Below, one piece after another: positions 1-64,000 of a stretch of DNA of 64,000 nt; position 1 is the first letter of the stretch; each line of letters begins with the position of its first letter. The position numbers and the translations under genes were made by a program. This DNA is from an uncultured Acidimicrobiaceae bacterium (GTDB lineage Bacteria; Actinomycetota; Acidimicrobiia; Acidimicrobiales; Ilumatobacteraceae), in assembly GCA_903919455.1 (NCBI GenBank), contig CAIXIJ010000072.1:36007-100006 (forward strand), in the 5' to 3' direction. A model generated the notes under the pieces. The model was not told the DNA's origin and ran no database searches. It was given only the letters and a program-made list of their open reading frames with translations.

Positions 1-1075
1 ACAGCGTGAGGTTCTCGAGGCCGAGTAGGTCCTTGTAGTCCTGCACCTGAGCGGCAACTTCCTCAGGGGTGCCGAGGAGGATGGTGCGCTGCTTGATCGA
101 CTCTTCGAGGTCGGGGATGAGGCCGGGCTTGACGGGACGTCCGTCTTCGCCCATGTAGCCGCGGCTCCAGCCGTAGGGCCCGAGGAACTTCCAGAACTCG
201 TCGTGGCCGTTGCGGGCGGTGCGCATGGCCTCTTCGTGGGTGTCCTCGATGCGCACGCTCACGACGAGCATTCGCTGCTCATGCGCCTTGAGGCCAGGGC
301 CGTGGGCCTCCTCGTGCACCTCGCCGTAGCGGTCCCACATGCGCTTGATGAACATCGGGTTCTGGTTCCAGAACACGGCGCCGTGGTTCACCTTCGGGGT
401 GTACTCCACCGTGGGCGGGCTGGTGGCTGCCTGCCAGATCTCGAAGGGATAGATCGGCCGGGGGATGAGCGTGAGGTCCTGTACGGTCTCGCCGCGGTCG
501 GGGATGCCGGGCACCGGCAACTGGAAGTACTTGCCGTCCATTCTGAAACGCTCTTGGGTGAGCGCCATACGGATGATGTCCATCTGCTCTTCGAAGAGTT
601 CGCGGTTCTTCGCATCGTCGGCCGACTGGTCGGGGTTGTCGTGCGAGCCGATAGAGACAGCGAAGTCGTTGAGGTGCAGGATCTCGCGGGGCACGGTGCC
701 GCGACCGACGCCGAGGATGCCTCGGCCGCCACTGAGGTTGTGCATCGTGGCGAAGTCTTCGGCGAGGCGGAGCGGGTTCCACTGCGGCACCACATTGAAC
801 ATCGCTCCGAGTCGGAGGTTCTTGGTGCGGGCGGCGATCCAGGCGCTGATGAGGATGCCGTTGGGGATGACCTCGTAGCCCTCGTACTGGAAGTGGTGTT
901 CGGTGGTCCAGAAGCTGTCGTACCCGAGTCGGTCGGCCTCGGTGGCTGCGTCGATGTACTTCAGCGTTGCGTCCCAACAGGCCTGATTGTCGTAGCGACG
1001 ATCCATCGGGTTCGGGAGTCCGGCGCCGGCGTCGGTCATCTCGACGCCGCCGAAGAAGAATGCACCAATTTTCAT
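1..1075 (-). CDS. LLM-class flavin-dependent oxidoreductase (3' end outside window)
   Basis: A luciferase-like monooxygenase fold protein, expected to use FMN or F420 in the cytoplasm. The ATG is at 1075 and about 358 residues are visible before the window edge, so the last few tens of residues are missing. Seen: N-terminal MKIGAFFFGGVEMTDAG, the TTEHHF motif after the first helix, and the LSGGRGILGVGRG stretch that is typical of the family's phosphate-binding region. Codon structure is clean throughout. Substrate is not predictable. A perfect AT-rich palindrome lies 18 bp upstream of the start. The family assignment is secure. Confidence 0.9.
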   Translation of the reverse strand, partial: MKIGAFFFGGVEMTDAGAGLPNPMDRRYDNQACWDATLKYIDAATEADRLGYDSFWTTEHHFQYEGYEVIPNGILISAWIAARTKNLRLGAMFNVVPQWNPLRLAEDFATMHNLSGGRGILGVGRGTVPREILHLNDFAVSIGSHDNPDQSADDAKNRELFEEQMDIIRMALTQERFRMDGKYFQLPVPGIPDRGETVQDLTLIPRPIYPFEIWQAATSPPTVEYTPKVNHGAVFWNQNPMFIKRMWDRYGEVHEEAHGPGLKAHEQRMLVVSVRIEDTHEEAMRTARNGHDEFWKFLGPYGWSRGYMGEDGRPVKPGLIPDLEESIKQRTILLGTPEEVAAQVQDYKDLLGLENLTL

Positions 1076-1092
1076 GGACGGACCGTAGCAGA

Positions 1093-1111
1093 ATATTGAT
1101 GTCGTCAATAT
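1093..1111. promoter_or_regulatory. Operator-like palindrome upstream of LLM oxidoreductase
   Basis: Perfect inverted repeat ATATTGA-TGTCG-TCAATAT (7-bp arms, 5-bp centre) in an AT-rich spot of an otherwise GC-rich gap, 18 bp before the start of the leftward oxidoreductase and just past the end of the MFS gene. Its size and position suit a TetR/GntR-type operator. The binding protein is unknown. Confidence 0.5.
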
Positions 1112-1117
1112 GACGAG

Positions 1118-2269
1118 TCAGCGCGGACGCTGGGTGATGGCACCCAATGCGGCCAGCGCAGGCACCACCAGCAGGGCCCAGCGCAGCCCGACCACGTCGG
1201 CCATCACACCGAGAGCGAGCGGACCCAAGGTGACCGCAACCCCGGACGCCAGCGCGCAGTAGGCACCCATGCTGACCGAGTCCAGTCGGTCGCCGGCCTG
1301 CTCATAGAACGCATCGACGGTGAGCGGGTAGAGCGGGCCGCCGCCGAAACCCACCATCGTGAGGCCGAGCACCTTTGCCGGCAGGCCGGGAGCGAAGCAC
1401 ATCACCAGCGCACCTGCTCCGGTGACGACAAACGACAGGCTGATTGTGGCCGCGCCGAAGCGAGTGAGCAGGCGAGGCAGCAGCACACGCACCAGAAACA
1501 TCATCACCCCGAACACGCTGGCCAGCACCGCTGCAGTACCGGCGGCGGCGTTACCCACCTCGTGGAGGTAGGTGACGGCCCAGATGCCGATGGTGAACTC
1601 GGTGAGCACAGCGTTCACGATGTGCAGCCACGGCAACAGGACGGCACGGTCTCGGAGCGGAGCGAGCGAGAACGTTCCGGCCCGATCGCCTTCGGGCACG
1701 GGCACGGGCCAGGCGACAAAGGCCAACGCCAAGGCGAACGCGAACGTGATGACCAGATATGGCGGCCGCCACGACAGGCCGGCTGAGAGGAAGCCACCGA
1801 TCACCAGGCTGAACGTGAGGCCGGCCAGACCGGGTACGCCGTTCACCGCCGCGAACGCGGTGGCGCGGTGCTCGCCATGGTGGTCGCTGATGAGGCCGGG
1901 CATCACCATCACCATCAGTGCACCGCCGCCTCCCGTCAGCGCGGTGCCGAACAACGTGATGGGCCACGCCGGGCCGAGACACAGCAGCGTCACGCCCACG
2001 GCGATCGACCCGGCAGCCAGGCGGAGCGCCGAGCGCCGCCCGATGCGATCCACGAGGCCCACTCCCCACACGCCGGCAGCGAGCAGGCCGACGCCGAAGG
2101 TGCTGCCGTGCAGTGCCGCCACGACGCCGCTGATGTGGAACTGGCTGCGCAGCTCACCCAGTACCACACCCACGCTGAGGCCCGCCACGAGTACGCAGTA
2201 GCCGAGGGCCGAGGCGGCCGTCAGCCGATCCCACCGGAACCTGGTGGGTTCGGCGGTCGTCGTAGTCAC
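1118..2269 (-). CDS. MFS transporter
   Basis: Integral membrane transporter of the major facilitator superfamily, 383 residues. The GTG at 2269 (VTTTTAEPTRF) is preferred: the frame stays open further upstream, but that extension is Arg/Pro/His-rich, has no membrane segment and runs antisense through the divergent sigma-factor gene. Seen: about 12 hydrophobic segments and the MFS loop 2-3 signature in the form VDRIGRRSALR. Substrate unknown; no neighbour indicates it. Confidence 0.85.
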   Translation of the reverse strand: MTTTTAEPTRFRWDRLTAASALGYCVLVAGLSVGVVLGELRSQFHISGVVAALHGSTFGVGLLAAGVWGVGLVDRIGRRSALRLAAGSIAVGVTLLCLGPAWPITLFGTALTGGGGALMVMVMPGLISDHHGEHRATAFAAVNGVPGLAGLTFSLVIGGFLSAGLSWRPPYLVITFAFALALAFVAWPVPVPEGDRAGTFSLAPLRDRAVLLPWLHIVNAVLTEFTIGIWAVTYLHEVGNAAAGTAAVLASVFGVMMFLVRVLLPRLLTRFGAATISLSFVVTGAGALVMCFAPGLPAKVLGLTMVGFGGGPLYPLTVDAFYEQAGDRLDSVSMGAYCALASGVAVTLGPLALGVMADVVGLRWALLVVPALAALGAITQRPR

Positions 2270-2325
2270 CCGTCCAGTGTGGCAAATCCTGAAAGGAATC
2301 GGACGTTGGTAGACATGGACCTCGC

Positions 2326-2862
2326 GTGAACGATCGCCGAGTGAGATTCGAGGTGCTCTTCGGAGTGGTGTATGAGCCCTTGCAGCGCTATGCATTGCGA
2401 CGCACCGATCCCGCCACCGCCGACGATGTGGTGGCCGATGCGTTGCTGGTGCTGTGGCGACGGCTCGACGAGGTGCCCGACGACGCCGTGCTGCCGTGGT
2501 GCTACGGCGTGGCTCGTCGTTGCCTGGCGAACCGTCGGCGCAGTGCCGATCGGCAGGCGGGCGTGATGGATCGTTTGATGGGTGAGCGCCCGCCCTCGCC
2601 GGTGGAGGTGGATCCCGCGTTGGAGGCTGCCCTCGCAACGCTCGACGTCGACGACCGGGAACTCGTTCGCCTCTGGGCGTGGGAGCAGTTGCCGCCCAGG
2701 GAGATCGCGGTAGTGCTCGGCATTAGCGCCAATGCGGCGTCGATCCGGATCCATCGTGCAAAGGGCCGACTCGCCGCCGCGCTGGGCGGAAAGAACGGGG
2801 TCGGTGCCGGACACGGAGGGGTCGGGAACACTCCCGTCGAGCGTCAGCAGGAGGCGACATGA
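2326..2862 (+). CDS. ECF-type RNA polymerase sigma factor
   Basis: A 178-residue sigma-70 family factor of extracytoplasmic-function size. Region 2 is at residues about 8-70 (FGVVYEPLQRYALRR then DDVVADALLVLWRRL) and region 4 at about 90-150, with the HTH PPREIAVVLGISANAASIRI. A GTG start at 2326 places residue 1 just before region 2. The last four bases overlap the next gene as ATGA, so the two are translationally coupled, the usual layout for a sigma factor and its membrane partner. It is divergent from the MFS gene. Confidence 0.88.
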   Translation: MNDRRVRFEVLFGVVYEPLQRYALRRTDPATADDVVADALLVLWRRLDEVPDDAVLPWCYGVARRCLANRRRSADRQAGVMDRLMGERPPSPVEVDPALEAALATLDVDDRELVRLWAWEQLPPREIAVVLGISANAASIRIHRAKGRLAAALGGKNGVGAGHGGVGNTPVERQQEAT

Positions 2863-3482
2863 ACAGCGACCAGCAACACGACGAACTGTTCGAACGGCTC
2901 ACCCGCCTGGACCCGGTTGGCAGTGCACCCATGGAATCAGCCAACGGCCCTCGTGCCGCAGCACTCATGGAGCAGATCATGCAGACCGACTTCAACCCCG
3001 CGGCACCCGTACCGTCACCCACCCGGCGACGCCGCCCACTCCTGCTCGCCATCGGCGGGTTGGCGCTCGCCAGCGTCGCAGTTGTTGGATTCGTCGCCTT
3101 CCGCAGCGACAACGCCACAGCACCCACCACGCTGGCGCTGTCGGTCGGGGCGTCGGCAGCGGGCACCCGATGCATGCAGCTCGATGCCTCCACCTCGCAG
3201 CCGGACGGCACGGTGGCCTTCCGCGGCACCGTGGCATCCATCGCAGGCACCACCGTCACGCTCGATGTCACTGCGTGGTACGCCAACGGCACCGCCGATC
3301 AGGTGGTGGTCACCACCGGTACCGCCGACGGCACCGTCGACCCCGAGCTGTCGGCATCCTTCGAACAGGGCGGCGACTACCTCGTCTCGGCCGTCGATGG
3401 ACAGGTGAACGGCTGCGGAATGACCGGGCCGTACAGCGCCGAGCTCGAGGCGCTCTACATGGGATGGTTCCCTGCTCCCTAG
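2859..3482 (+). CDS. Membrane protein coupled to the ECF sigma factor (possible anti-sigma)
   Basis: A 207-residue protein with a cytoplasmic N-terminal part of about 60 residues, one membrane segment (residues about 65-83, LLLAIGGLALASVAVVGFVA) and an extracellular domain of about 120 residues. It has no zinc-binding HxxxCxxC motif, so it is not a classical ZAS anti-sigma factor. The ATGA overlap with the sigma gene and the one-TM topology suggest it controls that sigma factor or is a co-expressed surface protein. No domain family is recognised in the outer part. Confidence 0.7.
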   Translation: MNSDQQHDELFERLTRLDPVGSAPMESANGPRAAALMEQIMQTDFNPAAPVPSPTRRRRPLLLAIGGLALASVAVVGFVAFRSDNATAPTTLALSVGASAAGTRCMQLDASTSQPDGTVAFRGTVASIAGTTVTLDVTAWYANGTADQVVVTTGTADGTVDPELSASFEQGGDYLVSAVDGQVNGCGMTGPYSAELEALYMGWFPAP

Positions 3483-3491
3483 AGTGTCCCC

Positions 3492-5480
3492 ATGCTCCTC
3501 GGCATCGACACCGGCGGCACGTACACCGATGCCGTGCTCTACGACGAAGCCACCCGAACCGTGGTGGCGAAGGCGAAATCGCCGACCACCCACCATGAGT
3601 TATCGATCGGCATCTGCGGCGCGATCGACGCCGTGCTTGCCGCGGCGTCGATCGCACCCGAGCGCATCGAGCTGGTGTCGCTGAGCACCACACTGGCCAC
3701 CAACGCGTTGGTGGAGGGCAAGGGCCGACGCGTGGGCGCCGTGATCATCGGGTTCGACGGCGACGTGTTGGAGCGCGCCGGTCTCGGTGAAGCATTGGGC
3801 GACGATCCTGCGTTCATCCTGGCGGGCGGTCACGATCCGCACGGTGGTGCTGTCGCCCCGCTCGACACCGAACGTCTGGCCACCGAGGTGGCAGCGATGG
3901 CTCCGCGAGTGGAGGCCTTCGCCGTGACGGCGCAGTTCAGCGTGCGCAACCCGGAACACGAGTTGGCGGCCGCTGCAGTGATCCGTGAGGTCACCGGTAT
4001 GCCGGTCACCTTGAGTCATCACCTCTCGGCCAAGTTGAACGGCCCGAAGCGTGCGGTGACCGCGGTGCTGAACGCTCGGCTCATCTCCATCATCGACGGG
4101 CTGGTGCGCACCACCGAGGCGGCGTTGCTCGAACGAGGTGTGCACGCCCCTCTGATGGTGGTGCGTGGCGACGGCTCGTTGGTGTCGGCGGCATTCGTGC
4201 GCGAGCGCCCCATCGAGACCATTCTCAGTGGCCCAGCCGCCAGTCTGGTGGGAGCTGCGCACCTCACCGAACTGGCCGATGCCATCATCAGCGACATCGG
4301 TGGCACCACCACCGACGTAGCGGTACTGCGCGACGGCATACCGGCGGTGAGCCCCGATGGCGCCACCGTCGGAGGGCATCAGACCATGGTGTCGGCCGTT
4401 GCCATGCACACGCATGGTTTGGGCGGCGACAGCCGCGTGCGTCACGACGAACGCACTGCCAACACTGTGCTGCACATCGGGCCTCGCAAGGTGGTGCCGC
4501 TCTGTCAGTTGGCAGTGGAAGAGCCGAAGTTGGTGCACGGCATGCTCGATCTGCACCTCACCTACTTCAACCCCGGCGATCTCGACGGCGTCGTGCTGAT
4601 TGCCGAACGCTACGAGGAGCGCATGGCGATGCTGGAGGGTGTGGAGCGCCAGGTGTTGGAGAACATGGGCGGTCGGGTGGCCGTGGCATCTACGGCGCTG
4701 AACACGTTGCAGCTACGGCGCGTGATGGAGCGATTGGTGCAACGCGGTGTGTTGCAGATCGCGGCGTTCACGCCCACCGACGCCAGCCACGTGCTGGGTA
4801 TCCAGGCCACCTACGACACGGTTGCGGCGCGGAAGGCAGCGGAGTTGTTCGCGCGCAATCGCAACCGCATGGGCAAGGCCATCGCCCCGGATGCAGAGAC
4901 GATTGCCGGCATCACCATCGACACGTTGGTGCGACGCAGTGCCGAGGCGGTGTTGGCTGCTGCCTTCATCAATGACGGACTACCTGCCGAAACCGTGTCG
5001 CAACCGGTGGTGCAGGCGGTGCTCGACCGGCGCCTCGAGGTGGTGCGGTTGGGTCTTGGCCTGTCGGCACCGCTGGTGGGCCTCGGTGCATCGGCGCCTG
5101 CTTACTACCCGCGGGTGGCGGCACTCCTGGGTGCCGAGTCGCGCATTCCCGCCCATGCAGATGTGGCCAACGCCGTGGGCGCCGTCGTGGGGCGAGTTCG
5201 TATGACCCGTGAGTGCACGGTCAGTTCACCGGCGCAAGGGCAGTTCGTGGTGCACGCCGGCGAGGCGCCGCAGGTGTTCATCGATCTGCTGAAGGCGCGC
5301 TCGTTTGCGCTCGAGCACCTGACGGCCGCGTTGCATCACGACATGGTGACGGCCGGCGCGCCGGTGTTCGAGACCCGCGAGCAGTGGGTGGAGCAAACGG
5401 TGGCCGTCGATGGCCTCGAGTTGTTCGTGGAGGGCCGACTCACGCTCACCGCGAGCGGCCGCCCCGAACTGGCTCAGTAG
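3492..5480 (+). CDS. hyuA: Hydantoinase/oxoprolinase family protein (HyuA-like)
   Basis: A 662-residue protein of the ATP-dependent hydantoinase/5-oxoprolinase A family, which opens cyclic amides at ATP cost. Seen: N-terminal LGIDTGGTYTDAVLYDE, which is the actin-like ATP-binding phosphate-1 loop of this family; the STTLATNALVEGKGRRVG segment; and the central DIGGTTTDVAVLRDG second phosphate loop. It starts with ATG 10 bp after the preceding gene. The usual HyuB partner is absent here, so it may act alone or with a B subunit elsewhere. It overlaps the convergent helicase gene by 7 bp. Confidence 0.85.
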   Translation: MLLGIDTGGTYTDAVLYDEATRTVVAKAKSPTTHHELSIGICGAIDAVLAAASIAPERIELVSLSTTLATNALVEGKGRRVGAVIIGFDGDVLERAGLGEALGDDPAFILAGGHDPHGGAVAPLDTERLATEVAAMAPRVEAFAVTAQFSVRNPEHELAAAAVIREVTGMPVTLSHHLSAKLNGPKRAVTAVLNARLISIIDGLVRTTEAALLERGVHAPLMVVRGDGSLVSAAFVRERPIETILSGPAASLVGAAHLTELADAIISDIGGTTTDVAVLRDGIPAVSPDGATVGGHQTMVSAVAMHTHGLGGDSRVRHDERTANTVLHIGPRKVVPLCQLAVEEPKLVHGMLDLHLTYFNPGDLDGVVLIAERYEERMAMLEGVERQVLENMGGRVAVASTALNTLQLRRVMERLVQRGVLQIAAFTPTDASHVLGIQATYDTVAARKAAELFARNRNRMGKAIAPDAETIAGITIDTLVRRSAEAVLAAAFINDGLPAETVSQPVVQAVLDRRLEVVRLGLGLSAPLVGLGASAPAYYPRVAALLGAESRIPAHADVANAVGAVVGRVRMTRECTVSSPAQGQFVVHAGEAPQVFIDLLKARSFALEHLTAALHHDMVTAGAPVFETREQWVEQTVAVDGLELFVEGRLTLTASGRPELAQ

Positions 5481-7288
5481 GTCTTCTTGGCGTACGGCTT
5501 CTTGCCCTCGTAGGGCTTCTTGTCGCCGTAGGTCTTCTTCTCGTACGGCTTCTTGCCCTCGTAACCCTTGCTGGGCCCGTTGTCGACGTACTTGCGCACC
5601 TGGGCGGCCTTGCCACGGATGACCGTGTTCTTCAACTGGCCGATGACGGTGTCGAGGCGGCCCTCGGGCACACCCACCACCGAGTATGAGTCGGTGATGC
5701 GAATGGGGCCGATCTCGCGGCCGGTGAGGCCGGTCTCGTTGGCGATTGCGCCCACCAGGTCGTTCGGGCGGATGCCGGCCTTGCGACCCACACCGACATA
5801 GATGAACGCCGTGCCTGCCTGCGGTGTGCCGCCGGACTCGCGGGTGCGACTCTGTTCGCGCGGCTCGAACTTGCGCTCGGGACGTGCCTGCACGTCGGGG
5901 ATCTCGTGCTCGTCGACCGTGTTGCCTGCTGCCTCGTGGTACAGGCGAATGGCGGCGAGCGCCACGGAGCGCGGGTCGGCTTCGGCGCGCAGGGCATGCA
6001 GCACCGGGTGGAAGTCGTCGAGGTCGTCGGCGGCCAGCGACTCGCGGATGGCGGCCACGGTTTGCTCGAGTTGCGCAGCGCGCAGGTCGGCAATGCTGGG
6101 CACCTTCTCGATAGCGATTACCTGCTTGGTGAGGTGCTCGATGTTCTTCAGGAGACGCTGCTCGCGCGGCTCGGCGAGCGTGATGGCCACGCCTTCGCGC
6201 CCGGCACGGCCCACGCGGCCGATGCGGTGCACATAGCTCTCCGGGGCCGACGGCACGTCGTAGTTCACCACGTGGGTGAGCGTGTCGACGTCGAGGCCGC
6301 GAGCAGCCACGTCGGTGGCCACCAGCAGTTCGGCGGTTCCATCACGAAGTCGGTTCATGACGCGGTCGCGCTGGCCCTGGTCCATGCCGCCGTGCAGGGC
6401 TTCGGCGCGGTAGCCGCGGATGTTCATGGTCTCGGTGAGCTGGTCGACCTCGGTGCGGGTGCGGCAGAACACGAGGGCGCCGCCCGGCGACTCGATGTCG
6501 AGGACGCGGCCGAGCGCGGCGGGCTTGTGGGCCCGGGGCACGATGTAGGCGATCTGGCGAACCTTGCCCTTGCTGGCCTTGGTGTCGCCGCGCACCACGT
6601 TGATGCGCACAGGGTCGTGCAGGTGGCGCTTGGCGATGGCGTTGATGCGCGGCGGCATGGTGGCCGAGAACATCACCGTCTGGTGCTCTGCGGGAATGCT
6701 CTCGAGGATGCTCTCGATGTCGTCGGCGAAGCCCATGTCGAGCATCTCGTCGGCCTCGTCGAGCACCACCATCTTGATGCTGTCGAGGGGCAGCGAACCG
6801 CGGCCGATGTGGTCGAGCACGCGGCCGGGGGTGCCGACCACGATGTGTACGCCACGATCGAGTTGCTGCAACTGACGGAAGATCGGGGTGCCGCCGTAGA
6901 CCGGCACGCACTTGGCGCCGAGATCCTTGCCGTAGCGGAAGAACGCCTCGCTCACCTGCATGGCGAGTTCGCGTGTGGGGGTGAGGATCAGTGCGAGGGG
7001 GCCCGACTTCGGGGCACCCTTGATAAGGGCCAGTGCCGGCAGCGCGAAAGCGGCGGTCTTGCCGGTGCCCGTCGCCGCCTGGCCCACGAGGTCTTTGCCC
7101 TCGAGCAGGTGGGGGATGGTCTCGCGCTGAATGGGGGTGGGCTCTTCGTAGCCGAGCCCTTCGAGCGCTTCGAGCAACTCGTCGCGCAGGCCGAGGGTGG
7201 CGAAGCCGTTCTCAGTGGCGGGGGCCACCTCGACGGCGACGTCAGCAGTGACATCAATGTCGGTGTCGGGGTGGTCTTCCATGTGCAT
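5474..7288 (-). CDS. deaD: DEAD-box ATP-dependent RNA helicase (DeaD/CsdA type)
   Basis: RNA helicase of about 604 residues, used for ribosome assembly or cold adaptation. All core motifs are visible: AATGTGKT (I), PTRELA (Ia), GTPGR (Ib), DEAD (II), SATMP (III), ARGLDV (V) and HRIGRVGRAG (VI). After the RecA-like domains comes a DbpA/CsdA-type RNA-binding domain (VGVGRKAGIRPNDLVGAI) and a C-terminal tail of repeated KKPY/KKTY units. The start is set at 7288, where GGAAG lies 5 nt upstream; the ATG at 7282 is equally possible, and the longer start at 7318 has no ribosome site. Confidence 0.93.
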   Translation of the reverse strand: MHMEDHPDTDIDVTADVAVEVAPATENGFATLGLRDELLEALEGLGYEEPTPIQRETIPHLLEGKDLVGQAATGTGKTAAFALPALALIKGAPKSGPLALILTPTRELAMQVSEAFFRYGKDLGAKCVPVYGGTPIFRQLQQLDRGVHIVVGTPGRVLDHIGRGSLPLDSIKMVVLDEADEMLDMGFADDIESILESIPAEHQTVMFSATMPPRINAIAKRHLHDPVRINVVRGDTKASKGKVRQIAYIVPRAHKPAALGRVLDIESPGGALVFCRTRTEVDQLTETMNIRGYRAEALHGGMDQGQRDRVMNRLRDGTAELLVATDVAARGLDVDTLTHVVNYDVPSAPESYVHRIGRVGRAGREGVAITLAEPREQRLLKNIEHLTKQVIAIEKVPSIADLRAAQLEQTVAAIRESLAADDLDDFHPVLHALRAEADPRSVALAAIRLYHEAAGNTVDEHEIPDVQARPERKFEPREQSRTRESGGTPQAGTAFIYVGVGRKAGIRPNDLVGAIANETGLTGREIGPIRITDSYSVVGVPEGRLDTVIGQLKNTVIRGKAAQVRKYVDNGPSKGYEGKKPYEKKTYGDKKPYEGKKPYAKKTY

Positions 7289-7319
7289 TCCTACTTCCAA
7301 AAAACGGTAACACTCCACC

Positions 7320-10292
7320 CTACGGCGTAATCAGCGCCAGAACTCGGGACAGTGCGTCCGCGAGGGCATCGGCGTGCGTGACATCGAACACGATGGGCGG
7401 CTTGATCTTCAGCACGTTGTCGGCGGGTCCGTCGGTGCTGATGAGCACGCCGACATCGCGCATCGCGTTGGCCACATCGCTGGCGAGCGCGGTGGCGGGG
7501 GCCTTGGTGGCGCGATCCGTCACGAGATCCACGCCGATGTAGAGGCCCAGGCCGCGCACATCGCCGATGAGCGGATGATCGAGGGCGCGGAGCCTCGTGA
7601 GCAGGTGGTTACCGGTGCGCAGAGCATTGGCCTGCAGACCCTCGGCCTCGATGACATCGAGCACCGCCATGCCTGCGGCGCAGCTCACCGGGTTGCCGCC
7701 GAACGTGTTGAACCACTCCATGCCATTCGCAAATGCGGCAGCCAAAGCCGGTGTGGTGACGACGGCACCGAGCGGGTGACCGTTGCCGATGGGCTTGCCC
7801 AGCGTGACGATGTCGGGCACCACGCCCTGCGTCTCGAACGCCCACATGTGACTACCGACACGACCGAAGCCCACCTGAACTTCATCAGCGATGCACAGCG
7901 CACCGCGGGTGCGGGCTTGGCGGTAGGCCTCGGCGAGATAGCCGTCGGGAAACACCACCTGGCCGCCGCAGCCGCTGATGCTCTCGGCGATGAACGCAGC
8001 GGCGGGCGGCAGGTCGGCGATGGCGGCCGCGTAGGCCGGGCCATCGGCACCGAACCGGCCACGGTATGGGTCGGGCAGTTCGGCCAGGTGGGTGTGGTCG
8101 GGCTTGCCTGCGCCGCCCTTGCGGTTGAACTTGTAGGCGCTCACGTCGACACACGCCTGTGTGTTGCCGTGGTAGCCCCAATCCACGGCTACGACATCGC
8201 GCCGACCGGTGACGGTGCGGGCGATTCGCAACGCCAGTTCGTTCGCTTCGCTGCCGGAGTTCACCAGAAAGACCACGCTCAGCGGGTCGGGGAACGTGGC
8301 CGCAAGGCGCTCGGCGTAATCGAGGATGGTGCGGTGGAGGTAGCGGGTGTTCGTGTTCAACACCGCCGCCTGACGGGCGATGGCCTCCACCACGTGCGGG
8401 TGGGCGTGACCCACGTGGGCAACGTTGTTCACCGCATCCAGGTAAGCGCGACCGGTGTGGTCGATGAGCCAGGCGCCGTCGCCGCGCACGATGCTGAGTG
8501 GCCGTCGGTAGCTGATGCTCAGCGAGGGTCCGAGATCCGCGCTGCGCCGCGGGGCGAGCGCTGTCGGAGTTTCGTCGGCGTGGTCCTCGAAGGTCTCGGG
8601 GGCGAGTCGTAGCAACAGGTTGGAGTCGGGGGCGATGCTGCGCCACACATCCATACGGCTCGGCTCACCGGCGCCTTCGAAGTTGCCGTCGGGGCCGTGC
8701 TGGGGGTCGGCCATCAGGTCGGTGATGATCTGCACGTGCACGTGCGGCGCCCAGCCACCGTTCACTGTGTGATCCCCGATGTATGCCACCACCTGCCCGG
8801 CTTTCACTTGGTCGCCGGGCCGCACGGTGGTGAGCGTGCGACGCGAGAGATGGCCGTAGAGCACCCAGAACGGGCCGGCGTTGCCTGCCTCGTGGCGAAT
8901 GATCACGGTGGGGCCGTAGTCGTACGGCATGTCGTTGTCGACCACGGTCTCCACCACGCCGGGCAACATTGCGTGCAGCGGGGTTTCGGCCTCCACGAAG
9001 AGGTCGATGCCGATGTGCGTGGAGCGCATCTCGGGCGCATCGGTAACGAACTGGTCGCCCTGATAGCACGAACGGTCCTCGTCGTAGCGGCCGATGGCCA
9101 CGGAGGCGTCGTGCTCGGCGAACTGCGCCTGAATCCAGCGCCAACTCTCCACAGGGTCGGCAATGGCGGTGAGTGGTGCACCGTCGGCGAGGCTCACCAC
9201 GATGCGTCCGGTGGTGCGCAGCGACCACGGCAGGATGTCGACGGGCGCGCACTCGGGCGACCGCAGCCACGCCACCACGGCGTCGTGGTTCGGCACGGGG
9301 GTGAGGCCCGCAGCGGCTCGGGCGACGAAGTGCAGGAACTGCGGCCGCATGCCCATCAGGCGGCGGAGCAACCGCACAGCGGGTTCGCGAGAGATGAGGA
9401 GGTACTCGTTGTCGGGGAACTCGCGGCTGCGGTGCGACGAGATGGCGATGCTCATCGCCAGTCGCGTGGCGGCGAGATCCCACACCACCGAGAGTTCGTC
9501 GTCGGTGAGAGCGAACTCGGCGATGTAGCCGCCGATCACGTCGCGGCCGGCGGCCACAAGGTCGGGCGTGTCGAGCAGGGCGTAGGCCAGCGTGACGGCC
9601 AGTTCGTTCACCTGGCGGGCGAACAGCATGTCGCCGAAGTCGATGATGCCGGTGACAACGCCATCGTGCACCAGCACGTTGTGGTCGTTCGCGTCCTGGT
9701 GCACCACAGCCGAACGAAGGTGCGGAAGTAGGGGAGCAACTCGTTGTTCGTGGCGACGGAAGGCCTGCTGCACCAGTTGCTTGATCTCGGGTTCGACGAT
9801 GTCGTCCACCCATTGCAGCACCGCAGTGGCGTGGTCGAGATTCCAGAGGAATTCGGGGCGATGGGCGCCCGGGTGTCCAAAGCCCTGAAGGGCACGACTG
9901 AGTCGGCCAACCATGGTGCCGAGCGAGCGGCGAAGTTCTGGGGTGGCAGCGACGAGTGCGTACGGCACCCCGGGCAGGTGAGTGACGGCCCGCACGAGGT
10001 GGTCGTTCCACTGCGTGTTGCCGGGTGGCACCACGTGAGGCACACCCAGAGCAGGGTCGACCCCACGAAGGTGTTCGAGCGCCGCCTGCTGAAGGTCGAG
10101 CGTCTGTGGATCCTCCGCCACGTGGGCCACCTTCAACACGAACGACCCGTCGGCGGTGTCCACTCGCACGTTCTGGTCTCGCTCGGATGTGAGCTCGGCG
10201 ATGCTGCCGTGCAGCCCGTAGATGGAGGCAGCGAGGTGTTGCAACTGTGCGGCCGTAAGCGCAGGGGGAGGGGAGTCGAAGACGGAACGCAT
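7320..10292 (-). CDS. Fusion: APH-type kinase + M23 peptidase + class III aminotransferase
   Basis: A 990-residue three-domain protein. Residues about 1-335 form an aminoglycoside-phosphotransferase/choline-kinase fold with the catalytic loop [13 protein letters not shown] and IIDFGD. Residues about 400-560 form an M23-like (LytM) domain with HIGID near 423 and HVHVQI near 518, the metal-ligand pattern. Residues about 580-990 form a class III PLP aminotransferase with [14 protein letters not shown] and the PLP lysine in [12 protein letters not shown] near 831. Similar architectures are known among relatives of AGXT2L phospho-lyases. I infer that the kinase makes a phospho-amino-alcohol that the PLP domain cleaves. 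The role of the M23 domain is unclear. Confidence 0.85.
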
Positions 10293-10321
10293 GCGAGGAA
10301 GACGGTAGTCGGTAGGGTCGG

Positions 10322-11467
10322 ATGGCAGAGGGGGTCCAGTTGGGTTCGAACGATGTGGTCATCACCGGTACGGGGCTGTTCACGCCGCCGCACTCCATCA
10401 GTAACGAGGAGCTTGCGGCGTCGCTCACCATCGCGGTGGATCGCTGGAACGACGAGCACGCGGACGAGATCGAGCGCGGCGAGCTGGCGGTGCGCACCCG
10501 GCCCGATGCGGAGTTCATCGAGAAGGCATCGGGCATCAAGAGCCGTTACGTGATGGAGAAGAGCGGTGTACTCGACCCCGCTCGGCTTCGCCCGCACCTG
10601 CCCACGCGTGGCGAGGATGAACTGAGCCTGCAGGTGGAGATGGCGCTGCCTGCCGTGCACGAAGCACTCGCTCAGGCCGGGCGCCGGCCCGACGAGGTGG
10701 ATTGCGTCATCATCGGCTGCTCCAACATCCAGCGCGCCTACCCGGCCGTGGCCATCGAGTTGCAGCATGCGCTCGGTGCCTCCGGTTGGGGGTACGACAT
10801 GAACGTGGCGTGCTCGTCGGCGACGTTCAGCATGCAGGCCGGTGTCGATGCGCTCAAGAACGGGTCGGCGAACTGCGTGGTGGTGGTGCATCCCGAGATC
10901 ACCTCGGCCCACAACAACTTTGCGCTGCGCGACCACCACTTCATCTTCGGCGATGCGTGCACCGCAGTGGTGCTGGAGCGTGCCGACGACGCCATCGCAA
11001 CCGAGCAGTGGCGCGTGCTGGGCGTGAAGCTGGCCACCAAGTTCTCCAATGCCATCCGCAACGACTTCGGGTTCTTGAACGCCAGCGAAGATGACCCCCG
11101 CGACCCGTTCGAGTTGGTGTTCCGCCAACAGGGCCAGCGCGTGTTCAAAGACGTCGTGCCGATGGTGGTGGACCACATCAACGCGCAGCTCGAGGCTGTG
11201 GGCATGGCTCCCGAGTCGATCCAGCGTTTCTGGCTGCACCAGGCGAACCTGAAGATGAATCAGCTCATCGCGAAGCAGATCTTGGGTCGTCTGCCCGACG
11301 AGGTGGAGGCTCCGGTCATCCTCGACCGCTACGCGAACACGTCGTCGGCCGGATGCATCATCGCCTTCCATCTACATCGAGCCGACATGGTCAGCGGCGA
11401 CGTGGGCGTGCTGTGTAGCTTCGGCGCCGGCTACAGCATCGGCAGCCTGGTGATCGTCAAAGCTTGA
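10322..11467 (+). CDS. 3-oxoacyl-ACP synthase III family protein (FabH-like)
   Basis: A thiolase-fold condensing enzyme of 381 residues that joins an acyl-CoA to malonyl-ACP or a related acceptor. The catalytic triad is present: Cys in ACSSATFSMQ (about residue 164), His in WLHQANLKMN (about 305) and Asn in RYANTSSAG (about 338). It is about 50 residues longer than E. coli FabH and resembles the FabH2-type enzymes that divert beta-oxidation products to fatty acid synthesis; that assignment is from memory of the family. It is divergent from the fusion gene (29-bp gap) and overlaps the convergent flavoprotein gene by 11 bp. Confidence 0.88.
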   Translation: MAEGVQLGSNDVVITGTGLFTPPHSISNEELAASLTIAVDRWNDEHADEIERGELAVRTRPDAEFIEKASGIKSRYVMEKSGVLDPARLRPHLPTRGEDELSLQVEMALPAVHEALAQAGRRPDEVDCVIIGCSNIQRAYPAVAIELQHALGASGWGYDMNVACSSATFSMQAGVDALKNGSANCVVVVHPEITSAHNNFALRDHHFIFGDACTAVVLERADDAIATEQWRVLGVKLATKFSNAIRNDFGFLNASEDDPRDPFELVFRQQGQRVFKDVVPMVVDHINAQLEAVGMAPESIQRFWLHQANLKMNQLIAKQILGRLPDEVEAPVILDRYANTSSAGCIIAFHLHRADMVSGDVGVLCSFGAGYSIGSLVIVKA

Positions 11468-13877
11468 TGCGCGCGTTCTTCGCGTCGTAGAACGGCCGCA
11501 GGCTCACCTTGGCCGGGTACAGGGCGCCGTTGATCTCCACGGTCCAATCGCCGTCGAGCGGCCCCGTGACCATCGCGAGACCCACGGCTCCGCCGAGGGT
11601 GTGGCCGTAGGAGGCCGCACGCACGTAACCCACCTCCACGTCGTCGCGGCGCAGCACCTCGGCGTGGTACATCAGCGGCTCGGGGTCGAGGCACAGCACC
11701 GACACCAGCCGCGCGGCGGGTGTGATGTCGCGCTTGGGCTGCAGGGCGTCGCGCCCGACGAAGTCGTGGTCCCAGTCGATGGCGAAGCTGAAGCCAGCCA
11801 TCAACGGGTCGTCGGTGTTGTCGATGTCGTGGCCGTAGTCGCGGTAGCCCTTCTCCATACGCAGGCTGGCGAGTGCCTTCAGACCGGCGTGTTGCAGACC
11901 GAACGTTGAGCCGGCTGCCACGATGCGGTCGTACACATGGATGGCCTGCTCGGTGGGCACGTACAGCTCGTAACCCAGCTCGCCGAGATAGGTGATGCGC
12001 ACACAAAGCACGCGTGCGAAACCGATGTCGATGGTGCGTGCGGCTCGGAACGGGAACGCCTCATTCGACAGATCTGCCGTGGTGAGTGTCTGTAGCAACT
12101 CGCGTGAACGTGGGCCCTGCACGTTCAGTTGCGCGTAGGCGCCGGTGACATCGGTGACGAAGGCGTGGGCATCGCCGATGTGGCGCCCCAGGTGGGCTTC
12201 CACGTGCCGATGGGCAGTGTCGGTGGCCACCACGAAGAACTCGTCATCAGTCAGCTTGGTGACGGTGAGGTCGGCCTGCAGTTTGCCGAGTTCATCGAGC
12301 CACTGTGTGTAGGTGATGGTGCCAGCAGTGCCATCGACCGAATTGGCCGACACGTGGTTCAGCACGCGGCCGGCGTCGCGGCCCTGCACCTTGAACTTCG
12401 ACATGAAGCTCATGTCCATCAGGATCACACCCTCGCGGCAGGCGCGGTGCTCGGCCTCCCACTGCGCCCAGAAGGAGGGGCGGCCGAACGTGAGCGGACC
12501 CGGGTCGGGCGTGTTGCCCGGACCGGCGTACCAGTCGGCGCCTTCCCAGCCGCTGACGTCCTTGAAGTACGCGCCCTGCGCGTGCAGTTGCGCATGGATG
12601 GGCGAGCGCTTCGCATCGCGGGCCGTGGTCATGGCCTTGTTCGGGTAGTGGCACTGGTACACCATGCCCAGGCTCTCCACCGTGCGAGTGCGGCGGTACT
12701 CGGGGTTCGCCTGGTACGCCTGCAGTCGGGCGGGGTCCATGCCGGTCACATCCATGTCGGGGTGGCCGGTGGTGATCCAGTGCGCCACCATTCGGCCGAG
12801 TCCGCCGCCGGTGAGGATGCCGATGGAGTTCAGGCCGGCGGCGATGAAGTAGTTGCGTACCTCGGGGGCCTCGCCGATGATCGGCCGCAGGTCGGGGGTG
12901 AAGCTCTCCGGCCCACAGAAGAACGTGCGGATGCCGGTGTCGATGCTCTTGGGCACGCGGCTCATGGCCGCCTCCACGTAGGGGCCCATGCGATCCCAGT
13001 CGGGCTGGATGCTGGTGAACGATGAGTCGTTCGGAATGCCGCCTACGTTCCACGGCGCGCACTTCGATTCGAACAGGCCGATCATCAAGCCACCCACCTC
13101 TTCGCGGTAGTAGCCGAAGTTGCCCGGGTCTTCGATGACGGGCCACGAAGGATCGAGGCCTTCCATTGCTTCGGTGATGAGGTAGTAGTGCTCGGCGGCC
13201 TGCAGCGGAATGCTCACACCGCTCATCGCGCCCAGTTGGCGGGCCCACATGCCTGCGGCGTTCACCACGTACTCGCACTCGATGGTGCCGTGGTCGGTGA
13301 CGACACCCTTCACGGCGCCGTCCTTCACCACGACGTCGGTGACCGTCACGCCCTGCGCGATGGTGACGCCCTGCATGCGCGCGCCCTTGGCCATGCTCAT
13401 CGTCACATCGACCGGGTTCACTCGCCCGTCGCCCGGCACGTAGAAACCGGCCAGCAGGTCGTCGGTGCGTGCGAGGGGGAACATGTCGGCCACTTCGCGG
13501 GGCGACAGTTCGTGCACGTCCACGCCCACGTGGCGGTTGAACGTGCTGACGCGGCGGTACTCCTCGAGGCGGCCTTCGTCGGCGGCGAGTTCGATGAAGC
13601 CGACCGGCTTGAAGCCGGTGGCCAGACCCGTTTCAGCTTCGAGGTTCGTGTAGAGGTCGCGGGTGTACTTGCGCAGTTCGGTGGAGGTCTCCGAGGTGCT
13701 GCCGAACGTGACCATCAGGCCTGCGGCATGCCACGTCGTGCCGGAGGTGAGCTGATCGCGTTCCACCAGCACCGTGTCGGTCCAGCCCATGTGACCGAGG
13801 TGGTAGGCGATGGAGGTGCCGATGACGCCACCACCGATGATGACGACGCGGGCTCGGCTGGGCAGGCTTTGGCTCAT
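11457..13877 (-). CDS. FAD oxidoreductase + GcvT domains (dimethylglycine/sarcosine dehydrogenase-like)
   Basis: An 806-residue flavoprotein that should oxidatively demethylate an N-methyl amine and pass the C1 unit to tetrahydrofolate. The N-terminal DAO domain (about 1-380) has the Rossmann motif VVIIGGGVIGTSIAYHLG and the flavin-site TTWHAAGLM. A linker domain follows, then a GcvT aminomethyltransferase domain (about 440-800) ending with the barrel segment VGYVRAASYGHTLGGAVG. Length matches mammalian DMGDH/SARDH relatives. It is divergent from the acyl-CoA synthetase operon with a gap of only 32 bp. Confidence 0.9.
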   Translation of the reverse strand: MSQSLPSRARVVIIGGGVIGTSIAYHLGHMGWTDTVLVERDQLTSGTTWHAAGLMVTFGSTSETSTELRKYTRDLYTNLEAETGLATGFKPVGFIELAADEGRLEEYRRVSTFNRHVGVDVHELSPREVADMFPLARTDDLLAGFYVPGDGRVNPVDVTMSMAKGARMQGVTIAQGVTVTDVVVKDGAVKGVVTDHGTIECEYVVNAAGMWARQLGAMSGVSIPLQAAEHYYLITEAMEGLDPSWPVIEDPGNFGYYREEVGGLMIGLFESKCAPWNVGGIPNDSSFTSIQPDWDRMGPYVEAAMSRVPKSIDTGIRTFFCGPESFTPDLRPIIGEAPEVRNYFIAAGLNSIGILTGGGLGRMVAHWITTGHPDMDVTGMDPARLQAYQANPEYRRTRTVESLGMVYQCHYPNKAMTTARDAKRSPIHAQLHAQGAYFKDVSGWEGADWYAGPGNTPDPGPLTFGRPSFWAQWEAEHRACREGVILMDMSFMSKFKVQGRDAGRVLNHVSANSVDGTAGTITYTQWLDELGKLQADLTVTKLTDDEFFVVATDTAHRHVEAHLGRHIGDAHAFVTDVTGAYAQLNVQGPRSRELLQTLTTADLSNEAFPFRAARTIDIGFARVLCVRITYLGELGYELYVPTEQAIHVYDRIVAAGSTFGLQHAGLKALASLRMEKGYRDYGHDIDNTDDPLMAGFSFAIDWDHDFVGRDALQPKRDITPAARLVSVLCLDPEPLMYHAEVLRRDDVEVGYVRAASYGHTLGGAVGLAMVTGPLDGDWTVEINGALYPAKVSLRPFYDAKNARIKL

Positions 13878-13909
13878 GGTGCCCCCATTGAAGCATGTAC
13901 GTTGCGCGC

Positions 13910-14644
13910 ATGACCCTCGACGAACTCATCGCCGCCGCCTGCCCGATTATCAAGGACTCCGGTTGGGCGTTCTACTTCACCCCTGAGACTGCGGCACGCG
14001 GTGCGGCGTTGGGGCTCGACCCGGTGCAGTTCTATGTGATGGGTCGCGGCGGGGTGTTGGGCGACGTGGAGTCGGCCGTGGTGTCGGCGGCGTTCGGTTA
14101 CTTCAACCCGTCACTCGTGGATCACATGTGGACTGCGGGTCGGGCCATCGTGTCGCCGCGTGTTGCCGGTGCAGCGTTCATGGAGTGCTGCATTGCTCAC
14201 GGTGAATTGAAGCTCGCCGATGCAGCCGGCCTGGCCGAGTTCGTGGCAGCGGGCGAGAAGGTGATGGCCGCCACCGAAGTTGATGCCTTCGCCTTGTTCG
14301 CTGGCACTGCAGCCGAGCCTGCGGCCACCAGTGCGGCGGGGCGTGCCATGCAGATCGTCACCGTGCTGCGCGAGTACCGAGGCAGCGCCCATCTCGCCGC
14401 CGTCCGTGCGGTCGGGCTGGTCAGCAAGCAGGCGCATTACATCACGCGCCCGAACGATGCGAAGCAGTTCGGCTGGGGCCCCGACGACGCCCCGACGATC
14501 ACCGACGTTGAGCGTGATGCGATGGTGGAGGCCGAGGCGCTCACCGACCGTATGGTGCGCTCTGCCTACGCAGCGCTCGACGGGTCCGAGCGCGAGACCT
14601 TCGTGTCTGGCCTGCGGGCCATCCAGACAGCCCTCGCCGCCTGA
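13910..14644 (+). CDS. SCO6745 family protein
   Basis: A helical protein of 244 residues that I recognise as the actinobacterial SCO6745-like family, which has no established biochemical role. Seen: the start MTLDELIAAACPIIKDSGWAF, the conserved PETAARGAALGLDP and FYVMGRGGVLGD segments, and FGYFNPSLV. The ATG at 13910 is chosen because MTLDEL begins the conserved part; an in-frame ATG at 13895 would add five residues. It is the first gene of a tight six-gene run, 14 bp ahead of an acyl-CoA synthetase. Confidence 0.75.
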   Translation: MTLDELIAAACPIIKDSGWAFYFTPETAARGAALGLDPVQFYVMGRGGVLGDVESAVVSAAFGYFNPSLVDHMWTAGRAIVSPRVAGAAFMECCIAHGELKLADAAGLAEFVAAGEKVMAATEVDAFALFAGTAAEPAATSAAGRAMQIVTVLREYRGSAHLAAVRAVGLVSKQAHYITRPNDAKQFGWGPDDAPTITDVERDAMVEAEALTDRMVRSAYAALDGSERETFVSGLRAIQTALAA

Positions 14645-14658
14645 GTATTGTTCAGCGC

Positions 14659-16218
14659 ATGAAGGAACTCATCTACCACCGTCTGTTCATGCCGGCGATC
14701 GGCAAGAACGCCGACCGGCCGTGTGCCACCAACGCAGCCACTGGTGCCAGCACCACCTACGCCCAGCACTTCGAGCGTGTGGGTCGGTTGGTGGGCGGTC
14801 TGCAGTCGTTGGGCGTGGGTCGCGGCGACCGGTTCGCCATCATGACGCTGAACTCGCCGGAGTATCTCGAGATGTACCACGCCGCGTTCATCGGCGGAGG
14901 CGTGGTGAACCCATTGAACCTGCGGTTCGCCCCGAAGGAGCTTGCGTATGTGCTGCGCGACTCTGGCACCAAGGTGTGCTTCGTCGATGCGGTCTTTGCG
15001 CCGCTCATCGACAAGGTGAAGGAGGAGGGCGGTCTGGAGCATGTGGTGCTGGTGGGCCCCGGCGACGCCCCGCACACGGTGCGCTACGACGACCTGCTGG
15101 CCGCCGCGCCGCACGTCATCCCGAACGAGGGTGAGGAATCCGACCCGGTGATGCTGATGTACACCGGCGGCACCACGGGCCTTCCCAAGGGTGTGCTGCT
15201 GGATCAGCGTGCCGAGATGCTGAACGCCTACCACGTGCTCATGCGACTGCCGATGAATCGCGATTCGGTGAGCTTCGTGCAGACCCCGATGTTTCATGCC
15301 GCCAGCATGTTCAGCGTGCTCGGCGGGCCAGCACTGGGTGCGCACACCGTCATCCAGCCGATGTTCGAGCCGGCTGCGGTGATGAACGCGGTGGAGAAGT
15401 ACTCGCCCACCATCACGGTGATGGTGCCCACCATGATCGGCCTCACGATGGCCCACCCCGAGTTCCGGCCGTCGGGCCTCGGCAGCTTCACCGACCTCGT
15501 GTACGGCGCGTCGCCGATGCCGCAGGCGCTGCTGGAGAAGGTGCTGGCGCTGTACCCCGAAATGAACATCTGGCAGGGCTACGGCATGACCGAGAGCAGC
15601 AGCGTCATCTGCATGCTCGGGCCCGACGAACACCGCAAGGGTGGCAAGTACCTGCGCGCCGCCGGGTCGCCGTTCCTCGGCGTGGTGCTGAGCATCCAAG
15701 ACGATGAGGGCAATGAGGTGCCCCAGGGCGAGCCGGGCGAGGTGTGCGTGCGCTCGGGCAACTACATGATCGAGTACTGGAACAAGCCGGAGGCCACGGC
15801 CGATGCATTCCGCGGCGGCTGGTATCACACCGGCGACGCCGGCTACGTGGACGAAGACGGCTACCTGTACCTCGTGGACCGTGTGAAAGACATGATCGTC
15901 ACCGGCGGCGAGAACGTGTACTCCACCGAGGTGGAGAACGCCATCGCCAGCCACCCATCGGTGGCGCAGGTGGCGGTCATCGGCATCCCCAGCGAGAAGT
16001 GGGGTGAAGCGGTGCATGCCGTGGTGGTGCTGAAGCCCGAGGCCACTGCCACCGAGCAGGAGATCATCGACCACTGCCGCGAATGGATCGCCGGGTACAA
16101 GCTGCCCAAGAGCGTGGAGTTCCGCGCCGACCCGTTGCCGCTGAGTGGCGCGCTGAAGGTGCTGAAGAAGGACCTGCGCGAGCCGTACTGGGAAGGTCAC
16201 GACCGCAAGGTCAACTGA
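14659..16218 (+). CDS. AMP-dependent acyl-CoA synthetase/ligase
   Basis: ANL-superfamily enzyme of 519 residues that activates a carboxylic acid as acyl-AMP and then acyl-CoA. The P-loop is MYTGGTTGLPKG (about residue 168), the A5-like motif is YGMTESS (about 309), and the C-terminal hinge region contains DRVKDMIVTGGENVYSTEVE (about 410-430) with the late catalytic lysine region SGALKVLKKDLRE. The substrate is probably a medium-chain or aromatic acid but cannot be fixed. One base separates it from the acid-sugar kinase gene. Confidence 0.92.
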   Translation: MKELIYHRLFMPAIGKNADRPCATNAATGASTTYAQHFERVGRLVGGLQSLGVGRGDRFAIMTLNSPEYLEMYHAAFIGGGVVNPLNLRFAPKELAYVLRDSGTKVCFVDAVFAPLIDKVKEEGGLEHVVLVGPGDAPHTVRYDDLLAAAPHVIPNEGEESDPVMLMYTGGTTGLPKGVLLDQRAEMLNAYHVLMRLPMNRDSVSFVQTPMFHAASMFSVLGGPALGAHTVIQPMFEPAAVMNAVEKYSPTITVMVPTMIGLTMAHPEFRPSGLGSFTDLVYGASPMPQALLEKVLALYPEMNIWQGYGMTESSSVICMLGPDEHRKGGKYLRAAGSPFLGVVLSIQDDEGNEVPQGEPGEVCVRSGNYMIEYWNKPEATADAFRGGWYHTGDAGYVDEDGYLYLVDRVKDMIVTGGENVYSTEVENAIASHPSVAQVAVIGIPSEKWGEAVHAVVVLKPEATATEQEIIDHCREWIAGYKLPKSVEFRADPLPLSGALKVLKKDLREPYWEGHDRKVN

Positions 16219-16219
16219 C

Positions 16220-17182
16220 GTGCGCGAGTGGCTGGTGGCTGCCGACGACCGCACCGGCGCATTGGAGACCGCTGCGGAGATCGCCCACTCAGCAGGCCCG
16301 GTGACGGTGACGGTCGGGGCGCCGCCCGACGGGAATGGTGTGGTGGACCTCGGCACGCGTGCCGGCTCGGTCGCCGCCGCCGAAGCCGCGGTTCACGCAC
16401 TGCCCTCGGCCGTGTGGCAGGCCCACAAGATGGACTCCACCCTGCGCGGCAACTGGGCTGCGGAGCTGCGGGCGCGTGGCGGCAGGGCGCTGGTGATCGC
16501 TGCCTGGCCGCAGATGGGGCGTACCTGCGCAGGGGGAGTGGTGCGCGTGCACGGTTCGCCGGTTGGGGAGGTGCGCAACCACCTGCCGGAAGCGGAACTG
16601 CTCGGGGGTCTCGATGTGCTGCGAGCCTGGCTCGCGGGTGAGGGACGGGTGGCGGCGCTCGACATCACGACGTCCGACGAGATGGATGCGGCGGCCGCTG
16701 CGCTCGTCGGCTCCGACGTGTTGATCGCCGGAGCTGCCGGACCGGTCGGCGCCTGCTTCGCTGCACGCTTCGTCGGGCAGACGGCGGTTGAGCGGCCGTC
16801 GCTTGACGGTCGGGTGCTCGTGGTGTGCGGCAGCGCAACGGAGGTGTCGCGAGAACAGCTTCGAAGGCTGCGCGAGGCGCGACCCGATGTGCCTGTGCTC
16901 GACACTCCCGTTGCTGGAGGTGACCTCGATCCGTTGGTGGCCCGAGAACTCGGCTTTGAGGCGAGGGGTCGTGTGGCTTCGTTCGACACGTTGCTCGTGA
17001 TCGGCGGCGACACAGCGGCTGCGGTGTTGGGGGATGGGCCGCGGTTGGTGGGTGGCACGGTGGCTCCCGGTATGCCGTGGAGCCTCGATGCCGATGGTGG
17101 AGGCCCGGTGGTGATCACCAAGGCCGGCGGCTTCGGTGCACCTGACGCGCTTGCGCGCCTGCTGAGCCGCGAGACTGGTTGA
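16220..17182 (+). CDS. Four-carbon acid sugar kinase family protein (DUF1537-like)
   Basis: A 320-residue protein with the family start WLVAADDRTGALETAAEIAH (the DDxTGA sugar-binding motif) and the C-terminal nucleotide site LLVIGGDTAAAVL followed by KAGGFGAPDALARLL. Known members phosphorylate four-carbon acid sugars such as D-threonate or D-erythronate. It is clearly shorter than the usual 400 or more residues, mostly through a compact middle. The next gene, one base downstream, is PdxA2, the established partner that oxidises the 4-phosphate product. A GTG start at 16220 is used. Confidence 0.82.
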   Translation: MREWLVAADDRTGALETAAEIAHSAGPVTVTVGAPPDGNGVVDLGTRAGSVAAAEAAVHALPSAVWQAHKMDSTLRGNWAAELRARGGRALVIAAWPQMGRTCAGGVVRVHGSPVGEVRNHLPEAELLGGLDVLRAWLAGEGRVAALDITTSDEMDAAAAALVGSDVLIAGAAGPVGACFAARFVGQTAVERPSLDGRVLVVCGSATEVSREQLRRLREARPDVPVLDTPVAGGDLDPLVARELGFEARGRVASFDTLLVIGGDTAAAVLGDGPRLVGGTVAPGMPWSLDADGGGPVVITKAGGFGAPDALARLLSRETG

Positions 17183-17183
17183 C

Positions 17184-18140
17184 ATGACTCTGGCCATCAC
17201 CATGGGCGATGCCTCGGGCATCGGACCCGAGATTCTGCTGCGGCGATTCGTGGAGCACGGCCTCGGACCCGACGTGTTGGTGTACGGCGACGGCGACATC
17301 CTGCGTCACGGTGCCGAGTTGTTGGGGCTGCAGATCGACTGGTCCGCATTCCCGCTGGTGGATCTCGGCCTGCTCACGGTGGATGACCATCGCCCTGGCC
17401 AACTCGATGCCCTGAGCGGTGCCGCTGCGCGCAGTTACGTGGAGCGCGCCACGCTCGATGCGCTGGCGGGCAAGGTGGCGGGCATCGTGACGATGCCGAT
17501 GAACAAGGAGGCCACGCAGCTCACCGACCCCTCCTTCGTGGGCCACACCGAGTTCATCGCCGAACTGTGCGGGGTGCAGAAGGTGACGATGATGCTCACG
17601 GCGGCCACGCCCAGTGGGTCGATCGCCGTCACCCACGTGAGCACGCACTGTGCGCTGCAGGAGGCCATCCAGCGAGTGCGTGCCGAGCGTGTGCTGGATG
17701 TCGTGCAACTCACCAACGACGTGCTGCGCCGTTTCATCGAGCGCCCGCGCATCGCGGTGTGCGGGCTGAACCCCCATGCGGGCGAGCATGGGTTGTTCGG
17801 CAACGAGGACATCGAGCACATCGCTCCGGCCATCGAGGCAGCGCATGCGGAGGGCATCGATGCCACCGGCCCGCATCCGGCCGACACCGTGTTCTTCCAA
17901 GCGGTGCACCGCAACCGCTTCGACGCCATCGTGTGCATGTACCACGACCAGGGGCATGGCCCGATGAAGCTGCTCGCCTTCGACAGCGGGGTGAACGTCA
18001 CGCTGGGGTTGCCCATCGTGCGTACCTCGGTTGACCACGGCACTGCGTTCGACATCGCGTGGCAGGGGGTGGCGTTCACCGACTCCGTAGGGCATGCGTT
18101 GGACTACGCGCGCAAACTTGTGTCAGGCTCACTGTCATGA
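17184..18140 (+). CDS. pdxA2: PdxA family 4-phosphate dehydrogenase (PdxA2-like)
   Basis: A 318-residue metal- and NAD-dependent dehydrogenase. Seen: MGDASGIGPEI at the start, the metal-binding histidines in VGHTEF, GLNPHAGEHGLFG and YHDQGHGPMK, and the C-terminal RTSVDHGTAFDIA motif. PdxA proteins oxidise and decarboxylate 4-phosphohydroxy-threonine. PdxA2 forms found beside DUF1537 kinases work on 4-phospho-threonate or erythronate, yielding dihydroxyacetone phosphate. The genomic pairing here favours that catabolic role over vitamin B6 synthesis. It overlaps the following SRPBCC gene by ATGA. Confidence 0.9.
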   Translation: MTLAITMGDASGIGPEILLRRFVEHGLGPDVLVYGDGDILRHGAELLGLQIDWSAFPLVDLGLLTVDDHRPGQLDALSGAAARSYVERATLDALAGKVAGIVTMPMNKEATQLTDPSFVGHTEFIAELCGVQKVTMMLTAATPSGSIAVTHVSTHCALQEAIQRVRAERVLDVVQLTNDVLRRFIERPRIAVCGLNPHAGEHGLFGNEDIEHIAPAIEAAHAEGIDATGPHPADTVFFQAVHRNRFDAIVCMYHDQGHGPMKLLAFDSGVNVTLGLPIVRTSVDHGTAFDIAWQGVAFTDSVGHALDYARKLVSGSLS

Positions 18141-18532
18141 CGTTGGGGAGCATCCGCCACGAGATCCGCATCCACCGCAGCGCCGCCGATGTGTGGGCTC
18201 GGGTGGGCGATGCTGCCGGTCTGCACACCTGGTTTCCCGGCATCACCAACTGCCAGGTGGATGGGAAGAACCGGGTCATCATGCTCGGGTCAGGCGCACC
18301 GCTGCCCGAGGAAATCTTGGTGAACGACGACACGCAGCGTCGCTTTCAGTACCGCATCACGGCACCGATTTTCGTGCACCATCGTGGCACCATCGATGTG
18401 ATCGCACTCGACGACCAGGAGTGCCTGGTGGTGTACAGCACCGAGGCCGACCCGCGCACGATGGCGCTCACCATCGCTGGAGGCACGGCCGGTGCACTCG
18501 ACGAACTCAAGCGTCAGATGGAGACCAACTGA
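18137..18532 (+). CDS. SRPBCC family protein
   Basis: A 131-residue START/Bet v 1-like (polyketide cyclase-like) protein with a helix-grip fold that binds small hydrophobic ligands. Seen: the N-terminal strand SIRHEIRIHRSAADVWARVG, LHTWFPGITNC, and the C-terminal helix DELKRQME. The start at 18137 is set by the ATGA overlap with pdxA2; the stop TGA overlaps the sulfatase start in the same way, so the three genes are coupled. No specific ligand can be inferred. Confidence 0.85.
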   Translation: MTLGSIRHEIRIHRSAADVWARVGDAAGLHTWFPGITNCQVDGKNRVIMLGSGAPLPEEILVNDDTQRRFQYRITAPIFVHHRGTIDVIALDDQECLVVYSTEADPRTMALTIAGGTAGALDELKRQMETN

Positions 18533-20067
18533 TGGGCCGCAAGATTCTCTTCGTCACGACCGACCAGCAGCGTTACGACGCAATCGGTTGCAACGGTGGC
18601 ATGGTGGCCCGCACGCCGGTCATCGATGCGCTGGCTGCCCAGGGTCACCGCTACGAGCGAGCTCAGCCGCAGAGCGTGGTGTGCATGCCCAGTCGCAGCA
18701 CCATCATCACCGGGCAGCACGTCAGCACCCACGGCGTCTGGATGAACGGCGTTGCGCTTCCGGTGGATGCCCCGTCGGTGGCACAGGTGTTGAACGACGC
18801 CGGATACCGCACTGCCATCATCGGCAAGCCGCACTTCGAGCCGTTCCTCGACCCGTTCATGCGGTTCGTGGAGAACTCCTTTTCGCGTGAACCGCTCGTG
18901 GGCACCCATCGCGGGTTCGAGCACTTCGAGGCTGCCACGCATGGCGGACAGGGCATGCTGGCCTACGCCCGCTGGCTGACCGCAAACCACCCTGAAGCAG
19001 TGCGCATGTTCTACCCGGTGCTCGACGGCACGCTGGAAGTGAACGCGATGGGCGGCGGTGAAACCGGCGCACCGCAGGTGTGGGAGAACGACATCCCGAA
19101 GGACTGGTACCACACCGACTGGGTGGCCGACCGCACGATCAATTGGCTCGACGGCCTCGAAGGCGACGACGACTGGTTCTGCTGGATGAGCTTCCCCGAC
19201 CCGCACCACCCATGGGACCCGCCCAAGAGCGAACTCGGCCGCATCGACTGGCGCGACGTACCGCTTCCCGAGGGCTACCCGCAGACCGCTGCCGAACGCG
19301 AGGCCATTCTCGATGGCAAGCCGCGCCACTGGAAGGCATGGTACGACGGCACGCTGGTGAGCAACTACGAGGCACCGGCCCACTGGGTTCCCGCCACGCT
19401 CACCGCCGATCAGGTGCGCGAGGTGAACCAGCGCAACGCCATTGAATGCGAACTCATCGACGAGGCGCTCGGCCGAGTGCTGGCCGCCATTGAGGCCAAG
19501 GGTTGGGGCGACGACGTCGACATCGTGTTCACCACCGACCATGGCGAGTTCCAGGGCGACTTCGGTCTGCTCTTCAAGGGGCCGTACCACGTGGATGCGT
19601 TGATGCGCATCCCGCTGGTGTGGCGTCCTGCTCCCAGCAGTGCACCCGCCCCCAGCGCCGTCACTCGGCCGGTCGGTCTGGTGGATCTGGCGCCCACGTT
19701 CTGTGCCATCGCCGGTTTGCCGGTGCCGGAATGGATGGAAGGCAAGCCGCTGCCGGTCGACGACACCGATGCCGACACCCGCGGGTTCGAACGGTCGCTC
19801 ACCGAGTGGGACAGCGACATCTTCGGCGTGGCGGTGCACCTGCGCACCATCACTCGAGATGGCTGGGTGTGCACCACCTACCAGGCTGGTCACAGCCACG
19901 ACGGCACCGAGGGCGAGCTCTACCGCCTTGCCGACGATCCGCTCCAGCGGGTGAACCTGTGGAACGACCCCGGCTACGCAGCCATTCGCAGCGATCTGCT
20001 GGCCGACCTGTGGGATCACCAGCCCGCGATGCGGCAGCCGCTACGCCGCGTGGAGGCGCCGGTCTGA
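18532..20067 (+). CDS. Sulfatase (Cys-type, formylglycine-dependent)
   Basis: An alkaline-phosphatase-fold sulfatase of 511 residues. The activation motif CMPSRSTIITG (CxPSR, about residue 53) carries the cysteine that a formylglycine-generating enzyme converts. Seen also: the metal-ligand start FVTTDQQRYDAIG and the distal TTDHGEFQGDFG. No signal peptide is visible, so it should be cytoplasmic. The start is fixed by the TGATG overlap with the SRPBCC gene; the longer in-frame extension is a shadow of upstream genes. Its place at the end of the acid-sugar operon suggests desulfation of an imported sulfated substrate. Its end overlaps the convergent zf-HC2 gene by 27 bp. Confidence 0.9.
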   Translation: MGRKILFVTTDQQRYDAIGCNGGMVARTPVIDALAAQGHRYERAQPQSVVCMPSRSTIITGQHVSTHGVWMNGVALPVDAPSVAQVLNDAGYRTAIIGKPHFEPFLDPFMRFVENSFSREPLVGTHRGFEHFEAATHGGQGMLAYARWLTANHPEAVRMFYPVLDGTLEVNAMGGGETGAPQVWENDIPKDWYHTDWVADRTINWLDGLEGDDDWFCWMSFPDPHHPWDPPKSELGRIDWRDVPLPEGYPQTAAEREAILDGKPRHWKAWYDGTLVSNYEAPAHWVPATLTADQVREVNQRNAIECELIDEALGRVLAAIEAKGWGDDVDIVFTTDHGEFQGDFGLLFKGPYHVDALMRIPLVWRPAPSSAPAPSAVTRPVGLVDLAPTFCAIAGLPVPEWMEGKPLPVDDTDADTRGFERSLTEWDSDIFGVAVHLRTITRDGWVCTTYQAGHSHDGTEGELYRLADDPLQRVNLWNDPGYAAIRSDLLADLWDHQPAMRQPLRRVEAPV

Positions 20068-20658
20068 CTTCTGCTTGCTGGTGGCCCGCTTGTGTGAAGG
20101 CACGGCCAGCATCCAGATGAGCAGCACGCTGATCAGTTCCGGTAGGTGCGACGCTTCGCCGATGATCGGCACGGTGCCGTTCAGCAGGTCCACCACGGCA
20201 GTCACGAGCAGGGCGCCCGCCAACACCGCAGCCACCGGCAGCATGGTGCGGGCTCGGGCTGGCCGGAACACCACGACAAGCAGGCCCACGCCATAGGCGA
20301 AGCTGAAGGCGCCCAGGTGCCGTGCGGCGTGGGCGGTGGCGTCGCTGTCGTCGCCCAGCAGGTCGCGGATGGCGAAGTAAAACACGTCGACCGCCACGAG
20401 TGCCAACAGCACTCGGGCGATGCTGAGGCTGGCAGCACGATCGATGGCCGAGTTCAGCCTCGACATCTCCTTGGAGATGTCGGGCATCGCCTGGGCGGGC
20501 TGAATGCGAGCCGAGCGGCGCCCCATCTCGGAGACGGCCTGGAAGCGACGGCATGCGGGGCAGGCGTCGAGATGGGCCTCAACGAGGCGCGGCTCAATGC
20601 CGGGGTCTTCCCCATCGATCCGGGCGGAGATCGCCAGTTGCCAGGGCTCGCAGTTCAT
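20041..20658 (-). CDS. zf-HC2 anti-sigma-like membrane protein
   Basis: A 205-residue protein with an N-terminal zinc-binding motif HLDACPACRRF (HxxxCxxC, about residues 29-36) as in ZAS anti-sigma factors, followed by about four membrane segments (about 75-185) and a basic C-terminus. It is divergent from an ECF sigma-factor gene 100 bp away, so the likely role is to hold that factor at the membrane. The multi-span topology, rather than one span, suggests it senses something in or at the membrane. Confidence 0.8.
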   Translation of the reverse strand: MNCEPWQLAISARIDGEDPGIEPRLVEAHLDACPACRRFQAVSEMGRRSARIQPAQAMPDISKEMSRLNSAIDRAASLSIARVLLALVAVDVFYFAIRDLLGDDSDATAHAARHLGAFSFAYGVGLLVVVFRPARARTMLPVAAVLAGALLVTAVVDLLNGTVPIIGEASHLPELISVLLIWMLAVPSHKRATSKQKSDRRLHAA

Positions 20659-20738
20659 ATGTACATGGTCGCAGTTCGTCGGTCGATTAGTTCCGGGACT
20701 TTTGGCCTATTCCCCCGACGGTAATTGATTCCCGCCAC

Positions 20739-20751
20739 TGTGTCCGACACA
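20739..20751. promoter_or_regulatory. Palindrome before the sigma-factor start
   Basis: TGTGTC-C-GACACA is a perfect inverted repeat with a one-base centre, ending 9 bp before the ATG of the sigma-factor gene. It may be an operator or a small hairpin covering the ribosome site. The core TGTCCGACA resembles the palindrome at 23937-23950. Confidence 0.4.
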
Positions 20752-20760
20752 CTGACGGGC

Positions 20761-21285
20761 ATGCGGGAGACGGACGAGCTGCAACGCCAGGTGCACGCAG
20801 CCATCGAGGGCGACAACGTTGCCTTCGAACACATCGTCAAGAGCACGCAGCCAGCGGTGTGGCGGCTGTGCGCCTCGCTTGGTTCCGCCGGGGTGGAAGA
20901 AGACCTGGTGCAGGAGACCTACCTTCGGGCCATCAAGTCGCTGCCTGGCTTCCGCTTCGAAGTGCCCGTGCAGGCATGGTTGCTGTCGATCGCTCGTCGC
21001 GTGTGCGCCGACGACGTGCGCAAGCGCCAGCGATCGCGCCGTCTGGCGGATCGCCTTGAACTGAGTGCCGGCGACGGAGTGACCATCGACGACGACAGCG
21101 TCGAGCACATCCTCGACGGCCTCGAACCGGATCGCCGCGAAGCCTTTGTGCTCACGCAGGTGATGGGGCTCAGCTACGAAGAAGCAGCGGAAGTGATGTC
21201 GTGCCCCATCGGCACCGTTCGTTCTCGTGTTGCTCGCGCCCGCGCCGACCTTGCGGTGGTCGTGGCGCGAACGATGGCGGTGTGA
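20761..21285 (+). CDS. ECF-type RNA polymerase sigma factor
   Basis: A 174-residue sigma factor. Region 2 (about residues 10-85) includes EEDLVQETYLRAIKSLPGFR and the -10-recognition segment, and region 4 (about 105-165) includes DRREAFVLTQVMGLSYEEAA and GTVRSRVARARADL. The ATG at 20761 is preferred; an in-frame TTG at 20725 and GTG at 20740 would run through the palindrome. Its divergent neighbour encodes a ZAS-type membrane protein, so the pair probably forms a sigma/anti-sigma module with a shared 100-bp promoter region. Confidence 0.88.
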   Translation: MRETDELQRQVHAAIEGDNVAFEHIVKSTQPAVWRLCASLGSAGVEEDLVQETYLRAIKSLPGFRFEVPVQAWLLSIARRVCADDVRKRQRSRRLADRLELSAGDGVTIDDDSVEHILDGLEPDRREAFVLTQVMGLSYEEAAEVMSCPIGTVRSRVARARADLAVVVARTMAV

Positions 21286-21289
21286 AGGC

Positions 21290-21379
21290 TCAGTAGTGGC
21301 GACGCTTCTTCTGCTGGAAGTAGGCGACGATCACGAGGATCGCCACGAGCAGGATGATGCCGGCACCGAGGAAGTACAT
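21290..21379 (-). CDS. Tiny one-span membrane protein (29 residues)
   Basis: An open frame ATG to TGA whose product starts MYFLGAGIILLVAILVIVAY and ends FQQKKRRHY. It is one membrane segment followed by a strongly basic tail, so the C-terminus should face the cytoplasm. The composition is far from random translation of this GC-rich DNA, which supports it as real, but there is no clear ribosome site. It lies tail-to-tail with the sigma-factor gene (5-bp gap). Confidence 0.55.
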   Translation of the reverse strand: MYFLGAGIILLVAILVIVAYFQQKKRRHY

Positions 21380-21436
21380 GGCGCTGAGCCTAGGACATTC
21401 GCGTCACAACCTGAGCGACGCAATATTCTTCGACTC

Positions 21437-21628
21437 ATGATCAAAGCCATCATTGCTGCATTCATCGTCCTACTCCTCGCCACGTTCCCGGCCACCTGGT
21501 TGCTGATGTTGTTCCTCGGCAACGTGATGGCAACGGGCCCGTCGTACTGGGGCACCCTGCCGCTCGGCATCCTGGTGTCGTCGCTGCTCGGCTCCGCAGT
21601 CGGTGGCAGCGGCTACCGGCAGGTCTGA
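21437..21628 (+). CDS. Small two-span membrane protein (63 residues)
   Basis: ATG at 21437 starts MIKAIIAAFIVLLLATFPAT, the first of two hydrophobic segments; the second includes WGTLPLGILVSSLLGSAVGG. Both spans and the charge placement fit a small membrane protein. No ribosome site is evident, and its promoter would have to lie in the 57-bp gap shared with the divergent tiny gene. It is followed 8 bp later by a strong hairpin terminator. Function unknown. Confidence 0.55.
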   Translation: MIKAIIAAFIVLLLATFPATWLLMLFLGNVMATGPSYWGTLPLGILVSSLLGSAVGGSGYRQV

Positions 21629-21635
21629 TACCGGG

Positions 21636-21678
21636 GGTTGGCTGCGGGCATTCACGGTGAATCGCCCGCAGGCCAACC
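21636..21678. terminator. Long bidirectional hairpin terminator
   Basis: GGTTGGCTGCGGGC and GCCCGCAGGCCAACC pair with one bulged base, and the loop itself holds the palindrome ATTCAC-G-GTGAAT, giving about 20 paired positions. It lies between the convergent small membrane gene and the large lipoprotein gene. There is no T-run, as is common in actinobacteria. Confidence 0.75.
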
Positions 21679-21687
21679 AACTCGCGA

Positions 21688-23898
21688 CTACCGAGCGGGG
21701 ATCAGCACTCCGTCGATCGGGATGATGATGCCGTTCGACGCCCGGGTCTCAGGTGCGATGGTGTTGATGCCGTTCACCTGTACCACGTTGCCGTCCTTCG
21801 TCACCGTGAGTGGCTTGCCATAGATGGTGGGCACCTCGGTGAGCGTGCCCAGGAACGACAGCGTGATGCCAGCGTTCACGACATGGAAGGCCAATGCATC
21901 GGTCAGCGCTGCTGGATCGTCGGCAGCGTCGATGGCGTCGTTCGTGGGGGCGAACACGGTGATGGGTCCGGTGACCGACGTGTCGTCGGTGTAGCCGGCG
22001 GCCGTGAGCGCCTCGACGAACTTGCTGAACCGCGGATCCGCCTGCAGTGCCTCGAGCACCGTGGGTGCGCCGGGGTCGGGAGGCGGCAGCACCGTCGTGG
22101 GCGGAGCCACGGTGGTGGGCGGCACGGTAGGCGGCACGGTGGGTGGCACGGTGGGCGTCGTACTCGTCGGTGTGCCGTCGATGATTCCTTGCTCGTATGC
22201 CGCCCGCAGCGTTGCTGCATCCACGATGCCGGTCTGCGGCACGCCGAGTGAGGCCTGCAAAGCCTTCACGGCATCGACGACCGCCTGCGAGTACACGCCG
22301 TCGATCGGACCGTTGTAGAAGCCGAGTTCGGTGAGCAGCTGTTGCAGGCCGACCACCGACTCCGTGAGTGCACCGGTGACGTCGCCATGCTTCGCCCGCA
22401 GGGCGGTGTCGGTGGCCTCGTCGTACACGCCGGTCTGGGGAACGCCGAGATCGATCTGCAAGGCCAACACCGCTGCGGTCATCTCATCGGACCACTGGCC
22501 GTCGATGGGGCCGCTGTAGTAGCCGAGTGCGGCCAGCACCTGCTGTAGGCGGGTAGTGAAGATGGCCGCGGCGAGGGCTTCCTGCTGACGCAGATCGTCG
22601 AGGTTCAGGTCGGCGGTCGACACCTCGCTCATCGTTCCGTCGTTGAACGTGGCCGTGGTGAGTCGCGCTTCAGCGGGGTCGCCATTTGCATCGAACCGCA
22701 CGCCACCGCTGACGCCTTCGTAGTCGATGTCGTCGCCGGCGGCCAGGTTGCTCAGGCAGTCGGCCACCGTGGAGCACGACTTCCCGCCGTCGGTCACCTT
22801 CGTGAGTTGCGGGCCGAAGCCGGTGGCGTCGGCGGAACCGGCGGCCTGCGCGGCAAGTGCACCGATGATGGTGCAGTCGTATGCCTGGGCGCCGTAGACC
22901 AGTTGCGTGAGACCGGGTACCGCGGCGAGACGGTCGAGGAATGCGCGTGAGCCGGTGGAGCCGAGCACGCGAAGACCGTCGAGACGGGCCGGGTCGGTGT
23001 TCGAGGCTCGCTGCGCGAGGTTCGGGTCGAACATCCCGTCGAGGCCGATGATGCTGGTGGCGGCCACGCCGGCCGACACCAAAGTGTCCACCAAGCGGAC
23101 GCCCTCGCCGTACGACACGAGCACGGTGGTGCCGGGCTTCGCCGCTGCCACCTTGGCGGCCTCGGCGGTGAAGATCACCTGGCGAGCGCTGTAGGGCACT
23201 ACCTCCACGGCCATGCCGCGGGCTACGAGTGCGGAAGTGAGGCCATTGCCGACGCTACGGCCGTAGTCGTCGTCGCGGGCGACGATGCTCACCGTGTACT
23301 GCTGGCCCTCGGGCAGCTTCGCAGCCTCGGCGTCGGCGGAAATGGCGTTGGCCACGAGATCGACCGTGAACGCGTCGGGCATGGCCGTGCGATAGAGCAC
23401 GTGCTGCTTGTCGAGCGCAGTGAGCTCTGGCGAGGTGGCCGAGGCGGAGCAGGCCACCGACTTTCCGGTGGACAGTGCGGTGAGTGCAGCCTTGGCGCCG
23501 TTGGAGCTCACCGGGCCGAGGACCATGTTGGCGCCCTGGCCGAGGAGGTCGGTGACAGCAGCAGCGGTGTCGCCACCGGGCGATTCGTCGACCGAGATCA
23601 GTCGCACCGGGCCACCGTTCACGCCGCCTGCTGCGTTGATGTCGTCGACCGCGAGGCCGATGGCGGCCTCCTGTGCGGTCGCAAGCTGCGACAGAATGCC
23701 AGCACCGGGACGCACGTAGCCGAACGTGAACGTTGCGGGACGAGCGTCAGCCGTGGTTTCCGATGCCGGTGCCGACGTAGGTGCCGCGGACGAGGTGGGG
23801 CTTGCGCTCTTGTCGTCGGAGCACGCTGCGAGCAGCACTGCCCCTGTGAGCGCCACCGCTGCGATGCGCTGCCGCGCGGACGGCCGGGAATTGGACAT
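21688..23898 (-). CDS. Lipoprotein: receptor-type ligand-binding domain + 2 peptidoglycan-binding + fasciclin domains
   Basis: A 736-residue surface lipoprotein. The start at 23898 is set by GGAGG four bases upstream. The signal peptide ends in the lipobox LLAACSDD. Residues about 50-400 are a periplasmic-binding fold of the branched-chain amino acid ABC receptor type (FGYVRPGAGILSQLATAQEA at its start). Two PG_binding_1 repeats follow (about 445-500 with LGYYSGPIDGQWS, and about 515-565 with LGFYNGPIDGVYS), then a Pro/Thr/Val linker (about 575-605) and a fasciclin domain (about 612-736, with ITVFAPTNDAIDA). No ABC permease or ATPase gene is adjacent, so it may be a wall-anchored sensor or adhesin rather than a transporter subunit. 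Confidence 0.88.
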   Translation of the reverse strand: MSNSRPSARQRIAAVALTGAVLLAACSDDKSASPTSSAAPTSAPASETTADARPATFTFGYVRPGAGILSQLATAQEAAIGLAVDDINAAGGVNGGPVRLISVDESPGGDTAAAVTDLLGQGANMVLGPVSSNGAKAALTALSTGKSVACSASATSPELTALDKQHVLYRTAMPDAFTVDLVANAISADAEAAKLPEGQQYTVSIVARDDDYGRSVGNGLTSALVARGMAVEVVPYSARQVIFTAEAAKVAAAKPGTTVLVSYGEGVRLVDTLVSAGVAATSIIGLDGMFDPNLAQRASNTDPARLDGLRVLGSTGSRAFLDRLAAVPGLTQLVYGAQAYDCTIIGALAAQAAGSADATGFGPQLTKVTDGGKSCSTVADCLSNLAAGDDIDYEGVSGGVRFDANGDPAEARLTTATFNDGTMSEVSTADLNLDDLRQQEALAAAIFTTRLQQVLAALGYYSGPIDGQWSDEMTAAVLALQIDLGVPQTGVYDEATDTALRAKHGDVTGALTESVVGLQQLLTELGFYNGPIDGVYSQAVVDAVKALQASLGVPQTGIVDAATLRAAYEQGIIDGTPTSTTPTVPPTVPPTVPPTTVAPPTTVLPPPDPGAPTVLEALQADPRFSKFVEALTAAGYTDDTSVTGPITVFAPTNDAIDAADDPAALTDALAFHVVNAGITLSFLGTLTEVPTIYGKPLTVTKDGNVVQVNGINTIAPETRASNGIIIPIDGVLIPAR

Positions 23899-23936
23899 GT
23901 CGCCTCCAGTCATTCCTGCCATAGTGCGTACTGGTC

Positions 23937-23963
23937 GGTGTCCGGACACCACCCCTCGGGGGT
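23937..23963. promoter_or_regulatory. Palindrome upstream of the receptor lipoprotein
   Basis: GGTGTCCGGACACC (23937-23950) is a perfect 14-bp palindrome, followed directly by a second small dyad, ACCCC-TCG-GGGGT. It lies 39 bp upstream of the lipoprotein start and about 115 bp before the divergent channel gene, in operator position for the former. Confidence 0.45.
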
Positions 23964-24066
23964 GAATCAAGTTTGGATCAAGACAGGAATCGATAGCGGC
24001 GCTGCTGCTGCGGGAAGCAGACGACGATCCACAGCTCGCCTCGGCAGTGGCCCTACTGTTCCCACC

Positions 24067-24540
24067 ATGCTCAGGTATCTATCGGGCGCCGGAGTCTTGG
24101 TGACGGTGTATCTCACGATGCCGCTCGACGGCGAGCGCTGGTGGCTGGCACTCATCGTCAGCCTGGTGGTGCTGGTGGGCATCGTGCCGTTCGCCTATCG
24201 GCGCGTCACCACGGTGGAGTCGAGCGAGAGTCCGGTCATGGCGGCAGCGCAGGCCATCCTCACAGTGGCCGGCATGGTGGTGTTCGCGTTCAGCTCGTTG
24301 TACGTAGTGGTGAACCGTCGCGGCGGCGAGATGGTCGGCCTCAACACACGGCTGGACTCCATCTACTTCACCGTCACCACGCTGGTCACCGTCGGGTACG
24401 GCGACATTCACGCCACCGGCCAACTCGCCCGGGGCGTGGTGACGGCCCAGATGGTGTTCGACGTGTCCCTGCTGGCCATGAGTGTTCGGCTGTTGTCGAA
24501 CGCTGCCCGCAAGCGAGTGGAGGCTCGCGATTCCGTCTAG
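24067..24540 (+). CDS. Two-pore-type K+ channel protein
   Basis: A 157-residue membrane protein with the potassium selectivity filter TLVTVGYGD (about residue 115) between two hydrophobic segments, plus two N-terminal spans. It belongs to the Ion_trans_2 family and should form a tetrameric K+ channel. No cytoplasmic RCK/TrkA-N gating domain is present; the short basic C-terminus ends about 40 residues after the filter. It lies 12 bp ahead of an MFS gene and is divergent from the receptor lipoprotein. Confidence 0.87.
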   Translation: MLRYLSGAGVLVTVYLTMPLDGERWWLALIVSLVVLVGIVPFAYRRVTTVESSESPVMAAAQAILTVAGMVVFAFSSLYVVVNRRGGEMVGLNTRLDSIYFTVTTLVTVGYGDIHATGQLARGVVTAQMVFDVSLLAMSVRLLSNAARKRVEARDSV

Positions 24541-24552
24541 CCTCGTCTGGCC

Positions 24553-25860
24553 ATGGCTTCGCAGGACGAACACCCCAATCCCATCTTCCCAGTGTTCCTG
24601 ACGGTCTTCATCGACCTCGTCGGGTTCAGCATCCTTATTCCGGTGTTTCCGCTGCTCATTAGCCCCGGATCGCCGTTCAAGGTCACGCCCGATAGCTGGT
24701 CGTTCAAGGAAGGACTCATCATGTTGGGCTTCCTTCAGGCCGTGTACCCGTTGTGTACGTTCGTGGCCGCCCCGATCCTGGGTCAGTTGAGCGATCGGTT
24801 CGGTCGACGTCCCGTGCTGGCGTTCTCCATTGCGGGTACAGCCATCGGCTATGCCATCTTCGCCATCGGCATCAGTGCCCTGTCGATTCCGCTCCTGTTC
24901 ATAGGTCGAGCGATCGATGGATTGACCGGTGGCAACATCGCCGTGGCGCAGGCTGCCGTCGGCGACATCAGCAACGACTCCAACCGCCAGAAGAACTTCG
25001 GTCTCATTGGCGCAGCGTTCGGCCTTGGCTTCGTCATCGGGCCGTACCTCGGCGGCAAGCTGAGCCAGCCCAACGTGAGTTTCTACGGCCTGTTCGACAC
25101 GCCGTCGTGGTTCTCGGCCACGACGCCGTTCTGGTTCGCCTTCGGGCTGTGCCTGTTCAACGTGGCCCTCATCCTCACCCGGTTGCCCGAGACCATCGCC
25201 CACAAGGACACCACCAAGCGCATCGCGTTCGGCGACTCGGTGCGCAACGTGGTGCAGGGCTTCTCATCAGAGCGTCTGCGTGTGCTGCTGACCTCGTCGT
25301 TCTTCTTCAACGCCGGCTTCACGTTCTTCACCACGTTCTTCGGTGTCTACCTGTTCAACAAGTTCGACTTCACGCAGAGCAACACGGGCGATTACTTCGC
25401 TGTCGTCGGCGTGTTCATCGCGATCTCGCAGGCACTCCTGGTGCCGCGGGTTGCTCGCCGCCTTCGCGATTACCAGGTACTGCGGTTCGCCTACTTCGGT
25501 CTGGCGTTCGCGATGAGCGGCTACTTCATGGCCAATGCCAAGTGGCAATTGTGGGCCATCATCCCGGTCTTCACCGCCTTCAACGGCATGGTGATGGCGA
25601 ACTCCACCAGCCTCATCTCGCGTTCCGCCGAGCCTGGCAAGCAGGGACAGGCCATGGGCATCTCCAGCAGCGTGATGAACCTCGCACAGGTACCAGCGAG
25701 CATTCTGGTGGGCTTCATCACCGGTTCGGTGAGCTCCAATACGCCGCTCGTCGTGAGCACCATCTGCATCGCCACTGCTGGCATCGTCTTCGTCGCGGCG
25801 TTCAAACCCACGTACGTGCACGACCCTGTCGCCGGCGAAGCGCCCGCGGCGGTGCACTGA
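24553..25860 (+). CDS. MFS transporter (TetA-like drug/H+ antiporter family)
   Basis: A 435-residue transporter with 12 hydrophobic segments. The loop 2-3 motif is GQLSDRFGRRPVL (about residue 77-89), and the N-terminal region VFLTVFIDLVGFSILIPVFP is typical of the TCR/Tet group, which exports small drugs in exchange for protons. It probably shares a transcript with the K+ channel gene 12 bp upstream. The real substrate is unknown. It is convergent with the next gene (11-bp gap). Confidence 0.88.
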   Translation: MASQDEHPNPIFPVFLTVFIDLVGFSILIPVFPLLISPGSPFKVTPDSWSFKEGLIMLGFLQAVYPLCTFVAAPILGQLSDRFGRRPVLAFSIAGTAIGYAIFAIGISALSIPLLFIGRAIDGLTGGNIAVAQAAVGDISNDSNRQKNFGLIGAAFGLGFVIGPYLGGKLSQPNVSFYGLFDTPSWFSATTPFWFAFGLCLFNVALILTRLPETIAHKDTTKRIAFGDSVRNVVQGFSSERLRVLLTSSFFFNAGFTFFTTFFGVYLFNKFDFTQSNTGDYFAVVGVFIAISQALLVPRVARRLRDYQVLRFAYFGLAFAMSGYFMANAKWQLWAIIPVFTAFNGMVMANSTSLISRSAEPGKQGQAMGISSSVMNLAQVPASILVGFITGSVSSNTPLVVSTICIATAGIVFVAAFKPTYVHDPVAGEAPAAVH

Positions 25861-25871
25861 GCAGTAGCGAG

Positions 25872-28193
25872 CTACAGGTGCTGGTTGCGTTCCAGCCAGC
25901 GCAGGGAAAAGAAGCCCCATGTCGGTGGGAGGTAGAACGTCGACGCTCGGTAGCAGAGCACTGCGGCAAAAGCGGGGCCGTCGGGCATTCCGGATCGGAT
26001 GAGGCCGTAGGTGAGCAGAGCCTCGGCCACGCCCACCCCACCGGGGATGGGCAGCAGGCCTGCCAGCAGCGACACGGACAGGTGGATGAGTAGCAGATCG
26101 GCGAACGGCACGGTGGTGCCGAGAGCCCTGGCGAACACGCCGAGGGCCAGTGTGAAGCACAACTCCGTGCCGAGGTTGCCGCCCAGCAGGAGAGCTAGGC
26201 GGCGCGGCGAGCGGAACCCACGGAGCACGGTGAGCGCTTCGGTGCCGAGACGCTTCGTCCAGTCGATCAGCGCTCGTCGCAGCTTGCGGGCGGCAGCCAG
26301 CACCAGCACCACGATGGCGATGAGCGCCAGCGCCAACCACAGCAGGCGCTTGGCAGCATTGCTGGCGCCACTGAGTTCCAGGTCCAGTGTGGCCGGCGTG
26401 AACATCAGCAGGCTGGTGATGCCGATGACCTCGATGAAGAACGTGGTCATTACATCGACGAAGCCTGCAGTGAGCGCGGCGCCCGACGGCACGCCCCGAC
26501 GTTGGAAGAACCGCACGCTCACTGCCACACGCGCTGCATAGGAGGGAATCGCGACCTGGATGTACGCCATCGAGAGTTGCAGCGCGTACACGGGGCCGAA
26601 CGGCAGGGGAGCGGGTGATGCGCCGATGGTGCTGATGGCCTGCGTGACGCGGGTGGCGTTGGCGAGCAGGAATCCGACGATCACCAGCCACCAGGTGGCA
26701 TGGATGAGTTCGTCGAGCACGCCTTCGAAGTCGAGGCCGGCGATGGCGGTGGAGAGGGCGAAGATGGCCAGTGCCGGTAGCGCGATCCGCAGCACGGTGC
26801 CGATGGTGACGCGCCGCAATTGCAGTACGGCGGGCTCTTCCACTCCTGCCGCTGCGGCAGCGGCGCTGCGCAGCGCGTCGAGATCCAGGTGGTCGTCCTT
26901 CACCTGCTGACGCTGCCGTGCGGTAAGTGCAGGGCGCTGCAGATAGGGCAACACCTCGGCCAACTCCTCGGCTCCCAGCGCACTCTCGGCGGAGGCGACG
27001 GCAGCATCGATGCCGTCGAGTCGGCTGAGCGTGACGAGTGCCTGTGCCCGGTCCTGGCGCTGCCGGCCGGTGCTGGCCCCAACGGCAGCACCACCGAAGT
27101 CGACCAGGCCCACCTCGTCGCCGTCGAGCAGCAGGGTGGTCTCATCGACCGTGCCGTGCGCGATGCCGCTGTTGTGCAGTCGGGACAACATCGCCCACAC
27201 ATGGGGTGCCAACCACGGCCGAGGCGTGCTCGGTGCGGCATGGAGCAGAAGTTCGCCTCGTCTGCGGAGCACCAGCACGGCATCGTCGTCAGCAGTGGCG
27301 CCGGCAGTGACCACCGGTTCGGTGGGGATGCCGGACTGTGAGGCGAGTAGCGTGACGAACGCTTCGTGCTCGACCTGCTGCAATCGTCCGAGGCGCAGCG
27401 GCGCGCCGGGCTCGCGGTACCAGAGGCTGCGCCACAGCGTGGATGCGAGCGCAGAATCGTGAGCATCGCGTCCGTAGACCTTGACGACGAGTGGGCCGCC
27501 GTGCTTGTCGATGCCGGACACTTCGAACAGGCCTGCCGGTTGACGATCCGCCGGACTGAGTGATCGAGCCACCACGCCAACTTGCTCGAGTGTCCGACGC
27601 ACGTCGTCGATTGCGGGCCTGCCCGCGCACGAGCCAAAGAGCAGATGGGTGGCGGCTGCCGCGGCCGTGCCAAGCAAGACCCCTGCCACTCCGCCGAGCA
27701 GCGGTACGGTCGACAGGACCGTCACGCCGAGGCAGCCGAGGGCGACCAGCCACCGACCGACGCGGCGAACAGGCCGGGTGAGATGCGGGGCCATCGTGAC
27801 CAGTACGGCGGTCGATAGCGCAACCCTCTGTGAGGGGTGGTGCGCAGTCCAACCCACGGCCCAGGTGAGTGCTGCAGCGACCACCGAGTCGCGCACCACA
27901 TCGAGTCGCCGCTTCCATGCAGCAGCCACCAACAGCACAATGGCGGCGAGCACTAGCAGGTCGGCGCAGATCTGCCAGGCGGTGGTGAGGAACGAGGGGG
28001 CGATGCGCACGAGCAATGCGGCGGCAACGAGAAACCCTGGCGGCGGCCTGTCGGCGGCGACGGTGACCCACAGCGCGATGGCGGCGAACGCGAGCAGCAC
28101 GACGTCGGTGAAACGGCGAGCGCGAGGTTCGGTACGCGGTGTCGCGAAAAGTGTTCGGCCTCGTCTCGACGGCATGGTGCCCCACTTTGCCAC
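25872..28193 (-). CDS. Flippase-like membrane protein with degenerate kinase domain (paralogue 1)
   Basis: A 773-residue protein: N-terminal spans (about 30-190), a kinase-like domain (about 205-440) and a C-terminal LPG_synthase_TM/UPF0104 flippase-like domain with about eight spans (about 470-770). In the kinase part the lysine strand LVVKVYG and the metal loop GLVDFGG are recognisable, but the catalytic loop reads AHGTVDETTLLLD, with Thr where the catalytic Asp should be. It is therefore likely a pseudokinase. A paralogue with the same order lies at 49909-52332. Related membrane domains move or modify polyprenyl- or lipid-linked substrates; the ligand here is unknown. Confidence 0.8.
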   Translation of the reverse strand: MAKWGTMPSRRGRTLFATPRTEPRARRFTDVVLLAFAAIALWVTVAADRPPPGFLVAAALLVRIAPSFLTTAWQICADLLVLAAIVLLVAAAWKRRLDVVRDSVVAAALTWAVGWTAHHPSQRVALSTAVLVTMAPHLTRPVRRVGRWLVALGCLGVTVLSTVPLLGGVAGVLLGTAAAAATHLLFGSCAGRPAIDDVRRTLEQVGVVARSLSPADRQPAGLFEVSGIDKHGGPLVVKVYGRDAHDSALASTLWRSLWYREPGAPLRLGRLQQVEHEAFVTLLASQSGIPTEPVVTAGATADDDAVLVLRRRGELLLHAAPSTPRPWLAPHVWAMLSRLHNSGIAHGTVDETTLLLDGDEVGLVDFGGAAVGASTGRQRQDRAQALVTLSRLDGIDAAVASAESALGAEELAEVLPYLQRPALTARQRQQVKDDHLDLDALRSAAAAAAGVEEPAVLQLRRVTIGTVLRIALPALAIFALSTAIAGLDFEGVLDELIHATWWLVIVGFLLANATRVTQAISTIGASPAPLPFGPVYALQLSMAYIQVAIPSYAARVAVSVRFFQRRGVPSGAALTAGFVDVMTTFFIEVIGITSLLMFTPATLDLELSGASNAAKRLLWLALALIAIVVLVLAAARKLRRALIDWTKRLGTEALTVLRGFRSPRRLALLLGGNLGTELCFTLALGVFARALGTTVPFADLLLIHLSVSLLAGLLPIPGGVGVAEALLTYGLIRSGMPDGPAFAAVLCYRASTFYLPPTWGFFSLRWLERNQHL

Positions 28194-28241
28194 GAGTCGA
28201 GCGTTGGTCTCGTCACCCGTTGGGGGTTACCGTCGCTGCTT

Positions 28242-28811
28242 GTGCTGCACGCCTTCTTCCTGAGCCTCGGTGTGATCTTCGTCGCCGAACTGGGCGACAA
28301 GTCGCAACTCATGGCCCTGGCGTTCGCCACCCGGTATCGAACCATCCCGGTTCTCATCGGCATCACGGCGGCCACCGCGCTGGTGCACCTCGTATCGGTA
28401 TTCGTAGGGGCCGTACTCGGGGCCGCGTTGCCCACCACCTTCATCAACATCCTCGCCGTGGTGTCGTTCGTGGGATTCGGTCTCTGGACCTTGCGCGGCG
28501 ACGAACTCACCGCTGACGACGAAGAGCGTGCAGCGCAGCCCGCCAGGAATGTGATCCTTACGGTCGGCACGGTGTTCTTTCTCGCCGAGCTGGGCGACAA
28601 GACGATGTTGGCCACCATCACGCTGGCCACTCGCGAGGGAGTGGTGGGCACCTGGCTGGGCTCCACGGTGGGGATGGTCGTGGCTGACGGTCTGGCAATA
28701 TGGGTGGGCCGAATCCTCGGTACTCGTCTGCCCGAGAAGGCCATTCGTATCGGTGCGGCGGTGCTGTTCTTCGTGTTCGCTGCGGTGCTGTTGTGGGAGA
28801 CCCTGAAATGA
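28242..28811 (+). CDS. TMEM165/GDT1 family transporter (UPF0016)
   Basis: A 189-residue six-span membrane protein with the two family signatures: FVAELGDKSQLMAL near the start and FLAELGDKTMLATI at about residue 108. Family members export Mn2+ or exchange Ca2+/Mn2+ for protons. The start GTG at 28242 places the first signature at residues 12-25 as in homologues. Its stop overlaps the lipase start as ATGA, beginning a three-gene coupled operon, divergent from the flippase-like gene. Confidence 0.92.
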   Translation: MLHAFFLSLGVIFVAELGDKSQLMALAFATRYRTIPVLIGITAATALVHLVSVFVGAVLGAALPTTFINILAVVSFVGFGLWTLRGDELTADDEERAAQPARNVILTVGTVFFLAELGDKTMLATITLATREGVVGTWLGSTVGMVVADGLAIWVGRILGTRLPEKAIRIGAAVLFFVFAAVLLWETLK

Positions 28812-29728
28812 CGCGTTCTCGTCGAGTGGTGGTGATGGTCTCCGGTGGTGGTGCCATCAGCCCGTTCACCACGCCCACCTCCGGGTGCGCTACCGGTCTG
28901 TCGGCCGGCAGCACCGATACCGGTATGCGCGAAGCGCTGCTCGGCGCCGGCGTGCCGGTGTACACCTCGCCGGCCAACATCGGACGATTGCCCGTCACGA
29001 ACGATCCCGACATCAACGGGTTCGACGGGCAACCCGAGCAGTTGCCGGCCGAGCTCACTGTGAACGCGGCGGGGTCCATCGACGTCGCCGGGCAGCATCT
29101 GGCGGCGTTCCTGCGGTTTCTTGCGGACCGCGAGGGTGTAGTCGAAGTGGACCTGCTCGGCCATTCGATGGGTGGGCTCTTCTCTCGCGCCGCGATTCGC
29201 GAACTGCGCGCAGAAGGTCATCCGCTACGCGTCCGGTCGCTCACCACGCTCGGCACTCCGTGGCTGGGTTCGTTCATTGCCGAGGTGGCCGGCGGGTATG
29301 CCGACCTCTCGCTGGCAGCCGACGACCCTGGCACCGAGACGATCATCAACGAGTTCAAGGTGCTGCTCGCCGACGTGTCGCAGGGCGCTGGGTGGGAGGT
29401 GACGACTCAGTATCTGGCGGCTCCCGGTGGTTGGAACGACCGACAGGGAAGCGCGCTGGAGGGCATCCCGGTCACGATGGTGGGCGGCGAATGGTTCCAG
29501 GTGGCGAACGGCGACGCCCATGCGTGGCCGCACGACGGGCTGGTCAGCCTGTCGAGTGCTCTTGCGACGGGCATCGACCCGCAGGTGGTGCAACCGCGAG
29601 CGACGCATGTGTTCAACGATGTACACAGCATCTTTTTCGCGGACCAGTTCGGGCTGCCGTGGAACCAAGCCCTCACCTGGAACCCTGCCGTTGTGCAGGT
29701 GGTGCTCGACGCGATCGAGGCGGCATGA
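28808..29728 (+). CDS. Alpha/beta hydrolase, lipase-like
   Basis: A 306-residue predicted esterase/lipase. The nucleophile elbow GHSMGGLFSRAAIREL (about residue 119) contains the Ser. After it come TLGTPWLGSFIAE and a later HDGLVSLSSAL, and the likely catalytic His is in VFNDVHSIFF near the end, an order seen in triacylglycerol lipases/PGAP1-like proteins. The start 28808 is fixed by the ATGA overlap with the TMEM165 gene. There is no clear signal peptide, although a hydrophobic strand (VVVMVSGGG) opens the fold. Confidence 0.83.
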   Translation: MTRSRRVVVMVSGGGAISPFTTPTSGCATGLSAGSTDTGMREALLGAGVPVYTSPANIGRLPVTNDPDINGFDGQPEQLPAELTVNAAGSIDVAGQHLAAFLRFLADREGVVEVDLLGHSMGGLFSRAAIRELRAEGHPLRVRSLTTLGTPWLGSFIAEVAGGYADLSLAADDPGTETIINEFKVLLADVSQGAGWEVTTQYLAAPGGWNDRQGSALEGIPVTMVGGEWFQVANGDAHAWPHDGLVSLSSALATGIDPQVVQPRATHVFNDVHSIFFADQFGLPWNQALTWNPAVVQVVLDAIEAA

Positions 29729-30585
29729 ACCTTCCTGCCGGATACTCGTTTCACACCATGACCTCCGTCGAGGTGGCCACGCTGGCCCAGTGGGCTGCCG
29801 ACGAACAATGGAACCCCGGTCGCCACGACATCGCCATTGCCCACTCCGTGGATCCGGATGCCTTTATCGCGCTGCGACATGAGGGCGAGATGGTGGGAGG
29901 GGGATCGATCTTCTCCTACGACGGTCGCTTCGGGTTCATGGGTCTGTTCATCGTGCGCCCCGACTATCGGAGCAAAGGGTTGGGCACGGAGTTGTGGCAT
30001 CACCGGCTTCGCCTCATGCGCTCCCGCCTCGACCCAGGCGCAGCCGTCGGAATGGATGGCGTGTTCGCCATGGCGCCGTTCTATGCCAAGGGCGGCTTCG
30101 TGTTGGCGTATCGCGACCTGCGGTTCGACGGTGTGGCACTGGATGGCGAACGCGGCACGCTGCAGCCCGTCTCCTCGGTGGGGTTCGCCGCGATCGATGC
30201 GTACGACCGTCGCCACGTGGCTGCCCCACGCACCGAGCTGCTGCGTCGCTGGCTGGCACAGGAAGGTGCCCACGTCGGTTTGGAGTTGGAGGGCGGCGAG
30301 GTGGTGGGCCTGGCCGTGATGCGGTCCTGCCGCACGGGCTACCGGTTCGGCCCGGTACACGCCGACCGCCCCGACATCGCCGAGCGGTTGCTGCGCGGGC
30401 TGATGGCTGAGGTGCCCGGCGCCCCTATCCAGATCGATGTACCCGAGCCGAACGTGCCCGGGCTTGCTCTCGCTGCCTCGTTCGGCATGACCGAGTCGTT
30501 CGGCTGCGCCCGCATGTACCACGGGCCAGACCCGGGTCTTCCAGTCGATCGCATCTACGGGGTCACGTCGTTCGAGTTCGGCTGA
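29725..30585 (+). CDS. GNAT acetyltransferase with C-terminal second domain
   Basis: A 286-residue N-acetyltransferase. The first half is a complete GNAT domain with the acetyl-CoA loop VRPDYRSKGLGTELW (about residue 76-90) and GVFAMAPFYAKGGF. The second half (about 140-286) matches the Acetyltransf_18-type GNAT-related domain in layout (IQIDVPEPN, then ASFGMTESFGCARMYHG). Such two-domain proteins acylate amino acids or small amines. ATGA overlap with the lipase gene sets the start. Confidence 0.87.
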   Translation: MNLPAGYSFHTMTSVEVATLAQWAADEQWNPGRHDIAIAHSVDPDAFIALRHEGEMVGGGSIFSYDGRFGFMGLFIVRPDYRSKGLGTELWHHRLRLMRSRLDPGAAVGMDGVFAMAPFYAKGGFVLAYRDLRFDGVALDGERGTLQPVSSVGFAAIDAYDRRHVAAPRTELLRRWLAQEGAHVGLELEGGEVVGLAVMRSCRTGYRFGPVHADRPDIAERLLRGLMAEVPGAPIQIDVPEPNVPGLALAASFGMTESFGCARMYHGPDPGLPVDRIYGVTSFEFG

Positions 30586-30626
30586 TCTCCGTGTTGAGAC
30601 GTTGAAGCCCGCTGCGCGAGAGTCGG

Positions 30627-32417
30627 ATGATGAGCGACCTTCGCAGCAAGTATCGGTTGGAACGCGACAAGCGTCTTCGTAGCGATGGCAATGCCCAGTA
30701 CATCGAGCCAACCGGTCGGTTCGCTCATTTCCTCGACGACCCCTATGTGCCCAAGGTCGAGCGCGAACCGCTCACCGACGACGTGACGTTCGCCTTCATC
30801 GGTGGAGGTTTCGCCGGGTTGGTCACCTCGGCTCGTGTGAAGCAGGCCGGCATCGACGATGTACGCATCATCGAGGGCGGCGGCGATGTGGGCGGTGCCT
30901 GGTACTGGAACCGTTACCCGGGCGCCATGTGTGACACGGCGGCGATGGTGTACCTCCCCTTGCTGGAAGAGACCGGGCACATGCCCACGAAGAAGTACGT
31001 CTACGCGCCAGAGATCTTCGGTCAGGCCAAGCGCATCGCCACCACATTTGGGCTGTACGACAAGGCGGTGTTCTCGACGGCGGTCACGTCGCTCACGTGG
31101 GACGACGATCGGAGTCGGTGGGTCATCCGTACCGACCGCGGCGATGCGATGACGGCCAAGTTCGTGGCGATGGGCACCGGTCCCTTGCACCGTCCGAAAC
31201 TGCCGGGCATCGAGGGCATCGACAGCTTCGGTGGCCACTGCTTCCACACCAGTCGCTGGGACTACGCCTACACCGGCGGCAGTTACGAAGGCGCGCCGAT
31301 GACGAACCTGGCCGGTAAGCGGGTTGGCATCATCGGCACCGGCGCCACGGCGGTGCAGTGCATCCCGGCGCTCGGGCGCGACGCGGGGGAGTTGTTCGTG
31401 TTCCAACGCACGCCGTCATCCATCGACGTGCGCAGCAATCACGACACCGACCCGGATTGGTTCGCCTCGCTGCAGCCCGGTTGGCAGCGCGAGTGGCTGA
31501 TGAACTTCGTCACCCTGCAGACCGGCGGCTACGCGGAAGAGGATCTGGTGAAGGACGGCTGGACCGACATCACCAAACGGATTCTCCAGCGGATGAGCGA
31601 GATGTTCAAGGACGGGATGCCCGACGGCATGAGCCTGCAGGAGGCGTTCCTGAAGGCGTACCAGGACAGCGACGACGAGAAGATGGACGAGATCCGGGCC
31701 CGCGTGGATGCCGTGGTGCACGACCCCGCCACGGCTGAAGCGTTGAAGCCGTGGTACCGGCAGTTGTGCAAGCGCCCGTGCTTCCACGATGAGTATCTGC
31801 AGACCTACAACCGCCCGAATGTGCACCTGATCGACACCAACGGCAAAGGCGTCGAGCGCATCGATGAGACCGGCATCTGGGTCGGGGGCGTGCATCACGA
31901 ACTCGACTGCATCATCTTCGCGTCGGGCTTCGAGGTGGGCACCACCTACGCACGGCGTGCAGGTTTCGAGACATACGGCCGCGACGGCGTGGCCCTCGGC
32001 GACTACTGGGCAGAGGGCATGCGCAGCAAGCACGGGATGCACGTGCACGGATTCCCGAATCTGTTCGTGGTGGCCCCGAGCCAAGCTGCCAACCTCATCT
32101 CCAACGTCACCCACAACTTCGGCGAGGCCGGCAGCACTATCGCCGCAGTCGTTCGCCATGCGATCGAGGTGGGCGCCGACGAGGTGGAGGTCACCCGGGA
32201 CGCCGAAGACGCGTGGGTTGCGCTGCTGGAACAAAACCAGCGCGGTCTGCGAGCCGACCCCGACTGCACTCCTGGCTACTACAACAACGAGGGCTTGCCG
32301 GTGGGTCGCAAGGAGCAGCTCAATGGTGCGGGGTATCCGGAGGGGCCGGTTGCCTACTTCAACTACATCGATGCGTGGCGTAACTCTGGCGAATTCGAGG
32401 GTGTGGCGTTTCGCTGA
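30627..32417 (+). CDS. Flavin-containing monooxygenase, Baeyer-Villiger type
   Basis: A 596-residue NADPH/FAD monooxygenase. The first Rossmann motif is IGGGFAGLVTSARVKQ (about residue 56), the BVMO fingerprint is FGGHCFHTSRWDY (about 200-212) in place of FxGxxxHTxxWP, and the NADPH Rossmann motif is VGIIGTGATAVQ (about 231). BVMOs insert oxygen next to a ketone; substrates range from cyclic ketones to steroids. The Pro of the fingerprint is replaced by Asp, as in some family branches. Either ATG at 30627 or 30630 could be the start. Confidence 0.9.
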   Translation: MMSDLRSKYRLERDKRLRSDGNAQYIEPTGRFAHFLDDPYVPKVEREPLTDDVTFAFIGGGFAGLVTSARVKQAGIDDVRIIEGGGDVGGAWYWNRYPGAMCDTAAMVYLPLLEETGHMPTKKYVYAPEIFGQAKRIATTFGLYDKAVFSTAVTSLTWDDDRSRWVIRTDRGDAMTAKFVAMGTGPLHRPKLPGIEGIDSFGGHCFHTSRWDYAYTGGSYEGAPMTNLAGKRVGIIGTGATAVQCIPALGRDAGELFVFQRTPSSIDVRSNHDTDPDWFASLQPGWQREWLMNFVTLQTGGYAEEDLVKDGWTDITKRILQRMSEMFKDGMPDGMSLQEAFLKAYQDSDDEKMDEIRARVDAVVHDPATAEALKPWYRQLCKRPCFHDEYLQTYNRPNVHLIDTNGKGVERIDETGIWVGGVHHELDCIIFASGFEVGTTYARRAGFETYGRDGVALGDYWAEGMRSKHGMHVHGFPNLFVVAPSQAANLISNVTHNFGEAGSTIAAVVRHAIEVGADEVEVTRDAEDAWVALLEQNQRGLRADPDCTPGYYNNEGLPVGRKEQLNGAGYPEGPVAYFNYIDAWRNSGEFEGVAFR

Positions 32418-32457
32418 GATTTATTCTCCGAGTGGCGAAGATTGCTAGATTGCGGCG

Positions 32458-33126
32458 ATGACTGAGACCGTTGCGTTCCATTTCGATGTGATGTGCCCGT
32501 GGGCGTACCAGACGTCGCTGTGGATTCGCGATGTGCGTCGCCAGAACGGCATGCAGATCGATTGGCGCTTCTTCTCGCTCGAGGAAGCAAACCACGACGA
32601 GGGCAAGAAGCACCCGTGGGAGCGTGAGTGGTCGTACGGCTGGGGCATGATGCGTGTGGCAGCACTGCTGCGCCGTACCTCGATGGACCAGTGCGACGCC
32701 TTCTACGCGGCCACCGGGCACGCCCTGCACATCGAGGGCCGCAAGCCGCATCAACCGGAAGTGGCGGCGTCGATTCTTGAGTCCATCGGGCTCGACCCGG
32801 CACTGGTGCGCCAGGCCATCGACGACCCCACCACGCACGACGACGTGCACACCGACCACAAGGCCATCGTGTCGAAGGGCGGCTTCGGCGTTCCCACGTT
32901 GGTGTTCGAGGATGGCAGCACGCTCTACGGCCCGGTGCTCACCCCGGCGGTCTACGGCGACGACGCAATGGAACTCTGGGACATCGTGCAGCGCATGCGG
33001 AAGTTCCCGCACCTCTACGAGATCAAGCGCCCGAAGACCGACGACGATGTGCGTCACATCCAAGAGCAGTTCACCCCCTATCTCACTGCCCGCGATTGGC
33101 AGTCCCGCGAAAGGCCGGCACGATGA
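32458..33126 (+). CDS. DsbA-family oxidoreductase (Rv2466c-like)
   Basis: A 222-residue thioredoxin-fold protein with a helical insert. The active-site position reads FDVMCPWAYQTSLW, so only the first Cys of a CxxC is present, as in thiol-transferase or isomerase members of the family. The conserved cis-proline region is GGFGVPTLVFEDG (about 141-153). It overlaps the following mycothiol-type enzyme gene by ATGA. Together these suggest a mycothiol-dependent reductase or nitroreductase role; that is inference from context and family. Confidence 0.82.
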   Translation: MTETVAFHFDVMCPWAYQTSLWIRDVRRQNGMQIDWRFFSLEEANHDEGKKHPWEREWSYGWGMMRVAALLRRTSMDQCDAFYAATGHALHIEGRKPHQPEVAASILESIGLDPALVRQAIDDPTTHDDVHTDHKAIVSKGGFGVPTLVFEDGSTLYGPVLTPAVYGDDAMELWDIVQRMRKFPHLYEIKRPKTDDDVRHIQEQFTPYLTARDWQSRERPAR

Positions 33127-33902
33127 CCACCCGCGAACAGATCGTTCACAACCTGCGTTCCACGCTGCAGTCGTTTGCTGGCCTGCTGGATCGCCTGCAG
33201 CCCGAGCAGTGGGAGGTGCAGTCGCTGTGCCCCGCATGGACGGTGCGCGGCGTAGCTCTGCACGTCGCTGGGATCGAATCGGTGCTGATGGGTTGGAAGC
33301 CCGGTGGCGAGAACCCGTTCGCCGCGATGCCCGCCGTGGCTGCCGAACTCGAGGCACTCTCCACCACGGAATTGACCGCTCGGTTCCATCAGGTCGTGGC
33401 AGCACGTCTGCTGGAGATCGAAGCGATGACCGACGACGAATTCTTCTCGCCGTCGTTCACCCCGGTGGGTCAGGCAACCTATGCGCGCTTCATGGCGGTG
33501 CGGGTGTTCGACATCTGGGTGCACGAGCGCGACATCGCCACCCCGTTGGGTATCGACACCGACAACAGTGGCCCGGCCGCCGAGATGGCACTCGACGAGG
33601 TGGAGGGCTCCATCGGCTACATCGTGGGCAAGAAGATCGGCGCCACGGAAGGGAACTCCCTCACGTTCACCACCACTGGCGGCGTGCTGCGATCGATCCA
33701 CGTGAAGGTGGAGGGACGGGCTGCTCGCGTGGAGCACCTCGACCATGCAGATGCGGTGGTTACTGCCGACAGTCTCACGTTCATGCAGTTGGCCTGTGGC
33801 CGAATCGACCCCGAGGCTGCGATCAGCAGCGGCGCCATTGGTTACACCGGCGACGCAGCCCTGGGTGATCGGGCCTGCCGGAACCTCGCCTTCACGATGT
33901 AG
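33123..33902 (+). CDS. Maleylpyruvate isomerase family mycothiol-dependent enzyme
   Basis: A 259-residue DinB-fold protein of the actinobacterial mycothiol-dependent group. The first metal-ligand His is in WTVRGVALHVAG (about residue 46), preceded by the CPAW segment that is diagnostic of this family, and the second HxxxH-like site is in IWVHERDIATPLG (about 134). A C-terminal SCP2-like part follows. The enzyme binds a divalent metal and mycothiol and transfers or isomerises small electrophiles. The start is fixed by the ATGA overlap with the DsbA-like gene. Confidence 0.85.
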   Translation: MTTREQIVHNLRSTLQSFAGLLDRLQPEQWEVQSLCPAWTVRGVALHVAGIESVLMGWKPGGENPFAAMPAVAAELEALSTTELTARFHQVVAARLLEIEAMTDDEFFSPSFTPVGQATYARFMAVRVFDIWVHERDIATPLGIDTDNSGPAAEMALDEVEGSIGYIVGKKIGATEGNSLTFTTTGGVLRSIHVKVEGRAARVEHLDHADAVVTADSLTFMQLACGRIDPEAAISSGAIGYTGDAALGDRACRNLAFTM

Positions 33903-33909
33903 TTGCCCG

Positions 33910-34617
33910 TCAGGGCAGCGCCACGATGGCCTCGTGTTCCAGCGTGGCCACCACCACGCCCTCCACGCGAATGATCACGTCGAGCACGGCTCGTTCGCCA
34001 TGGCCCTCGAATCGCCGCACCACCACGCCGTTCACTTCCGCCGTGCCGCCGGGCCGGGCGAGCGCATGGTGCCGGATGATGCTGCGCGTGTGAATCCAGC
34101 TTCCTCGGGCCACCTCGGTGTGCGTGAGGTGGTTGGCCAACGCCGGCCACACCGCCGGATGCACGGCGTGATGCTCGGTGTAGAGCGGAAACGGATCTCC
34201 GGCGCGCAGGCCGTAGTCGGCCGACCATTCGCCCTCGAGTGGGACGAACTTGGTGGGGAGTACCTCGCCGGGTCGCATCGCTGGCACGGCGCCACTGTCG
34301 CGGACCGGTCGGAAGACGGCTCGAGGCTGTTCGGCCTCGTCGGTCACGGCAACGATCTCATCGCCGTCGGGCACACACCGCACGAGGTCGCCATCGAACA
34401 CCGGTTGCCGGAAACGCACCTCGCCGCCGCCGTTGGCCACCCAGTCCAGCCCCCAAGCAGCGGCTGCGGGGTGGGTGAGGTACGCGTAGGTCGTCACGCC
34501 GGCAACGAGTGCTCGCGCAAACCCGGCGGCCCGAGCACCTGCGTCGGTGTGGATGGGGTTGCGGGCGTGCTCGGGCAGGTTCTGCGCCACGACCTCCCAT
34601 GCCTCGGGTGCACTCAT
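33910..34617 (-). CDS. MaoC-like acyl dehydratase
   Basis: A 235-residue hot-dog-fold protein. The hydratase motif is NPIHTDAGARAAGFARALVA (about residue 20-39), which carries the catalytic His; the second half (FPLYTEHHAVHPAVWPALAN to VLDVIIRVEGVVVATLEHEA) is a second hot-dog unit. It should hydrate or dehydrate an acyl-thioester. It is divergent from the aminotransferase gene (36-bp gap) and convergent with the mycothiol enzyme. Confidence 0.82.
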   Translation of the reverse strand: MSAPEAWEVVAQNLPEHARNPIHTDAGARAAGFARALVAGVTTYAYLTHPAAAAWGLDWVANGGGEVRFRQPVFDGDLVRCVPDGDEIVAVTDEAEQPRAVFRPVRDSGAVPAMRPGEVLPTKFVPLEGEWSADYGLRAGDPFPLYTEHHAVHPAVWPALANHLTHTEVARGSWIHTRSIIRHHALARPGGTAEVNGVVVRRFEGHGERAVLDVIIRVEGVVVATLEHEAIVALP

Positions 34618-34653
34618 GGTTGCATCATGGTCGGGTTGGCTAGCCTCGGTCGA

Positions 34654-35835
34654 ATGCGATACGCCTCCATCTCCGACCGCCTCAATGGGCTAGGTAGCGA
34701 CAAGTGGGCGGTGCACATGGCCGGTCGCAAGCGTTCGGTGGCGGGCGAGCCGATGATCTTCCTGTCGATCGGTGAACCCGATCTGCCGCCGCCGGCCGCA
34801 GTGCTCGACCAGGCGGTGAGTTCCCTTCGGTCCGGTCGCACCAAGTACTCCGTCGGTCAGGGTGAGCCGGGCGCGTTGCGGGCGATTGCAGGCCACCTGT
34901 CTCGGCGCGGCGGCTGGGAGGTGTTGCCGGAACAGGTGCTGTACACGGCCGGCACCCAGCACGGCCTCCACGTGGTCCTCACCACCTTGGTGGAGGCGGG
35001 TCACGAGGTGCTCGTGCCCGACCCGTACTACGCCACCTATGAGGGCCTCGTCGCGTCCACCGGCGCAACATTCGTGTCGGTGCCTACATTGCCGGAACAC
35101 AACTTCCATCTCCGGCCTGAGGTGCTGGAGTCGTTCATCACGCCCCGCTCGCGTGTGCTGCTTCTCAACACGCCCAGCAACCCCACCGGAGCCGTGCTCT
35201 CAGAAGCCGAGATCGATGCGATCGGTGAGGTGTGCGAGCGTCACGACCTCTGGATCGTGTGCGACGAGGTCTACGCCGACATCACCTTCGATGCTCCGTT
35301 CTGTTCGCCATTCGACCGGCCACATTTGCGCGAGCGGTCGGTGTCGGTGGCATCCATCTCGAAGTCGCATGCGCTGCCCGGTTTCCGCGCTGGCTGGGCG
35401 GCAGGTCCCTTGGAGCTGGCGCCGCGCATCACGTCGGTGGCCGAAGCGATGCTCTTCGGCAGCCAACCCTTCTTGGCCGACGCGGTCGCCGTGGCGTTGT
35501 CGCATGAGCACGAGGAAGTGCTGATGTTGAAGCGCACGTTCCGCGAGCGCGCAGAGGCATTGGTGGATGCACTACAGGGCAGTGATGCCGTGAAGGTGCA
35601 CATGCCGGAGGGCGGCATGTTCGTGATGCCCGACATTCGCCCCACCGGGCTCACCGGCGAAGAGTTCGCCTGGAAGTTGCTCGACGAGTGCGGCGTGGTG
35701 GTGATGCCGGGGGAGAGTTTCGGTTCTCGTGGCGCCGGGCACATTCGTATCGCCCTCACCGTGGAGGCAGACGTGATGGCCGAGGCGTGCCATCGCATTC
35801 GCACACTGGCGGAGGCGCTGCATGCGGCTCGGTGA
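34654..35835 (+). CDS. aruH: Class I aminotransferase, AruH-like (arginine:pyruvate type)
   Basis: A 393-residue fold-type I PLP enzyme. Seen: the start MRYASISDRLNGLGSDKWAV, the substrate motif LSIGEPDLPPP, NTPSNPTGAVLSEAE, the cofactor Asp in CDEVYADITF, the PLP lysine in SISKSHALPGFRAGW (about residue 231) and the C-terminal GGMFVMPDIRPTGLTG. Length and these motifs are close to what I remember of Pseudomonas AruH. The next gene overlaps it by 14 bp and encodes a ThDP decarboxylase of the AruI type, which supports an arginine-to-4-guanidinobutanal route. Another 2-oxo-acid pair remains possible. Confidence 0.8.
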   Translation: MRYASISDRLNGLGSDKWAVHMAGRKRSVAGEPMIFLSIGEPDLPPPAAVLDQAVSSLRSGRTKYSVGQGEPGALRAIAGHLSRRGGWEVLPEQVLYTAGTQHGLHVVLTTLVEAGHEVLVPDPYYATYEGLVASTGATFVSVPTLPEHNFHLRPEVLESFITPRSRVLLLNTPSNPTGAVLSEAEIDAIGEVCERHDLWIVCDEVYADITFDAPFCSPFDRPHLRERSVSVASISKSHALPGFRAGWAAGPLELAPRITSVAEAMLFGSQPFLADAVAVALSHEHEEVLMLKRTFRERAEALVDALQGSDAVKVHMPEGGMFVMPDIRPTGLTGEEFAWKLLDECGVVVMPGESFGSRGAGHIRIALTVEADVMAEACHRIRTLAEALHAAR

Positions 35836-37402
35836 GGCCATCATCGACCTGCTGGTGCGCGAGTACGGGCTGCACACCGTGTTCGGTATTCCTGGCGTCC
35901 ACAACATCGAGCTGTACCGCGGGTTGCACAGCAGCGGGGTGCGAGCCATTTCGCCGCGGCACGAGCAGGGTGCGGGCTTCATGGCCGACGGTTGGTCGGT
36001 GGTCACCGGCACACCGGGCCTGTGCACGCTCATCAGTGGGCCCGGCCTCACGAATGCCCTCACGCCGATCGCACAGGCCTTCCACGACTCGCGTCCCATG
36101 CTGGTGCTGGCTGCAACCACGCCATCCGAGGCGCTCGGTCGGCGCTTCGGCCCGCTGCACGACCTCGATGATCAGGCGGCGATGGCGCGCACGGTGACGG
36201 CGTTCAGCGAGACCGTGCTGCATCCCGAGGAGGTGCCCGAGCTCATCGCCATGGCCTACGAGGTCTTCACCTCGCGTAGGCCGCGGCCGGTGCATCTGGC
36301 GTTTCCCACCGACGTGCTGGAAATGGAAACTGGTCCGCTGCAGCGGTTCGGCGGGTCGTTGGCGCGTCCGTTGCCGATCCCGTCGACGATCGATCTGGCT
36401 GTAGCTGCGCTAGAGGCCAGTACGTCACCCGTCATCGTGGCCGGCGGCGGTGCCATCGATGCCGGGGCCGCGCTGCGCTCCGTCGCCGAACTGCTGGACG
36501 CGCCGGTGGTGCTCACCGGCAACGCCAAAGGAGTGCTGCCGTCGTCGCATCCGCTGTGCGCAGGCAATGTGCTTGCGGTGCCGGAGGTGCAGGCTGCGTT
36601 GGAGGCCGCCGACGCCGTGCTGGTGGTGGGCAGCGAACTGTCCGATGCCGACATCTACAACGGCGGACGAGCGATCGAGTTCTCGGGTTCGGTGGTGCGC
36701 ATCGACATCGATGCCGAGCAGCTCGACCGACGCATGGAGCCCGATGTACGCATCGCCGCTGATGCGGCTGCGGCGCTCGCTGCGATGGCGTCGGGGCTGC
36801 GCCGCGCCGATCGTCGAGGCGAGCAGCGGGCAGCCGCATTGCGTGCCGCAGCAGAGGCATCGCACCCTTCGGCGTTGTTGCCGTGGCTCGACGCCCTCCA
36901 AGCAGCGATTCCCAGCGACGCCGTCGTCGCGCTGGACTCCACGCAGTTGGCGTACGCGGCCCATGTGCGGCTCGCCGCCGAGCGGCCTCGTTCCTGGCTG
37001 GCCCCGTACGGTCTCGGCACCCTGGGGTGTGCGCTTCCCATGGCCATCGGCGCCAAGCTTGCCGCGCCGGCTCGACCGGTGGTGGCGCTTGCGGGCGATG
37101 GCGGCTGGCTGTTCACCGTGGCAGAGATGGCCACTGCGGCAGACCACCAACTCGACATCGTGTTGGTGGTCTGGGACAACCGTGGCTACGCGCAGATCCG
37201 GCAATCCTTCGACGATGCCAACGCGCCACGCATGGGTGTGGATGTGTCGTCGATGGACCCCGCAGGTATCGCCCGCGGGTTCGGCTGGACTGCCCGAACT
37301 GTGGGCACTCCGGATGAACTCGAAGCGGCTGTCGGCGACGCGCTGGCCGAGGGCGGCCCTCAGTTCGTGCGCGTCATGGTTCCACCAGCGCAAACATGCT
37401 GA
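35822..37402 (+). CDS. aruI: ThDP-dependent 2-oxo acid decarboxylase, AruI-like
   Basis: A 526-residue acetolactate-synthase-family protein. The N-terminal Pyr domain holds GIPGVHNIELYRGL and the catalytic Glu in PRHEQGAGFMADG (about residue 47-50). The middle domain is at about 190-320. The PP domain has the ThDP motif AGDGGWLFTVAEMATAADHQ ending in VWDNRG (about 422-456). It resembles 5-guanidino-2-oxopentanoate decarboxylase (AruI) more than true acetolactate synthase, and no small regulatory subunit gene is near. It overlaps the upstream aminotransferase gene (14 bp) and the convergent alkylsulfatase gene (29 bp). Confidence 0.8.
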   Translation: MRLGEAIIDLLVREYGLHTVFGIPGVHNIELYRGLHSSGVRAISPRHEQGAGFMADGWSVVTGTPGLCTLISGPGLTNALTPIAQAFHDSRPMLVLAATTPSEALGRRFGPLHDLDDQAAMARTVTAFSETVLHPEEVPELIAMAYEVFTSRRPRPVHLAFPTDVLEMETGPLQRFGGSLARPLPIPSTIDLAVAALEASTSPVIVAGGGAIDAGAALRSVAELLDAPVVLTGNAKGVLPSSHPLCAGNVLAVPEVQAALEAADAVLVVGSELSDADIYNGGRAIEFSGSVVRIDIDAEQLDRRMEPDVRIAADAAAALAAMASGLRRADRRGEQRAAALRAAAEASHPSALLPWLDALQAAIPSDAVVALDSTQLAYAAHVRLAAERPRSWLAPYGLGTLGCALPMAIGAKLAAPARPVVALAGDGGWLFTVAEMATAADHQLDIVLVVWDNRGYAQIRQSFDDANAPRMGVDVSSMDPAGIARGFGWTARTVGTPDELEAAVGDALAEGGPQFVRVMVPPAQTC

Positions 37403-39266
37403 AGAACACATCGAGGTGACCGAAGATGGCATCGGCGGCACTGATGTCGCCCTCGGCCACGATGTTGCCGGCCGCGATGGCCTCGGCCAACGGCTGTCCG
37501 CCTTCGGTGACCGCCAACAGGGTGGGGCGGTCGAGGCGCAACGACGCAGCGGCGGCATCGTCGTGTCGGCCCTGCACGTAGTGCAGCGCGCGGTGCTGTA
37601 GGCCGAGCACCCACGGCTGCTCCTGCCCGTGTTCGAGGATGGTGATGTTCAGCAGTACCGACAGACCGCCCACTTCTTCGGCCTTCAATCGCATCGCCAT
37701 GGCATCGAAGATCTGATCCACGGTCATCGCCATCAGGAACCCGCTCCGCGTGGCGGGCCGCGAGGGGAGCGTGCCGTTGCGAAGCTCCTGGGCGCCCGAG
37801 AGATACGCATTGCGGAACGTTGCGGACTCTGCCTGGTAACCGAGCTGCTCGTAGGCGTCGGCCTGCAGTTCACGCGCCGCCACGTTGGTGGGGTCGGCGA
37901 ACACGAGATGGTTCACCAGTTCCACCACCCATCGGTAGTCGCCCTGATCGAACCAGCGCTGCGCCTTCTCCAGCAGCGCATCGGCCCCGCCAGCCAGTTC
38001 CACGTAACGCTGACCGCCCTCGACGGGGGGCAGCTTCCAGAGGTTGGCCGGGTTGCCGTCGTACCAGCTGAGGTAGCGCTGATAGACGGCCTTGATGTTG
38101 TGGACGAGGTGGCCGTAGTACCCAACCGTGTGGGATTCAGCGGTGAACTCCGGTGGCATCGTGAGCATCTCGGCAATCTCCACTGCCGTGTAACCGTGGT
38201 TCGCCATCCGCATGGTCTGGTCGTGAACCCACCGATAGAGGTCGCGCTGCAGACGCAGGTAGCTCAACACATCGTCGTTGCCCCACCGTGGCCAGTGGTG
38301 CGAGGCAAAGGTGAGTTCGATCTGTGGGCCCCACAGTTCGATGATCTCGCCGATGTACTTCGACCACTTCAGCGAGTCGCGGATGAGCGCCCCTCGAATG
38401 GGCACGAGGTTGTGCATGTTGTGGGTGCAGTTCTCCGCCGTGCACAGCCATCCGTGGTCGGGGAAGAAGAAGTTCATCTCCGCCGGCGCTTCGGCCTCGG
38501 GCGTGATCTGGAACTGGATGCGCACCCCGTCGACCAGCAGTTCGGTGCCGGTCTCACAGATCTCCTCCGTGGGGGCGATCAGCCCGGGCGGCCAGAACGG
38601 AATGGCCTTGCCCAGGCCGCAATCCACGTGCCCACGCGGCCCCGGGGGCAGCAGTGGGCCGAACTGGTACATGGCCCGTCGGGTCATCGTGTAGCCGGCG
38701 ATCACGCTCTCGCCCAGCGTCTCGCGCAGGAAGTGCTCTGGGGCGATCACGCGGCAATGGCCCGCGTCGACGGCTTCGTGGCTGGTGACGCCGAACACGC
38801 CACCGAAGTGGTCGGTATGAGAGTGCGTGTAGATCACGGCCACCACGGGGCGTTCACCCAGATACTCGTTAGCCAGGTCGAGGCAGGCTCGGGCGCACGG
38901 TTCAGCGGTGAGCGGGTCGATGATGACCCACCCGGTGTCGCCGGCGATGAACGTGATGTTGGAGATGTCGTAGCCGCGGGCCTGCCAGATGCCGGGCGCC
39001 ACCTCGAACAGGCCGTGGATGCCGTTGAGTTGGGCCTGCCGCCAGAGGCTGGGGTTCACCGTGTCGGGGTTCTCGCTGCCTCGTTCGATGAAGGCGTAAC
39101 GGTTGGTGTCCCATGCGGCGCCGAGTGGAGTTTCTATGGCGCCGGTGGCGTGCTGGGCAACCAGTCCCTGCGAGGCCCGGGTGAAATCTGCCTCATCGAA
39201 GTGCAGCGCCCGGGCCTCATTTGCTCGTCGGGTGTGGTCGGTGGCGTCTTTCGGGGCGGTTCCCAT
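37374..39266 (-). CDS. Alkyl sulfatase (metallo-beta-lactamase, SdsA-type)
   Basis: A 630-residue linear-alkylsulfatase family protein. The metal site is in IYTHSHTDHFGGVFG (about residue 144), followed by the family's dimerisation domain (TAENCTHNMHNLVPIRG, then ELTFASHHWPRWG) and a C-terminal SCP2-like part. NAYLSGAQELRNG is a family landmark. It hydrolyses primary alkyl sulfates such as dodecyl sulfate. No signal peptide is seen. The start ATG at 39266 shares bases with the stop of the upstream TetR gene (TGATG), so translation is coupled to the regulator. Confidence 0.92.
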   Translation of the reverse strand: MGTAPKDATDHTRRANEARALHFDEADFTRASQGLVAQHATGAIETPLGAAWDTNRYAFIERGSENPDTVNPSLWRQAQLNGIHGLFEVAPGIWQARGYDISNITFIAGDTGWVIIDPLTAEPCARACLDLANEYLGERPVVAVIYTHSHTDHFGGVFGVTSHEAVDAGHCRVIAPEHFLRETLGESVIAGYTMTRRAMYQFGPLLPPGPRGHVDCGLGKAIPFWPPGLIAPTEEICETGTELLVDGVRIQFQITPEAEAPAEMNFFFPDHGWLCTAENCTHNMHNLVPIRGALIRDSLKWSKYIGEIIELWGPQIELTFASHHWPRWGNDDVLSYLRLQRDLYRWVHDQTMRMANHGYTAVEIAEMLTMPPEFTAESHTVGYYGHLVHNIKAVYQRYLSWYDGNPANLWKLPPVEGGQRYVELAGGADALLEKAQRWFDQGDYRWVVELVNHLVFADPTNVAARELQADAYEQLGYQAESATFRNAYLSGAQELRNGTLPSRPATRSGFLMAMTVDQIFDAMAMRLKAEEVGGLSVLLNITILEHGQEQPWVLGLQHRALHYVQGRHDDAAAASLRLDRPTLLAVTEGGQPLAEAIAAGNIVAEGDISAADAIFGHLDVFFSMFALVEP

Positions 39267-40436
39267 CACTCGAGAGTATCGCTGACCTGCGCAAGCAGCC
39301 AGCGCATGGGCACGCGGTGATCCAGGTCGCGCAGCGGCGCGTCGAGCAACGCCAAAGCGGAGGAACCGCCCGCACCGAGCACGTTGAACACGACGGTGAG
39401 CTGCGATAAGTCGTCGCCAACTCCCATCCCGAGAAATGCCTGCAACAGTTCCTCGTTCGCGTCCTGGTACACGCCCTTGAGCATGTCGGCGATGTGCTCG
39501 TCGTAGCAGGCCGCCAGCGACACCTCTTGACGGTACGCCCGCCACAGGTGCCGTTCGGGACTGAGCGACGCGATGAACATCGCCGCGTTGAGGTCCGCCC
39601 GGATGGCGTTGTCAATGTCGGGGTTGTTGAGCACGGAGGGCAGTTGCCGGGTGTTGCCGCGCACGATGTCGCCCATCACCTGCTGAAACGTGAAGTCGTG
39701 CAGCTGCTGCAGGCTCGGGAAGCGAGGTGTGGCGGCACCGGTGGAGAGGCGTGCCACGCGGCAGATGCGCATCATCGAAGCGGCAGCCACGCCGGAGGAT
39801 GCCACCACCTGCATCGTGGCCCGCACCAGACGCTGGCTCACTTCATCGAGCGTGTCGACGAGCGGAAGGCTCGGAGTGATCGGCGGGACGGTGAGAGGCG
39901 TGCCGGGATCGATGCCGACCCGCTGTGCGGCGTCGTCGGGCATGGCTGCGAGCATTTCGAGGAACAGGTACCCGATCTCGACTTCCGAGAGCTTGGCGTT
40001 GGCGGTCTCGATCCCGAGGCGAATCGTGAGCATCCAGATGGCGCGCAGCAACGCGATGTCGCTGCGGTCGCGCAACTCGGCGAACGTGCGGTTCAGGTCG
40101 GGCAGCACCACTTCCAGCAGCGTCGGGTTGCGGCGGGCCAGCGTGAGCAGTAGCAGCATTGCTCGATCGTCGGGGGAGGAGGGAGCGGTGCTCGCCGGGT
40201 CGACCATCGTCTGCAGCCAGTCGAACCCCACCTCCGACCACAACGTGGCGAACAGACCGGAAACGTCGCCGAAGTAGGCGTAGACGGTTCCTCGGGCCAC
40301 GCCGGCTTCCGAGGCGAGGCCGTTCACGGTGATCTGGTCGAACCCCAGGCTGTGAATCTGGTGCAGCCCGGTCGCCATGAGGCGACCTCGGTTCGATCGA
40401 TCGGCGATCAGCGTCCCTGACTGGGTGGAACTCACG
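39266..40436 (-). CDS. Tandem TetR-type transcriptional regulator
   Basis: A 389-residue protein that is about twice normal TetR length. The first DNA-binding domain (about 15-65) reads INGLASEAGVARGTVYAYFG-like: ITVNGLASEAGVARGTVYAY. A second, weaker TetR-type HTH lies at about 210-265, LVRATMQVVASSGVAAASMM followed by a phenylalanine-rich recognition helix region (FPSLQQLHDFTFQQVM). The GTG at 40436 (VSSTQSGTL) is taken as start; the frame extends ten residues further without clear need. The stop overlaps the alkylsulfatase start, which suggests that it controls that enzyme. Confidence 0.8.
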
Positions 40437-40511
40437 CGGCAAGTCTGCCATGCAGGGGGCCGCACAGTTGAAACGTCCGCTCTCTGGCAGCGTGCGACCT
40501 ACGCTGGAACG

Positions 40512-41276
40512 GTGAACACCGAACGGCAGGCCGCACAGTTGGACGCATGGCGTCGTCGGATGGACCCCGTGCTCATCGTCGCTGCGGTCCTGCCGCTTGC
40601 GGTTGGCCTCACGAATGCTCATCGAGACCGTCCGGCGGTGTGGCTGGATCTCATTTCGTGGTTGATGTTCCTCACCGACTACTTCGTGCGGCTTCGCCTG
40701 CGGCCGGGGTACGTGAAGTCGAAGGGTGGCATTTTCGATGCCGTCATCGTCATCTTCACCGCACCGATCTACCTCATCCCCGGTCTCGGCTCAGTGCGCA
40801 TGATGGGGCTGGCCCGACTGTTGCGGCTCGGGCGAGTCTTCGTGGTGTCGTCGCACAGTCAGAAGATCCGCGAACTCGGCCGACGCCTCGGCACGGCTGC
40901 GATGTACTCAGCAGCGCTGATGCTGGTCTGCGCGATCATCGTGGATGCTGCGGAACCCGCATCGAGCGGTTTCGTGAACCTGGGGGATTGCCTGTGGTGG
41001 GCCGTGGTCACGTTCACCACCGTGGGGTATGGCGATCTCGCTCCCGTCACCTCTGCCGGCCGGATCGCAGCCGTGTTTCTGATGCTGGGCGGTGTGGCGC
41101 TGATCGGCAGCCTGGCGGCATCGTTGGGCTCCTTCCTGAACAAGGACGAAGAGGCTGATGAGCAGGCTGTTCTGGTGGGCGAAGTCCGGGCGCTGCGAGC
41201 CGAGATCGCCGAGTTGCGTGCGGCGATCGCTGGCACTGGGTCGAACGACCCAAATCATCCAAGAAACGGCCAATAG
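40512..41276 (+). CDS. Voltage-gated-type K+ channel
   Basis: A 254-residue channel with about five to six membrane segments. A voltage-sensor-like S4 is visible as RMMGLARLLRLGRVF with arginines every third or fourth residue (about 95-110), and the selectivity filter is TTVGYGDLAP (about 173). The C-terminal 40 residues (EEADEQAVLVGEVRALRAEI) form a short coiled coil that could drive tetramerisation. The GTG at 40512 is taken as start; the ORF upstream is antisense to the TetR gene. Confidence 0.85.
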   Translation: MNTERQAAQLDAWRRRMDPVLIVAAVLPLAVGLTNAHRDRPAVWLDLISWLMFLTDYFVRLRLRPGYVKSKGGIFDAVIVIFTAPIYLIPGLGSVRMMGLARLLRLGRVFVVSSHSQKIRELGRRLGTAAMYSAALMLVCAIIVDAAEPASSGFVNLGDCLWWAVVTFTTVGYGDLAPVTSAGRIAAVFLMLGGVALIGSLAASLGSFLNKDEEADEQAVLVGEVRALRAEIAELRAAIAGTGSNDPNHPRNGQ

Positions 41277-41381
41277 CGCCCCCAAAACGGGCAGATCGGT
41301 TGCCCTCGTGGGCCACTTCTGCGCACACTTCCCCGGACGGGAGGCGGAGGTATCACCTCTGCCGAAATGAGAGGAGCTGCG

Positions 41382-42098
41382 ATGCAGCACACCAAGCGGC
41401 CCACGCGCCGAATCATTGCAATGGTGGCGGCCACGGCATTCGTGACACTGCCGGCGGCAGTAGTGACCTCGCACGTGGCCTCGGCCACCGTGCTCGACAC
41501 CGACCACGACGGGATCCCGAACATCAACGACCGCGACGTCGATGGTGACCGCCTCCTGAACGGCTGGCCGGCAGAGAAGAACATCGACGGCGATGCGTTC
41601 TCCGACGTCTCCAAGTACGAGCGCGACATCGATGGCGATGGCCTGCCCGACAACTCGGCGGCGGAGAAGGACATCGACGGCGATGGCCTGGCGGACAGCT
41701 CGTCGCGCGAGAAGGACATCGACGGCGACGCTTCCAACGATGATTCGGTGTCGGATAAAGACATCGATGGCGATGGCCTGGCCGATGATTCGGTGTCGGA
41801 GAGCGACATCGATGGCGATGGTCTGGCCGATGACTCCCCGTCGGAGAGCGACATCGACGGCGATGGTGTCGACGACTCGGTCGACACCGACGAGGACGGC
41901 GACGGCCTCGACAGCGCTCACGATTCGAACGACGACGGCGATGACCTCGACGATCTCGACGACGATGACTCGAACGGCGACGGCGTCGACGACAATGGTG
42001 GCGGCAACGGCGGTGGCAACCACGGTGGCACTACCACCACGACCATCGCTCCGGTGACGACCGATCCCACGACGACCACGGCAACCACGGTCGTCTGA
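41382..42098 (+). CDS. Secreted Asp-rich repeat protein (thrombospondin type 3-like)
   Basis: A 238-residue protein with a Sec signal peptide (about 1-34, RRIIAMVAATAFVTLPAAVV and a signal-peptidase-like site after VASA), then 15-residue repeats with the core DIDGDGLADDS, then a more irregular Asp-rich stretch, a Gly/Asn segment and a Thr-rich tail. The DxDGDG loops are calcium-binding motifs, as in thrombospondin type 3 repeats. GAGAGGAG six bases before the ATG at 41382 sets the start over the ATG at 41367. There is no sortase motif or TM anchor at the end. A long terminator follows. Confidence 0.85.
   Translation: MQHTKRPTRRIIAMVAATAFVTLPAAVVTSHVASATVLDTDHDGIPNINDRDVDGDRLLNGWPAEKNIDGDAFSDVSKYERDIDGDGLPDNSAAEKDIDGDGLADSSSREKDIDGDASNDDSVSDKDIDGDGLADDSVSESDIDGDGLADDSPSESDIDGDGVDDSVDTDEDGDGLDSAHDSNDDGDDLDDLDDDDSNGDGVDDNGGGNGGGNHGGTTTTTIAPVTTDPTTTTATTVV
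41535..41879 (+). repeat. Tandem 45-bp (15-residue) coding repeats
   Basis: Units begin at 41535, 41580, 41625, 41670, 41715, 41760, 41805 and 41850, each coding a D-(I/V)-D-G-D block followed by about ten variable residues. The central copies are nearly identical in DNA (gacatcgatggcgatggcc), so the array could expand or contract by slippage or recombination. Confidence 0.85.
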
Positions 42099-42120
42099 CC
42101 ACCTCTTCATCCGACCTTCG

Positions 42121-42152
42121 ACAGTGCCCCGGGCTTCGGCCCGGGGCACTGT
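42121..42152 (+). terminator. Perfect 14-bp hairpin with TTCG loop
   Basis: ACAGTGCCCCGGGC and GCCCGGGGCACTGT are perfect complements around the stable tetraloop TTCG, 23 bp after the stop of the Asp-rich repeat protein. There is no U-tract, which is usual in this type of genome. It should insulate the repeat-protein gene from the multicopper oxidase gene. Confidence 0.85.
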
Positions 42153-42306
42153 CGCGTCTGCCAGCAGGCCGGATTCACGCATGGCGTTCAAGTCTTTACT
42201 AATGGTGGCAAATGCCCTCTTTTCGTGAGAAAGAATAGACGAAGAGCGGTTGATCTGCCCTCCGATGGGTCAAATGACTCATGTAAACGCTCAGATATCT
42301 CCCTAT

Positions 42307-42340
42307 GGTCGTACGCCTTGGGCCTGAACGGCCTACGACC
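42307..42340 (+). promoter_or_regulatory. Inverted repeat in the leader of the multicopper oxidase gene
   Basis: GGTCGTACGCC and GGCCTACGACC pair in 10 of 11 positions with a 12-base loop that itself begins and ends near GGCC. It lies 24 bp before the start codon, between an AT-rich stretch (about 42180-42306, the likely promoter) and the ribosome site. It could be an RNA hairpin or operator. It does not match a riboswitch class I know. Confidence 0.45.
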
Positions 42341-42364
42341 TATGGCGGAAGTGAAGGCGGAGAG

Positions 42365-45300
42365 ATGATCGGACGTTTCGGACGGGTGCGGCGTGGGCAA
42401 GCAGCAGTGGTGGTGATGGCGGCGGTGGCCGCCCTCAGCCCGATGAGCGCGTCGGTGTGGTCGCCTCAGACCGCTGCCGCCACGACGGCTTCAGCGACGG
42501 ATGAGAGCAAGATCCCCCACTACTACGGCCCCTACAACAACTACGCGAACAGCGTTCAGGCGATGATCGACGCAGTTGTGGAGGTCGTTGGTGGCGGCGG
42601 AGCAGGCGCCTCGGCCACGGCAACGGTGGACCCCGTGACGGGCGGCATCACTGCCATCGACGTCACTGCCCCGGGCGAGGGGTACACCTCGGTGCCGAGC
42701 GTGACGATCACGTCGCCGGGCATCACCCCGACCGCTGGCGCACATGCGACGGCCACGATCTCGACCGGCGCCATTACTGCCATCTCGGTGGTCGAGCCCG
42801 GCTTTGGTTTCACCGAGCCGATCGTCACGATCTCCGACAACTCCGCCTCGCCCGGCACGGGCGCAGCCGCGCAGGCCAGTGGCGGCGTGGATGATCTCAC
42901 GCTGGTCGACGGTGGCTCCGGCTACGGCGACAAGCCGGTGGTGCAGTTCAGCCTGCCCGACCTTCCCGGGGGCACACTTGCCACCGGCATCGCCACGATG
43001 AACGCCAACGGCGTGGTGACCTCGGTGTCGGTGGTGAACCCGGGCTCGGGCTACACGAAGGCCCCGACAGTGGTCATCATGGATGGCCTCAACGCCAACA
43101 ATGCCGGCCCCGCCACGGTGACCGCGACGATCGGCGTGTCGCAGATCGACATCGTGGACCCGGGCACCGACTACTCCGTTCCGCCCACGGTGACCATTGC
43201 GAATGCCGTCGCTCCGTTCGACCGTGGTGCGTCCGCCACGGCCGACATTGCGGCCAAAGGCGCCGTCACCAACATCCACGTTGATGCCCCCGGCACGGGC
43301 TACGTCACCCCCGGCATCAAGAAGTTCATCGACACGCTCCCCGGGCTGGGCGAAGGCGCGGCGAACAACCTGGGTGAGTACATCCCGGTTGCACAGCCCG
43401 ATACCACCACGTACCCGGGAACCGACTACTACGAGATCGCCGTCGTGCAATACCGCCACGTGTACGGATCCGACATTCCAGCGACGCTCACCCGCGGCTA
43501 TGTGCAGCTCTCCACCAGCGTCATCCCGGGCAAGCACGCTGCCCTCACCAACGCCTCGCTCAACCCGAACGGCACCGCCACCGCAGCCCTGTTGCCCGAT
43601 GGCAGCCAGGCCTACGGCGTTGACGCGCCGCACTATCTCGGGCCGACCATCGTGGCCACGAAGAACCGCCCGGTTCGTGTTCTCTTTCGCAACCTGCTGC
43701 CCACCGGCGCCGATGGCGACCTGTTCCTCCCCGTCGACACGACGGTGATGGGCTCGGGCGAAGGCCCGAACGGGATGATGCTCGACGCCAATGGCGTGCC
43801 GATGCCGATGGCTGCCGATCAGGGCAGCGTGCTCGACGGCATCCGCAACCCCGAGTGCGGCCTCAGCCCCAAGCCCGCCAACTGCTACACGGACAACCGC
43901 GCCGAACTGCACCTCCACGGTGGCATCACGCCCTGGATCAGCGACGGCACGCCTCACCAGTGGGTCACCCCTGCCAATGAGAACACGCAGTACCCCAAGG
44001 GTGTGAGCGTGAGCAATGTGCCCGACATGGCAGATCCGGGCCCCGGCGCCGAAACGTTCTTCTACACGAACCAGCAGAGCGCTCGCCTGATGTTCTACCA
44101 CGACCATGCTTGGGGCATCACCCGCCTGAACGTGTACGCCGGCGAGGCTGCTGGCTATGTGATTACCGACGCAGTCGAGCAGAAGCTCTTCGGTCCGACC
44201 GGCACCTTCCCCGAGTTGGGCGAAGGCACACCGTTGATCATCCAGGACAAGACCTTCGTGCCGGGCGCTGCGCAGTTGGCCAACAGCGACCCGACGTGGG
44301 ACACCGCCCGCTGGGGTGGCGAAGGCAGTCTCTGGACTCCGCACGTCTACATGCCGGCGCAGAACCCCGCCGACCCGACGGGCATGAACCCGTTCGGCCG
44401 TTGGCACTACGGCCCCTGGTTCTGGCCGCCCGCGACGGACACCACGAGTGGGCCGATCGCGAACCCCTACTTCGACCCGGCCTGCGACCCGGCCACGGCC
44501 GTCAACGGTTTCTGCGAGCCGCAGCAGATTCCCGGCACCCCGAACGTCTCGGTGGGCATGGAAGCCTTCAACGACACGCCGGTGGTGAACGGCACGGCGT
44601 ACCCGACCACCACGGTCGAGCCGAAGGCGTACCGCTTCCGGATTCTCAACGCGGCCAACGACCGCATGTGGAACATGTCCTGGTACGTCGCCGACCCCAC
44701 CACGGGCACGAACTCCGAAGTGGCGCTGAACCCGGCCGAGCTGGCTGCGGCACAGACCGACCCCAATGTGGTTGCGACGCCCGACACCACCAAGAGCCCG
44801 GCCGGCCCCGACTGGATTCAGGTCGCTTCTGAAGGCGGCTTCCTGCCGCAGCCGGTCGTGATTCCTGCACACCCCACCACCTGGATCACCGACCCCACCC
44901 GATTCGACGTGGGCAACGTGGATCAGCACTCACTGCTGCTGGCCCCGGCCGAACGTGCCGACGTGATCGTCGACTTCTCGAAGTTCCGCGGCAAGACGCT
45001 GATCCTCTACAACGACGCCCCGGCGGCATTCCCGGCCCGAGTGAGCACCTACGACTACTACACCGGTGGCCCCGATCTGGCTCCGGTGGGCGCACCCACG
45101 ACGCTGCCGGGGTATGGCCCCAACACCCGCACGGTGATGCAGATCAAGGTGTCGAACTCGGCCCCGGCACTGGCATGGGACCGTCCGAACACGACGGCCG
45201 ACAAGATGGGCCAGCTGATGGCCGCCTTTGCTCACCACGCCGACAACTCGGGCGTGTTCGAAGCAGGCCAGCACCCGATTGTGGTCGGTCAGGCTGCGTA

Positions 45301-47938
45301 CAACTCCACCTACGGCAAGAGCTTCGTCGATTCGGCCTGGTGCAACAGCCCCAGCAAGCCCACGACCAAGTGCGACGGTTTTGCCCGCATCGGCGAGCAG
45401 GCCGGCGACACGTTCAGGTTCGACACGTTGAACGGCAAGCAGCTCGGCGTGAAGATCGAGAGCAAGGCCATTCACGACGAGACGAACTCGAGCACGTTCG
45501 ACGAGTTCGGTCGATCCGCGGCAACCCTCGGCGTGGAATCGAAGGGTGCCACCCCGCTGCTACAGAACATCAACTTGTTCCCCTACGTGAACCCGGCGAC
45601 GGAGGTCCTGAACTCGGACAAGTTGCCGAGCAGTCTCGACGTGACACCGATCAGTTCAGGCGACGACGGCACGCAGATCTGGAAGATCACGCACAACGGT
45701 GTGGACACCCACCCGATTCACTTCCACCTCTTCGACGTGCAGGTGCTGGACCGAGTCACCTGGGACGGCATCATCATGCCGCCGGAGCCGAACGAGCTTG
45801 GCTGGAAGGACACCGTCCGCATCAGCCCCCTCGAGGACACGATCATCGCGGTACGTCCCATCGTGCCGACGCTGCCGTTCAACATCCCGGACAGCAAACG
45901 ACCGTTGAACCCAGCGATGCCCATCGGCGCCAAGGGCGACCAGTCGGGCCCCAATGGCAAGCAGGCCGGCTTCAACAACACCGATGTGAACGGTGTGCCG
46001 ATCGCGCCCATCGTGAACGACGTGGTGAACTTCGGTTGGGAGTACGTCTACCACTGCCACATCCTCAGCCATGAGGAGATGGACATGATGCGACCGGTGA
46101 GCGTGCACGTCACGTCGCTTGCGCCGGCGGCCAGTTCCACCACCGGAGGCCGCAATTCGGACGACCCCGCCAAGGTGACACTTCGGTGGGACGACAAGAC
46201 TCCGGTGGACTACAACGACCCCATCACATGGGGAAGTCGGCGGGCCGAAATCGGTTACCGCATTGAGCGGTCGACGCTGCTGGCCAATGGCGAGACGCCC
46301 TACCAACAGGTGGGTGTGGCTCCGGCCAACACCACGACGTTTACCGACAGCACAGTGTCGCCGAACGTGGCGTACCTCTACCGCGTGGTCACCTGGAACG
46401 AGGCGGGTGCGGCCCGGTCGAACCGCGTGCCCATCTTCACCGGCTCGCCTTTGGCCACCTCGGTGACGGTGCGTAGCGATGGCAATCCCTCGATCGTGGG
46501 CGACCCCGTGAAGCTCACGGCCATCGTCTCCAGCACCCTGACCACCGGCACCATCGTGTTCACGTTGGATGGCGTTGCCCAGCCGGCAGTGGCCCTGACG
46601 GATGGCGTCGCACAACTCTCGGTTACCGGTCTCGGCATCGGCGATCACTCCGTGGTGGCGCACTACTCCGGTGACAGCAACTTCGTCGCCAGTGACAGCG
46701 CCCTGTTCACTCAGACGGTGGGCGGCTACCCGACCACGGTGCTGCTGGAGTCCAGCCGCAACCCCAGCGCTGCTGGCCAGGTGGTGACGTTCACGGCGGT
46801 CGTGCAACAGGTCCGAACCATGGACGGCATTCCCACGGGTTCGGTGCGATTCACCGTTACCAACCCGGGCTCGTTATCCATCACGTCCACAGTGGCGCTG
46901 AGCCAGCTCGGTGGGGCTACCTTCAACACCACGGCGATGTCACTCGGGGCGAACCTCGTCAGCGCGGAGTACATCCCGACGGGCTTGTTTGCGCCGAGCT
47001 CGAGTCGTCTCACCCAGACGGTCACTCTGCGCCCCACCACCACAGTGGTCACGGTGAACCGCGACCCGAGCAACTTCGGCCAGTCGGTCAGCGTGACTGC
47101 AACGGTGCGCACCATTGCAGGCGTGCCCGGGCCGCCCACCGGCACGGTGCAGTTCATCGCCACCGGTCCGGTCAGCGACCTTGCACCGGTGGTGGTGCCG
47201 CTGAACAACCAGGGCGTGGCGATTTGGACTACCACGCAACTCCCGGTCGGTGCCGTCACCGTTCGAGCCACGTATCAGCCCACGGGTTTGTATGCGGCGA
47301 GCAACGGTTCGATCGGCCTGACCGTGATCGGCAAGCCGACGACCACCACGCTGTCGAGCAGCCTGAACCCATCGGGCTTCGGTCAGTCGGTCTCGTTGAC
47401 GGCCCAGGTGCGCGCCGTGAACGGCAACAACGGCAATAACGGCAATAACGGCGCGCCAACCGGCTCGGTGCTCTTCGCGATCTCCAACCCTGTTGGCCTG
47501 GCTACCACCGCCACCGTGCAGTTGAACAACGGCACGGCAGTGTTCAGTTCGACCGCCTTGAGTCTTGGGAACCACACGGTGACGGCGCTGTACGTGCCGT
47601 CGGGCGTGCTGGGTTACGAGCCCAGTTCCGCCACGCAGACCCAGGTGGTGGTTCGTAGCGCTAGCGCAACCACCGTCACCTCCAGTAACAACCGGCCACG
47701 TGTCGGTCAGTCGGTCACTTTGACCGCGACCGTCACTCCTGCGGGCGCAACCGGCACGGTGCAGTTCACCGTGAACGGCGCCCCCTTCGGTGGTCCGATC
47801 GCTCTGCCCGCAAATGGCCGAGCCACATTGACCACCAGTTCCTTGCCAGTAGGAATCCTGTCCATCCGGGCCGTCTACAGCGGCGGTCCGAGTGCTCTCG
47901 GCAGCACGTCGGTCATCTACTCGATGACCGTTCGCTGA
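42365..47938 (+). CDS. Giant secreted multicopper oxidase with Fn3 and Ig-like repeats
   Basis: A 1,857-residue secreted protein. The signal peptide covers about 1-40 (VVVMAAVAALSPMSASV). Residues about 75-330 hold about six copies of a repeat centred on GxGYTxxPTVTI. The multicopper oxidase spans about 340-1250 with all four copper motifs: HLHGG (about 515), FYHDHAWG (about 577), HPIHFH (about 1117) and the T1 site YHCHILSHEEMDMM (about 1230). A fibronectin-III-like domain (about 1272-1360) and five bacterial Ig-like domains of about 100 residues follow. The start is set by GGCGGAGAG before ATG. Probable roles are oxidation of metal ions such as Mn(II) or of phenolics outside the cell. No anchor is seen. 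Confidence 0.9.
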   Translation: MIGRFGRVRRGQAAVVVMAAVAALSPMSASVWSPQTAAATTASATDESKIPHYYGPYNNYANSVQAMIDAVVEVVGGGGAGASATATVDPVTGGITAIDVTAPGEGYTSVPSVTITSPGITPTAGAHATATISTGAITAISVVEPGFGFTEPIVTISDNSASPGTGAAAQASGGVDDLTLVDGGSGYGDKPVVQFSLPDLPGGTLATGIATMNANGVVTSVSVVNPGSGYTKAPTVVIMDGLNANNAGPATVTATIGVSQIDIVDPGTDYSVPPTVTIANAVAPFDRGASATADIAAKGAVTNIHVDAPGTGYVTPGIKKFIDTLPGLGEGAANNLGEYIPVAQPDTTTYPGTDYYEIAVVQYRHVYGSDIPATLTRGYVQLSTSVIPGKHAALTNASLNPNGTATAALLPDGSQAYGVDAPHYLGPTIVATKNRPVRVLFRNLLPTGADGDLFLPVDTTVMGSGEGPNGMMLDANGVPMPMAADQGSVLDGIRNPECGLSPKPANCYTDNRAELHLHGGITPWISDGTPHQWVTPANENTQYPKGVSVSNVPDMADPGPGAETFFYTNQQSARLMFYHDHAWGITRLNVYAGEAAGYVITDAVEQKLFGPTGTFPELGEGTPLIIQDKTFVPGAAQLANSDPTWDTARWGGEGSLWTPHVYMPAQNPADPTGMNPFGRWHYGPWFWPPATDTTSGPIANPYFDPACDPATAVNGFCEPQQIPGTPNVSVGMEAFNDTPVVNGTAYPTTTVEPKAYRFRILNAANDRMWNMSWYVADPTTGTNSEVALNPAELAAAQTDPNVVATPDTTKSPAGPDWIQVASEGGFLPQPVVIPAHPTTWITDPTRFDVGNVDQHSLLLAPAERADVIVDFSKFRGKTLILYNDAPAAFPARVSTYDYYTGGPDLAPVGAPTTLPGYGPNTRTVMQIKVSNSAPALAWDRPNTTADKMGQLMAAFAHHADNSGVFEAGQHPIVVGQAAYNSTYGKSFVDSAWCNSPSKPTTKCDGFARIGEQAGDTFRFDTLNGKQLGVKIESKAIHDETNSSTFDEFGRSAATLGVESKGATPLLQNINLFPYVNPATEVLNSDKLPSSLDVTPISSGDDGTQIWKITHNGVDTHPIHFHLFDVQVLDRVTWDGIIMPPEPNELGWKDTVRISPLEDTIIAVRPIVPTLPFNIPDSKRPLNPAMPIGAKGDQSGPNGKQAGFNNTDVNGVPIAPIVNDVVNFGWEYVYHCHILSHEEMDMMRPVSVHVTSLAPAASSTTGGRNSDDPAKVTLRWDDKTPVDYNDPITWGSRRAEIGYRIERSTLLANGETPYQQVGVAPANTTTFTDSTVSPNVAYLYRVVTWNEAGAARSNRVPIFTGSPLATSVTVRSDGNPSIVGDPVKLTAIVSSTLTTGTIVFTLDGVAQPAVALTDGVAQLSVTGLGIGDHSVVAHYSGDSNFVASDSALFTQTVGGYPTTVLLESSRNPSAAGQVVTFTAVVQQVRTMDGIPTGSVRFTVTNPGSLSITSTVALSQLGGATFNTTAMSLGANLVSAEYIPTGLFAPSSSRLTQTVTLRPTTTVVTVNRDPSNFGQSVSVTATVRTIAGVPGPPTGTVQFIATGPVSDLAPVVVPLNNQGVAIWTTTQLPVGAVTVRATYQPTGLYAASNGSIGLTVIGKPTTTTLSSSLNPSGFGQSVSLTAQVRAVNGNNGNNGNNGAPTGSVLFAISNPVGLATTATVQLNNGTAVFSSTALSLGNHTVTALYVPSGVLGYEPSSATQTQVVVRSASATTVTSSNNRPRVGQSVTLTATVTPAGATGTVQFTVNGAPFGGPIALPANGRATLTTSSLPVGILSIRAVYSGGPSALGSTSVIYSMTVR
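47420..47452 (+). repeat. Asn/Gly microsatellite in an Ig-domain loop
   Basis: Four near-identical units of AAC-GGC-AAY code for NGNNGNNGNNG at residues 1686-1696 of the multicopper oxidase, in a loop of the fourth Ig-like domain where neighbouring domains have a short turn. The frame is preserved in units of nine bases. Confidence 0.7.
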
Positions 47939-47951
47939 CCGAACCGCATCG

Positions 47952-47983
47952 AAGGGGAGTTGCTCCGCCAGGCAACTCCCCTT
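47952..47983. terminator. Bidirectional hairpin terminator
   Basis: AAGGGGAGTTGC and GCAACTCCCCTT form a perfect 12-bp stem with an 8-base loop; the right side ends in CTTT. It sits between the convergent multicopper oxidase and LLM oxidoreductase genes, 14 and 16 bp from their stops. Confidence 0.88.
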
Positions 47984-47998
47984 TGGCGCGTCTGTGGT

Positions 47999-48871
47999 TC
48001 AGCTCGTCTTGCTGATGACGTCCTCGCCGTAGCGGGCCAGGGCCGCGGCGGTGTCGCGGTAGAAGAGGAAGGCGGGCAGGATGACGCGGCTCACGCCGAT
48101 GTCGGCGAGCGCCTTCACTTCATCGAGTGCCCGGCCGCCCACGGCACCGTTGCCGCCGGTGGTCATCTCGATGGCATCGGGGTCGCGGCCGTGCTCTTTG
48201 GCTTCGTTGCGCACGATGTCGAACGAGCGCGACAACTCCTCGTGGGTGCCGCGTCCGGGGAAGAACCCGTCACCGAGTCGGCCAGCGCGCCGGGCGGCAA
48301 TGTCGGTGTGGCCTCCGATGTGGATGGGTACGGAACCTCGCACTGGCTGCGGGCGGGAGATGCACTCGTCGAACTGTGTGAACTCGCCGTGGTGGGTGGC
48401 TTTCTCCTGCGACCACAGTGCGCGCATGGCGGCCACGTGGTCGTCGGTGCGTCGGCCGCGCTCGTCGAACGGCACGCCGATTGCATCGAACTCCTCTTTC
48501 ATCCAACCGACGCCGATGCCGAGGTGCACCCGGCCACCGGAGAGGTGGTCGAGCGTGGCCACCTCTTTGGCCAGCACCACGGGGTTGCGCTGCGGGAGGA
48601 TCAGGATGCCCGTGGCGAGGTTGATGGTGCTGGTGGCTGAGGCGAGATAGGTGAGCCAGATCAGCGGGTCGGGGATGGGGAAGTCTTCGCCGCCAGGCAT
48701 CTTGCCGGACGCGTCGTAGGGGTACGGCGAGGCGTAGCCCGATGGCACCACGACGTGTTCCACGGTCCACAGACTTTCGAAGCCGGCGGCCTCGGCGGCC
48801 TGGGCGAACTCGATGGCCGGACCCGGCTGGGTGAATGGGCCGGTGTTCGCGAATGCGATGGCGAATTTCAT
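47999..48871 (-). CDS. LLM-class F420-dependent oxidoreductase
   Basis: A 290-residue luciferase-like oxidoreductase. Seen: MKFAIAFANTGPFTQPGPAI at the start, AAEAAGFESLWTVEHVVVP, LATGILILPQRNPVVLAKEV, LSGGRVHLGIGVGWMKEEFD and VPIHIGGHTDIAARRAGRLG, the pattern of the Mycobacterium Rv2161c-like F420 group. The ATG at 48871 has AGGGG eight bases upstream; the longer open frame is Arg/Pro-rich shadow. The substrate is unknown. It is divergent from the dehydrogenase gene (86-bp gap). Confidence 0.9.
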   Translation of the reverse strand: MKFAIAFANTGPFTQPGPAIEFAQAAEAAGFESLWTVEHVVVPSGYASPYPYDASGKMPGGEDFPIPDPLIWLTYLASATSTINLATGILILPQRNPVVLAKEVATLDHLSGGRVHLGIGVGWMKEEFDAIGVPFDERGRRTDDHVAAMRALWSQEKATHHGEFTQFDECISRPQPVRGSVPIHIGGHTDIAARRAGRLGDGFFPGRGTHEELSRSFDIVRNEAKEHGRDPDAIEMTTGGNGAVGGRALDEVKALADIGVSRVILPAFLFYRDTAAALARYGEDVISKTS

Positions 48872-48957
48872 GTTGATGACCCCTGTATGTCGACGGCTAC
48901 GGCGCAGAGTCTGGCATCGTGCATGCAGTAGACGTAGCAGCGGAACAAGGAGGCACG

Positions 48958-49896
48958 ATGCGAATCGGCTGTGTGGGAATCGGCAACATCGGACGGCATC
49001 TGGCAGCGAACCTGCTTGCAGCGGGTTTCGACGTGACGGTGCACGACCTCGATCGCTCGGCATGCGCCGCGCTGGAGGCGGCGGGTGCCACCTGGGCCGC
49101 TTCGCCCGCGGCAGTTGCGGCATCGGTGGACACGGTGGTGACATGCCTGCCGTCGGTAAAGGCCATCACCGCTGTCGTGGCGGGCGAGTCCGGTTTGTTG
49201 GAGGGCTTCCAACCTGGTGCCACCTGGATCGACATGAGCACGAACGACCTGCACGAACTGCAGCGTCTCGCCGGTCTACTGGCCGAGCGTGGCGTGGCCA
49301 CCCTGGAGGCGCCGGTCACCGGGGGAGCGCACAATGCAGAGTCGGCCACCATCACGGTGCTGGTGGGTGGCGACGAGTCGGTGTACCAACAGCACGCCGC
49401 CGTGTTCGATGCCGTTGGCGGCCGTGTGTTCTACATGGGCGAACTTGGCAAGGCGGCCATCATCAAGGTCATCACCAACATGCTGGCCTTCATACATATC
49501 GCTGCGACGGCAGAGGCGTACATGTTGGCGGCCAAGGGTGGTATCGACCTGCGGTTGGCGTGGGAGGTCATCAAGGCCAGTTCCGGTAACAGCTTCATTC
49601 ACGAGACCGAGAGCACCACGATTCTCAGCGGTAGCTACGACATCGGCTTCTCGCTCGACCTGTCGTGCAAGGACCTCGGCTTCGCGATGCAGTTGGGCCG
49701 AGAGTTCGATGTGCCGCTGGACATTGCAGCCACGGTGGAGCAGTTGAACATCCGGGCGCGCGCCGCCTACGGGGGAGCGGCTGGGTCCCCCATGGTGGCG
49801 CGTTTGCTGGAAACGGTGTGCGGTACCGAGCTTCGTGCCCCGGGCTTCCCCGCCACGCTGGAGGACTACCTCGCCACCATGCCGCGTGCTGGTTAG
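48958..49896 (+). CDS. 3-hydroxyisobutyrate dehydrogenase family NAD(P)-dependent oxidoreductase
   Basis: A 312-residue beta-hydroxyacid dehydrogenase. The Rossmann motif is RIGCVGIGNIGRHLAANLLA, the substrate-site segment is EAPVTGGAHNAESATITVLV (about 116-135), and the catalytic lysine is in GELGKAAIIKVITNMLAF (about 172). The start at 48958 is fixed by a perfect AAGGAGG four bases upstream, the best ribosome site in the window, which predicts high expression. It oxidises a 3-hydroxy acid; the exact substrate is open. Confidence 0.9.
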   Translation: MRIGCVGIGNIGRHLAANLLAAGFDVTVHDLDRSACAALEAAGATWAASPAAVAASVDTVVTCLPSVKAITAVVAGESGLLEGFQPGATWIDMSTNDLHELQRLAGLLAERGVATLEAPVTGGAHNAESATITVLVGGDESVYQQHAAVFDAVGGRVFYMGELGKAAIIKVITNMLAFIHIAATAEAYMLAAKGGIDLRLAWEVIKASSGNSFIHETESTTILSGSYDIGFSLDLSCKDLGFAMQLGREFDVPLDIAATVEQLNIRARAAYGGAAGSPMVARLLETVCGTELRAPGFPATLEDYLATMPRAG

Positions 49897-49908
49897 CATT
49901 CGCCCATC

Positions 49909-52332
49909 GTGGTGGTCGCCGTCAGTCGCTCCTTCACCGTGTCCGAACCGGCGCAACCGGCGTACGTGCGGTCGCCAGTCACAGCGATCCGACTGCTCGT
50001 AGCAGTGGCGCTGTTGGGAGTGTCGTTCTCCGTCCTCCAAGCCACCGACCCGGCGAGGTTCGCCGAGAACATCGGAGAGTTGCTCGCATCGGCCCCGCAC
50101 TGGTTGGTGTCGGGCGCCGTCGCCACCTTTCAGATCCTGTTCCTCGTGCCAGCCGTACTGGGCTTGCTTTCCCAGTTGCTGCTGCGGCGATTCGTCCGTG
50201 TAGGCCGGATGCTGCTGGCTTCCGCGATGGCTGCCGGGGCTCTCTTCGCGCTCTCGCACTGGGCGGGCTCGGACTTGCTGCCCTTGCTGCCGCAGCACCT
50301 CCCCGGCGTGTCGGGTGGAGCATTGAATCCGGCGACCGGACTCACCGACTACGGCATCGGCGCATCGTTCCCAACCGGATTGGACCTCGGTGTCATCAGC
50401 GCATGGATGTTCGTCGATCGCAGCCATTGGTCGGGTGGGTGGCGGTGGATCGGCCGTTTCGTGTTGCTGCTCGGTGTGTTGGCCCACATCGGTGTGAGCC
50501 TGTCGAACCCGGCGATCATTGTGACGATCATCACCGCGGCGATGGTGGCAGCGCTGCTGGTGCAGGTGCTCCTCGGCGTGCCCAACAGTCGCCCGCGAGC
50601 AGCGGTGGTTGGCGAGATTCTGCAACGGCTCGACTATCGCGTGCAGTCGGTGGAGCGCTTCGGCGGGTTCCGCGGGTTTGCCGGCTTTCGGGTGGCGATG
50701 GACGACGGTGTGCAACTCTTCGTGAAGATCGTGAGCCGCGATTCGTGGGCAGCCCTGCTGCCCGTGCGCCTCTATCGGGCGATGCGCTTTCGCGACGTTG
50801 GGCAGGATCGCCCGTTCCGATCGCTTCGTTCGATGGTGGAGCACGAGGCGCTGTGTGCGCTGAAGGCGCACTCCGACGGCGTGCCCACCGCCCGACTCGC
50901 TGCGGTCACCGAGTTCCCGCCCGACTCGATGATGGTGGCGTTCGAATCTCAAACGTTCCAGCCGCCGGGCGATCTGGACGACGAACGGCGCACGCCCGAA
51001 CTGCTGCACCAGGTGTGGGGGATCGTGGCGGCGCTGCGGCACAGCCACACCGTCCACCGGCGACTCAACGCAGACTCGCTGCTCGTTGACCAGCGCGGCA
51101 CGGTAGTGCTGGTGGACTTCAGCGCCGCATCGTTGGGCGTGGTGGGGCCGGCGTTGGCCACCGACGTGGCCGAGTTGCTCGCGGCGACGGCGGTCATCAT
51201 CGGGCCGGATCGAGCCGTGCAGGCGGCGATCGAAGGGGTCGGCGCATCCGCGGTTGCCGACGCGCTACCGCGGTTGCAGCCGTTGGCGCTCACGCCTTCC
51301 ACTCGGGCCGCGGTGAAGACGGCCGGATGCTTGGACGACCTTCGACACGAGGTGCAGCACGCCACCGGCGAGTCCGCAGTGGTGTTCGACGAACTTGAAC
51401 GCGTGAAGCTGCGCACGCTGGCCAGCCTTGCGATGCTGGCGGTGGCTATCGCCGCGCTGATCCCGCAATTCCTCGGTATCGGCTCGGTGTGGGGTGAGTT
51501 GCGTCACGCGAGTTGGTGGTGGGTTGCGGTGACGCTGGGGTTGTCGGTGGTCACCTACATCGGTGCTGCGGTGGCACTCGATGGATCGGTCGCGGAGCGG
51601 CTCCCTCTGGTGCCGAACATGGGGGTGCAGTTGGCGACCTCGTTCGTGGGCGTGGTGGCACCGGGCGGAGCGCTGGCACTGACGGGTCGATTCCTTCAGA
51701 AGCGTGGTGTCGACACGCCCACCGCCGTGGCAGCCGTGGGAGTGGACACCTTGGCGGGAGTGATCGTGCATCTGGTGCTCACGGCGCTGTTCTTCGGTCT
51801 TGCCGGAGTGTCGGGTCTCGGCACGTTCGACCGGCCGTCGGTCGGCACCCTCGCGCTCGTCGGAGTTGGAATTGCTGCTGTTGCTGTTGTCGGGGTGGCG
51901 CTGCCGTGGAGTCGGTCGCTGCTGGTCACGCATGTGCTCCCCGCGACCCGTCGCTCGATCGCCAGCGTGGGTGACATCGCGCGTCAGCCGGCGAAGATGA
52001 TCGAACTCTTCGGCGGGTCGGCGATCATCACCATGGGCTACATCACGGCGCTGGCGGCGTCGGTGGAGGCGGTCATCCCTTCAGGCGGGGGCCCGGCATT
52101 CACGTCGGTCGCACTGGTGTATCTCGTCGGAACAGTCGTGTCATCGATCGCCCCGACGCCGGGAGGGATCGGCGCAGTGGAGGCCGCCCTCATCGCCGGC
52201 CTTACTGCTGCGGGCATGCCCAGCACGACCGCCGTGGCCGCAGTCATCCTGTTCCGCTTGGCGACGTTCTGGCTGCCATTGATGCCGGGATGGGCGGCAC
52301 TGGTGCTGCTGCAACGCTCCGACGATCTCTGA
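49909..52332 (+). CDS. Flippase-like membrane protein with degenerate kinase domain (paralogue 2)
   Basis: An 807-residue paralogue of the protein at 25872-28193, with the same order: N-terminal spans (about 20-220), kinase-like domain (about 235-470) and C-terminal flippase-like spans (about 500-800). The kinase lysine strand is VQLFVKIVSRD. The catalytic loop reads VHRRLNADSLLVDQ where an active kinase has HRDLKPxN, so the catalytic Asp, Lys and Asn are replaced, and DFG reads DFSAA. It is most likely a pseudokinase. The final spans contain PTPGGIGAVEAALIAGLTAA, the signature loop of the UPF0104 group. GTG at 49909, 12 bp after the dehydrogenase stop. Confidence 0.82.
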   Translation: MVVAVSRSFTVSEPAQPAYVRSPVTAIRLLVAVALLGVSFSVLQATDPARFAENIGELLASAPHWLVSGAVATFQILFLVPAVLGLLSQLLLRRFVRVGRMLLASAMAAGALFALSHWAGSDLLPLLPQHLPGVSGGALNPATGLTDYGIGASFPTGLDLGVISAWMFVDRSHWSGGWRWIGRFVLLLGVLAHIGVSLSNPAIIVTIITAAMVAALLVQVLLGVPNSRPRAAVVGEILQRLDYRVQSVERFGGFRGFAGFRVAMDDGVQLFVKIVSRDSWAALLPVRLYRAMRFRDVGQDRPFRSLRSMVEHEALCALKAHSDGVPTARLAAVTEFPPDSMMVAFESQTFQPPGDLDDERRTPELLHQVWGIVAALRHSHTVHRRLNADSLLVDQRGTVVLVDFSAASLGVVGPALATDVAELLAATAVIIGPDRAVQAAIEGVGASAVADALPRLQPLALTPSTRAAVKTAGCLDDLRHEVQHATGESAVVFDELERVKLRTLASLAMLAVAIAALIPQFLGIGSVWGELRHASWWWVAVTLGLSVVTYIGAAVALDGSVAERLPLVPNMGVQLATSFVGVVAPGGALALTGRFLQKRGVDTPTAVAAVGVDTLAGVIVHLVLTALFFGLAGVSGLGTFDRPSVGTLALVGVGIAAVAVVGVALPWSRSLLVTHVLPATRRSIASVGDIARQPAKMIELFGGSAIITMGYITALAASVEAVIPSGGGPAFTSVALVYLVGTVVSSIAPTPGGIGAVEAALIAGLTAAGMPSTTAVAAVILFRLATFWLPLMPGWAALVLLQRSDDL

Positions 52333-52348
52333 CGAGCCGGTAGGTACC

Positions 52349-53062
52349 TCAGCGACGTCGAATCGGCCCGAGGGCGCGGGCCGTGCCGTCTGCCATGTGC
52401 AACGTGGTGATCGCTCGGTCGCGCAACGTCACTTCGACGGCGTCCTGTAGGGCGGCGCCGAGTTCCGCGCTTGAGTCATCCACCGCAAAGTGGGTGAGAT
52501 GGGCGTCGGTGACTTGGAGCCGCCAGGCGGCGCGGCCGATCGCCCGATCGTCGAGCCACATCTGCAGTGCGGTGGGGCCATCGTCGGCAATTGCCAGAAC
52601 GGGCTGCTGCTGGCCGATCTCGAACGCGTAGGGGGTGGGGCCGTGACGATCATGGAATGCCAGACGCGCCATGCAGGCCTGCAGCGTGGGGGTGGTGCCT
52701 GTGGGAATCCACCACATCACGGCAGCCGAATCCACCATCCACTCCTGGCGACGCCGGTAGACGTCGCGGTGAAATCCTCGGTAGGCGAACTCGCGGAGTT
52801 GTGCGATGGACTCCCACACCGACGCATTGACCGTGATCAAGGGATCGTCGTAGGGGGCGTCGTCGGTGTCCCTCGAGTCGATGCCATGGCGCCACACGAA
52901 CCCCGGGCTCGCCTCTGCGTGCGCGTTCGTATCGTCGATCAACTCGACGAAACCCTCGGTGGCCGGGTGGCCCACTGGATGCCGGAGTTTCGCGATGTTG
53001 TACTGCGCCAGGTGCACCGCTGGTCGGGTGGAGCCGAAGAGCAGCGGCGATCGCTCGTTCAC
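52349..53062 (-). CDS. DUF3291-like protein with C-terminal extension
   Basis: A 237-residue protein. Residues about 15-160 match what I know of the DUF3291 family: LAQYNIAKLRHP, then FVWRHG, DPLITVNASVWESIAQLREF, a YRRRQEWM segment and MWWIPTGTTPTLQACMARL. No activity is established for the family; it has a ferredoxin-like or antibiotic-monooxygenase-like fold by analogy. About 70 extra residues follow (AIADDGPTALQMWLDDRAIG onwards), ending in an Arg-rich tail. The GTG start overlaps the DHFR-like gene's stop as GTGA. Confidence 0.72.
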   Translation of the reverse strand: MNERSPLLFGSTRPAVHLAQYNIAKLRHPVGHPATEGFVELIDDTNAHAEASPGFVWRHGIDSRDTDDAPYDDPLITVNASVWESIAQLREFAYRGFHRDVYRRRQEWMVDSAAVMWWIPTGTTPTLQACMARLAFHDRHGPTPYAFEIGQQQPVLAIADDGPTALQMWLDDRAIGRAAWRLQVTDAHLTHFAVDDSSAELGAALQDAVEVTLRDRAITTLHMADGTARALGPIRRR

Positions 53063-53634
53063 CGCACGACGTCGTAGACGAGCTTGGTGACGCCGTTCGA
53101 GTAGCTCGCCGATTCGCGCAGGCGCAGTTGGCGCTTGTCGCGGTCGTCGCGGCTGAACATGCTCTTGCCGGCACCGAGGAGCACCGGATACACCAACAGG
53201 TTGTACCGGTCGATGAGGTCGGCGTCGGAGAGCCGACGGCCGAGTTCGGCACTGCCGTGGATGAAGATGGCACCGCCGTCGCTCTGCTTCAACTCGGCGA
53301 TGTCGTCGTTGGAACGCAGGATGGCGATGTCGCCCCATCCGTCGAACAGGTCGGCATCGGTGATGGTGGTCGACACCACGTACTTCGGCAGATCCTGGTA
53401 GGCGGCGTGGTCTTCGGAGCCGCGCCAGACCGGAGCAAAGGCTTCGTAGCTGCGTCGGCCGAACATGAGCGCGGTGGTCTCGGCGAGCTCCTCGCCCTTG
53501 AGCGCGAATGCCTCCGGGACGAACTCCGTGTCGAGGACCCATCCGCCACTGCGGTGGCCTTCCACCTTGCCGCCGGGCGAGTCGACCACACCATCCAAGG
53601 ACATGAAGCCCGTGTACACCAGTTCTCGTCCCAT
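53059..53634 (-). CDS. Dihydrofolate reductase family protein (RibD C-terminal type)
   Basis: A 191-residue protein of the RibD C-terminal/DHFR-like fold common in actinobacteria, an NADPH-dependent reductase of uncertain substrate. Seen: VYTGFMSLDGVVDSPGG at the start, ALMFGRRSYEAFAPVW (about 53) and the nucleotide-binding GGAIFIHGSAELGRRL (about 126). AAGGAAGG four bases before the ATG sets the start. The end overlaps the DUF3291-like gene, so the two form an operon. Confidence 0.88.
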   Translation of the reverse strand: MGRELVYTGFMSLDGVVDSPGGKVEGHRSGGWVLDTEFVPEAFALKGEELAETTALMFGRRSYEAFAPVWRGSEDHAAYQDLPKYVVSTTITDADLFDGWGDIAILRSNDDIAELKQSDGGAIFIHGSAELGRRLSDADLIDRYNLLVYPVLLGAGKSMFSRDDRDKRQLRLRESASYSNGVTKLVYDVVR

Positions 53635-53685
53635 GTGACCTTCCTTGTGTCGAGCGAGGGCGGAGGCCGACTCGTTCGTCGAAGC

Positions 53686-54588
53686 CTAGTAACCGACGGT
53701 GACCGGGGAAGCGGGAGCGGGGCTGCCTGGCAGGCCGATGGCGACCAGTCGTGTCTGCCTTGCCGCGTCGTCCCATGTTGCGCCGGGCGTGAGCCTGCTG
53801 CGTCGCCCGACCACCTGCAGCACGTAGTGGCGGGTGGGGTCGTTGGCCAACCACACGGTTCCTTTGGCCCGCACGATGCCGTCGTGAAGGTTGGCCACCC
53901 ACGTCTCGAGCGCCTCCCGCTCGATCGGTGCGTCGAACGCCCACGACCAGGTCTCGTGTTCGGTGTGCGGTTCGTCGTCGTGCGTGGAATCGGCATGCAC
54001 ACCCAGTAGCAACGGCATCGCCACCTGCGCCTCGATGGCATCGATGAGTACCGCGTCGGGGGCCGCGGTGTGGGCCCACTCCCGGAGTGAAGCTGCGCTC
54101 TCGGCACTCACCAGATCGAGTTTGTTCAGCACCAGCAGTTCGGCGGAGCGCAATTGACGCTGCACGGTTCGGCCCACCACCCGGTCGGAGGCTCGACGGC
54201 GCACCGTCTCCGCGTCGGCCACCACCACGATGCCATCGAGTCGAAACCCGGGCGTGAGCGCGTGGTGCGAAATGGGCCCGGGGTCGGCAACGCCGCTTGC
54301 TTCGATGATGAGATGTTCGGGTGGCTCGGGTTGGTTGCGGATGGCGAGCAACGTGTCCATCAACGTGCCGGCCAAGCCGCAACACACGCACCCGTTGGCC
54401 AGCGTGATGGTGGAGCCATCCGTGGCGACGATGAGGTCCTGGTCGATGGCGATCGACCCGAAATCGTTCACCAACACCGTGGTGCGTCGCCCGGTACCGG
54501 TACGAAGAAGATGGTTGACCAGGGTGGTCTTGCCGGCCCCCAGGTAGCCGCCGATCACGGTGACCGCAATCGGCGTGCGGTCGGTCAC
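53686..54588 (-). CDS. CobW/COG0523 family GTPase (metal chaperone)
   Basis: A 300-residue G3E-family GTPase. Seen: Walker A GGYLGAGKTTLVNHLL (about residue 12), the metal-binding GCVCCGLAGTLMDTL (CxCC, about 70), the G-domain IIEASGVADPGPIS and the guanine motif LNKLDLV (about 143). Members deliver Zn2+ or other metals to enzymes. The GTG at 54588 overlaps the stop of the upstream amidohydrolase (GTGA), and amidohydrolases are metal enzymes, so it may serve that partner. The C-terminal domain is short. Confidence 0.9.
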   Translation of the reverse strand: MTDRTPIAVTVIGGYLGAGKTTLVNHLLRTGTGRRTTVLVNDFGSIAIDQDLIVATDGSTITLANGCVCCGLAGTLMDTLLAIRNQPEPPEHLIIEASGVADPGPISHHALTPGFRLDGIVVVADAETVRRRASDRVVGRTVQRQLRSAELLVLNKLDLVSAESAASLREWAHTAAPDAVLIDAIEAQVAMPLLLGVHADSTHDDEPHTEHETWSWAFDAPIEREALETWVANLHDGIVRAKGTVWLANDPTRHYVLQVVGRRSRLTPGATWDDAARQTRLVAIGLPGSPAPASPVTVGY

Positions 54589-56240
54589 GGCCGTGGGGCC
54601 TCGAACGCCGTACCGCCCACCACGGTGCCCCACACCGCGATGTCGCGGATGGCCATCGGGTCGACGTCGAGTGGCGATTCATCGAGCACGGCGAAGTCGG
54701 CCAACTTGCCGGCCTCGATCGAGCCGATCTCGTCGTCCATGTGCAACTGGAAGGCGCCGCCAATGGTGGCGGCGTGCAGCGCTTCGTACGGAGTGATCTT
54801 CTCGTACTCGCCCAACACCCGGCCCGACGGCGTGACCCGGTTCACCGCACACCACATGGTGTGCAGATGACCAATGGGGGTGACGCCCGAGTCGGAGTGG
54901 AACGACAGCGGCACGTTGTTGTCGAGCGCAGTGCGGCAGGCCCACATGCCGCGTGCTCGTTCGGGCCCCATGGTGAGGTCGTGGTGCTGATCGCCCCAGT
55001 ACCAGATGTGGTTGGTGAAGATGTTGGCGCACAAACCCAGGCGGCCCATGCGGCGGTATTGGGCGGCGGTGGTGGTCTGCGAGTGCTGCACCACGTGGCG
55101 ATGGTCGAGCCACGCATCGGTGCGCAGCACTTCTTCCACGGCGTTGATGAACACCTCGGCGGCGCCGTTGCCGTTGCAGTGCACGTGCACGTTGAGCTTC
55201 TGCGCGTGGAAGGCGCGGATTGCATCGACGAGTTCCTCGGGCGTGGAGAGCAGAAGGCCGTGGTCCTCTCCGGTGTAGTAGCCGGGGGCGAGCATCACTG
55301 CCGTCCATCCCTGGAGCGACCCGTCGATCACCAGCTTGATGCCCTGGTTGCGCAACTTCGGCGTGCTGTGGTTGTCGCGCAGATCGACCGCAGCCTGTGC
55401 CACGGCGGGGTAGTCGGCGGTGGAGCCGGGCATCGCTGGCACGTTGTACATCACCATGCGTGCGGGGAAGTCGTCGCTGTTCACGATCTGCTCCCACGGC
55501 TCGCGAACCTGGGGCATCAGCAGGAACGTACCCACCAGTTCGGTGGAGGTGGTGACGCCTGCGTTGCGGCACATCTCGGCGTGAATCATCAGCACGTCGG
55601 GGCCGCTGGCCTTGGCCATGAACGCGCCCATTGCCTGGGTGGCCAGGCTCATCGCCGGCGATTCCTGCAGCTCACCGTTCGGCTCGCCATCGGCGTCGCG
55701 TCCGACGCCGGGGGTGACTGCATCGCGGGTGATCCCCTCGGCCGCGAGCAGCGCCGAGTTCACGGTGGCCAGGTGGCCGCTGGCGTGGCGAATGAAGATG
55801 GGGCGAGTGGCCGACACCTGGTCGAGCAAGCGCTTGTCGAGCCGTGCTTCGTTGGGAAAGAAGATGGGGTCGAAACCGTTGGCCAACAACTGCTCACCCT
55901 CGGGCAGCGCCGCGTCGATCTCGCGCAGCTTGGCCACCAGCGCATCGTAGGTGTCGATGGGTTCGGTGAGCGTGCCGTCCGGCAGCGGGTACGGGTAGTA
56001 GCCGAGGTACGGCACCATGGCGGTGAGCGCGTCCATGGTGTGACCGTGCGCTTCCACGAACCCGGGCACGAGCACCTTGTCGGCAAAGCGGTCGTCGACA
56101 GTGTGTGGCCCCCAACTCGCACACTCCTCGAGTGTGCCGACAGCGATGATCATGCCGTCGCGCACAGCCACGGCCGTGGCCTCGGGGTTTGCTGGGTTCA
56201 TCGTGACGATCTTGCGTGCCGTGAAGACGATGGTGCTCAT
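54585..56240 (-). CDS. Amidohydrolase family protein (YtcJ-like)
   Basis: A 551-residue metal-dependent hydrolase of the amidohydrolase_3 type. Seen: the N-terminal composite domain KIVTMNPANPEATAVAVRDG, the HxH metal motif in VPGFVEAHGHTMDALTA (about residue 62-78), the later VHVHCNGNGAAEVFINAVE and HRHVVQHSQTT, and the C-terminal metal Asp region LSFHSDSGVTPIG. The substrate is unknown; such enzymes hydrolyse cyclic or exocyclic amides. The start at 56240 has no ribosome site but sits six bases after a TACAAT box, suggesting a leaderless transcript. It is coupled to the CobW-type GTPase. Confidence 0.9.
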   Translation of the reverse strand: MSTIVFTARKIVTMNPANPEATAVAVRDGMIIAVGTLEECASWGPHTVDDRFADKVLVPGFVEAHGHTMDALTAMVPYLGYYPYPLPDGTLTEPIDTYDALVAKLREIDAALPEGEQLLANGFDPIFFPNEARLDKRLLDQVSATRPIFIRHASGHLATVNSALLAAEGITRDAVTPGVGRDADGEPNGELQESPAMSLATQAMGAFMAKASGPDVLMIHAEMCRNAGVTTSTELVGTFLLMPQVREPWEQIVNSDDFPARMVMYNVPAMPGSTADYPAVAQAAVDLRDNHSTPKLRNQGIKLVIDGSLQGWTAVMLAPGYYTGEDHGLLLSTPEELVDAIRAFHAQKLNVHVHCNGNGAAEVFINAVEEVLRTDAWLDHRHVVQHSQTTTAAQYRRMGRLGLCANIFTNHIWYWGDQHHDLTMGPERARGMWACRTALDNNVPLSFHSDSGVTPIGHLHTMWCAVNRVTPSGRVLGEYEKITPYEALHAATIGGAFQLHMDDEIGSIEAGKLADFAVLDESPLDVDPMAIRDIAVWGTVVGGTAFEAPRP

Positions 56241-56246
56241 GGCCGG

Positions 56247-56276
56247 ATTGTAGACAGTTCCCCTGTTCCGATTGAA
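56247..56276 (-). promoter_or_regulatory. Predicted leaderless promoter for the amidohydrolase
   Basis: On the minus strand TTCAAT and TACAAT are separated by 18 bp, and the A of the ATG falls seven bases after the TACAAT box. That spacing places transcription start at the start codon, in line with the absent Shine-Dalgarno sequence. Confidence 0.5.
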
Positions 56277-56375
56277 CGTTGTGCGTCCCAGGCGAGGTTC
56301 GGCCGTCGCGACCCACCCACGTGGGCAGGAAACGCTGCTCCATCTGCCGCACGATTCCCTGCCCACGACGCGGCC

Positions 56376-56514
56376 GAGGCGCCCGGTCGACTGCCGGACG
56401 CCTCGCGGAACTTGTGGGGGTCTGAGCGAGATGAAAGAAAGGCATGGTCAGAGGAGTCGTGCTTCGGCCGTCTAGGTGTGGGCTTCACACGCGAATCGGC
56501 GTTCGTTTACACGG
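56376..56514 (+). repeat. Left copy of an imperfect direct repeat (pair with 62414-62545)
   Basis: The copies share order and sequence: a CCCGG/CCGG hairpin (here GAGGCGCCCGG...CCGGACGCCTC with one mismatch, 56376-56404), then GTGGGG, AGCGA, ATGAAA, TCAGAGG, and a final block at 56485-56514 that matches 62516-62545 in 27 of 30 bases. The 37 bases before that block match ungapped in 22. The right end of this copy lies in the first codons of the decarboxylase remnant. Confidence 0.65.
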
Positions 56515-57152
56515 CCGGCACGACGAGTTCCGGTGAGATCGAATCGCTCGATGCCGGGCGCGGCGCCCGTTGGCGCCACATCGACGCGGCATGGGCAGGT
56601 CCGCTGCGGCTCAGCGACCGCCACCGCCATCTGCTCGATGGCATCGAGCAGGCCGACAGTGTGGCGATCTCGGCCCACAAGTGGCTCTTCCAGCCGAAGG
56701 AATCCGCGTTCGTGCTGTTCGCCGACCACGAGGCGGCGCACCGGTCCATCAGCGTCGACGGCGCATACCTGGCCGTTCCGAACGTCGGGATTCTGGGATC
56801 ACACGGCGCCGTCGCAGCGCCGCTCGTCGCCATGCTCCTGGCATATGGTCGTGAAGGAGTTGCCGGCATGATCGACCGGACGATGGAACTCGTCGAGGAT
56901 CTCGCCGAACTGGTCGACGCCCACGACGATCTCGAATCGAGATCAGCCCCGAGCAGCGGCGTGCTGTGCTGGCGCCACCGGCGCGTGAGCGTCGACGACA
57001 TCAAGCGGCATCTTCCTGAGGGCGTCTTGGTGTCCACCACGGCCATCAACGGTGAGCCGTGGCTCCGCTCGGTCGCGGCCAATCCCAGTGCCGACCCAGC
57101 CAACGTCGTTGCCGGCGTGCTGCAGGCCGCCAGCAACTTCAACGCACCGTGA
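56476..57152 (+). pseudogene. C-terminal remnant of a group II PLP-dependent decarboxylase
   Basis: The frame ending at 57152 matches the second half of the aromatic-amino-acid/glutamate decarboxylase family: FVYTAGTTSSGEIESLD, WRHIDAAWAGPL, and the PLP lysine in SAHKWLFQPKESAFVLF. The C-terminal domain then runs to a normal end. The first 200 or more residues, with the substrate pocket and most of the large domain, are missing, and no start codon with a ribosome site precedes the match. The decay point coincides with the left direct repeat. It is judged non-functional. Confidence 0.75.
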
Positions 57153-57169
57153 ACTGGGCGCTCGGGTGA

Positions 57170-57340
57170 ATCACCCCGCCGACCTTCTCGCCCGCCGGGT
57201 CCAGACTCTCCCCGGCCGAACTACGCGAGACGCTCATCACGCTTGCCCCCTACGCCGGTTACCCGCGTGTGGTCGGACTCGTTGGTGAATGCGAAGGCGT
57301 CATCGCCAAGTGGAACAAAGAGCAGCAAGCCCCTGCGTAG
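57170..57340 (+). pseudogene. C-terminal remnant of a carboxymuconolactone decarboxylase-like gene
   Basis: Between a TGA at 57167 and a TAG at 57338 one frame reads TFSPAGSRLSPAELRETLIT followed by APYAGYPRVVGLVGECEGVI. This is the ELRE-T-L-YAGYP C-terminal signature of the carboxymuconolactone decarboxylase/AhpD-like family. The start codon, N-terminus and catalytic CxxC part are absent. With the adjacent decarboxylase remnant it shows this is a deletion-scarred region. Confidence 0.65.
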
Positions 57341-57350
57341 CGCTCACCGT

Positions 57351-57368
57351 GAAAGGTTGGCGAAAGGT
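57351..57368 (+). promoter_or_regulatory. SARP-type operator (two GAAAGGT heptamers, 11-bp phase)
   Basis: GAAAGGT at 57351-57357 and again at 57362-57368, starting 11 bp apart, upstream of the phytanoyl-CoA dioxygenase-like gene. Eight bases after the second copy is CATCCT, a weak -10, and 7 bases further the ATG, so transcripts may be leaderless. The spacer and flank (TTGGC, CTGT) also match the second site at 61184-61212. Confidence 0.75.
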
Positions 57369-57388
57369 CTGTGGTTCATCCTTAGACC

Positions 57389-58234
57389 ATGGACATTCCT
57401 CACCTGCCTTCAACTTCGTCGCTCGACGAAGTCATGCAGCACATCGACCTCGCCGGAGCAGTGATCATCGACCGCCTCTTCGCCGGGTCCGTGCTCGATG
57501 CTCTGAGCCGAGATCTTGCTCCGTATCTGCGCTCGAAGCCCGCCGGCAGCCAAACCGGCAACGAGTCGCAGCAATCATTCCACGGGCCCCGCACCACACG
57601 TTTCGGCGGGCTCGCCGGCAAATCCGCAGCGTTCGTTGATGTGCTACTCAACCCACTAGTGCTCGGCGCGGCAGAGCAACTTCTGCTGCCCGCTTGCGGT
57701 GCCATCCAGTGCGCCGGCACACAAGTGATGGCCATCGGGCCGGGCGAGCCGGCACAGTACCTGCACCGCGACCAAGGCGCTTGGCAAACTCTCGTCGAGG
57801 CCGACTTCGCCCCCGAGCTCGCGATGTCGGCGATGGTCGCAATCACTGATTTCACCGCCGCGAATGGCGCCACCCGCGTGAGCCCCGGAACGCACAAAAT
57901 GGCGCGAACCGATTTCGCTGCGTTTGATGAAGGTCTGGTGAAGCAGGCCGAGATGGAGGCCGGATCGGTATTGCTCTACACCTCAAAGGTGGTGCACAGC
58001 GGAGGCGCTAACCAGACGAACGCGACACGGGTCGGTATGCACATCTTCTTCGCCCTTGGCTGGTTGCGCTCTGAGGAGGCTCATCAGATCGCTCTCTCGA
58101 AAGACGATGCGATTCGTTTACCCGAGCGGGCGCGGAGCCTGCTGGGATTCGGCGCATACGATGGCGACCAATACGGCGGCGGCCGCTTGTGGACTGTGGA
58201 TTACGACGACCCTGCGGCGTTGTATCGGGTCTGA
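57389..58234 (+). CDS. Phytanoyl-CoA dioxygenase (PhyH) family protein
   Basis: A 281-residue Fe(II)/2-oxoglutarate-dependent oxygenase. The iron facial triad is visible: HxD in QYLHRDQGAW (about residue 125-127) and the distal His in TSKVVHSGGANQT (about 203). The 2-oxoglutarate Arg is in NATRVGMHIFFALGW (about 213). Such enzymes hydroxylate lipids or natural-product intermediates. Codon choice favours GTC/GAA more than the GTG-rich genes to the left. Its promoter carries two SARP-type heptamers and its downstream neighbour is a SARP regulator, so a role in a specialised pathway is likely. Confidence 0.88.
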   Translation: MDIPHLPSTSSLDEVMQHIDLAGAVIIDRLFAGSVLDALSRDLAPYLRSKPAGSQTGNESQQSFHGPRTTRFGGLAGKSAAFVDVLLNPLVLGAAEQLLLPACGAIQCAGTQVMAIGPGEPAQYLHRDQGAWQTLVEADFAPELAMSAMVAITDFTAANGATRVSPGTHKMARTDFAAFDEGLVKQAEMEAGSVLLYTSKVVHSGGANQTNATRVGMHIFFALGWLRSEEAHQIALSKDDAIRLPERARSLLGFGAYDGDQYGGGRLWTVDYDDPAALYRV

Positions 58235-58286
58235 CCGTCGACGTTGCGCCCTTCCCAGCCCTGCGGAGATATGTGAAAGTTTGGCC

Positions 58287-61163
58287 GTGACTATCTCGGT
58301 TCTGGGCCGCGCACGACTGCGCGGGCAAGAAATTCCCTCAGCGAGACAGCGCCGGCTCGTCGCCGCACTGGTGCTGCACCGTGGGTCCGACGTTTCGAGC
58401 GGGCGGCTCGCTGAATACATCTGGGGCGAGCAGCAACCAGCCGACCCAAGCGCCGCGCTACACACGCTGGTCTCGCGTGTTCGCACGATGCTGCCCGATA
58501 CCGCAATCATCGAAGCGTTGCGAGGCAGCTACCGGCTTGTTGCGCCCACAGGCGTGATCGATATCGACCGAGTGCTTCATTGGCGAGCCGCAATCGCTGA
58601 GCTCAATACCTCTGAGCAGCCGGCGGCGATTGATGAGTTCCTCGCGTTGTATACGGGCGAACCCTTCGTCGACATTGATGACATCGACGCCATCGCCGCG
58701 CGAGAGCAGGCCCTCGAACTTCGAGTGGGCTTACTTGAGGCTCGAGCCGAATCAGCGATCTTGGCCGGGAATGTCGACGCCGCAATCATCACGCTGCGCG
58801 AAGTTCTCATCGAGCGACCCGACCGCGAATCGTCCGCAGCGTTGCTGATGGAAACGCTGTACCGCAGCGGTCGGCAACCCGAAGCACTGGCCGTATACGC
58901 CACCTTGCGTGACCACCTGCTCAACGAGTTCGGGGTGGATCCAACGCCTCGGCTGTCCGAGCTAGAAGTCGCGATTCTGCGCCACGACCTCACGCCCACG
59001 GCGCCCCCCGCTGACGCACCGAGGAGCATCCGCCGAGCCACGATGCCGCATCGGGCGAGCAGCTTTGTGGGCCGCGGCCACGAGGTAGACGGACTGGCTG
59101 CATTGCTCACCCGCGTCAGGTTCGTCACCGTGCTTGGCCCAGGCGGAATCGGCAAGACCAGCCTCGCGTCTGAAGTCGCAACGAAGGTCGAGGGCGTCGG
59201 CACTCGTGTCGTTGTGGCCGAACTCGCCGACCTTGCTGAGGGAACCGACCTTGCTGCAGCAGTTGCCGGTCGAATCAAAGCCCCAACCCAAGCCACAGAG
59301 TCGCCACAGGATGCCCTTGCCCACCACCTCGCGAGCGCTCCCACTCTGCTGTACCTAGACAACTGCGAGCATCTCCTCGAGAGCGTGGCCGATCTCATCG
59401 CAACCCTGCTGGGGGCGTCACCCACTCTGCGCATCCTCGCAACCAGCAGAGAACCGATCGGCGCCGAGGGCGAGCACCGCTGGGTGATTCACGGCCTGCC
59501 AATAGCCGACGCCGAGCAGTTGTTCGTAGATCGAGCAGGTGCTGCACGTGCGGAAGCAGAGTCGTTGCGCGGCGACGCACGCGTTCGGCTGTTGTGCGAA
59601 CGACTTGATGGCGTTCCTCTAGCGCTTGAACTCGCAGCCAGGGCATTGGCCTATCTGTCCCTCGACGAGATCATCAGTGGTCTCGACAATCGATTCGAGC
59701 TACTCAACCGCAACCGACGCTCTGCTCCCAATCGCCATCAAAGTCTGGAGGCAACTCTCGATTGGTCGTACCAACGACTGCAACCGTTCGAACAGCAGGC
59801 CTTCGATCGGCTGGGGGTGTTTGCCGGAACTTTCAGCGCCGAAGATGCGCGTCAATTGGTAGGACCGCATGCCGCCGATGTCATTGCGACTCTGGTCGAC
59901 CGATCGCTGGTGGGTGTCGACCCTCTCGCAACGCCGGCCCGATACGAACTGCTCGACACGATGCGCGCGTATGCCCGGCGCAATCGGGGTGATCAACTCG
60001 ACATCGATCGGGCTGCGCTCGCCCACTTCGTATTGGACTATGCCATTACGGCCTCGGCACGCACGTCGGGGCCGGATGAGTCGAAGTGGTTCAACGACCT
60101 TCGAGCGAGCATGGCCAACCTCCGACAGGCATACCAATTTTTCGTCGAGACGCGCAACGACAACCACCGCGTGCGCCTCGTTGCTGCGCTCGCCATGTGG
60201 GCATGGCAATGCGACCAAGCCGAGGTTCTGGCGTGGGCGCTTGAGACCGCCCTCGACGTCTCCGTCACCGACCCTGAACTTGCGGCGTACGCATTTGCCG
60301 CTGCAACCATCACGCGGTCTCGATCGAATGAGTTGTTCGAAGGCGCCGACACAGCACAGCGAGCCGCGATCGTCACGCAATCAACAGGCGGCGTGGCAGC
60401 AGCGCTGAGTTTCTACGCTGCGGCCGAAGTCGGGCTGTTTCGCGGCGAGTTCAGCTCGGCCGAGCAGTCGGCGCTTCGCGCGTACAGCTTCGGCGTGGCT
60501 GCAGGCGACGCCCCCGGGGCGCGGGCAGCGACATTCTTCGCAGCGATTGATGCGGCATTAGCGATCATCTATTCGGGCCGCTCCGCAGAGGCCGGAATCT
60601 GGATCGACACAGCTCATCGTTTGGCAATCGAACTCGACAGCGCGGGCGCTCATGCTTGGGTCGAATTCACTCAGGCCGACGCGGCATTCAGTAGTGGCGA
60701 CATCGACCGAGCGCTCGAGCATATGAACCGTTGCGTCGCTCTGATCGACGGGTCACAACACTCGTTCCTAGCCGGCGTGGCCGACCTCTCGCTTGCGACG
60801 CTCGCTTCGGCCCAGAACGGGCTGAAGCCCGGAACCGTCCGACGCGACCTGCTCTTGTCGGTCTTTGAGCGCTGGCAAACCACCATGTCGTGGGCCCAGG
60901 CAACGCTCGGCCTACGCCTGCTCGCTGCGGCGTTGGCGGCCGAGGGGCAGAGCCTCAACGCTGCGGTGATACTGGGCGCGTTTTTCGCCTCGGCTGTAGA
61001 CCCCGGCGACGCTCGGATCCAAATGGCCGAGACCTTGTCACGGTTGAGTGGCGACCTGTCCGACGGAGAGCTGCAGCGCTTGCTTGCCCAAGGAGGCGCC
61101 ATGTCGCTTCACGACGCTGTGCAACATGCGATCGAGATTCTGACCGACTCGTTACCCAACTGA
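58287..61163 (+). CDS. AfsR/SARP-type regulator: winged helix + BTAD + NB-ARC + TPR-like
   Basis: A 958-residue transcription activator in the size class of AfsR. The start is the GTG at 58287 (TISVLGRARLRGQEIPSARQ), where the OmpR-type winged helix begins; it ends near residue 90 after GSYRLVAP. A BTAD follows (about 95-240), then an NB-ARC ATPase with Walker A LGPGGIGKTSLA (about 283), Walker B LLYLDNCEH (about 354), ATSREPIG and RLDGVPLALELAARAL, then about 400 residues of helical repeats. It should bind heptamers at 11-bp intervals and activate with ATP. Candidate targets lie on both sides at 57351 and 61184. Only a single half-site-like GAAAGTT (58275) precedes its own start. Confidence 0.9.
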   Translation: MTISVLGRARLRGQEIPSARQRRLVAALVLHRGSDVSSGRLAEYIWGEQQPADPSAALHTLVSRVRTMLPDTAIIEALRGSYRLVAPTGVIDIDRVLHWRAAIAELNTSEQPAAIDEFLALYTGEPFVDIDDIDAIAAREQALELRVGLLEARAESAILAGNVDAAIITLREVLIERPDRESSAALLMETLYRSGRQPEALAVYATLRDHLLNEFGVDPTPRLSELEVAILRHDLTPTAPPADAPRSIRRATMPHRASSFVGRGHEVDGLAALLTRVRFVTVLGPGGIGKTSLASEVATKVEGVGTRVVVAELADLAEGTDLAAAVAGRIKAPTQATESPQDALAHHLASAPTLLYLDNCEHLLESVADLIATLLGASPTLRILATSREPIGAEGEHRWVIHGLPIADAEQLFVDRAGAARAEAESLRGDARVRLLCERLDGVPLALELAARALAYLSLDEIISGLDNRFELLNRNRRSAPNRHQSLEATLDWSYQRLQPFEQQAFDRLGVFAGTFSAEDARQLVGPHAADVIATLVDRSLVGVDPLATPARYELLDTMRAYARRNRGDQLDIDRAALAHFVLDYAITASARTSGPDESKWFNDLRASMANLRQAYQFFVETRNDNHRVRLVAALAMWAWQCDQAEVLAWALETALDVSVTDPELAAYAFAAATITRSRSNELFEGADTAQRAAIVTQSTGGVAAALSFYAAAEVGLFRGEFSSAEQSALRAYSFGVAAGDAPGARAATFFAAIDAALAIIYSGRSAEAGIWIDTAHRLAIELDSAGAHAWVEFTQADAAFSSGDIDRALEHMNRCVALIDGSQHSFLAGVADLSLATLASAQNGLKPGTVRRDLLLSVFERWQTTMSWAQATLGLRLLAAALAAEGQSLNAAVILGAFFASAVDPGDARIQMAETLSRLSGDLSDGELQRLLAQGGAMSLHDAVQHAIEILTDSLPN

Positions 61164-61183
61164 GCTCTACGCAACTGGTCACT

Positions 61184-61226
61184 GAAACGTCGGCGAAAGG
61201 TTGATGAAAGGTCTGTTGACGACAAT
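61184..61226 (+). promoter_or_regulatory. SARP-type operator (three heptamers, 11-bp phase) and -10 box
   Basis: GAAACGT (61184-61190), GAAAGGT (61195-61201) and GAAAGGT (61206-61212) start exactly 11 bp apart. Exactly 8 bp after the last copy is GACAAT (61221-61226), a good -10. Three phased heptamers with 8 bp to the -10 is the published geometry of SARP/AfsR activation sites. The site lies 51 bp upstream of the homocysteine S-methyltransferase start. Confidence 0.82.
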
Positions 61227-61262
61227 GACGACAACACCCCACCATCTACCGGAGGCGCACTC

Positions 61263-62204
61263 ATGGCCCTATATCGCAACTCGCTCCCACAACTCAGCGG
61301 AGAAATCTTTCTCATCGACGGCGGCATTGAGACATCGCTCATCTTTGACCAAGGATTAGACCTGCCCTTGTTCGCGGCGTATCCCCTGCTCGATACCGTT
61401 GAGGGCCGTGCCGCCCTGCGGATCTACCTTGCCCCCTATCTCGACCTCGCGAGCGACCACGGCACGGGCTTCATCATCGAGACACCCACATGGCGGGCCA
61501 ACGCCGACTGGGGCGCCCAGCTCGGTCACGACGCTGCTGAACTCGACCGCTTCAACAGGCTGGCGGTTGACGTCGCCCTCGAAACGCGCCACTCGTGCGA
61601 GGTCGTGGCACCGGTATTGATCTCTGGCCTGCTCGGCCCACGCGGCGACGGCTATGTCGTTGATCAAGTCATGACCCCAGCCGATGCCGCCGCGTATCAC
61701 CACGCGCAGATCGCCACCTTCGCCGACACCGAAGCCGACCTCATCACCGCGATCACGATGACCACCGCCGAAGAAGCCACGGGTGTCGTGCTCGCTGCCA
61801 AAGCGTTGAACATGCCTGCAGTCATTGGGTTTACCGTCGAGACCGACGGACGTTTGCCATCAGGCATGTCGTTGGGCGAGGCCATCACTGCGGTCGACAA
61901 CGCCACCGATTCATGGGCCGCGTACTTCATGATCAACTGCGCTCACCCAACGCACTTTGCTGACGCTCTCGATTCGAGCGAGCCATGGACCACCCGAATC
62001 CAATCGATCCGCGCCAACGCTTCGATGATGAGCCACGAGGAACTCAACGAAGCCGAAGTGCTCGATGCTGGCGATCCCGCCGACCTCGCTGCGCGTTACC
62101 TCTCGCTGCGCGAGATGCTGCCGCGAATCAATGTTGTGGGCGGATGCTGCGGCACCGACCATCGACACATCGCAGCGATCGCCCAAGCGCTGGCGCCTAT
62201 CTGA
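61263..62204 (+). CDS. mmuM: Homocysteine S-methyltransferase family protein
   Basis: A 313-residue zinc enzyme that moves a methyl group from S-methylmethionine or SAM to homocysteine. Seen: the start FLIDGGIETSLIFDQGLDLP, the first zinc Cys in MINCAHPTHF (about residue 226), and the paired zinc cysteines in VVGGCCGTDHRHIAAIA (about 294-296). GGAGG seven bases before the ATG is a strong ribosome site. Its promoter carries a three-repeat SARP operator, so it probably supplies or removes methyl units for the pathway controlled by the adjacent regulator. Use on a non-homocysteine thiol cannot be excluded. Confidence 0.88.
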   Translation: MALYRNSLPQLSGEIFLIDGGIETSLIFDQGLDLPLFAAYPLLDTVEGRAALRIYLAPYLDLASDHGTGFIIETPTWRANADWGAQLGHDAAELDRFNRLAVDVALETRHSCEVVAPVLISGLLGPRGDGYVVDQVMTPADAAAYHHAQIATFADTEADLITAITMTTAEEATGVVLAAKALNMPAVIGFTVETDGRLPSGMSLGEAITAVDNATDSWAAYFMINCAHPTHFADALDSSEPWTTRIQSIRANASMMSHEELNEAEVLDAGDPADLAARYLSLREMLPRINVVGGCCGTDHRHIAAIAQALAPI

Positions 62205-62653
62205 GAATTCGGGTCTTGCCGAAGATGGCGCGTCGTCAGCAGTCGAGGCTCGACCGATGCTTGCTTTCGGTCAGTCTCAGCGAACCGTACGAGCGCAAAG
62301 ACGGGCATTTGTGGTGCTCGAAGCTCATTGCGGCTGCGATACCACTCAGAGAGTCTGGCGGTGTCCCCGGTGCACCCCCGGGTTGAGCCGGGGGCGACCA
62401 AAGTATTTCGGGAATGTAACCCGGTTATTCCGGGCACACCCCTCGGTGGGGTGTTAGCGAAATAGATGAAATCCCTGCTCAGAGGTGGTGGACAACGGGC
62501 GGCTCGGTGGACCTCTCACACGCCAATCGCCGTTCGTTCACACGGGACTGCTGAGCAGTTGCTCCTCGCAATCGACGCTGTCGAGGGTGCGAGGCTCTTG
62601 CACAGGAGCGTGCTCATCGCGTCCAGGTGTCCGTCACGGGCGCTGGAGGGAAA
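62205..62653. other. 449-bp intergenic region with three hairpins
   Basis: No convincing gene on either strand between the convergent methyltransferase genes. It holds three dyads: CCCCCGG-GTTGAG-CCGGGGG (62375-62394), an imperfect GGAAT..AACC-C-GGTT.ATTCC dyad that includes CCCGG-TTATT-CCGGG (about 62411-62434), and ACACCCC-TCGGT-GGGGTGT (62436-62454). The first probably terminates the homocysteine methyltransferase transcript. The right direct repeat begins at the second. Confidence 0.6.
62414..62545 (+). repeat. Right copy of the imperfect direct repeat (pair with 56376-56514)
   Basis: Same order of landmarks as the left copy: a CCCGG/CCGGG hairpin, GTGGGG, AGCGA, ATGAAA, TCAGAGG and the 30-bp block 62516-62545. 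From AGCGA to the 30-bp block the distance is 60 bp in both copies. A further similarity, GGCGCT...AATCACCTCGCCGACCTTC at 62640-62670, matches 57159-57187 beyond the decarboxylase remnant, as if this copy had lost about 550 bp in between. Confidence 0.6.
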
Positions 62654-63268
62654 TCACCTCGCCGACCTTCCGAGGAGCACCACGGCAGGACCGGATCGAA
62701 AGCGTCGGGTCTGCGTCGGCTCCATTCGAATGTCACGCGCCGACAAGTCCGCGCACAACTGTCCGACCCACTCGTCATTGGGCACCGCGTCGGGGATGGC
62801 CCACGTGTGCAGGAGTACCACCACCACGCCCTGGGGTGCGAGGACGCGAGCACATTCGTTGAGACCGACCGACCGGTCGTTCCACAGTTGGATGTTGTTG
62901 ACACTGACGACGGCGTCTTGCGAACCATCTGGCAGCGGCAGCGACTCCGCTGCAGCGCGCTCGACCCTCGTGAGGTGCTCCACTCGCGCCCGGCGACACC
63001 GAGTGCGGGACCGTTCGACCATCACCGCCGACGGATCGAGGCCGATCACCATGCCGTTCGAAACGCGCCGAGCAGCTGCGACCACACCGACACCCGGTCC
63101 GCAACCGATCATCACGACACTGCTGTCAGGCTGTGGGTCCACCAACTCGACCGCCGCGACCTCCATGTCCGCGTTGCCGCTCGCCATCACCGTCGCCATG
63201 ATGCGGCCGCCCCAGCCATCCCACGGAAGCATGCGATTCAAGATGTCCACTCTGCGATGGTACGACAT
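62654..63268 (-). CDS. Class I SAM-dependent methyltransferase
   Basis: A 204-residue Rossmann-type methyltransferase. The SAM loop is VVMIGCGPGVGVVAAARRVS (motif I, about residue 49), the acidic residue ends IGLDPSAVMVE, motif II-like region is LPLPDGSQDAVVSVNNIQLW (about 108-127) and motif III is ECARVLAPQGVVVVLLHTW. The start at 63268 (MSYHRRVDILNRMLPWDG) is chosen because the frame above it is Arg-rich and unlike a protein. It is slightly short but complete; the substrate is unknown. It is convergent with the SARP-controlled methyltransferase. Confidence 0.85.
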   Translation of the reverse strand: MSYHRRVDILNRMLPWDGWGGRIMATVMASGNADMEVAAVELVDPQPDSSVVMIGCGPGVGVVAAARRVSNGMVIGLDPSAVMVERSRTRCRRARVEHLTRVERAAAESLPLPDGSQDAVVSVNNIQLWNDRSVGLNECARVLAPQGVVVVLLHTWAIPDAVPNDEWVGQLCADLSARDIRMEPTQTRRFRSGPAVVLLGRSAR

Positions 63269-63311
63269 CAGTCTGCGCCGCCGTCCGGGGCGATGCCCCC
63301 GCCCGATTGCG

Positions 63312-63485
63312 TCACGATCGTTTGAATCCGCCCCAGCCTTTGCGTGACACCTCACCCTTGATGAGGTCCGCTTCCACGTCAGTGGCCGATGCTTCGGGAG
63401 CGTGGGTCTCACCCCGACGTATCGACGGCCTTGCAAAGAGCGCACATACCGGGCACTCGGCACTACTGCGGAACACAGCAATCAC
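63312..63485 (-). CDS. Candidate small protein with CxxC (57 residues)
   Basis: A GTG-initiated frame coding VIAVFRSSAECPVCALFARP and ending in KGEVSRKGWGGFKRS. The amphipathic, charged composition and the CPVC pair look more protein-like than the competing frames, but there is no ribosome site and third-position GC is only about 60%. It lies between the methyltransferase gene and the long hairpin at 63492-63530. It could equally be the remnant of a longer gene. Confidence 0.35.
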   Translation of the reverse strand: MIAVFRSSAECPVCALFARPSIRRGETHAPEASATDVEADLIKGEVSRKGWGGFKRS

Positions 63486-63491
63486 GTTCTT

Positions 63492-63530
63492 GTCATGCTC
63501 TGGCCGGGGATTTGCCGGTCAGAGCATGAC
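63492..63530. terminator. Long hairpin, 16-bp arms
   Basis: GTCATGCTCTGGCCGG and CCGGTCAGAGCATGAC pair over 16 positions with a single G-T pair and a 7-base loop. On the minus strand it follows the zinc-finger-like gene by about 60 bp, so it may end that transcript; it also sits just before the candidate 57-residue frame. Confidence 0.6.
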
Positions 63531-63590
63531 GAGAGCGAAGAACCACACCGTGCAAGCTGTCGATCTGCGTGGCATGGACCGGCGCGTCGT

Positions 63591-63794
63591 TTAGAGGCTT
63601 CCGCCGCCGCTGATAGCGCCTCGCGAGAGTTGGTTCAGCGTTCCGATCTCCGTGTGCTTCCAGTCCGATCGATCCGAGTAGGCAAGCTCGGCGCACGAGG
63701 CGTGCAAGAAGTCACCGCCGATCTTCGCCACCGAGTCGGCGTCACGAATGCCAAGTCCGCAGAGCCGGCAAACAACCGCTGATTTGTCAGACAT
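63591..63794 (-). CDS. Small zinc-finger-like protein (67 residues)
   Basis: Starts MSDKSAVVCRLCGLGIRDAD, then HASCAEL, giving a CxxC-x17-HxxC set of likely zinc ligands, as in LIM-like or treble-clef mini-domains. GGAGG six bases before the ATG supports translation. The C-terminal half is polar and Ser/Gly-rich. No family is recognised with certainty; nucleic-acid or protein binding is possible. Confidence 0.72.
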   Translation of the reverse strand: MSDKSAVVCRLCGLGIRDADSVAKIGGDFLHASCAELAYSDRSDWKHTEIGTLNQLSRGAISGGGSL

Positions 63795-64000
63795 GACGGA
63801 CCTCCGCGCACGTGGAAAGTGAAGGTCATCCTTCCACGGCTCGGTGTCCTCCGCGCCCTAGCTGCCAGTGAGAATGCGTTCTGTCGGTTTGCATCCTTCA
63901 GCTGGTTGGTGGGCGGTGTCAGGCTGAGGGTCTCATCGGGGTTCGTCACGCCCCGTTCCGGAGGGCGATTCGAGTTGCTGCGGTAACAGCGGCTCGGTCA
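63795..64000. other. Right-end region without recognised gene
   Basis: About 200 bp upstream of the small zinc-finger-like gene. No frame with protein-like composition and a ribosome site is visible on either strand. It should hold the promoter of the leftward small gene. Confidence 0.4.

Follow-up and report, generated by a model that had tools for sequence, protein, structure and literature searches.

The two promoters that flank a large regulatory gene, one ahead of an oxygenase gene and one ahead of a methyltransferase gene, carry pairs of the same heptamer in 11-bp register, which raises the question of whether the regulator controls its two neighbors through these repeats. We addressed this question in the window, the whole 64,000-nucleotide stretch of DNA analyzed here, in the assembly it belongs to (G000) and in related genomes. 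The locus comprises the following features, all on the forward strand.

57205..57340, +, 3' remnant of a carboxymuconolactone-decarboxylase-family gene, intact in locus L034, where it lies ahead of the SARP gene
57351..57372, +, predicted SARP operator upstream of PhyH, GAAAGGT-TGGC-GAAAGGT-CTGT (heptamers at 57351-57357 and 57362-57368)
57377..57382, +, predicted -10 hexamer CATCCT of the PhyH promoter, 8 bp past the last heptamer
57389..58234, +, PhyH-type Fe(II)/2-oxoglutarate dioxygenase (PhyH), 281 aa, PF05721
58287 (GTG)..61163, +, large SARP regulator, 958 aa, with winged helix, BTAD, STAND NTPase and TPR-like C-terminus
61184..61190, +, degenerate third heptamer GAAACGT at HMT, not kept in G852/G853
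61195..61216, +, predicted SARP operator upstream of HMT, GAAAGGT-TGAT-GAAAGGT-CTGT, kept in G852/G853 (heptamers at 61195-61201 and 61206-61212)
61221..61226, +, predicted -10 hexamer GACAAT of the HMT promoter, 8 bp past the last heptamer, kept in G852/G853
61263..62204, +, homocysteine S-methyltransferase (HMT) family protein, 313 aa, PF02574

The regulator and its neighbors

The initial annotation placed a 958-residue BTAD/NB-ARC regulator between the two promoters, and domain searches identified it as a genuine SARP. The BTAD scores well above its Pfam cut-off (PF03704, 80.1 bits against 22.1), and the protein also contains an N-terminal OmpR-type winged helix (PF00486, 27.6 against 26.2) and a STAND NTPase domain that lies above the cut-off for AAA_16 (33.8 against 32.6) and just below that for NB-ARC (22.6 against 23.5). 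A Walker A motif is located at residue 284 and the sequence LLYLDN at 354, and the C-terminus matches TPR_2 and TPR_12 under the Pfam cut-offs. The best solved relatives are the AfsR structures 8k60, 8jke and 8hvr (111 bits over residues 17-588). The regulator is, by its sequence, a large SARP of AfsR type; since it reaches 136.6 of 1430 bits for the AfsR equivalog (NF053617, NCBIfam), it is AfsR-like but not AfsR. As counted by hand on the alignment, residues T60 and R64 align gap-free with AfsR T88 and R92, which contact bases according to PMC10936776, and both positions hold T and R in all eight close orthologs (P0241-P0248). T and R occupy these positions in 58 and 85 of 121 rows, respectively, and because they are common in SARPs these base-contacting residues are uninformative about the GAAAGGT heptamer. 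A second SARP match was detected within G000, and SARP relatives are numerous in the order (Acidimicrobiales level).

The product of the upstream gene belongs to the PhyH dioxygenase family (PF05721, 95.1 bits). Its residues H126, D128, H203 and R214, which we take to be the HxD...H iron site and the 2-oxoglutarate arginine, are invariant in 121 of 121 rows (the query and the 120 matches listed), and it falls short of the ectoine hydroxylase equivalog (TIGR02408, 20.3 of 336.5 bits). The downstream product belongs to the homocysteine S-methyltransferase family (PF02574, 129.9 bits), with C226, C295 and C296, presumably the zinc-site cysteines, invariant in 121 of 121 rows (again the query and 120 matches listed). 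Its scores fall short of the MmuM-type (PRK09485, 66.2 of 215 bits), BHMT-type (PRK07534, 55.5 of 338) and MetH (TIGR02082, 33.1 of 1010.85) equivalogs.

Heptamer pairs and their occurrence

The heptamer starts lie exactly 11 bp apart in both promoters (57351/57362 and 61195/61206), as established by sequence reading and word search, and the 11-bp register described for GAAAGGT thus holds. Five heptamer copies had been claimed: four are perfect GAAAGGT, and the copy at 61184 is GAAACGT, a 6/7 match that is not conserved. The common flanks reported in the initial annotation, TTG and CTGT, are present at both operators, whose 22-nt copies (57351-57372 and 61195-61216) are 91% identical. Eight bases (61213-61220) separate the last HMT heptamer from GACAAT, just as had been proposed. 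The locus therefore presents, with the -10 boxes as predictions, the heptameric direct repeats with an 11-bp period and a last repeat 8 bp from the -10 box that define a SARP operator, and the geometry agrees with published SARP operators, for which PMC10936776 gives direct repeats at a distance of 11 or 22 bp and a 3' repeat 8 bp from the -10 box. CATCCT, absent from the initial annotation, is a poor -10 box and is followed 6 bp downstream by the ATG of PhyH; a scan for consensus sigma-70 promoters returned 0 sites. A single half-site, GAAAGTT, lies directly ahead of the SARP start, and the fifth GAAAGGT in the window is a single copy at 50125 on the minus strand.

Single GAAAGGT copies show no clear enrichment in the window (5 observed against 2.58 expected, with 11 of 100 shuffles reaching 5). 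Tandem pairs of any identical heptamer at 11 bp number 14, against a mean of 8.1 in 60 shuffles; GAAAGGT is the only heptamer pairing at this distance in two places of the window, and any such heptamer arose in 1 of the 60 shuffles. Twice-paired heptamers also exist at two others of the 23 spacings tried (8 to 30), one at spacing 8 and two at spacing 30. In the 3.55-Mb assembly the exact pair GAAAGGTN4GAAAGGT occurs twice, at the PhyH and HMT promoters, against 0.007 expected from the window base composition, which fits the self-contained regulon that had been proposed.

All three genomes in which this regulator was found carry the exact pair (two in G000, one each in G852 and G853), and none of the four relatives tested without the SARP-HMT pair does (G002, G009, G034 and G848, the last not searched for SARPs). 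A longer pattern, fitting only the HMT operator, was absent from all 394 other genomes in the class sample (G852 and G853 are not part of this sample). With two mismatches allowed, site counts in the relatives stay close to those of the reversed control (G852, 8 vs 4; G853, 5 vs 2; G034, 7 vs 3; G848, 8 vs 5; G002, 3 vs 4; G009, 1 vs 0). This distribution bears on whether the heptamer pairs are instead the site of another regulator or of a special sigma factor, with the SARP acting elsewhere. A non-local SARP could act on them, given the many relatives in the order and the second match in G000, but the exact pairs are confined to the three genomes in which this SARP was found, where they always adjoin it, and their spacing and distance to the -10 box are those of SARP operators. 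We consequently consider this explanation unlikely.

The locus in other genomes

G852 and G853 are near-identical MAG loci of another genus, and since they are 99.1% identical to each other they count as one independent comparison. Their SARP and HMT genes share ~93% DNA identity with those of the window, and the heptamer pair, the sole exact pair in each of these genomes, is kept ahead of HMT together with GACAAT; the recurrence of the heptamers upstream of an orthologous neighbor, proposed earlier as a check, was hence observed. The genera share 34 of the 35 bases in the stretch that begins at the first kept heptamer and ends just beyond GACAAT; the leader upstream of this stretch has a gap of 11 bp and numerous differences. 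At the third-position divergence of the SARP/HMT genes (12% and 17%), one change or fewer is expected in 1/15 to 1/81 neutral 35-mers, and the 14 heptamer bases would stay unchanged by chance with a probability of 17% and 7%. Operator conservation thereby provides modest evidence.

The trio of genes is not conserved as a whole: SARP, HMT and the HMT operator are kept, but PhyH and its own operator are absent from the G852/G853 locus, with PhyH relatives of only 40-41% identity elsewhere in these genomes. Because PhyH is missing together with its operator, the two were likely gained or lost by the regulon as a single block. The rpoB region (81-84% identity) differs more than the SARP/HMT segment, implying that the segment, which is mosaic and contains gene remnants, moved between genera.

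The absence of PhyH from the G852/G853 locus, the distant relatives elsewhere, the mosaic segment and the weak PhyH -10 box would also fit a scenario in which HMT is the sole real target and the PhyH block is a recent insertion, its similar promoter being a leftover without real control. We deem this improbable, as both heptamers of the PhyH operator are perfect, stand in exact register and carry the CTGT flank seen at HMT, the PhyH catalytic residues are intact, and PhyH and HMT also occur together in two other lineages (G774 and G444), beside a different STAND-type regulator. That the phased heptamers are chance repeats is very hard to credit: one heptamer or another often forms an 11-bp tandem pair in the window, and lone GAAAGGT copies lack clear enrichment, but the same pair lies at both flanking promoters, far exceeds its expected number in the genome and is kept across genera.

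The SARP-HMT pairing extends beyond these genomes. For SARP orthologs of 46-47% identity and HMT orthologs of 75-78%, the longest contigs of the genomes match exactly (61,224 bp for SARP P0242 and HMT P0123; 27,371 bp for SARP P0245 and HMT P0131), and this coincidence implies that the pair is older than these genomes. A universal operator at HMT homologs was rejected: among 15 other HMT loci only those of G852 and G853 carry the pair, the 13 without it including L044, whose locus begins at a contig end (no readable upstream). HMT orthologs of G002 and G009, from the same genus, lack both SARP and operator; G002 has a single GAAAGGT at -61 of HMT. Also rejected were 11-bp heptamer repeats as a general feature upstream of SARP genes of the order, with no enrichment in 12 loci (L002-L013, up to 1000 bp upstream: 5 matches at spacing 11, all from one L004 repeat, 13 at spacing 12 and 11 at spacing 18).

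A predicted circuit and its relation to known systems

Because the exact pair is shared by both promoters and absent elsewhere in the assembly, the regulator likely switches on the adjoining oxygenase and methyltransferase genes. The locus probably encodes a local AfsR-type SARP circuit, in which the 958-residue regulator is predicted to bind GAAAGGT pairs 11 bp apart, 8 bp upstream of the predicted -10 box, and to recruit RNA polymerase to the PhyH and HMT genes. By analogy with AfsR and PimR, a side-by-side SARP dimer on two heptamers would replace the -35 contact, and inhibition would be relieved by ATP binding to the NTPase domain together with a further signal. The PhyH mRNA may be leaderless, since the -10 box lies 6 bp before the ATG and no ribosome-binding site was seen by eye. 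Activation of PhyH would also raise SARP levels via read-through, a likely positive feedback in this genome, because the SARP gene starts 52 bp downstream of PhyH with no terminator-like site between them; the plus strand of 57000-62600 yielded no terminator-like site, in a scan that is insensitive here (1 found against a shuffle mean of 3.8). G852 and G853 would be without this feedback. PhyH might oxidize, and HMT demethylate, a methylated small molecule, with the methyl group passing to homocysteine.

It is possible, though as a whole rather doubtful, that PhyH and HMT form an undescribed module of two enzymes that together use a methylated small molecule, a module repeatedly captured within this order by ATP-gated STAND regulators whose DNA-binding heads are exchangeable (SARP here, a plain winged helix in G774/G444), and that the regulon here grew by gaining PhyH and a ready-made operator copy, turning a one-gene activator into a self-amplifying switch. 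If true, the local circuit would place outside antibiotic synthesis a switch otherwise known mainly from antibiotic-making bacteria, and it would be small enough for in vitro rebuilding. Genomes with and without the PhyH block provide a natural before-and-after pair for a regulon gaining a gene and its operator, and the PhyH-HMT neighborhood points to a testable methyl-group pathway.

Judged by titles, literature searches revealed no paper that seems to link GAAAGGT to a SARP, nothing pertinent on SARPs in Ilumatobacter/Acidimicrobiia and nothing related on SARPs with homocysteine methyltransferase. For an HMT and PhyH gene cluster they returned only an Aspergillus proteomics paper, and for DhiD nothing.

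A parallel in gene content is found in G774, G444 and G775, where STAND regulators that likewise combine a winged helix with an NTPase-type domain lie beside PhyH, with HMT in two of the three. They differ from this SARP in that a BTAD was found in 0 of 3, and share 27-29% identity with it. In the two clusters with both enzymes (G774/G444), the heptamers do not appear and the regulator is without a BTAD. A GAAAGGT operator at the three clusters was rejected: GAAAGGT is absent from the examined loci, the stretches ahead of PhyH showed no identical heptamers at spacing 11, and the shared motif is CAAGCTCCTCAG. The PhyH tree comprised 66 of the 120 listed proteins, the window protein and 12 loci, with L088 left out.

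EmbR of Mycobacterium tuberculosis is a SARP-type regulator of non-antibiotic genes. It resembles the present protein in its winged helix and BTAD (PDB 2fez, 2ff4), and differs in its targets and in having, according to PMC10936776, an FHA domain in place of the NTPase and repeats. PimR and other SARP-LAL regulators, as described in PMC5930380, also use heptamers separated by 4 bp, of which an operator has two or three and needs at least two, but these are CGGCAAG heptamers in antifungal gene clusters of Streptomyces, and the PimR operator, unlike the one predicted here, is not over the -35 region. AfsR of Streptomyces coelicolor, with T88 and R92 matched here, is the best solved relative. It also joins SARP, NTPase and C-terminal repeats, and the afsS promoter contains its afs box, in which two direct repeats of 11 bp end 8 bp before a weak -10 box (PMC10936776). 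It differs in its repeat, CGTT(T/C)ATCGNN (PMC10972967) against GAAAGGT here, and in its target, afsS against a predicted oxygenase and methyltransferase; this SARP, moreover, lies far below the NCBIfam AfsR cut-off. The operator is hence of a known kind, and its heptamer and predicted targets look new.

Phased heptamers at the predicted PhyH and HMT promoters

The features considered here are three genes, coding for a predicted dioxygenase (PhyH), an AfsR-like regulator (SARP) and a member of the homocysteine S-methyltransferase family (HMT):

57389-58234, + strand, PhyH-type dioxygenase gene
58287 (GTG) to 61163, + strand, SARP regulator gene, 958 residues
61263-62204, + strand, HMT gene

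The initial annotation listed five phased copies of the heptamer GAAAGGT. Four of these, at 57351 and 57362 upstream of PhyH and at 61195 and 61206 upstream of HMT, are exact instances, whereas the copy at 61184 reads GAAACGT. The 8-bp distance from the final HMT-promoter heptamer to a GACAAT box was confirmed, and the final PhyH-promoter heptamer likewise lies 8 bp from CATCCT, a feature beyond that annotation. In both hexamers, position 2 is A and position 6 is T. As 6 bp separate CATCCT from the start codon of PhyH downstream, the PhyH transcript is predicted to be leaderless.

An 11-bp tandem of identical heptamers is a frequent feature of the window (14 pairs), but GAAAGGT is the sole heptamer forming such a tandem at two places, with only 1 of 60 shuffles containing any such heptamer. 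In the source assembly (G000; 3.55 Mb, 97% completeness), of which the window is C72:36007-100006, the exact pair GAAAGGTN4GAAAGGT occurs twice, both times at the SARP locus. With up to two mismatches, 12 pair sites were detected, three of them partly overlapping sites at the SARP locus, versus one for the reversed control. A lone half-site, GAAAGTT (58275-58281), lies 5 bp upstream of the SARP start codon and is also present in L033 and L034, two near-identical loci from another genus of the family; it possibly reflects weak self-binding, or chance.

The regulator and its putative circuit

The regulator lying between the two promoters had been described as a BTAD/NB-ARC protein. Trans_reg_C, BTAD and AAA_16 score above the Pfam cut-off, whereas NB-ARC, together with TPR models, falls below it. 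Sequence searches returned AfsR as the closest solved structures, and failure to reach the NCBIfam cut-off for AfsR excludes AfsR itself. In a gapless alignment with positions counted by hand, SARP T60 and R64 lie opposite AfsR T88 and R92, which touch bases according to PMC10936776. Both residues are kept in all eight close orthologues (P0241-P0248); in a wider set of 121 rows, T is present in 58 and R in 85. The same source gives 11-bp repeats and 8 bp to the -10 element as SARP operator geometry, and PMC5930380 a requirement for two heptamers; the arrangement observed here fits these features, as initially proposed.

Based on the sequence, the most likely circuit is one in which SARP would activate HMT and, in the window genome, also PhyH. 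PhyH transcription would then read into the SARP gene across the 52 bp between the two genes, in which no terminator-like site was found, and SARP would thereby raise its own expression. SARP binding and activation, the start sites, the feedback and a pathway joining the enzymes are all putative elements of this proposal.

Neither the catalytic residues of PhyH nor the zinc cysteines of HMT vary in the alignments. The closest solved PhyH relatives include DhiD, AndA, SwnH2, TlxJ and AsqJ, several of them fungal natural-product enzymes. HMT passes none of the equivalog cut-offs. No other PF02574 protein was found in the source assembly, against three matches in each of G852 and G853, the genomes carrying L034 and L033; the MetH activation domain (Met_synt_B12) was not found in any of these three genomes.

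Conservation and probable mobility of the segment

SARP orthologues at 44-47% identity (701-808 bits; P0242 checked individually) stand clearly apart from the next group (up to 383 bits). For two of these orthologues, the longest contigs (61224 and 27371) have exactly the same lengths as those of HMT orthologues with 75-78% identity, suggesting that both SARP/HMT pairs share contigs, which would make the linkage an older one.

When the genome_contigs collection was scanned with a peptide pattern, L033 and L034 (in the genome searches, G853 and G852) emerged as close relatives and L035 as a partial match of 35%. Across the SARP-HMT segment (58217-62228), identity to L033 and L034 is 92.9%, whereas rpoB regions are 81-84% identical; conversely, G002, from the window's own genus, presents 91.7% identity in the rpoB region and just 75% in the HMT protein. 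This pattern suggests that the segment moved between genera.

Upstream of HMT, both relatives retain the pair of heptamers, GACAAT and the 8 bp between them, a single base in 35 being different, and the exact pair occurs once in each of the two genomes and in none of the four other relatives searched. The phased heptamers hence recur in related genomes before HMT, but not the third heptamer or the PhyH operator. PhyH is present block-wise: window positions 57334-58216, a stretch taking in the PhyH operator and the PhyH gene except for its final 18 bases, are swapped for 16 different bases in both relatives (BLAST boundaries). Given that L033 and L034 are near-copies at this locus (99.1% identical), they amount to one independent comparison. 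This comparison argues modestly for constraint on the operator: by chance, between 1 in 15 and 1 in 81 stretches of 35 bases would show one change or fewer.

Both relatives carry an intact carboxymuconolactone-decarboxylase-family (CMD) gene upstream of SARP, of which the window has a 3' remnant. In L034, this upstream stretch (562-7920) also encodes an iron alcohol dehydrogenase, an aldehyde dehydrogenase, an SDR, a TetR, a P450 and an NAD-binding dehydrogenase; the CMD remnant is the sole part of this DNA that blastn detected in the window. In the window, two imperfect direct repeats, each roughly 130 bp long (56382-56514 and 62420-62545), bracket the whole 6-kb segment, with a score of 85 versus a maximum of 57 in 200 shuffles. 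Both repeats terminate in a 30-bp core (56485-56514, 62516-62545), and the pattern common to the two cores has no other site in the assembly with up to three mismatches. These repeats may represent an integration or recombination site. A pyridoxal-dependent decarboxylase C-terminal remnant (56478-57152; profile positions 204-373 of 375) starts about at the left core.

PhyH and HMT in other lineages

PhyH surroundings were compared in 14 loci (G000, the source assembly; G774, G775, G444, G600, G372, G418; and seven family loci, L086-L092, inspected for up to 1.5 kb per side), and HMT lies near PhyH in three: the window, G774 and G444. In the latter two, PhyH adjoins HMT and a gene for a winged-helix STAND regulator has the opposite orientation; G774 presents an extra small reading frame before PhyH (by eye). 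G775 combines PhyH with the same kind of regulator, again oppositely oriented, on a 7.6-kb contig without HMT. These three regulators (52-57% mutual identity, versus 27-29% to SARP) have a winged helix far above cut-off, and no BTAD was found in them. NTPase-type models are above cut-off in G444 and G775 and below it in G774, and a TPR model exceeds its own cut-off in G775 alone. Their loci (L103 in G444, L107 in G774, L096 in G775) share the upstream motif CAAGCTCCTCAG, with 16 of 20 columns identical in all three (at most 11 in 30 shuffles), and the fetched loci contain no GAAAGGT. In the PhyH tree, the four regulator-flanked sequences fall on one side of a well-supported branch (100/96), opposite the nine other loci included in the tree. 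Together, the neighborhoods and this grouping argue that the PhyH-HMT pairing is no accident of the window genome.

HMT homologues with 53-55% identity also adjoin a STAND NTPase gene in L108 (G530), L109 (G577) and L110 (G673), apparently lacking an N-terminal winged helix (by eye), and CTCAC-N3-GTGAG...CTCACGCC precedes HMT in both L108 and L110 (by eye).

From these comparisons, SARP with its heptamers seems to be one of two or more control arrangements. The operator type is already known; the heptamer and its predicted targets look new as judged from the listings of the literature searched.
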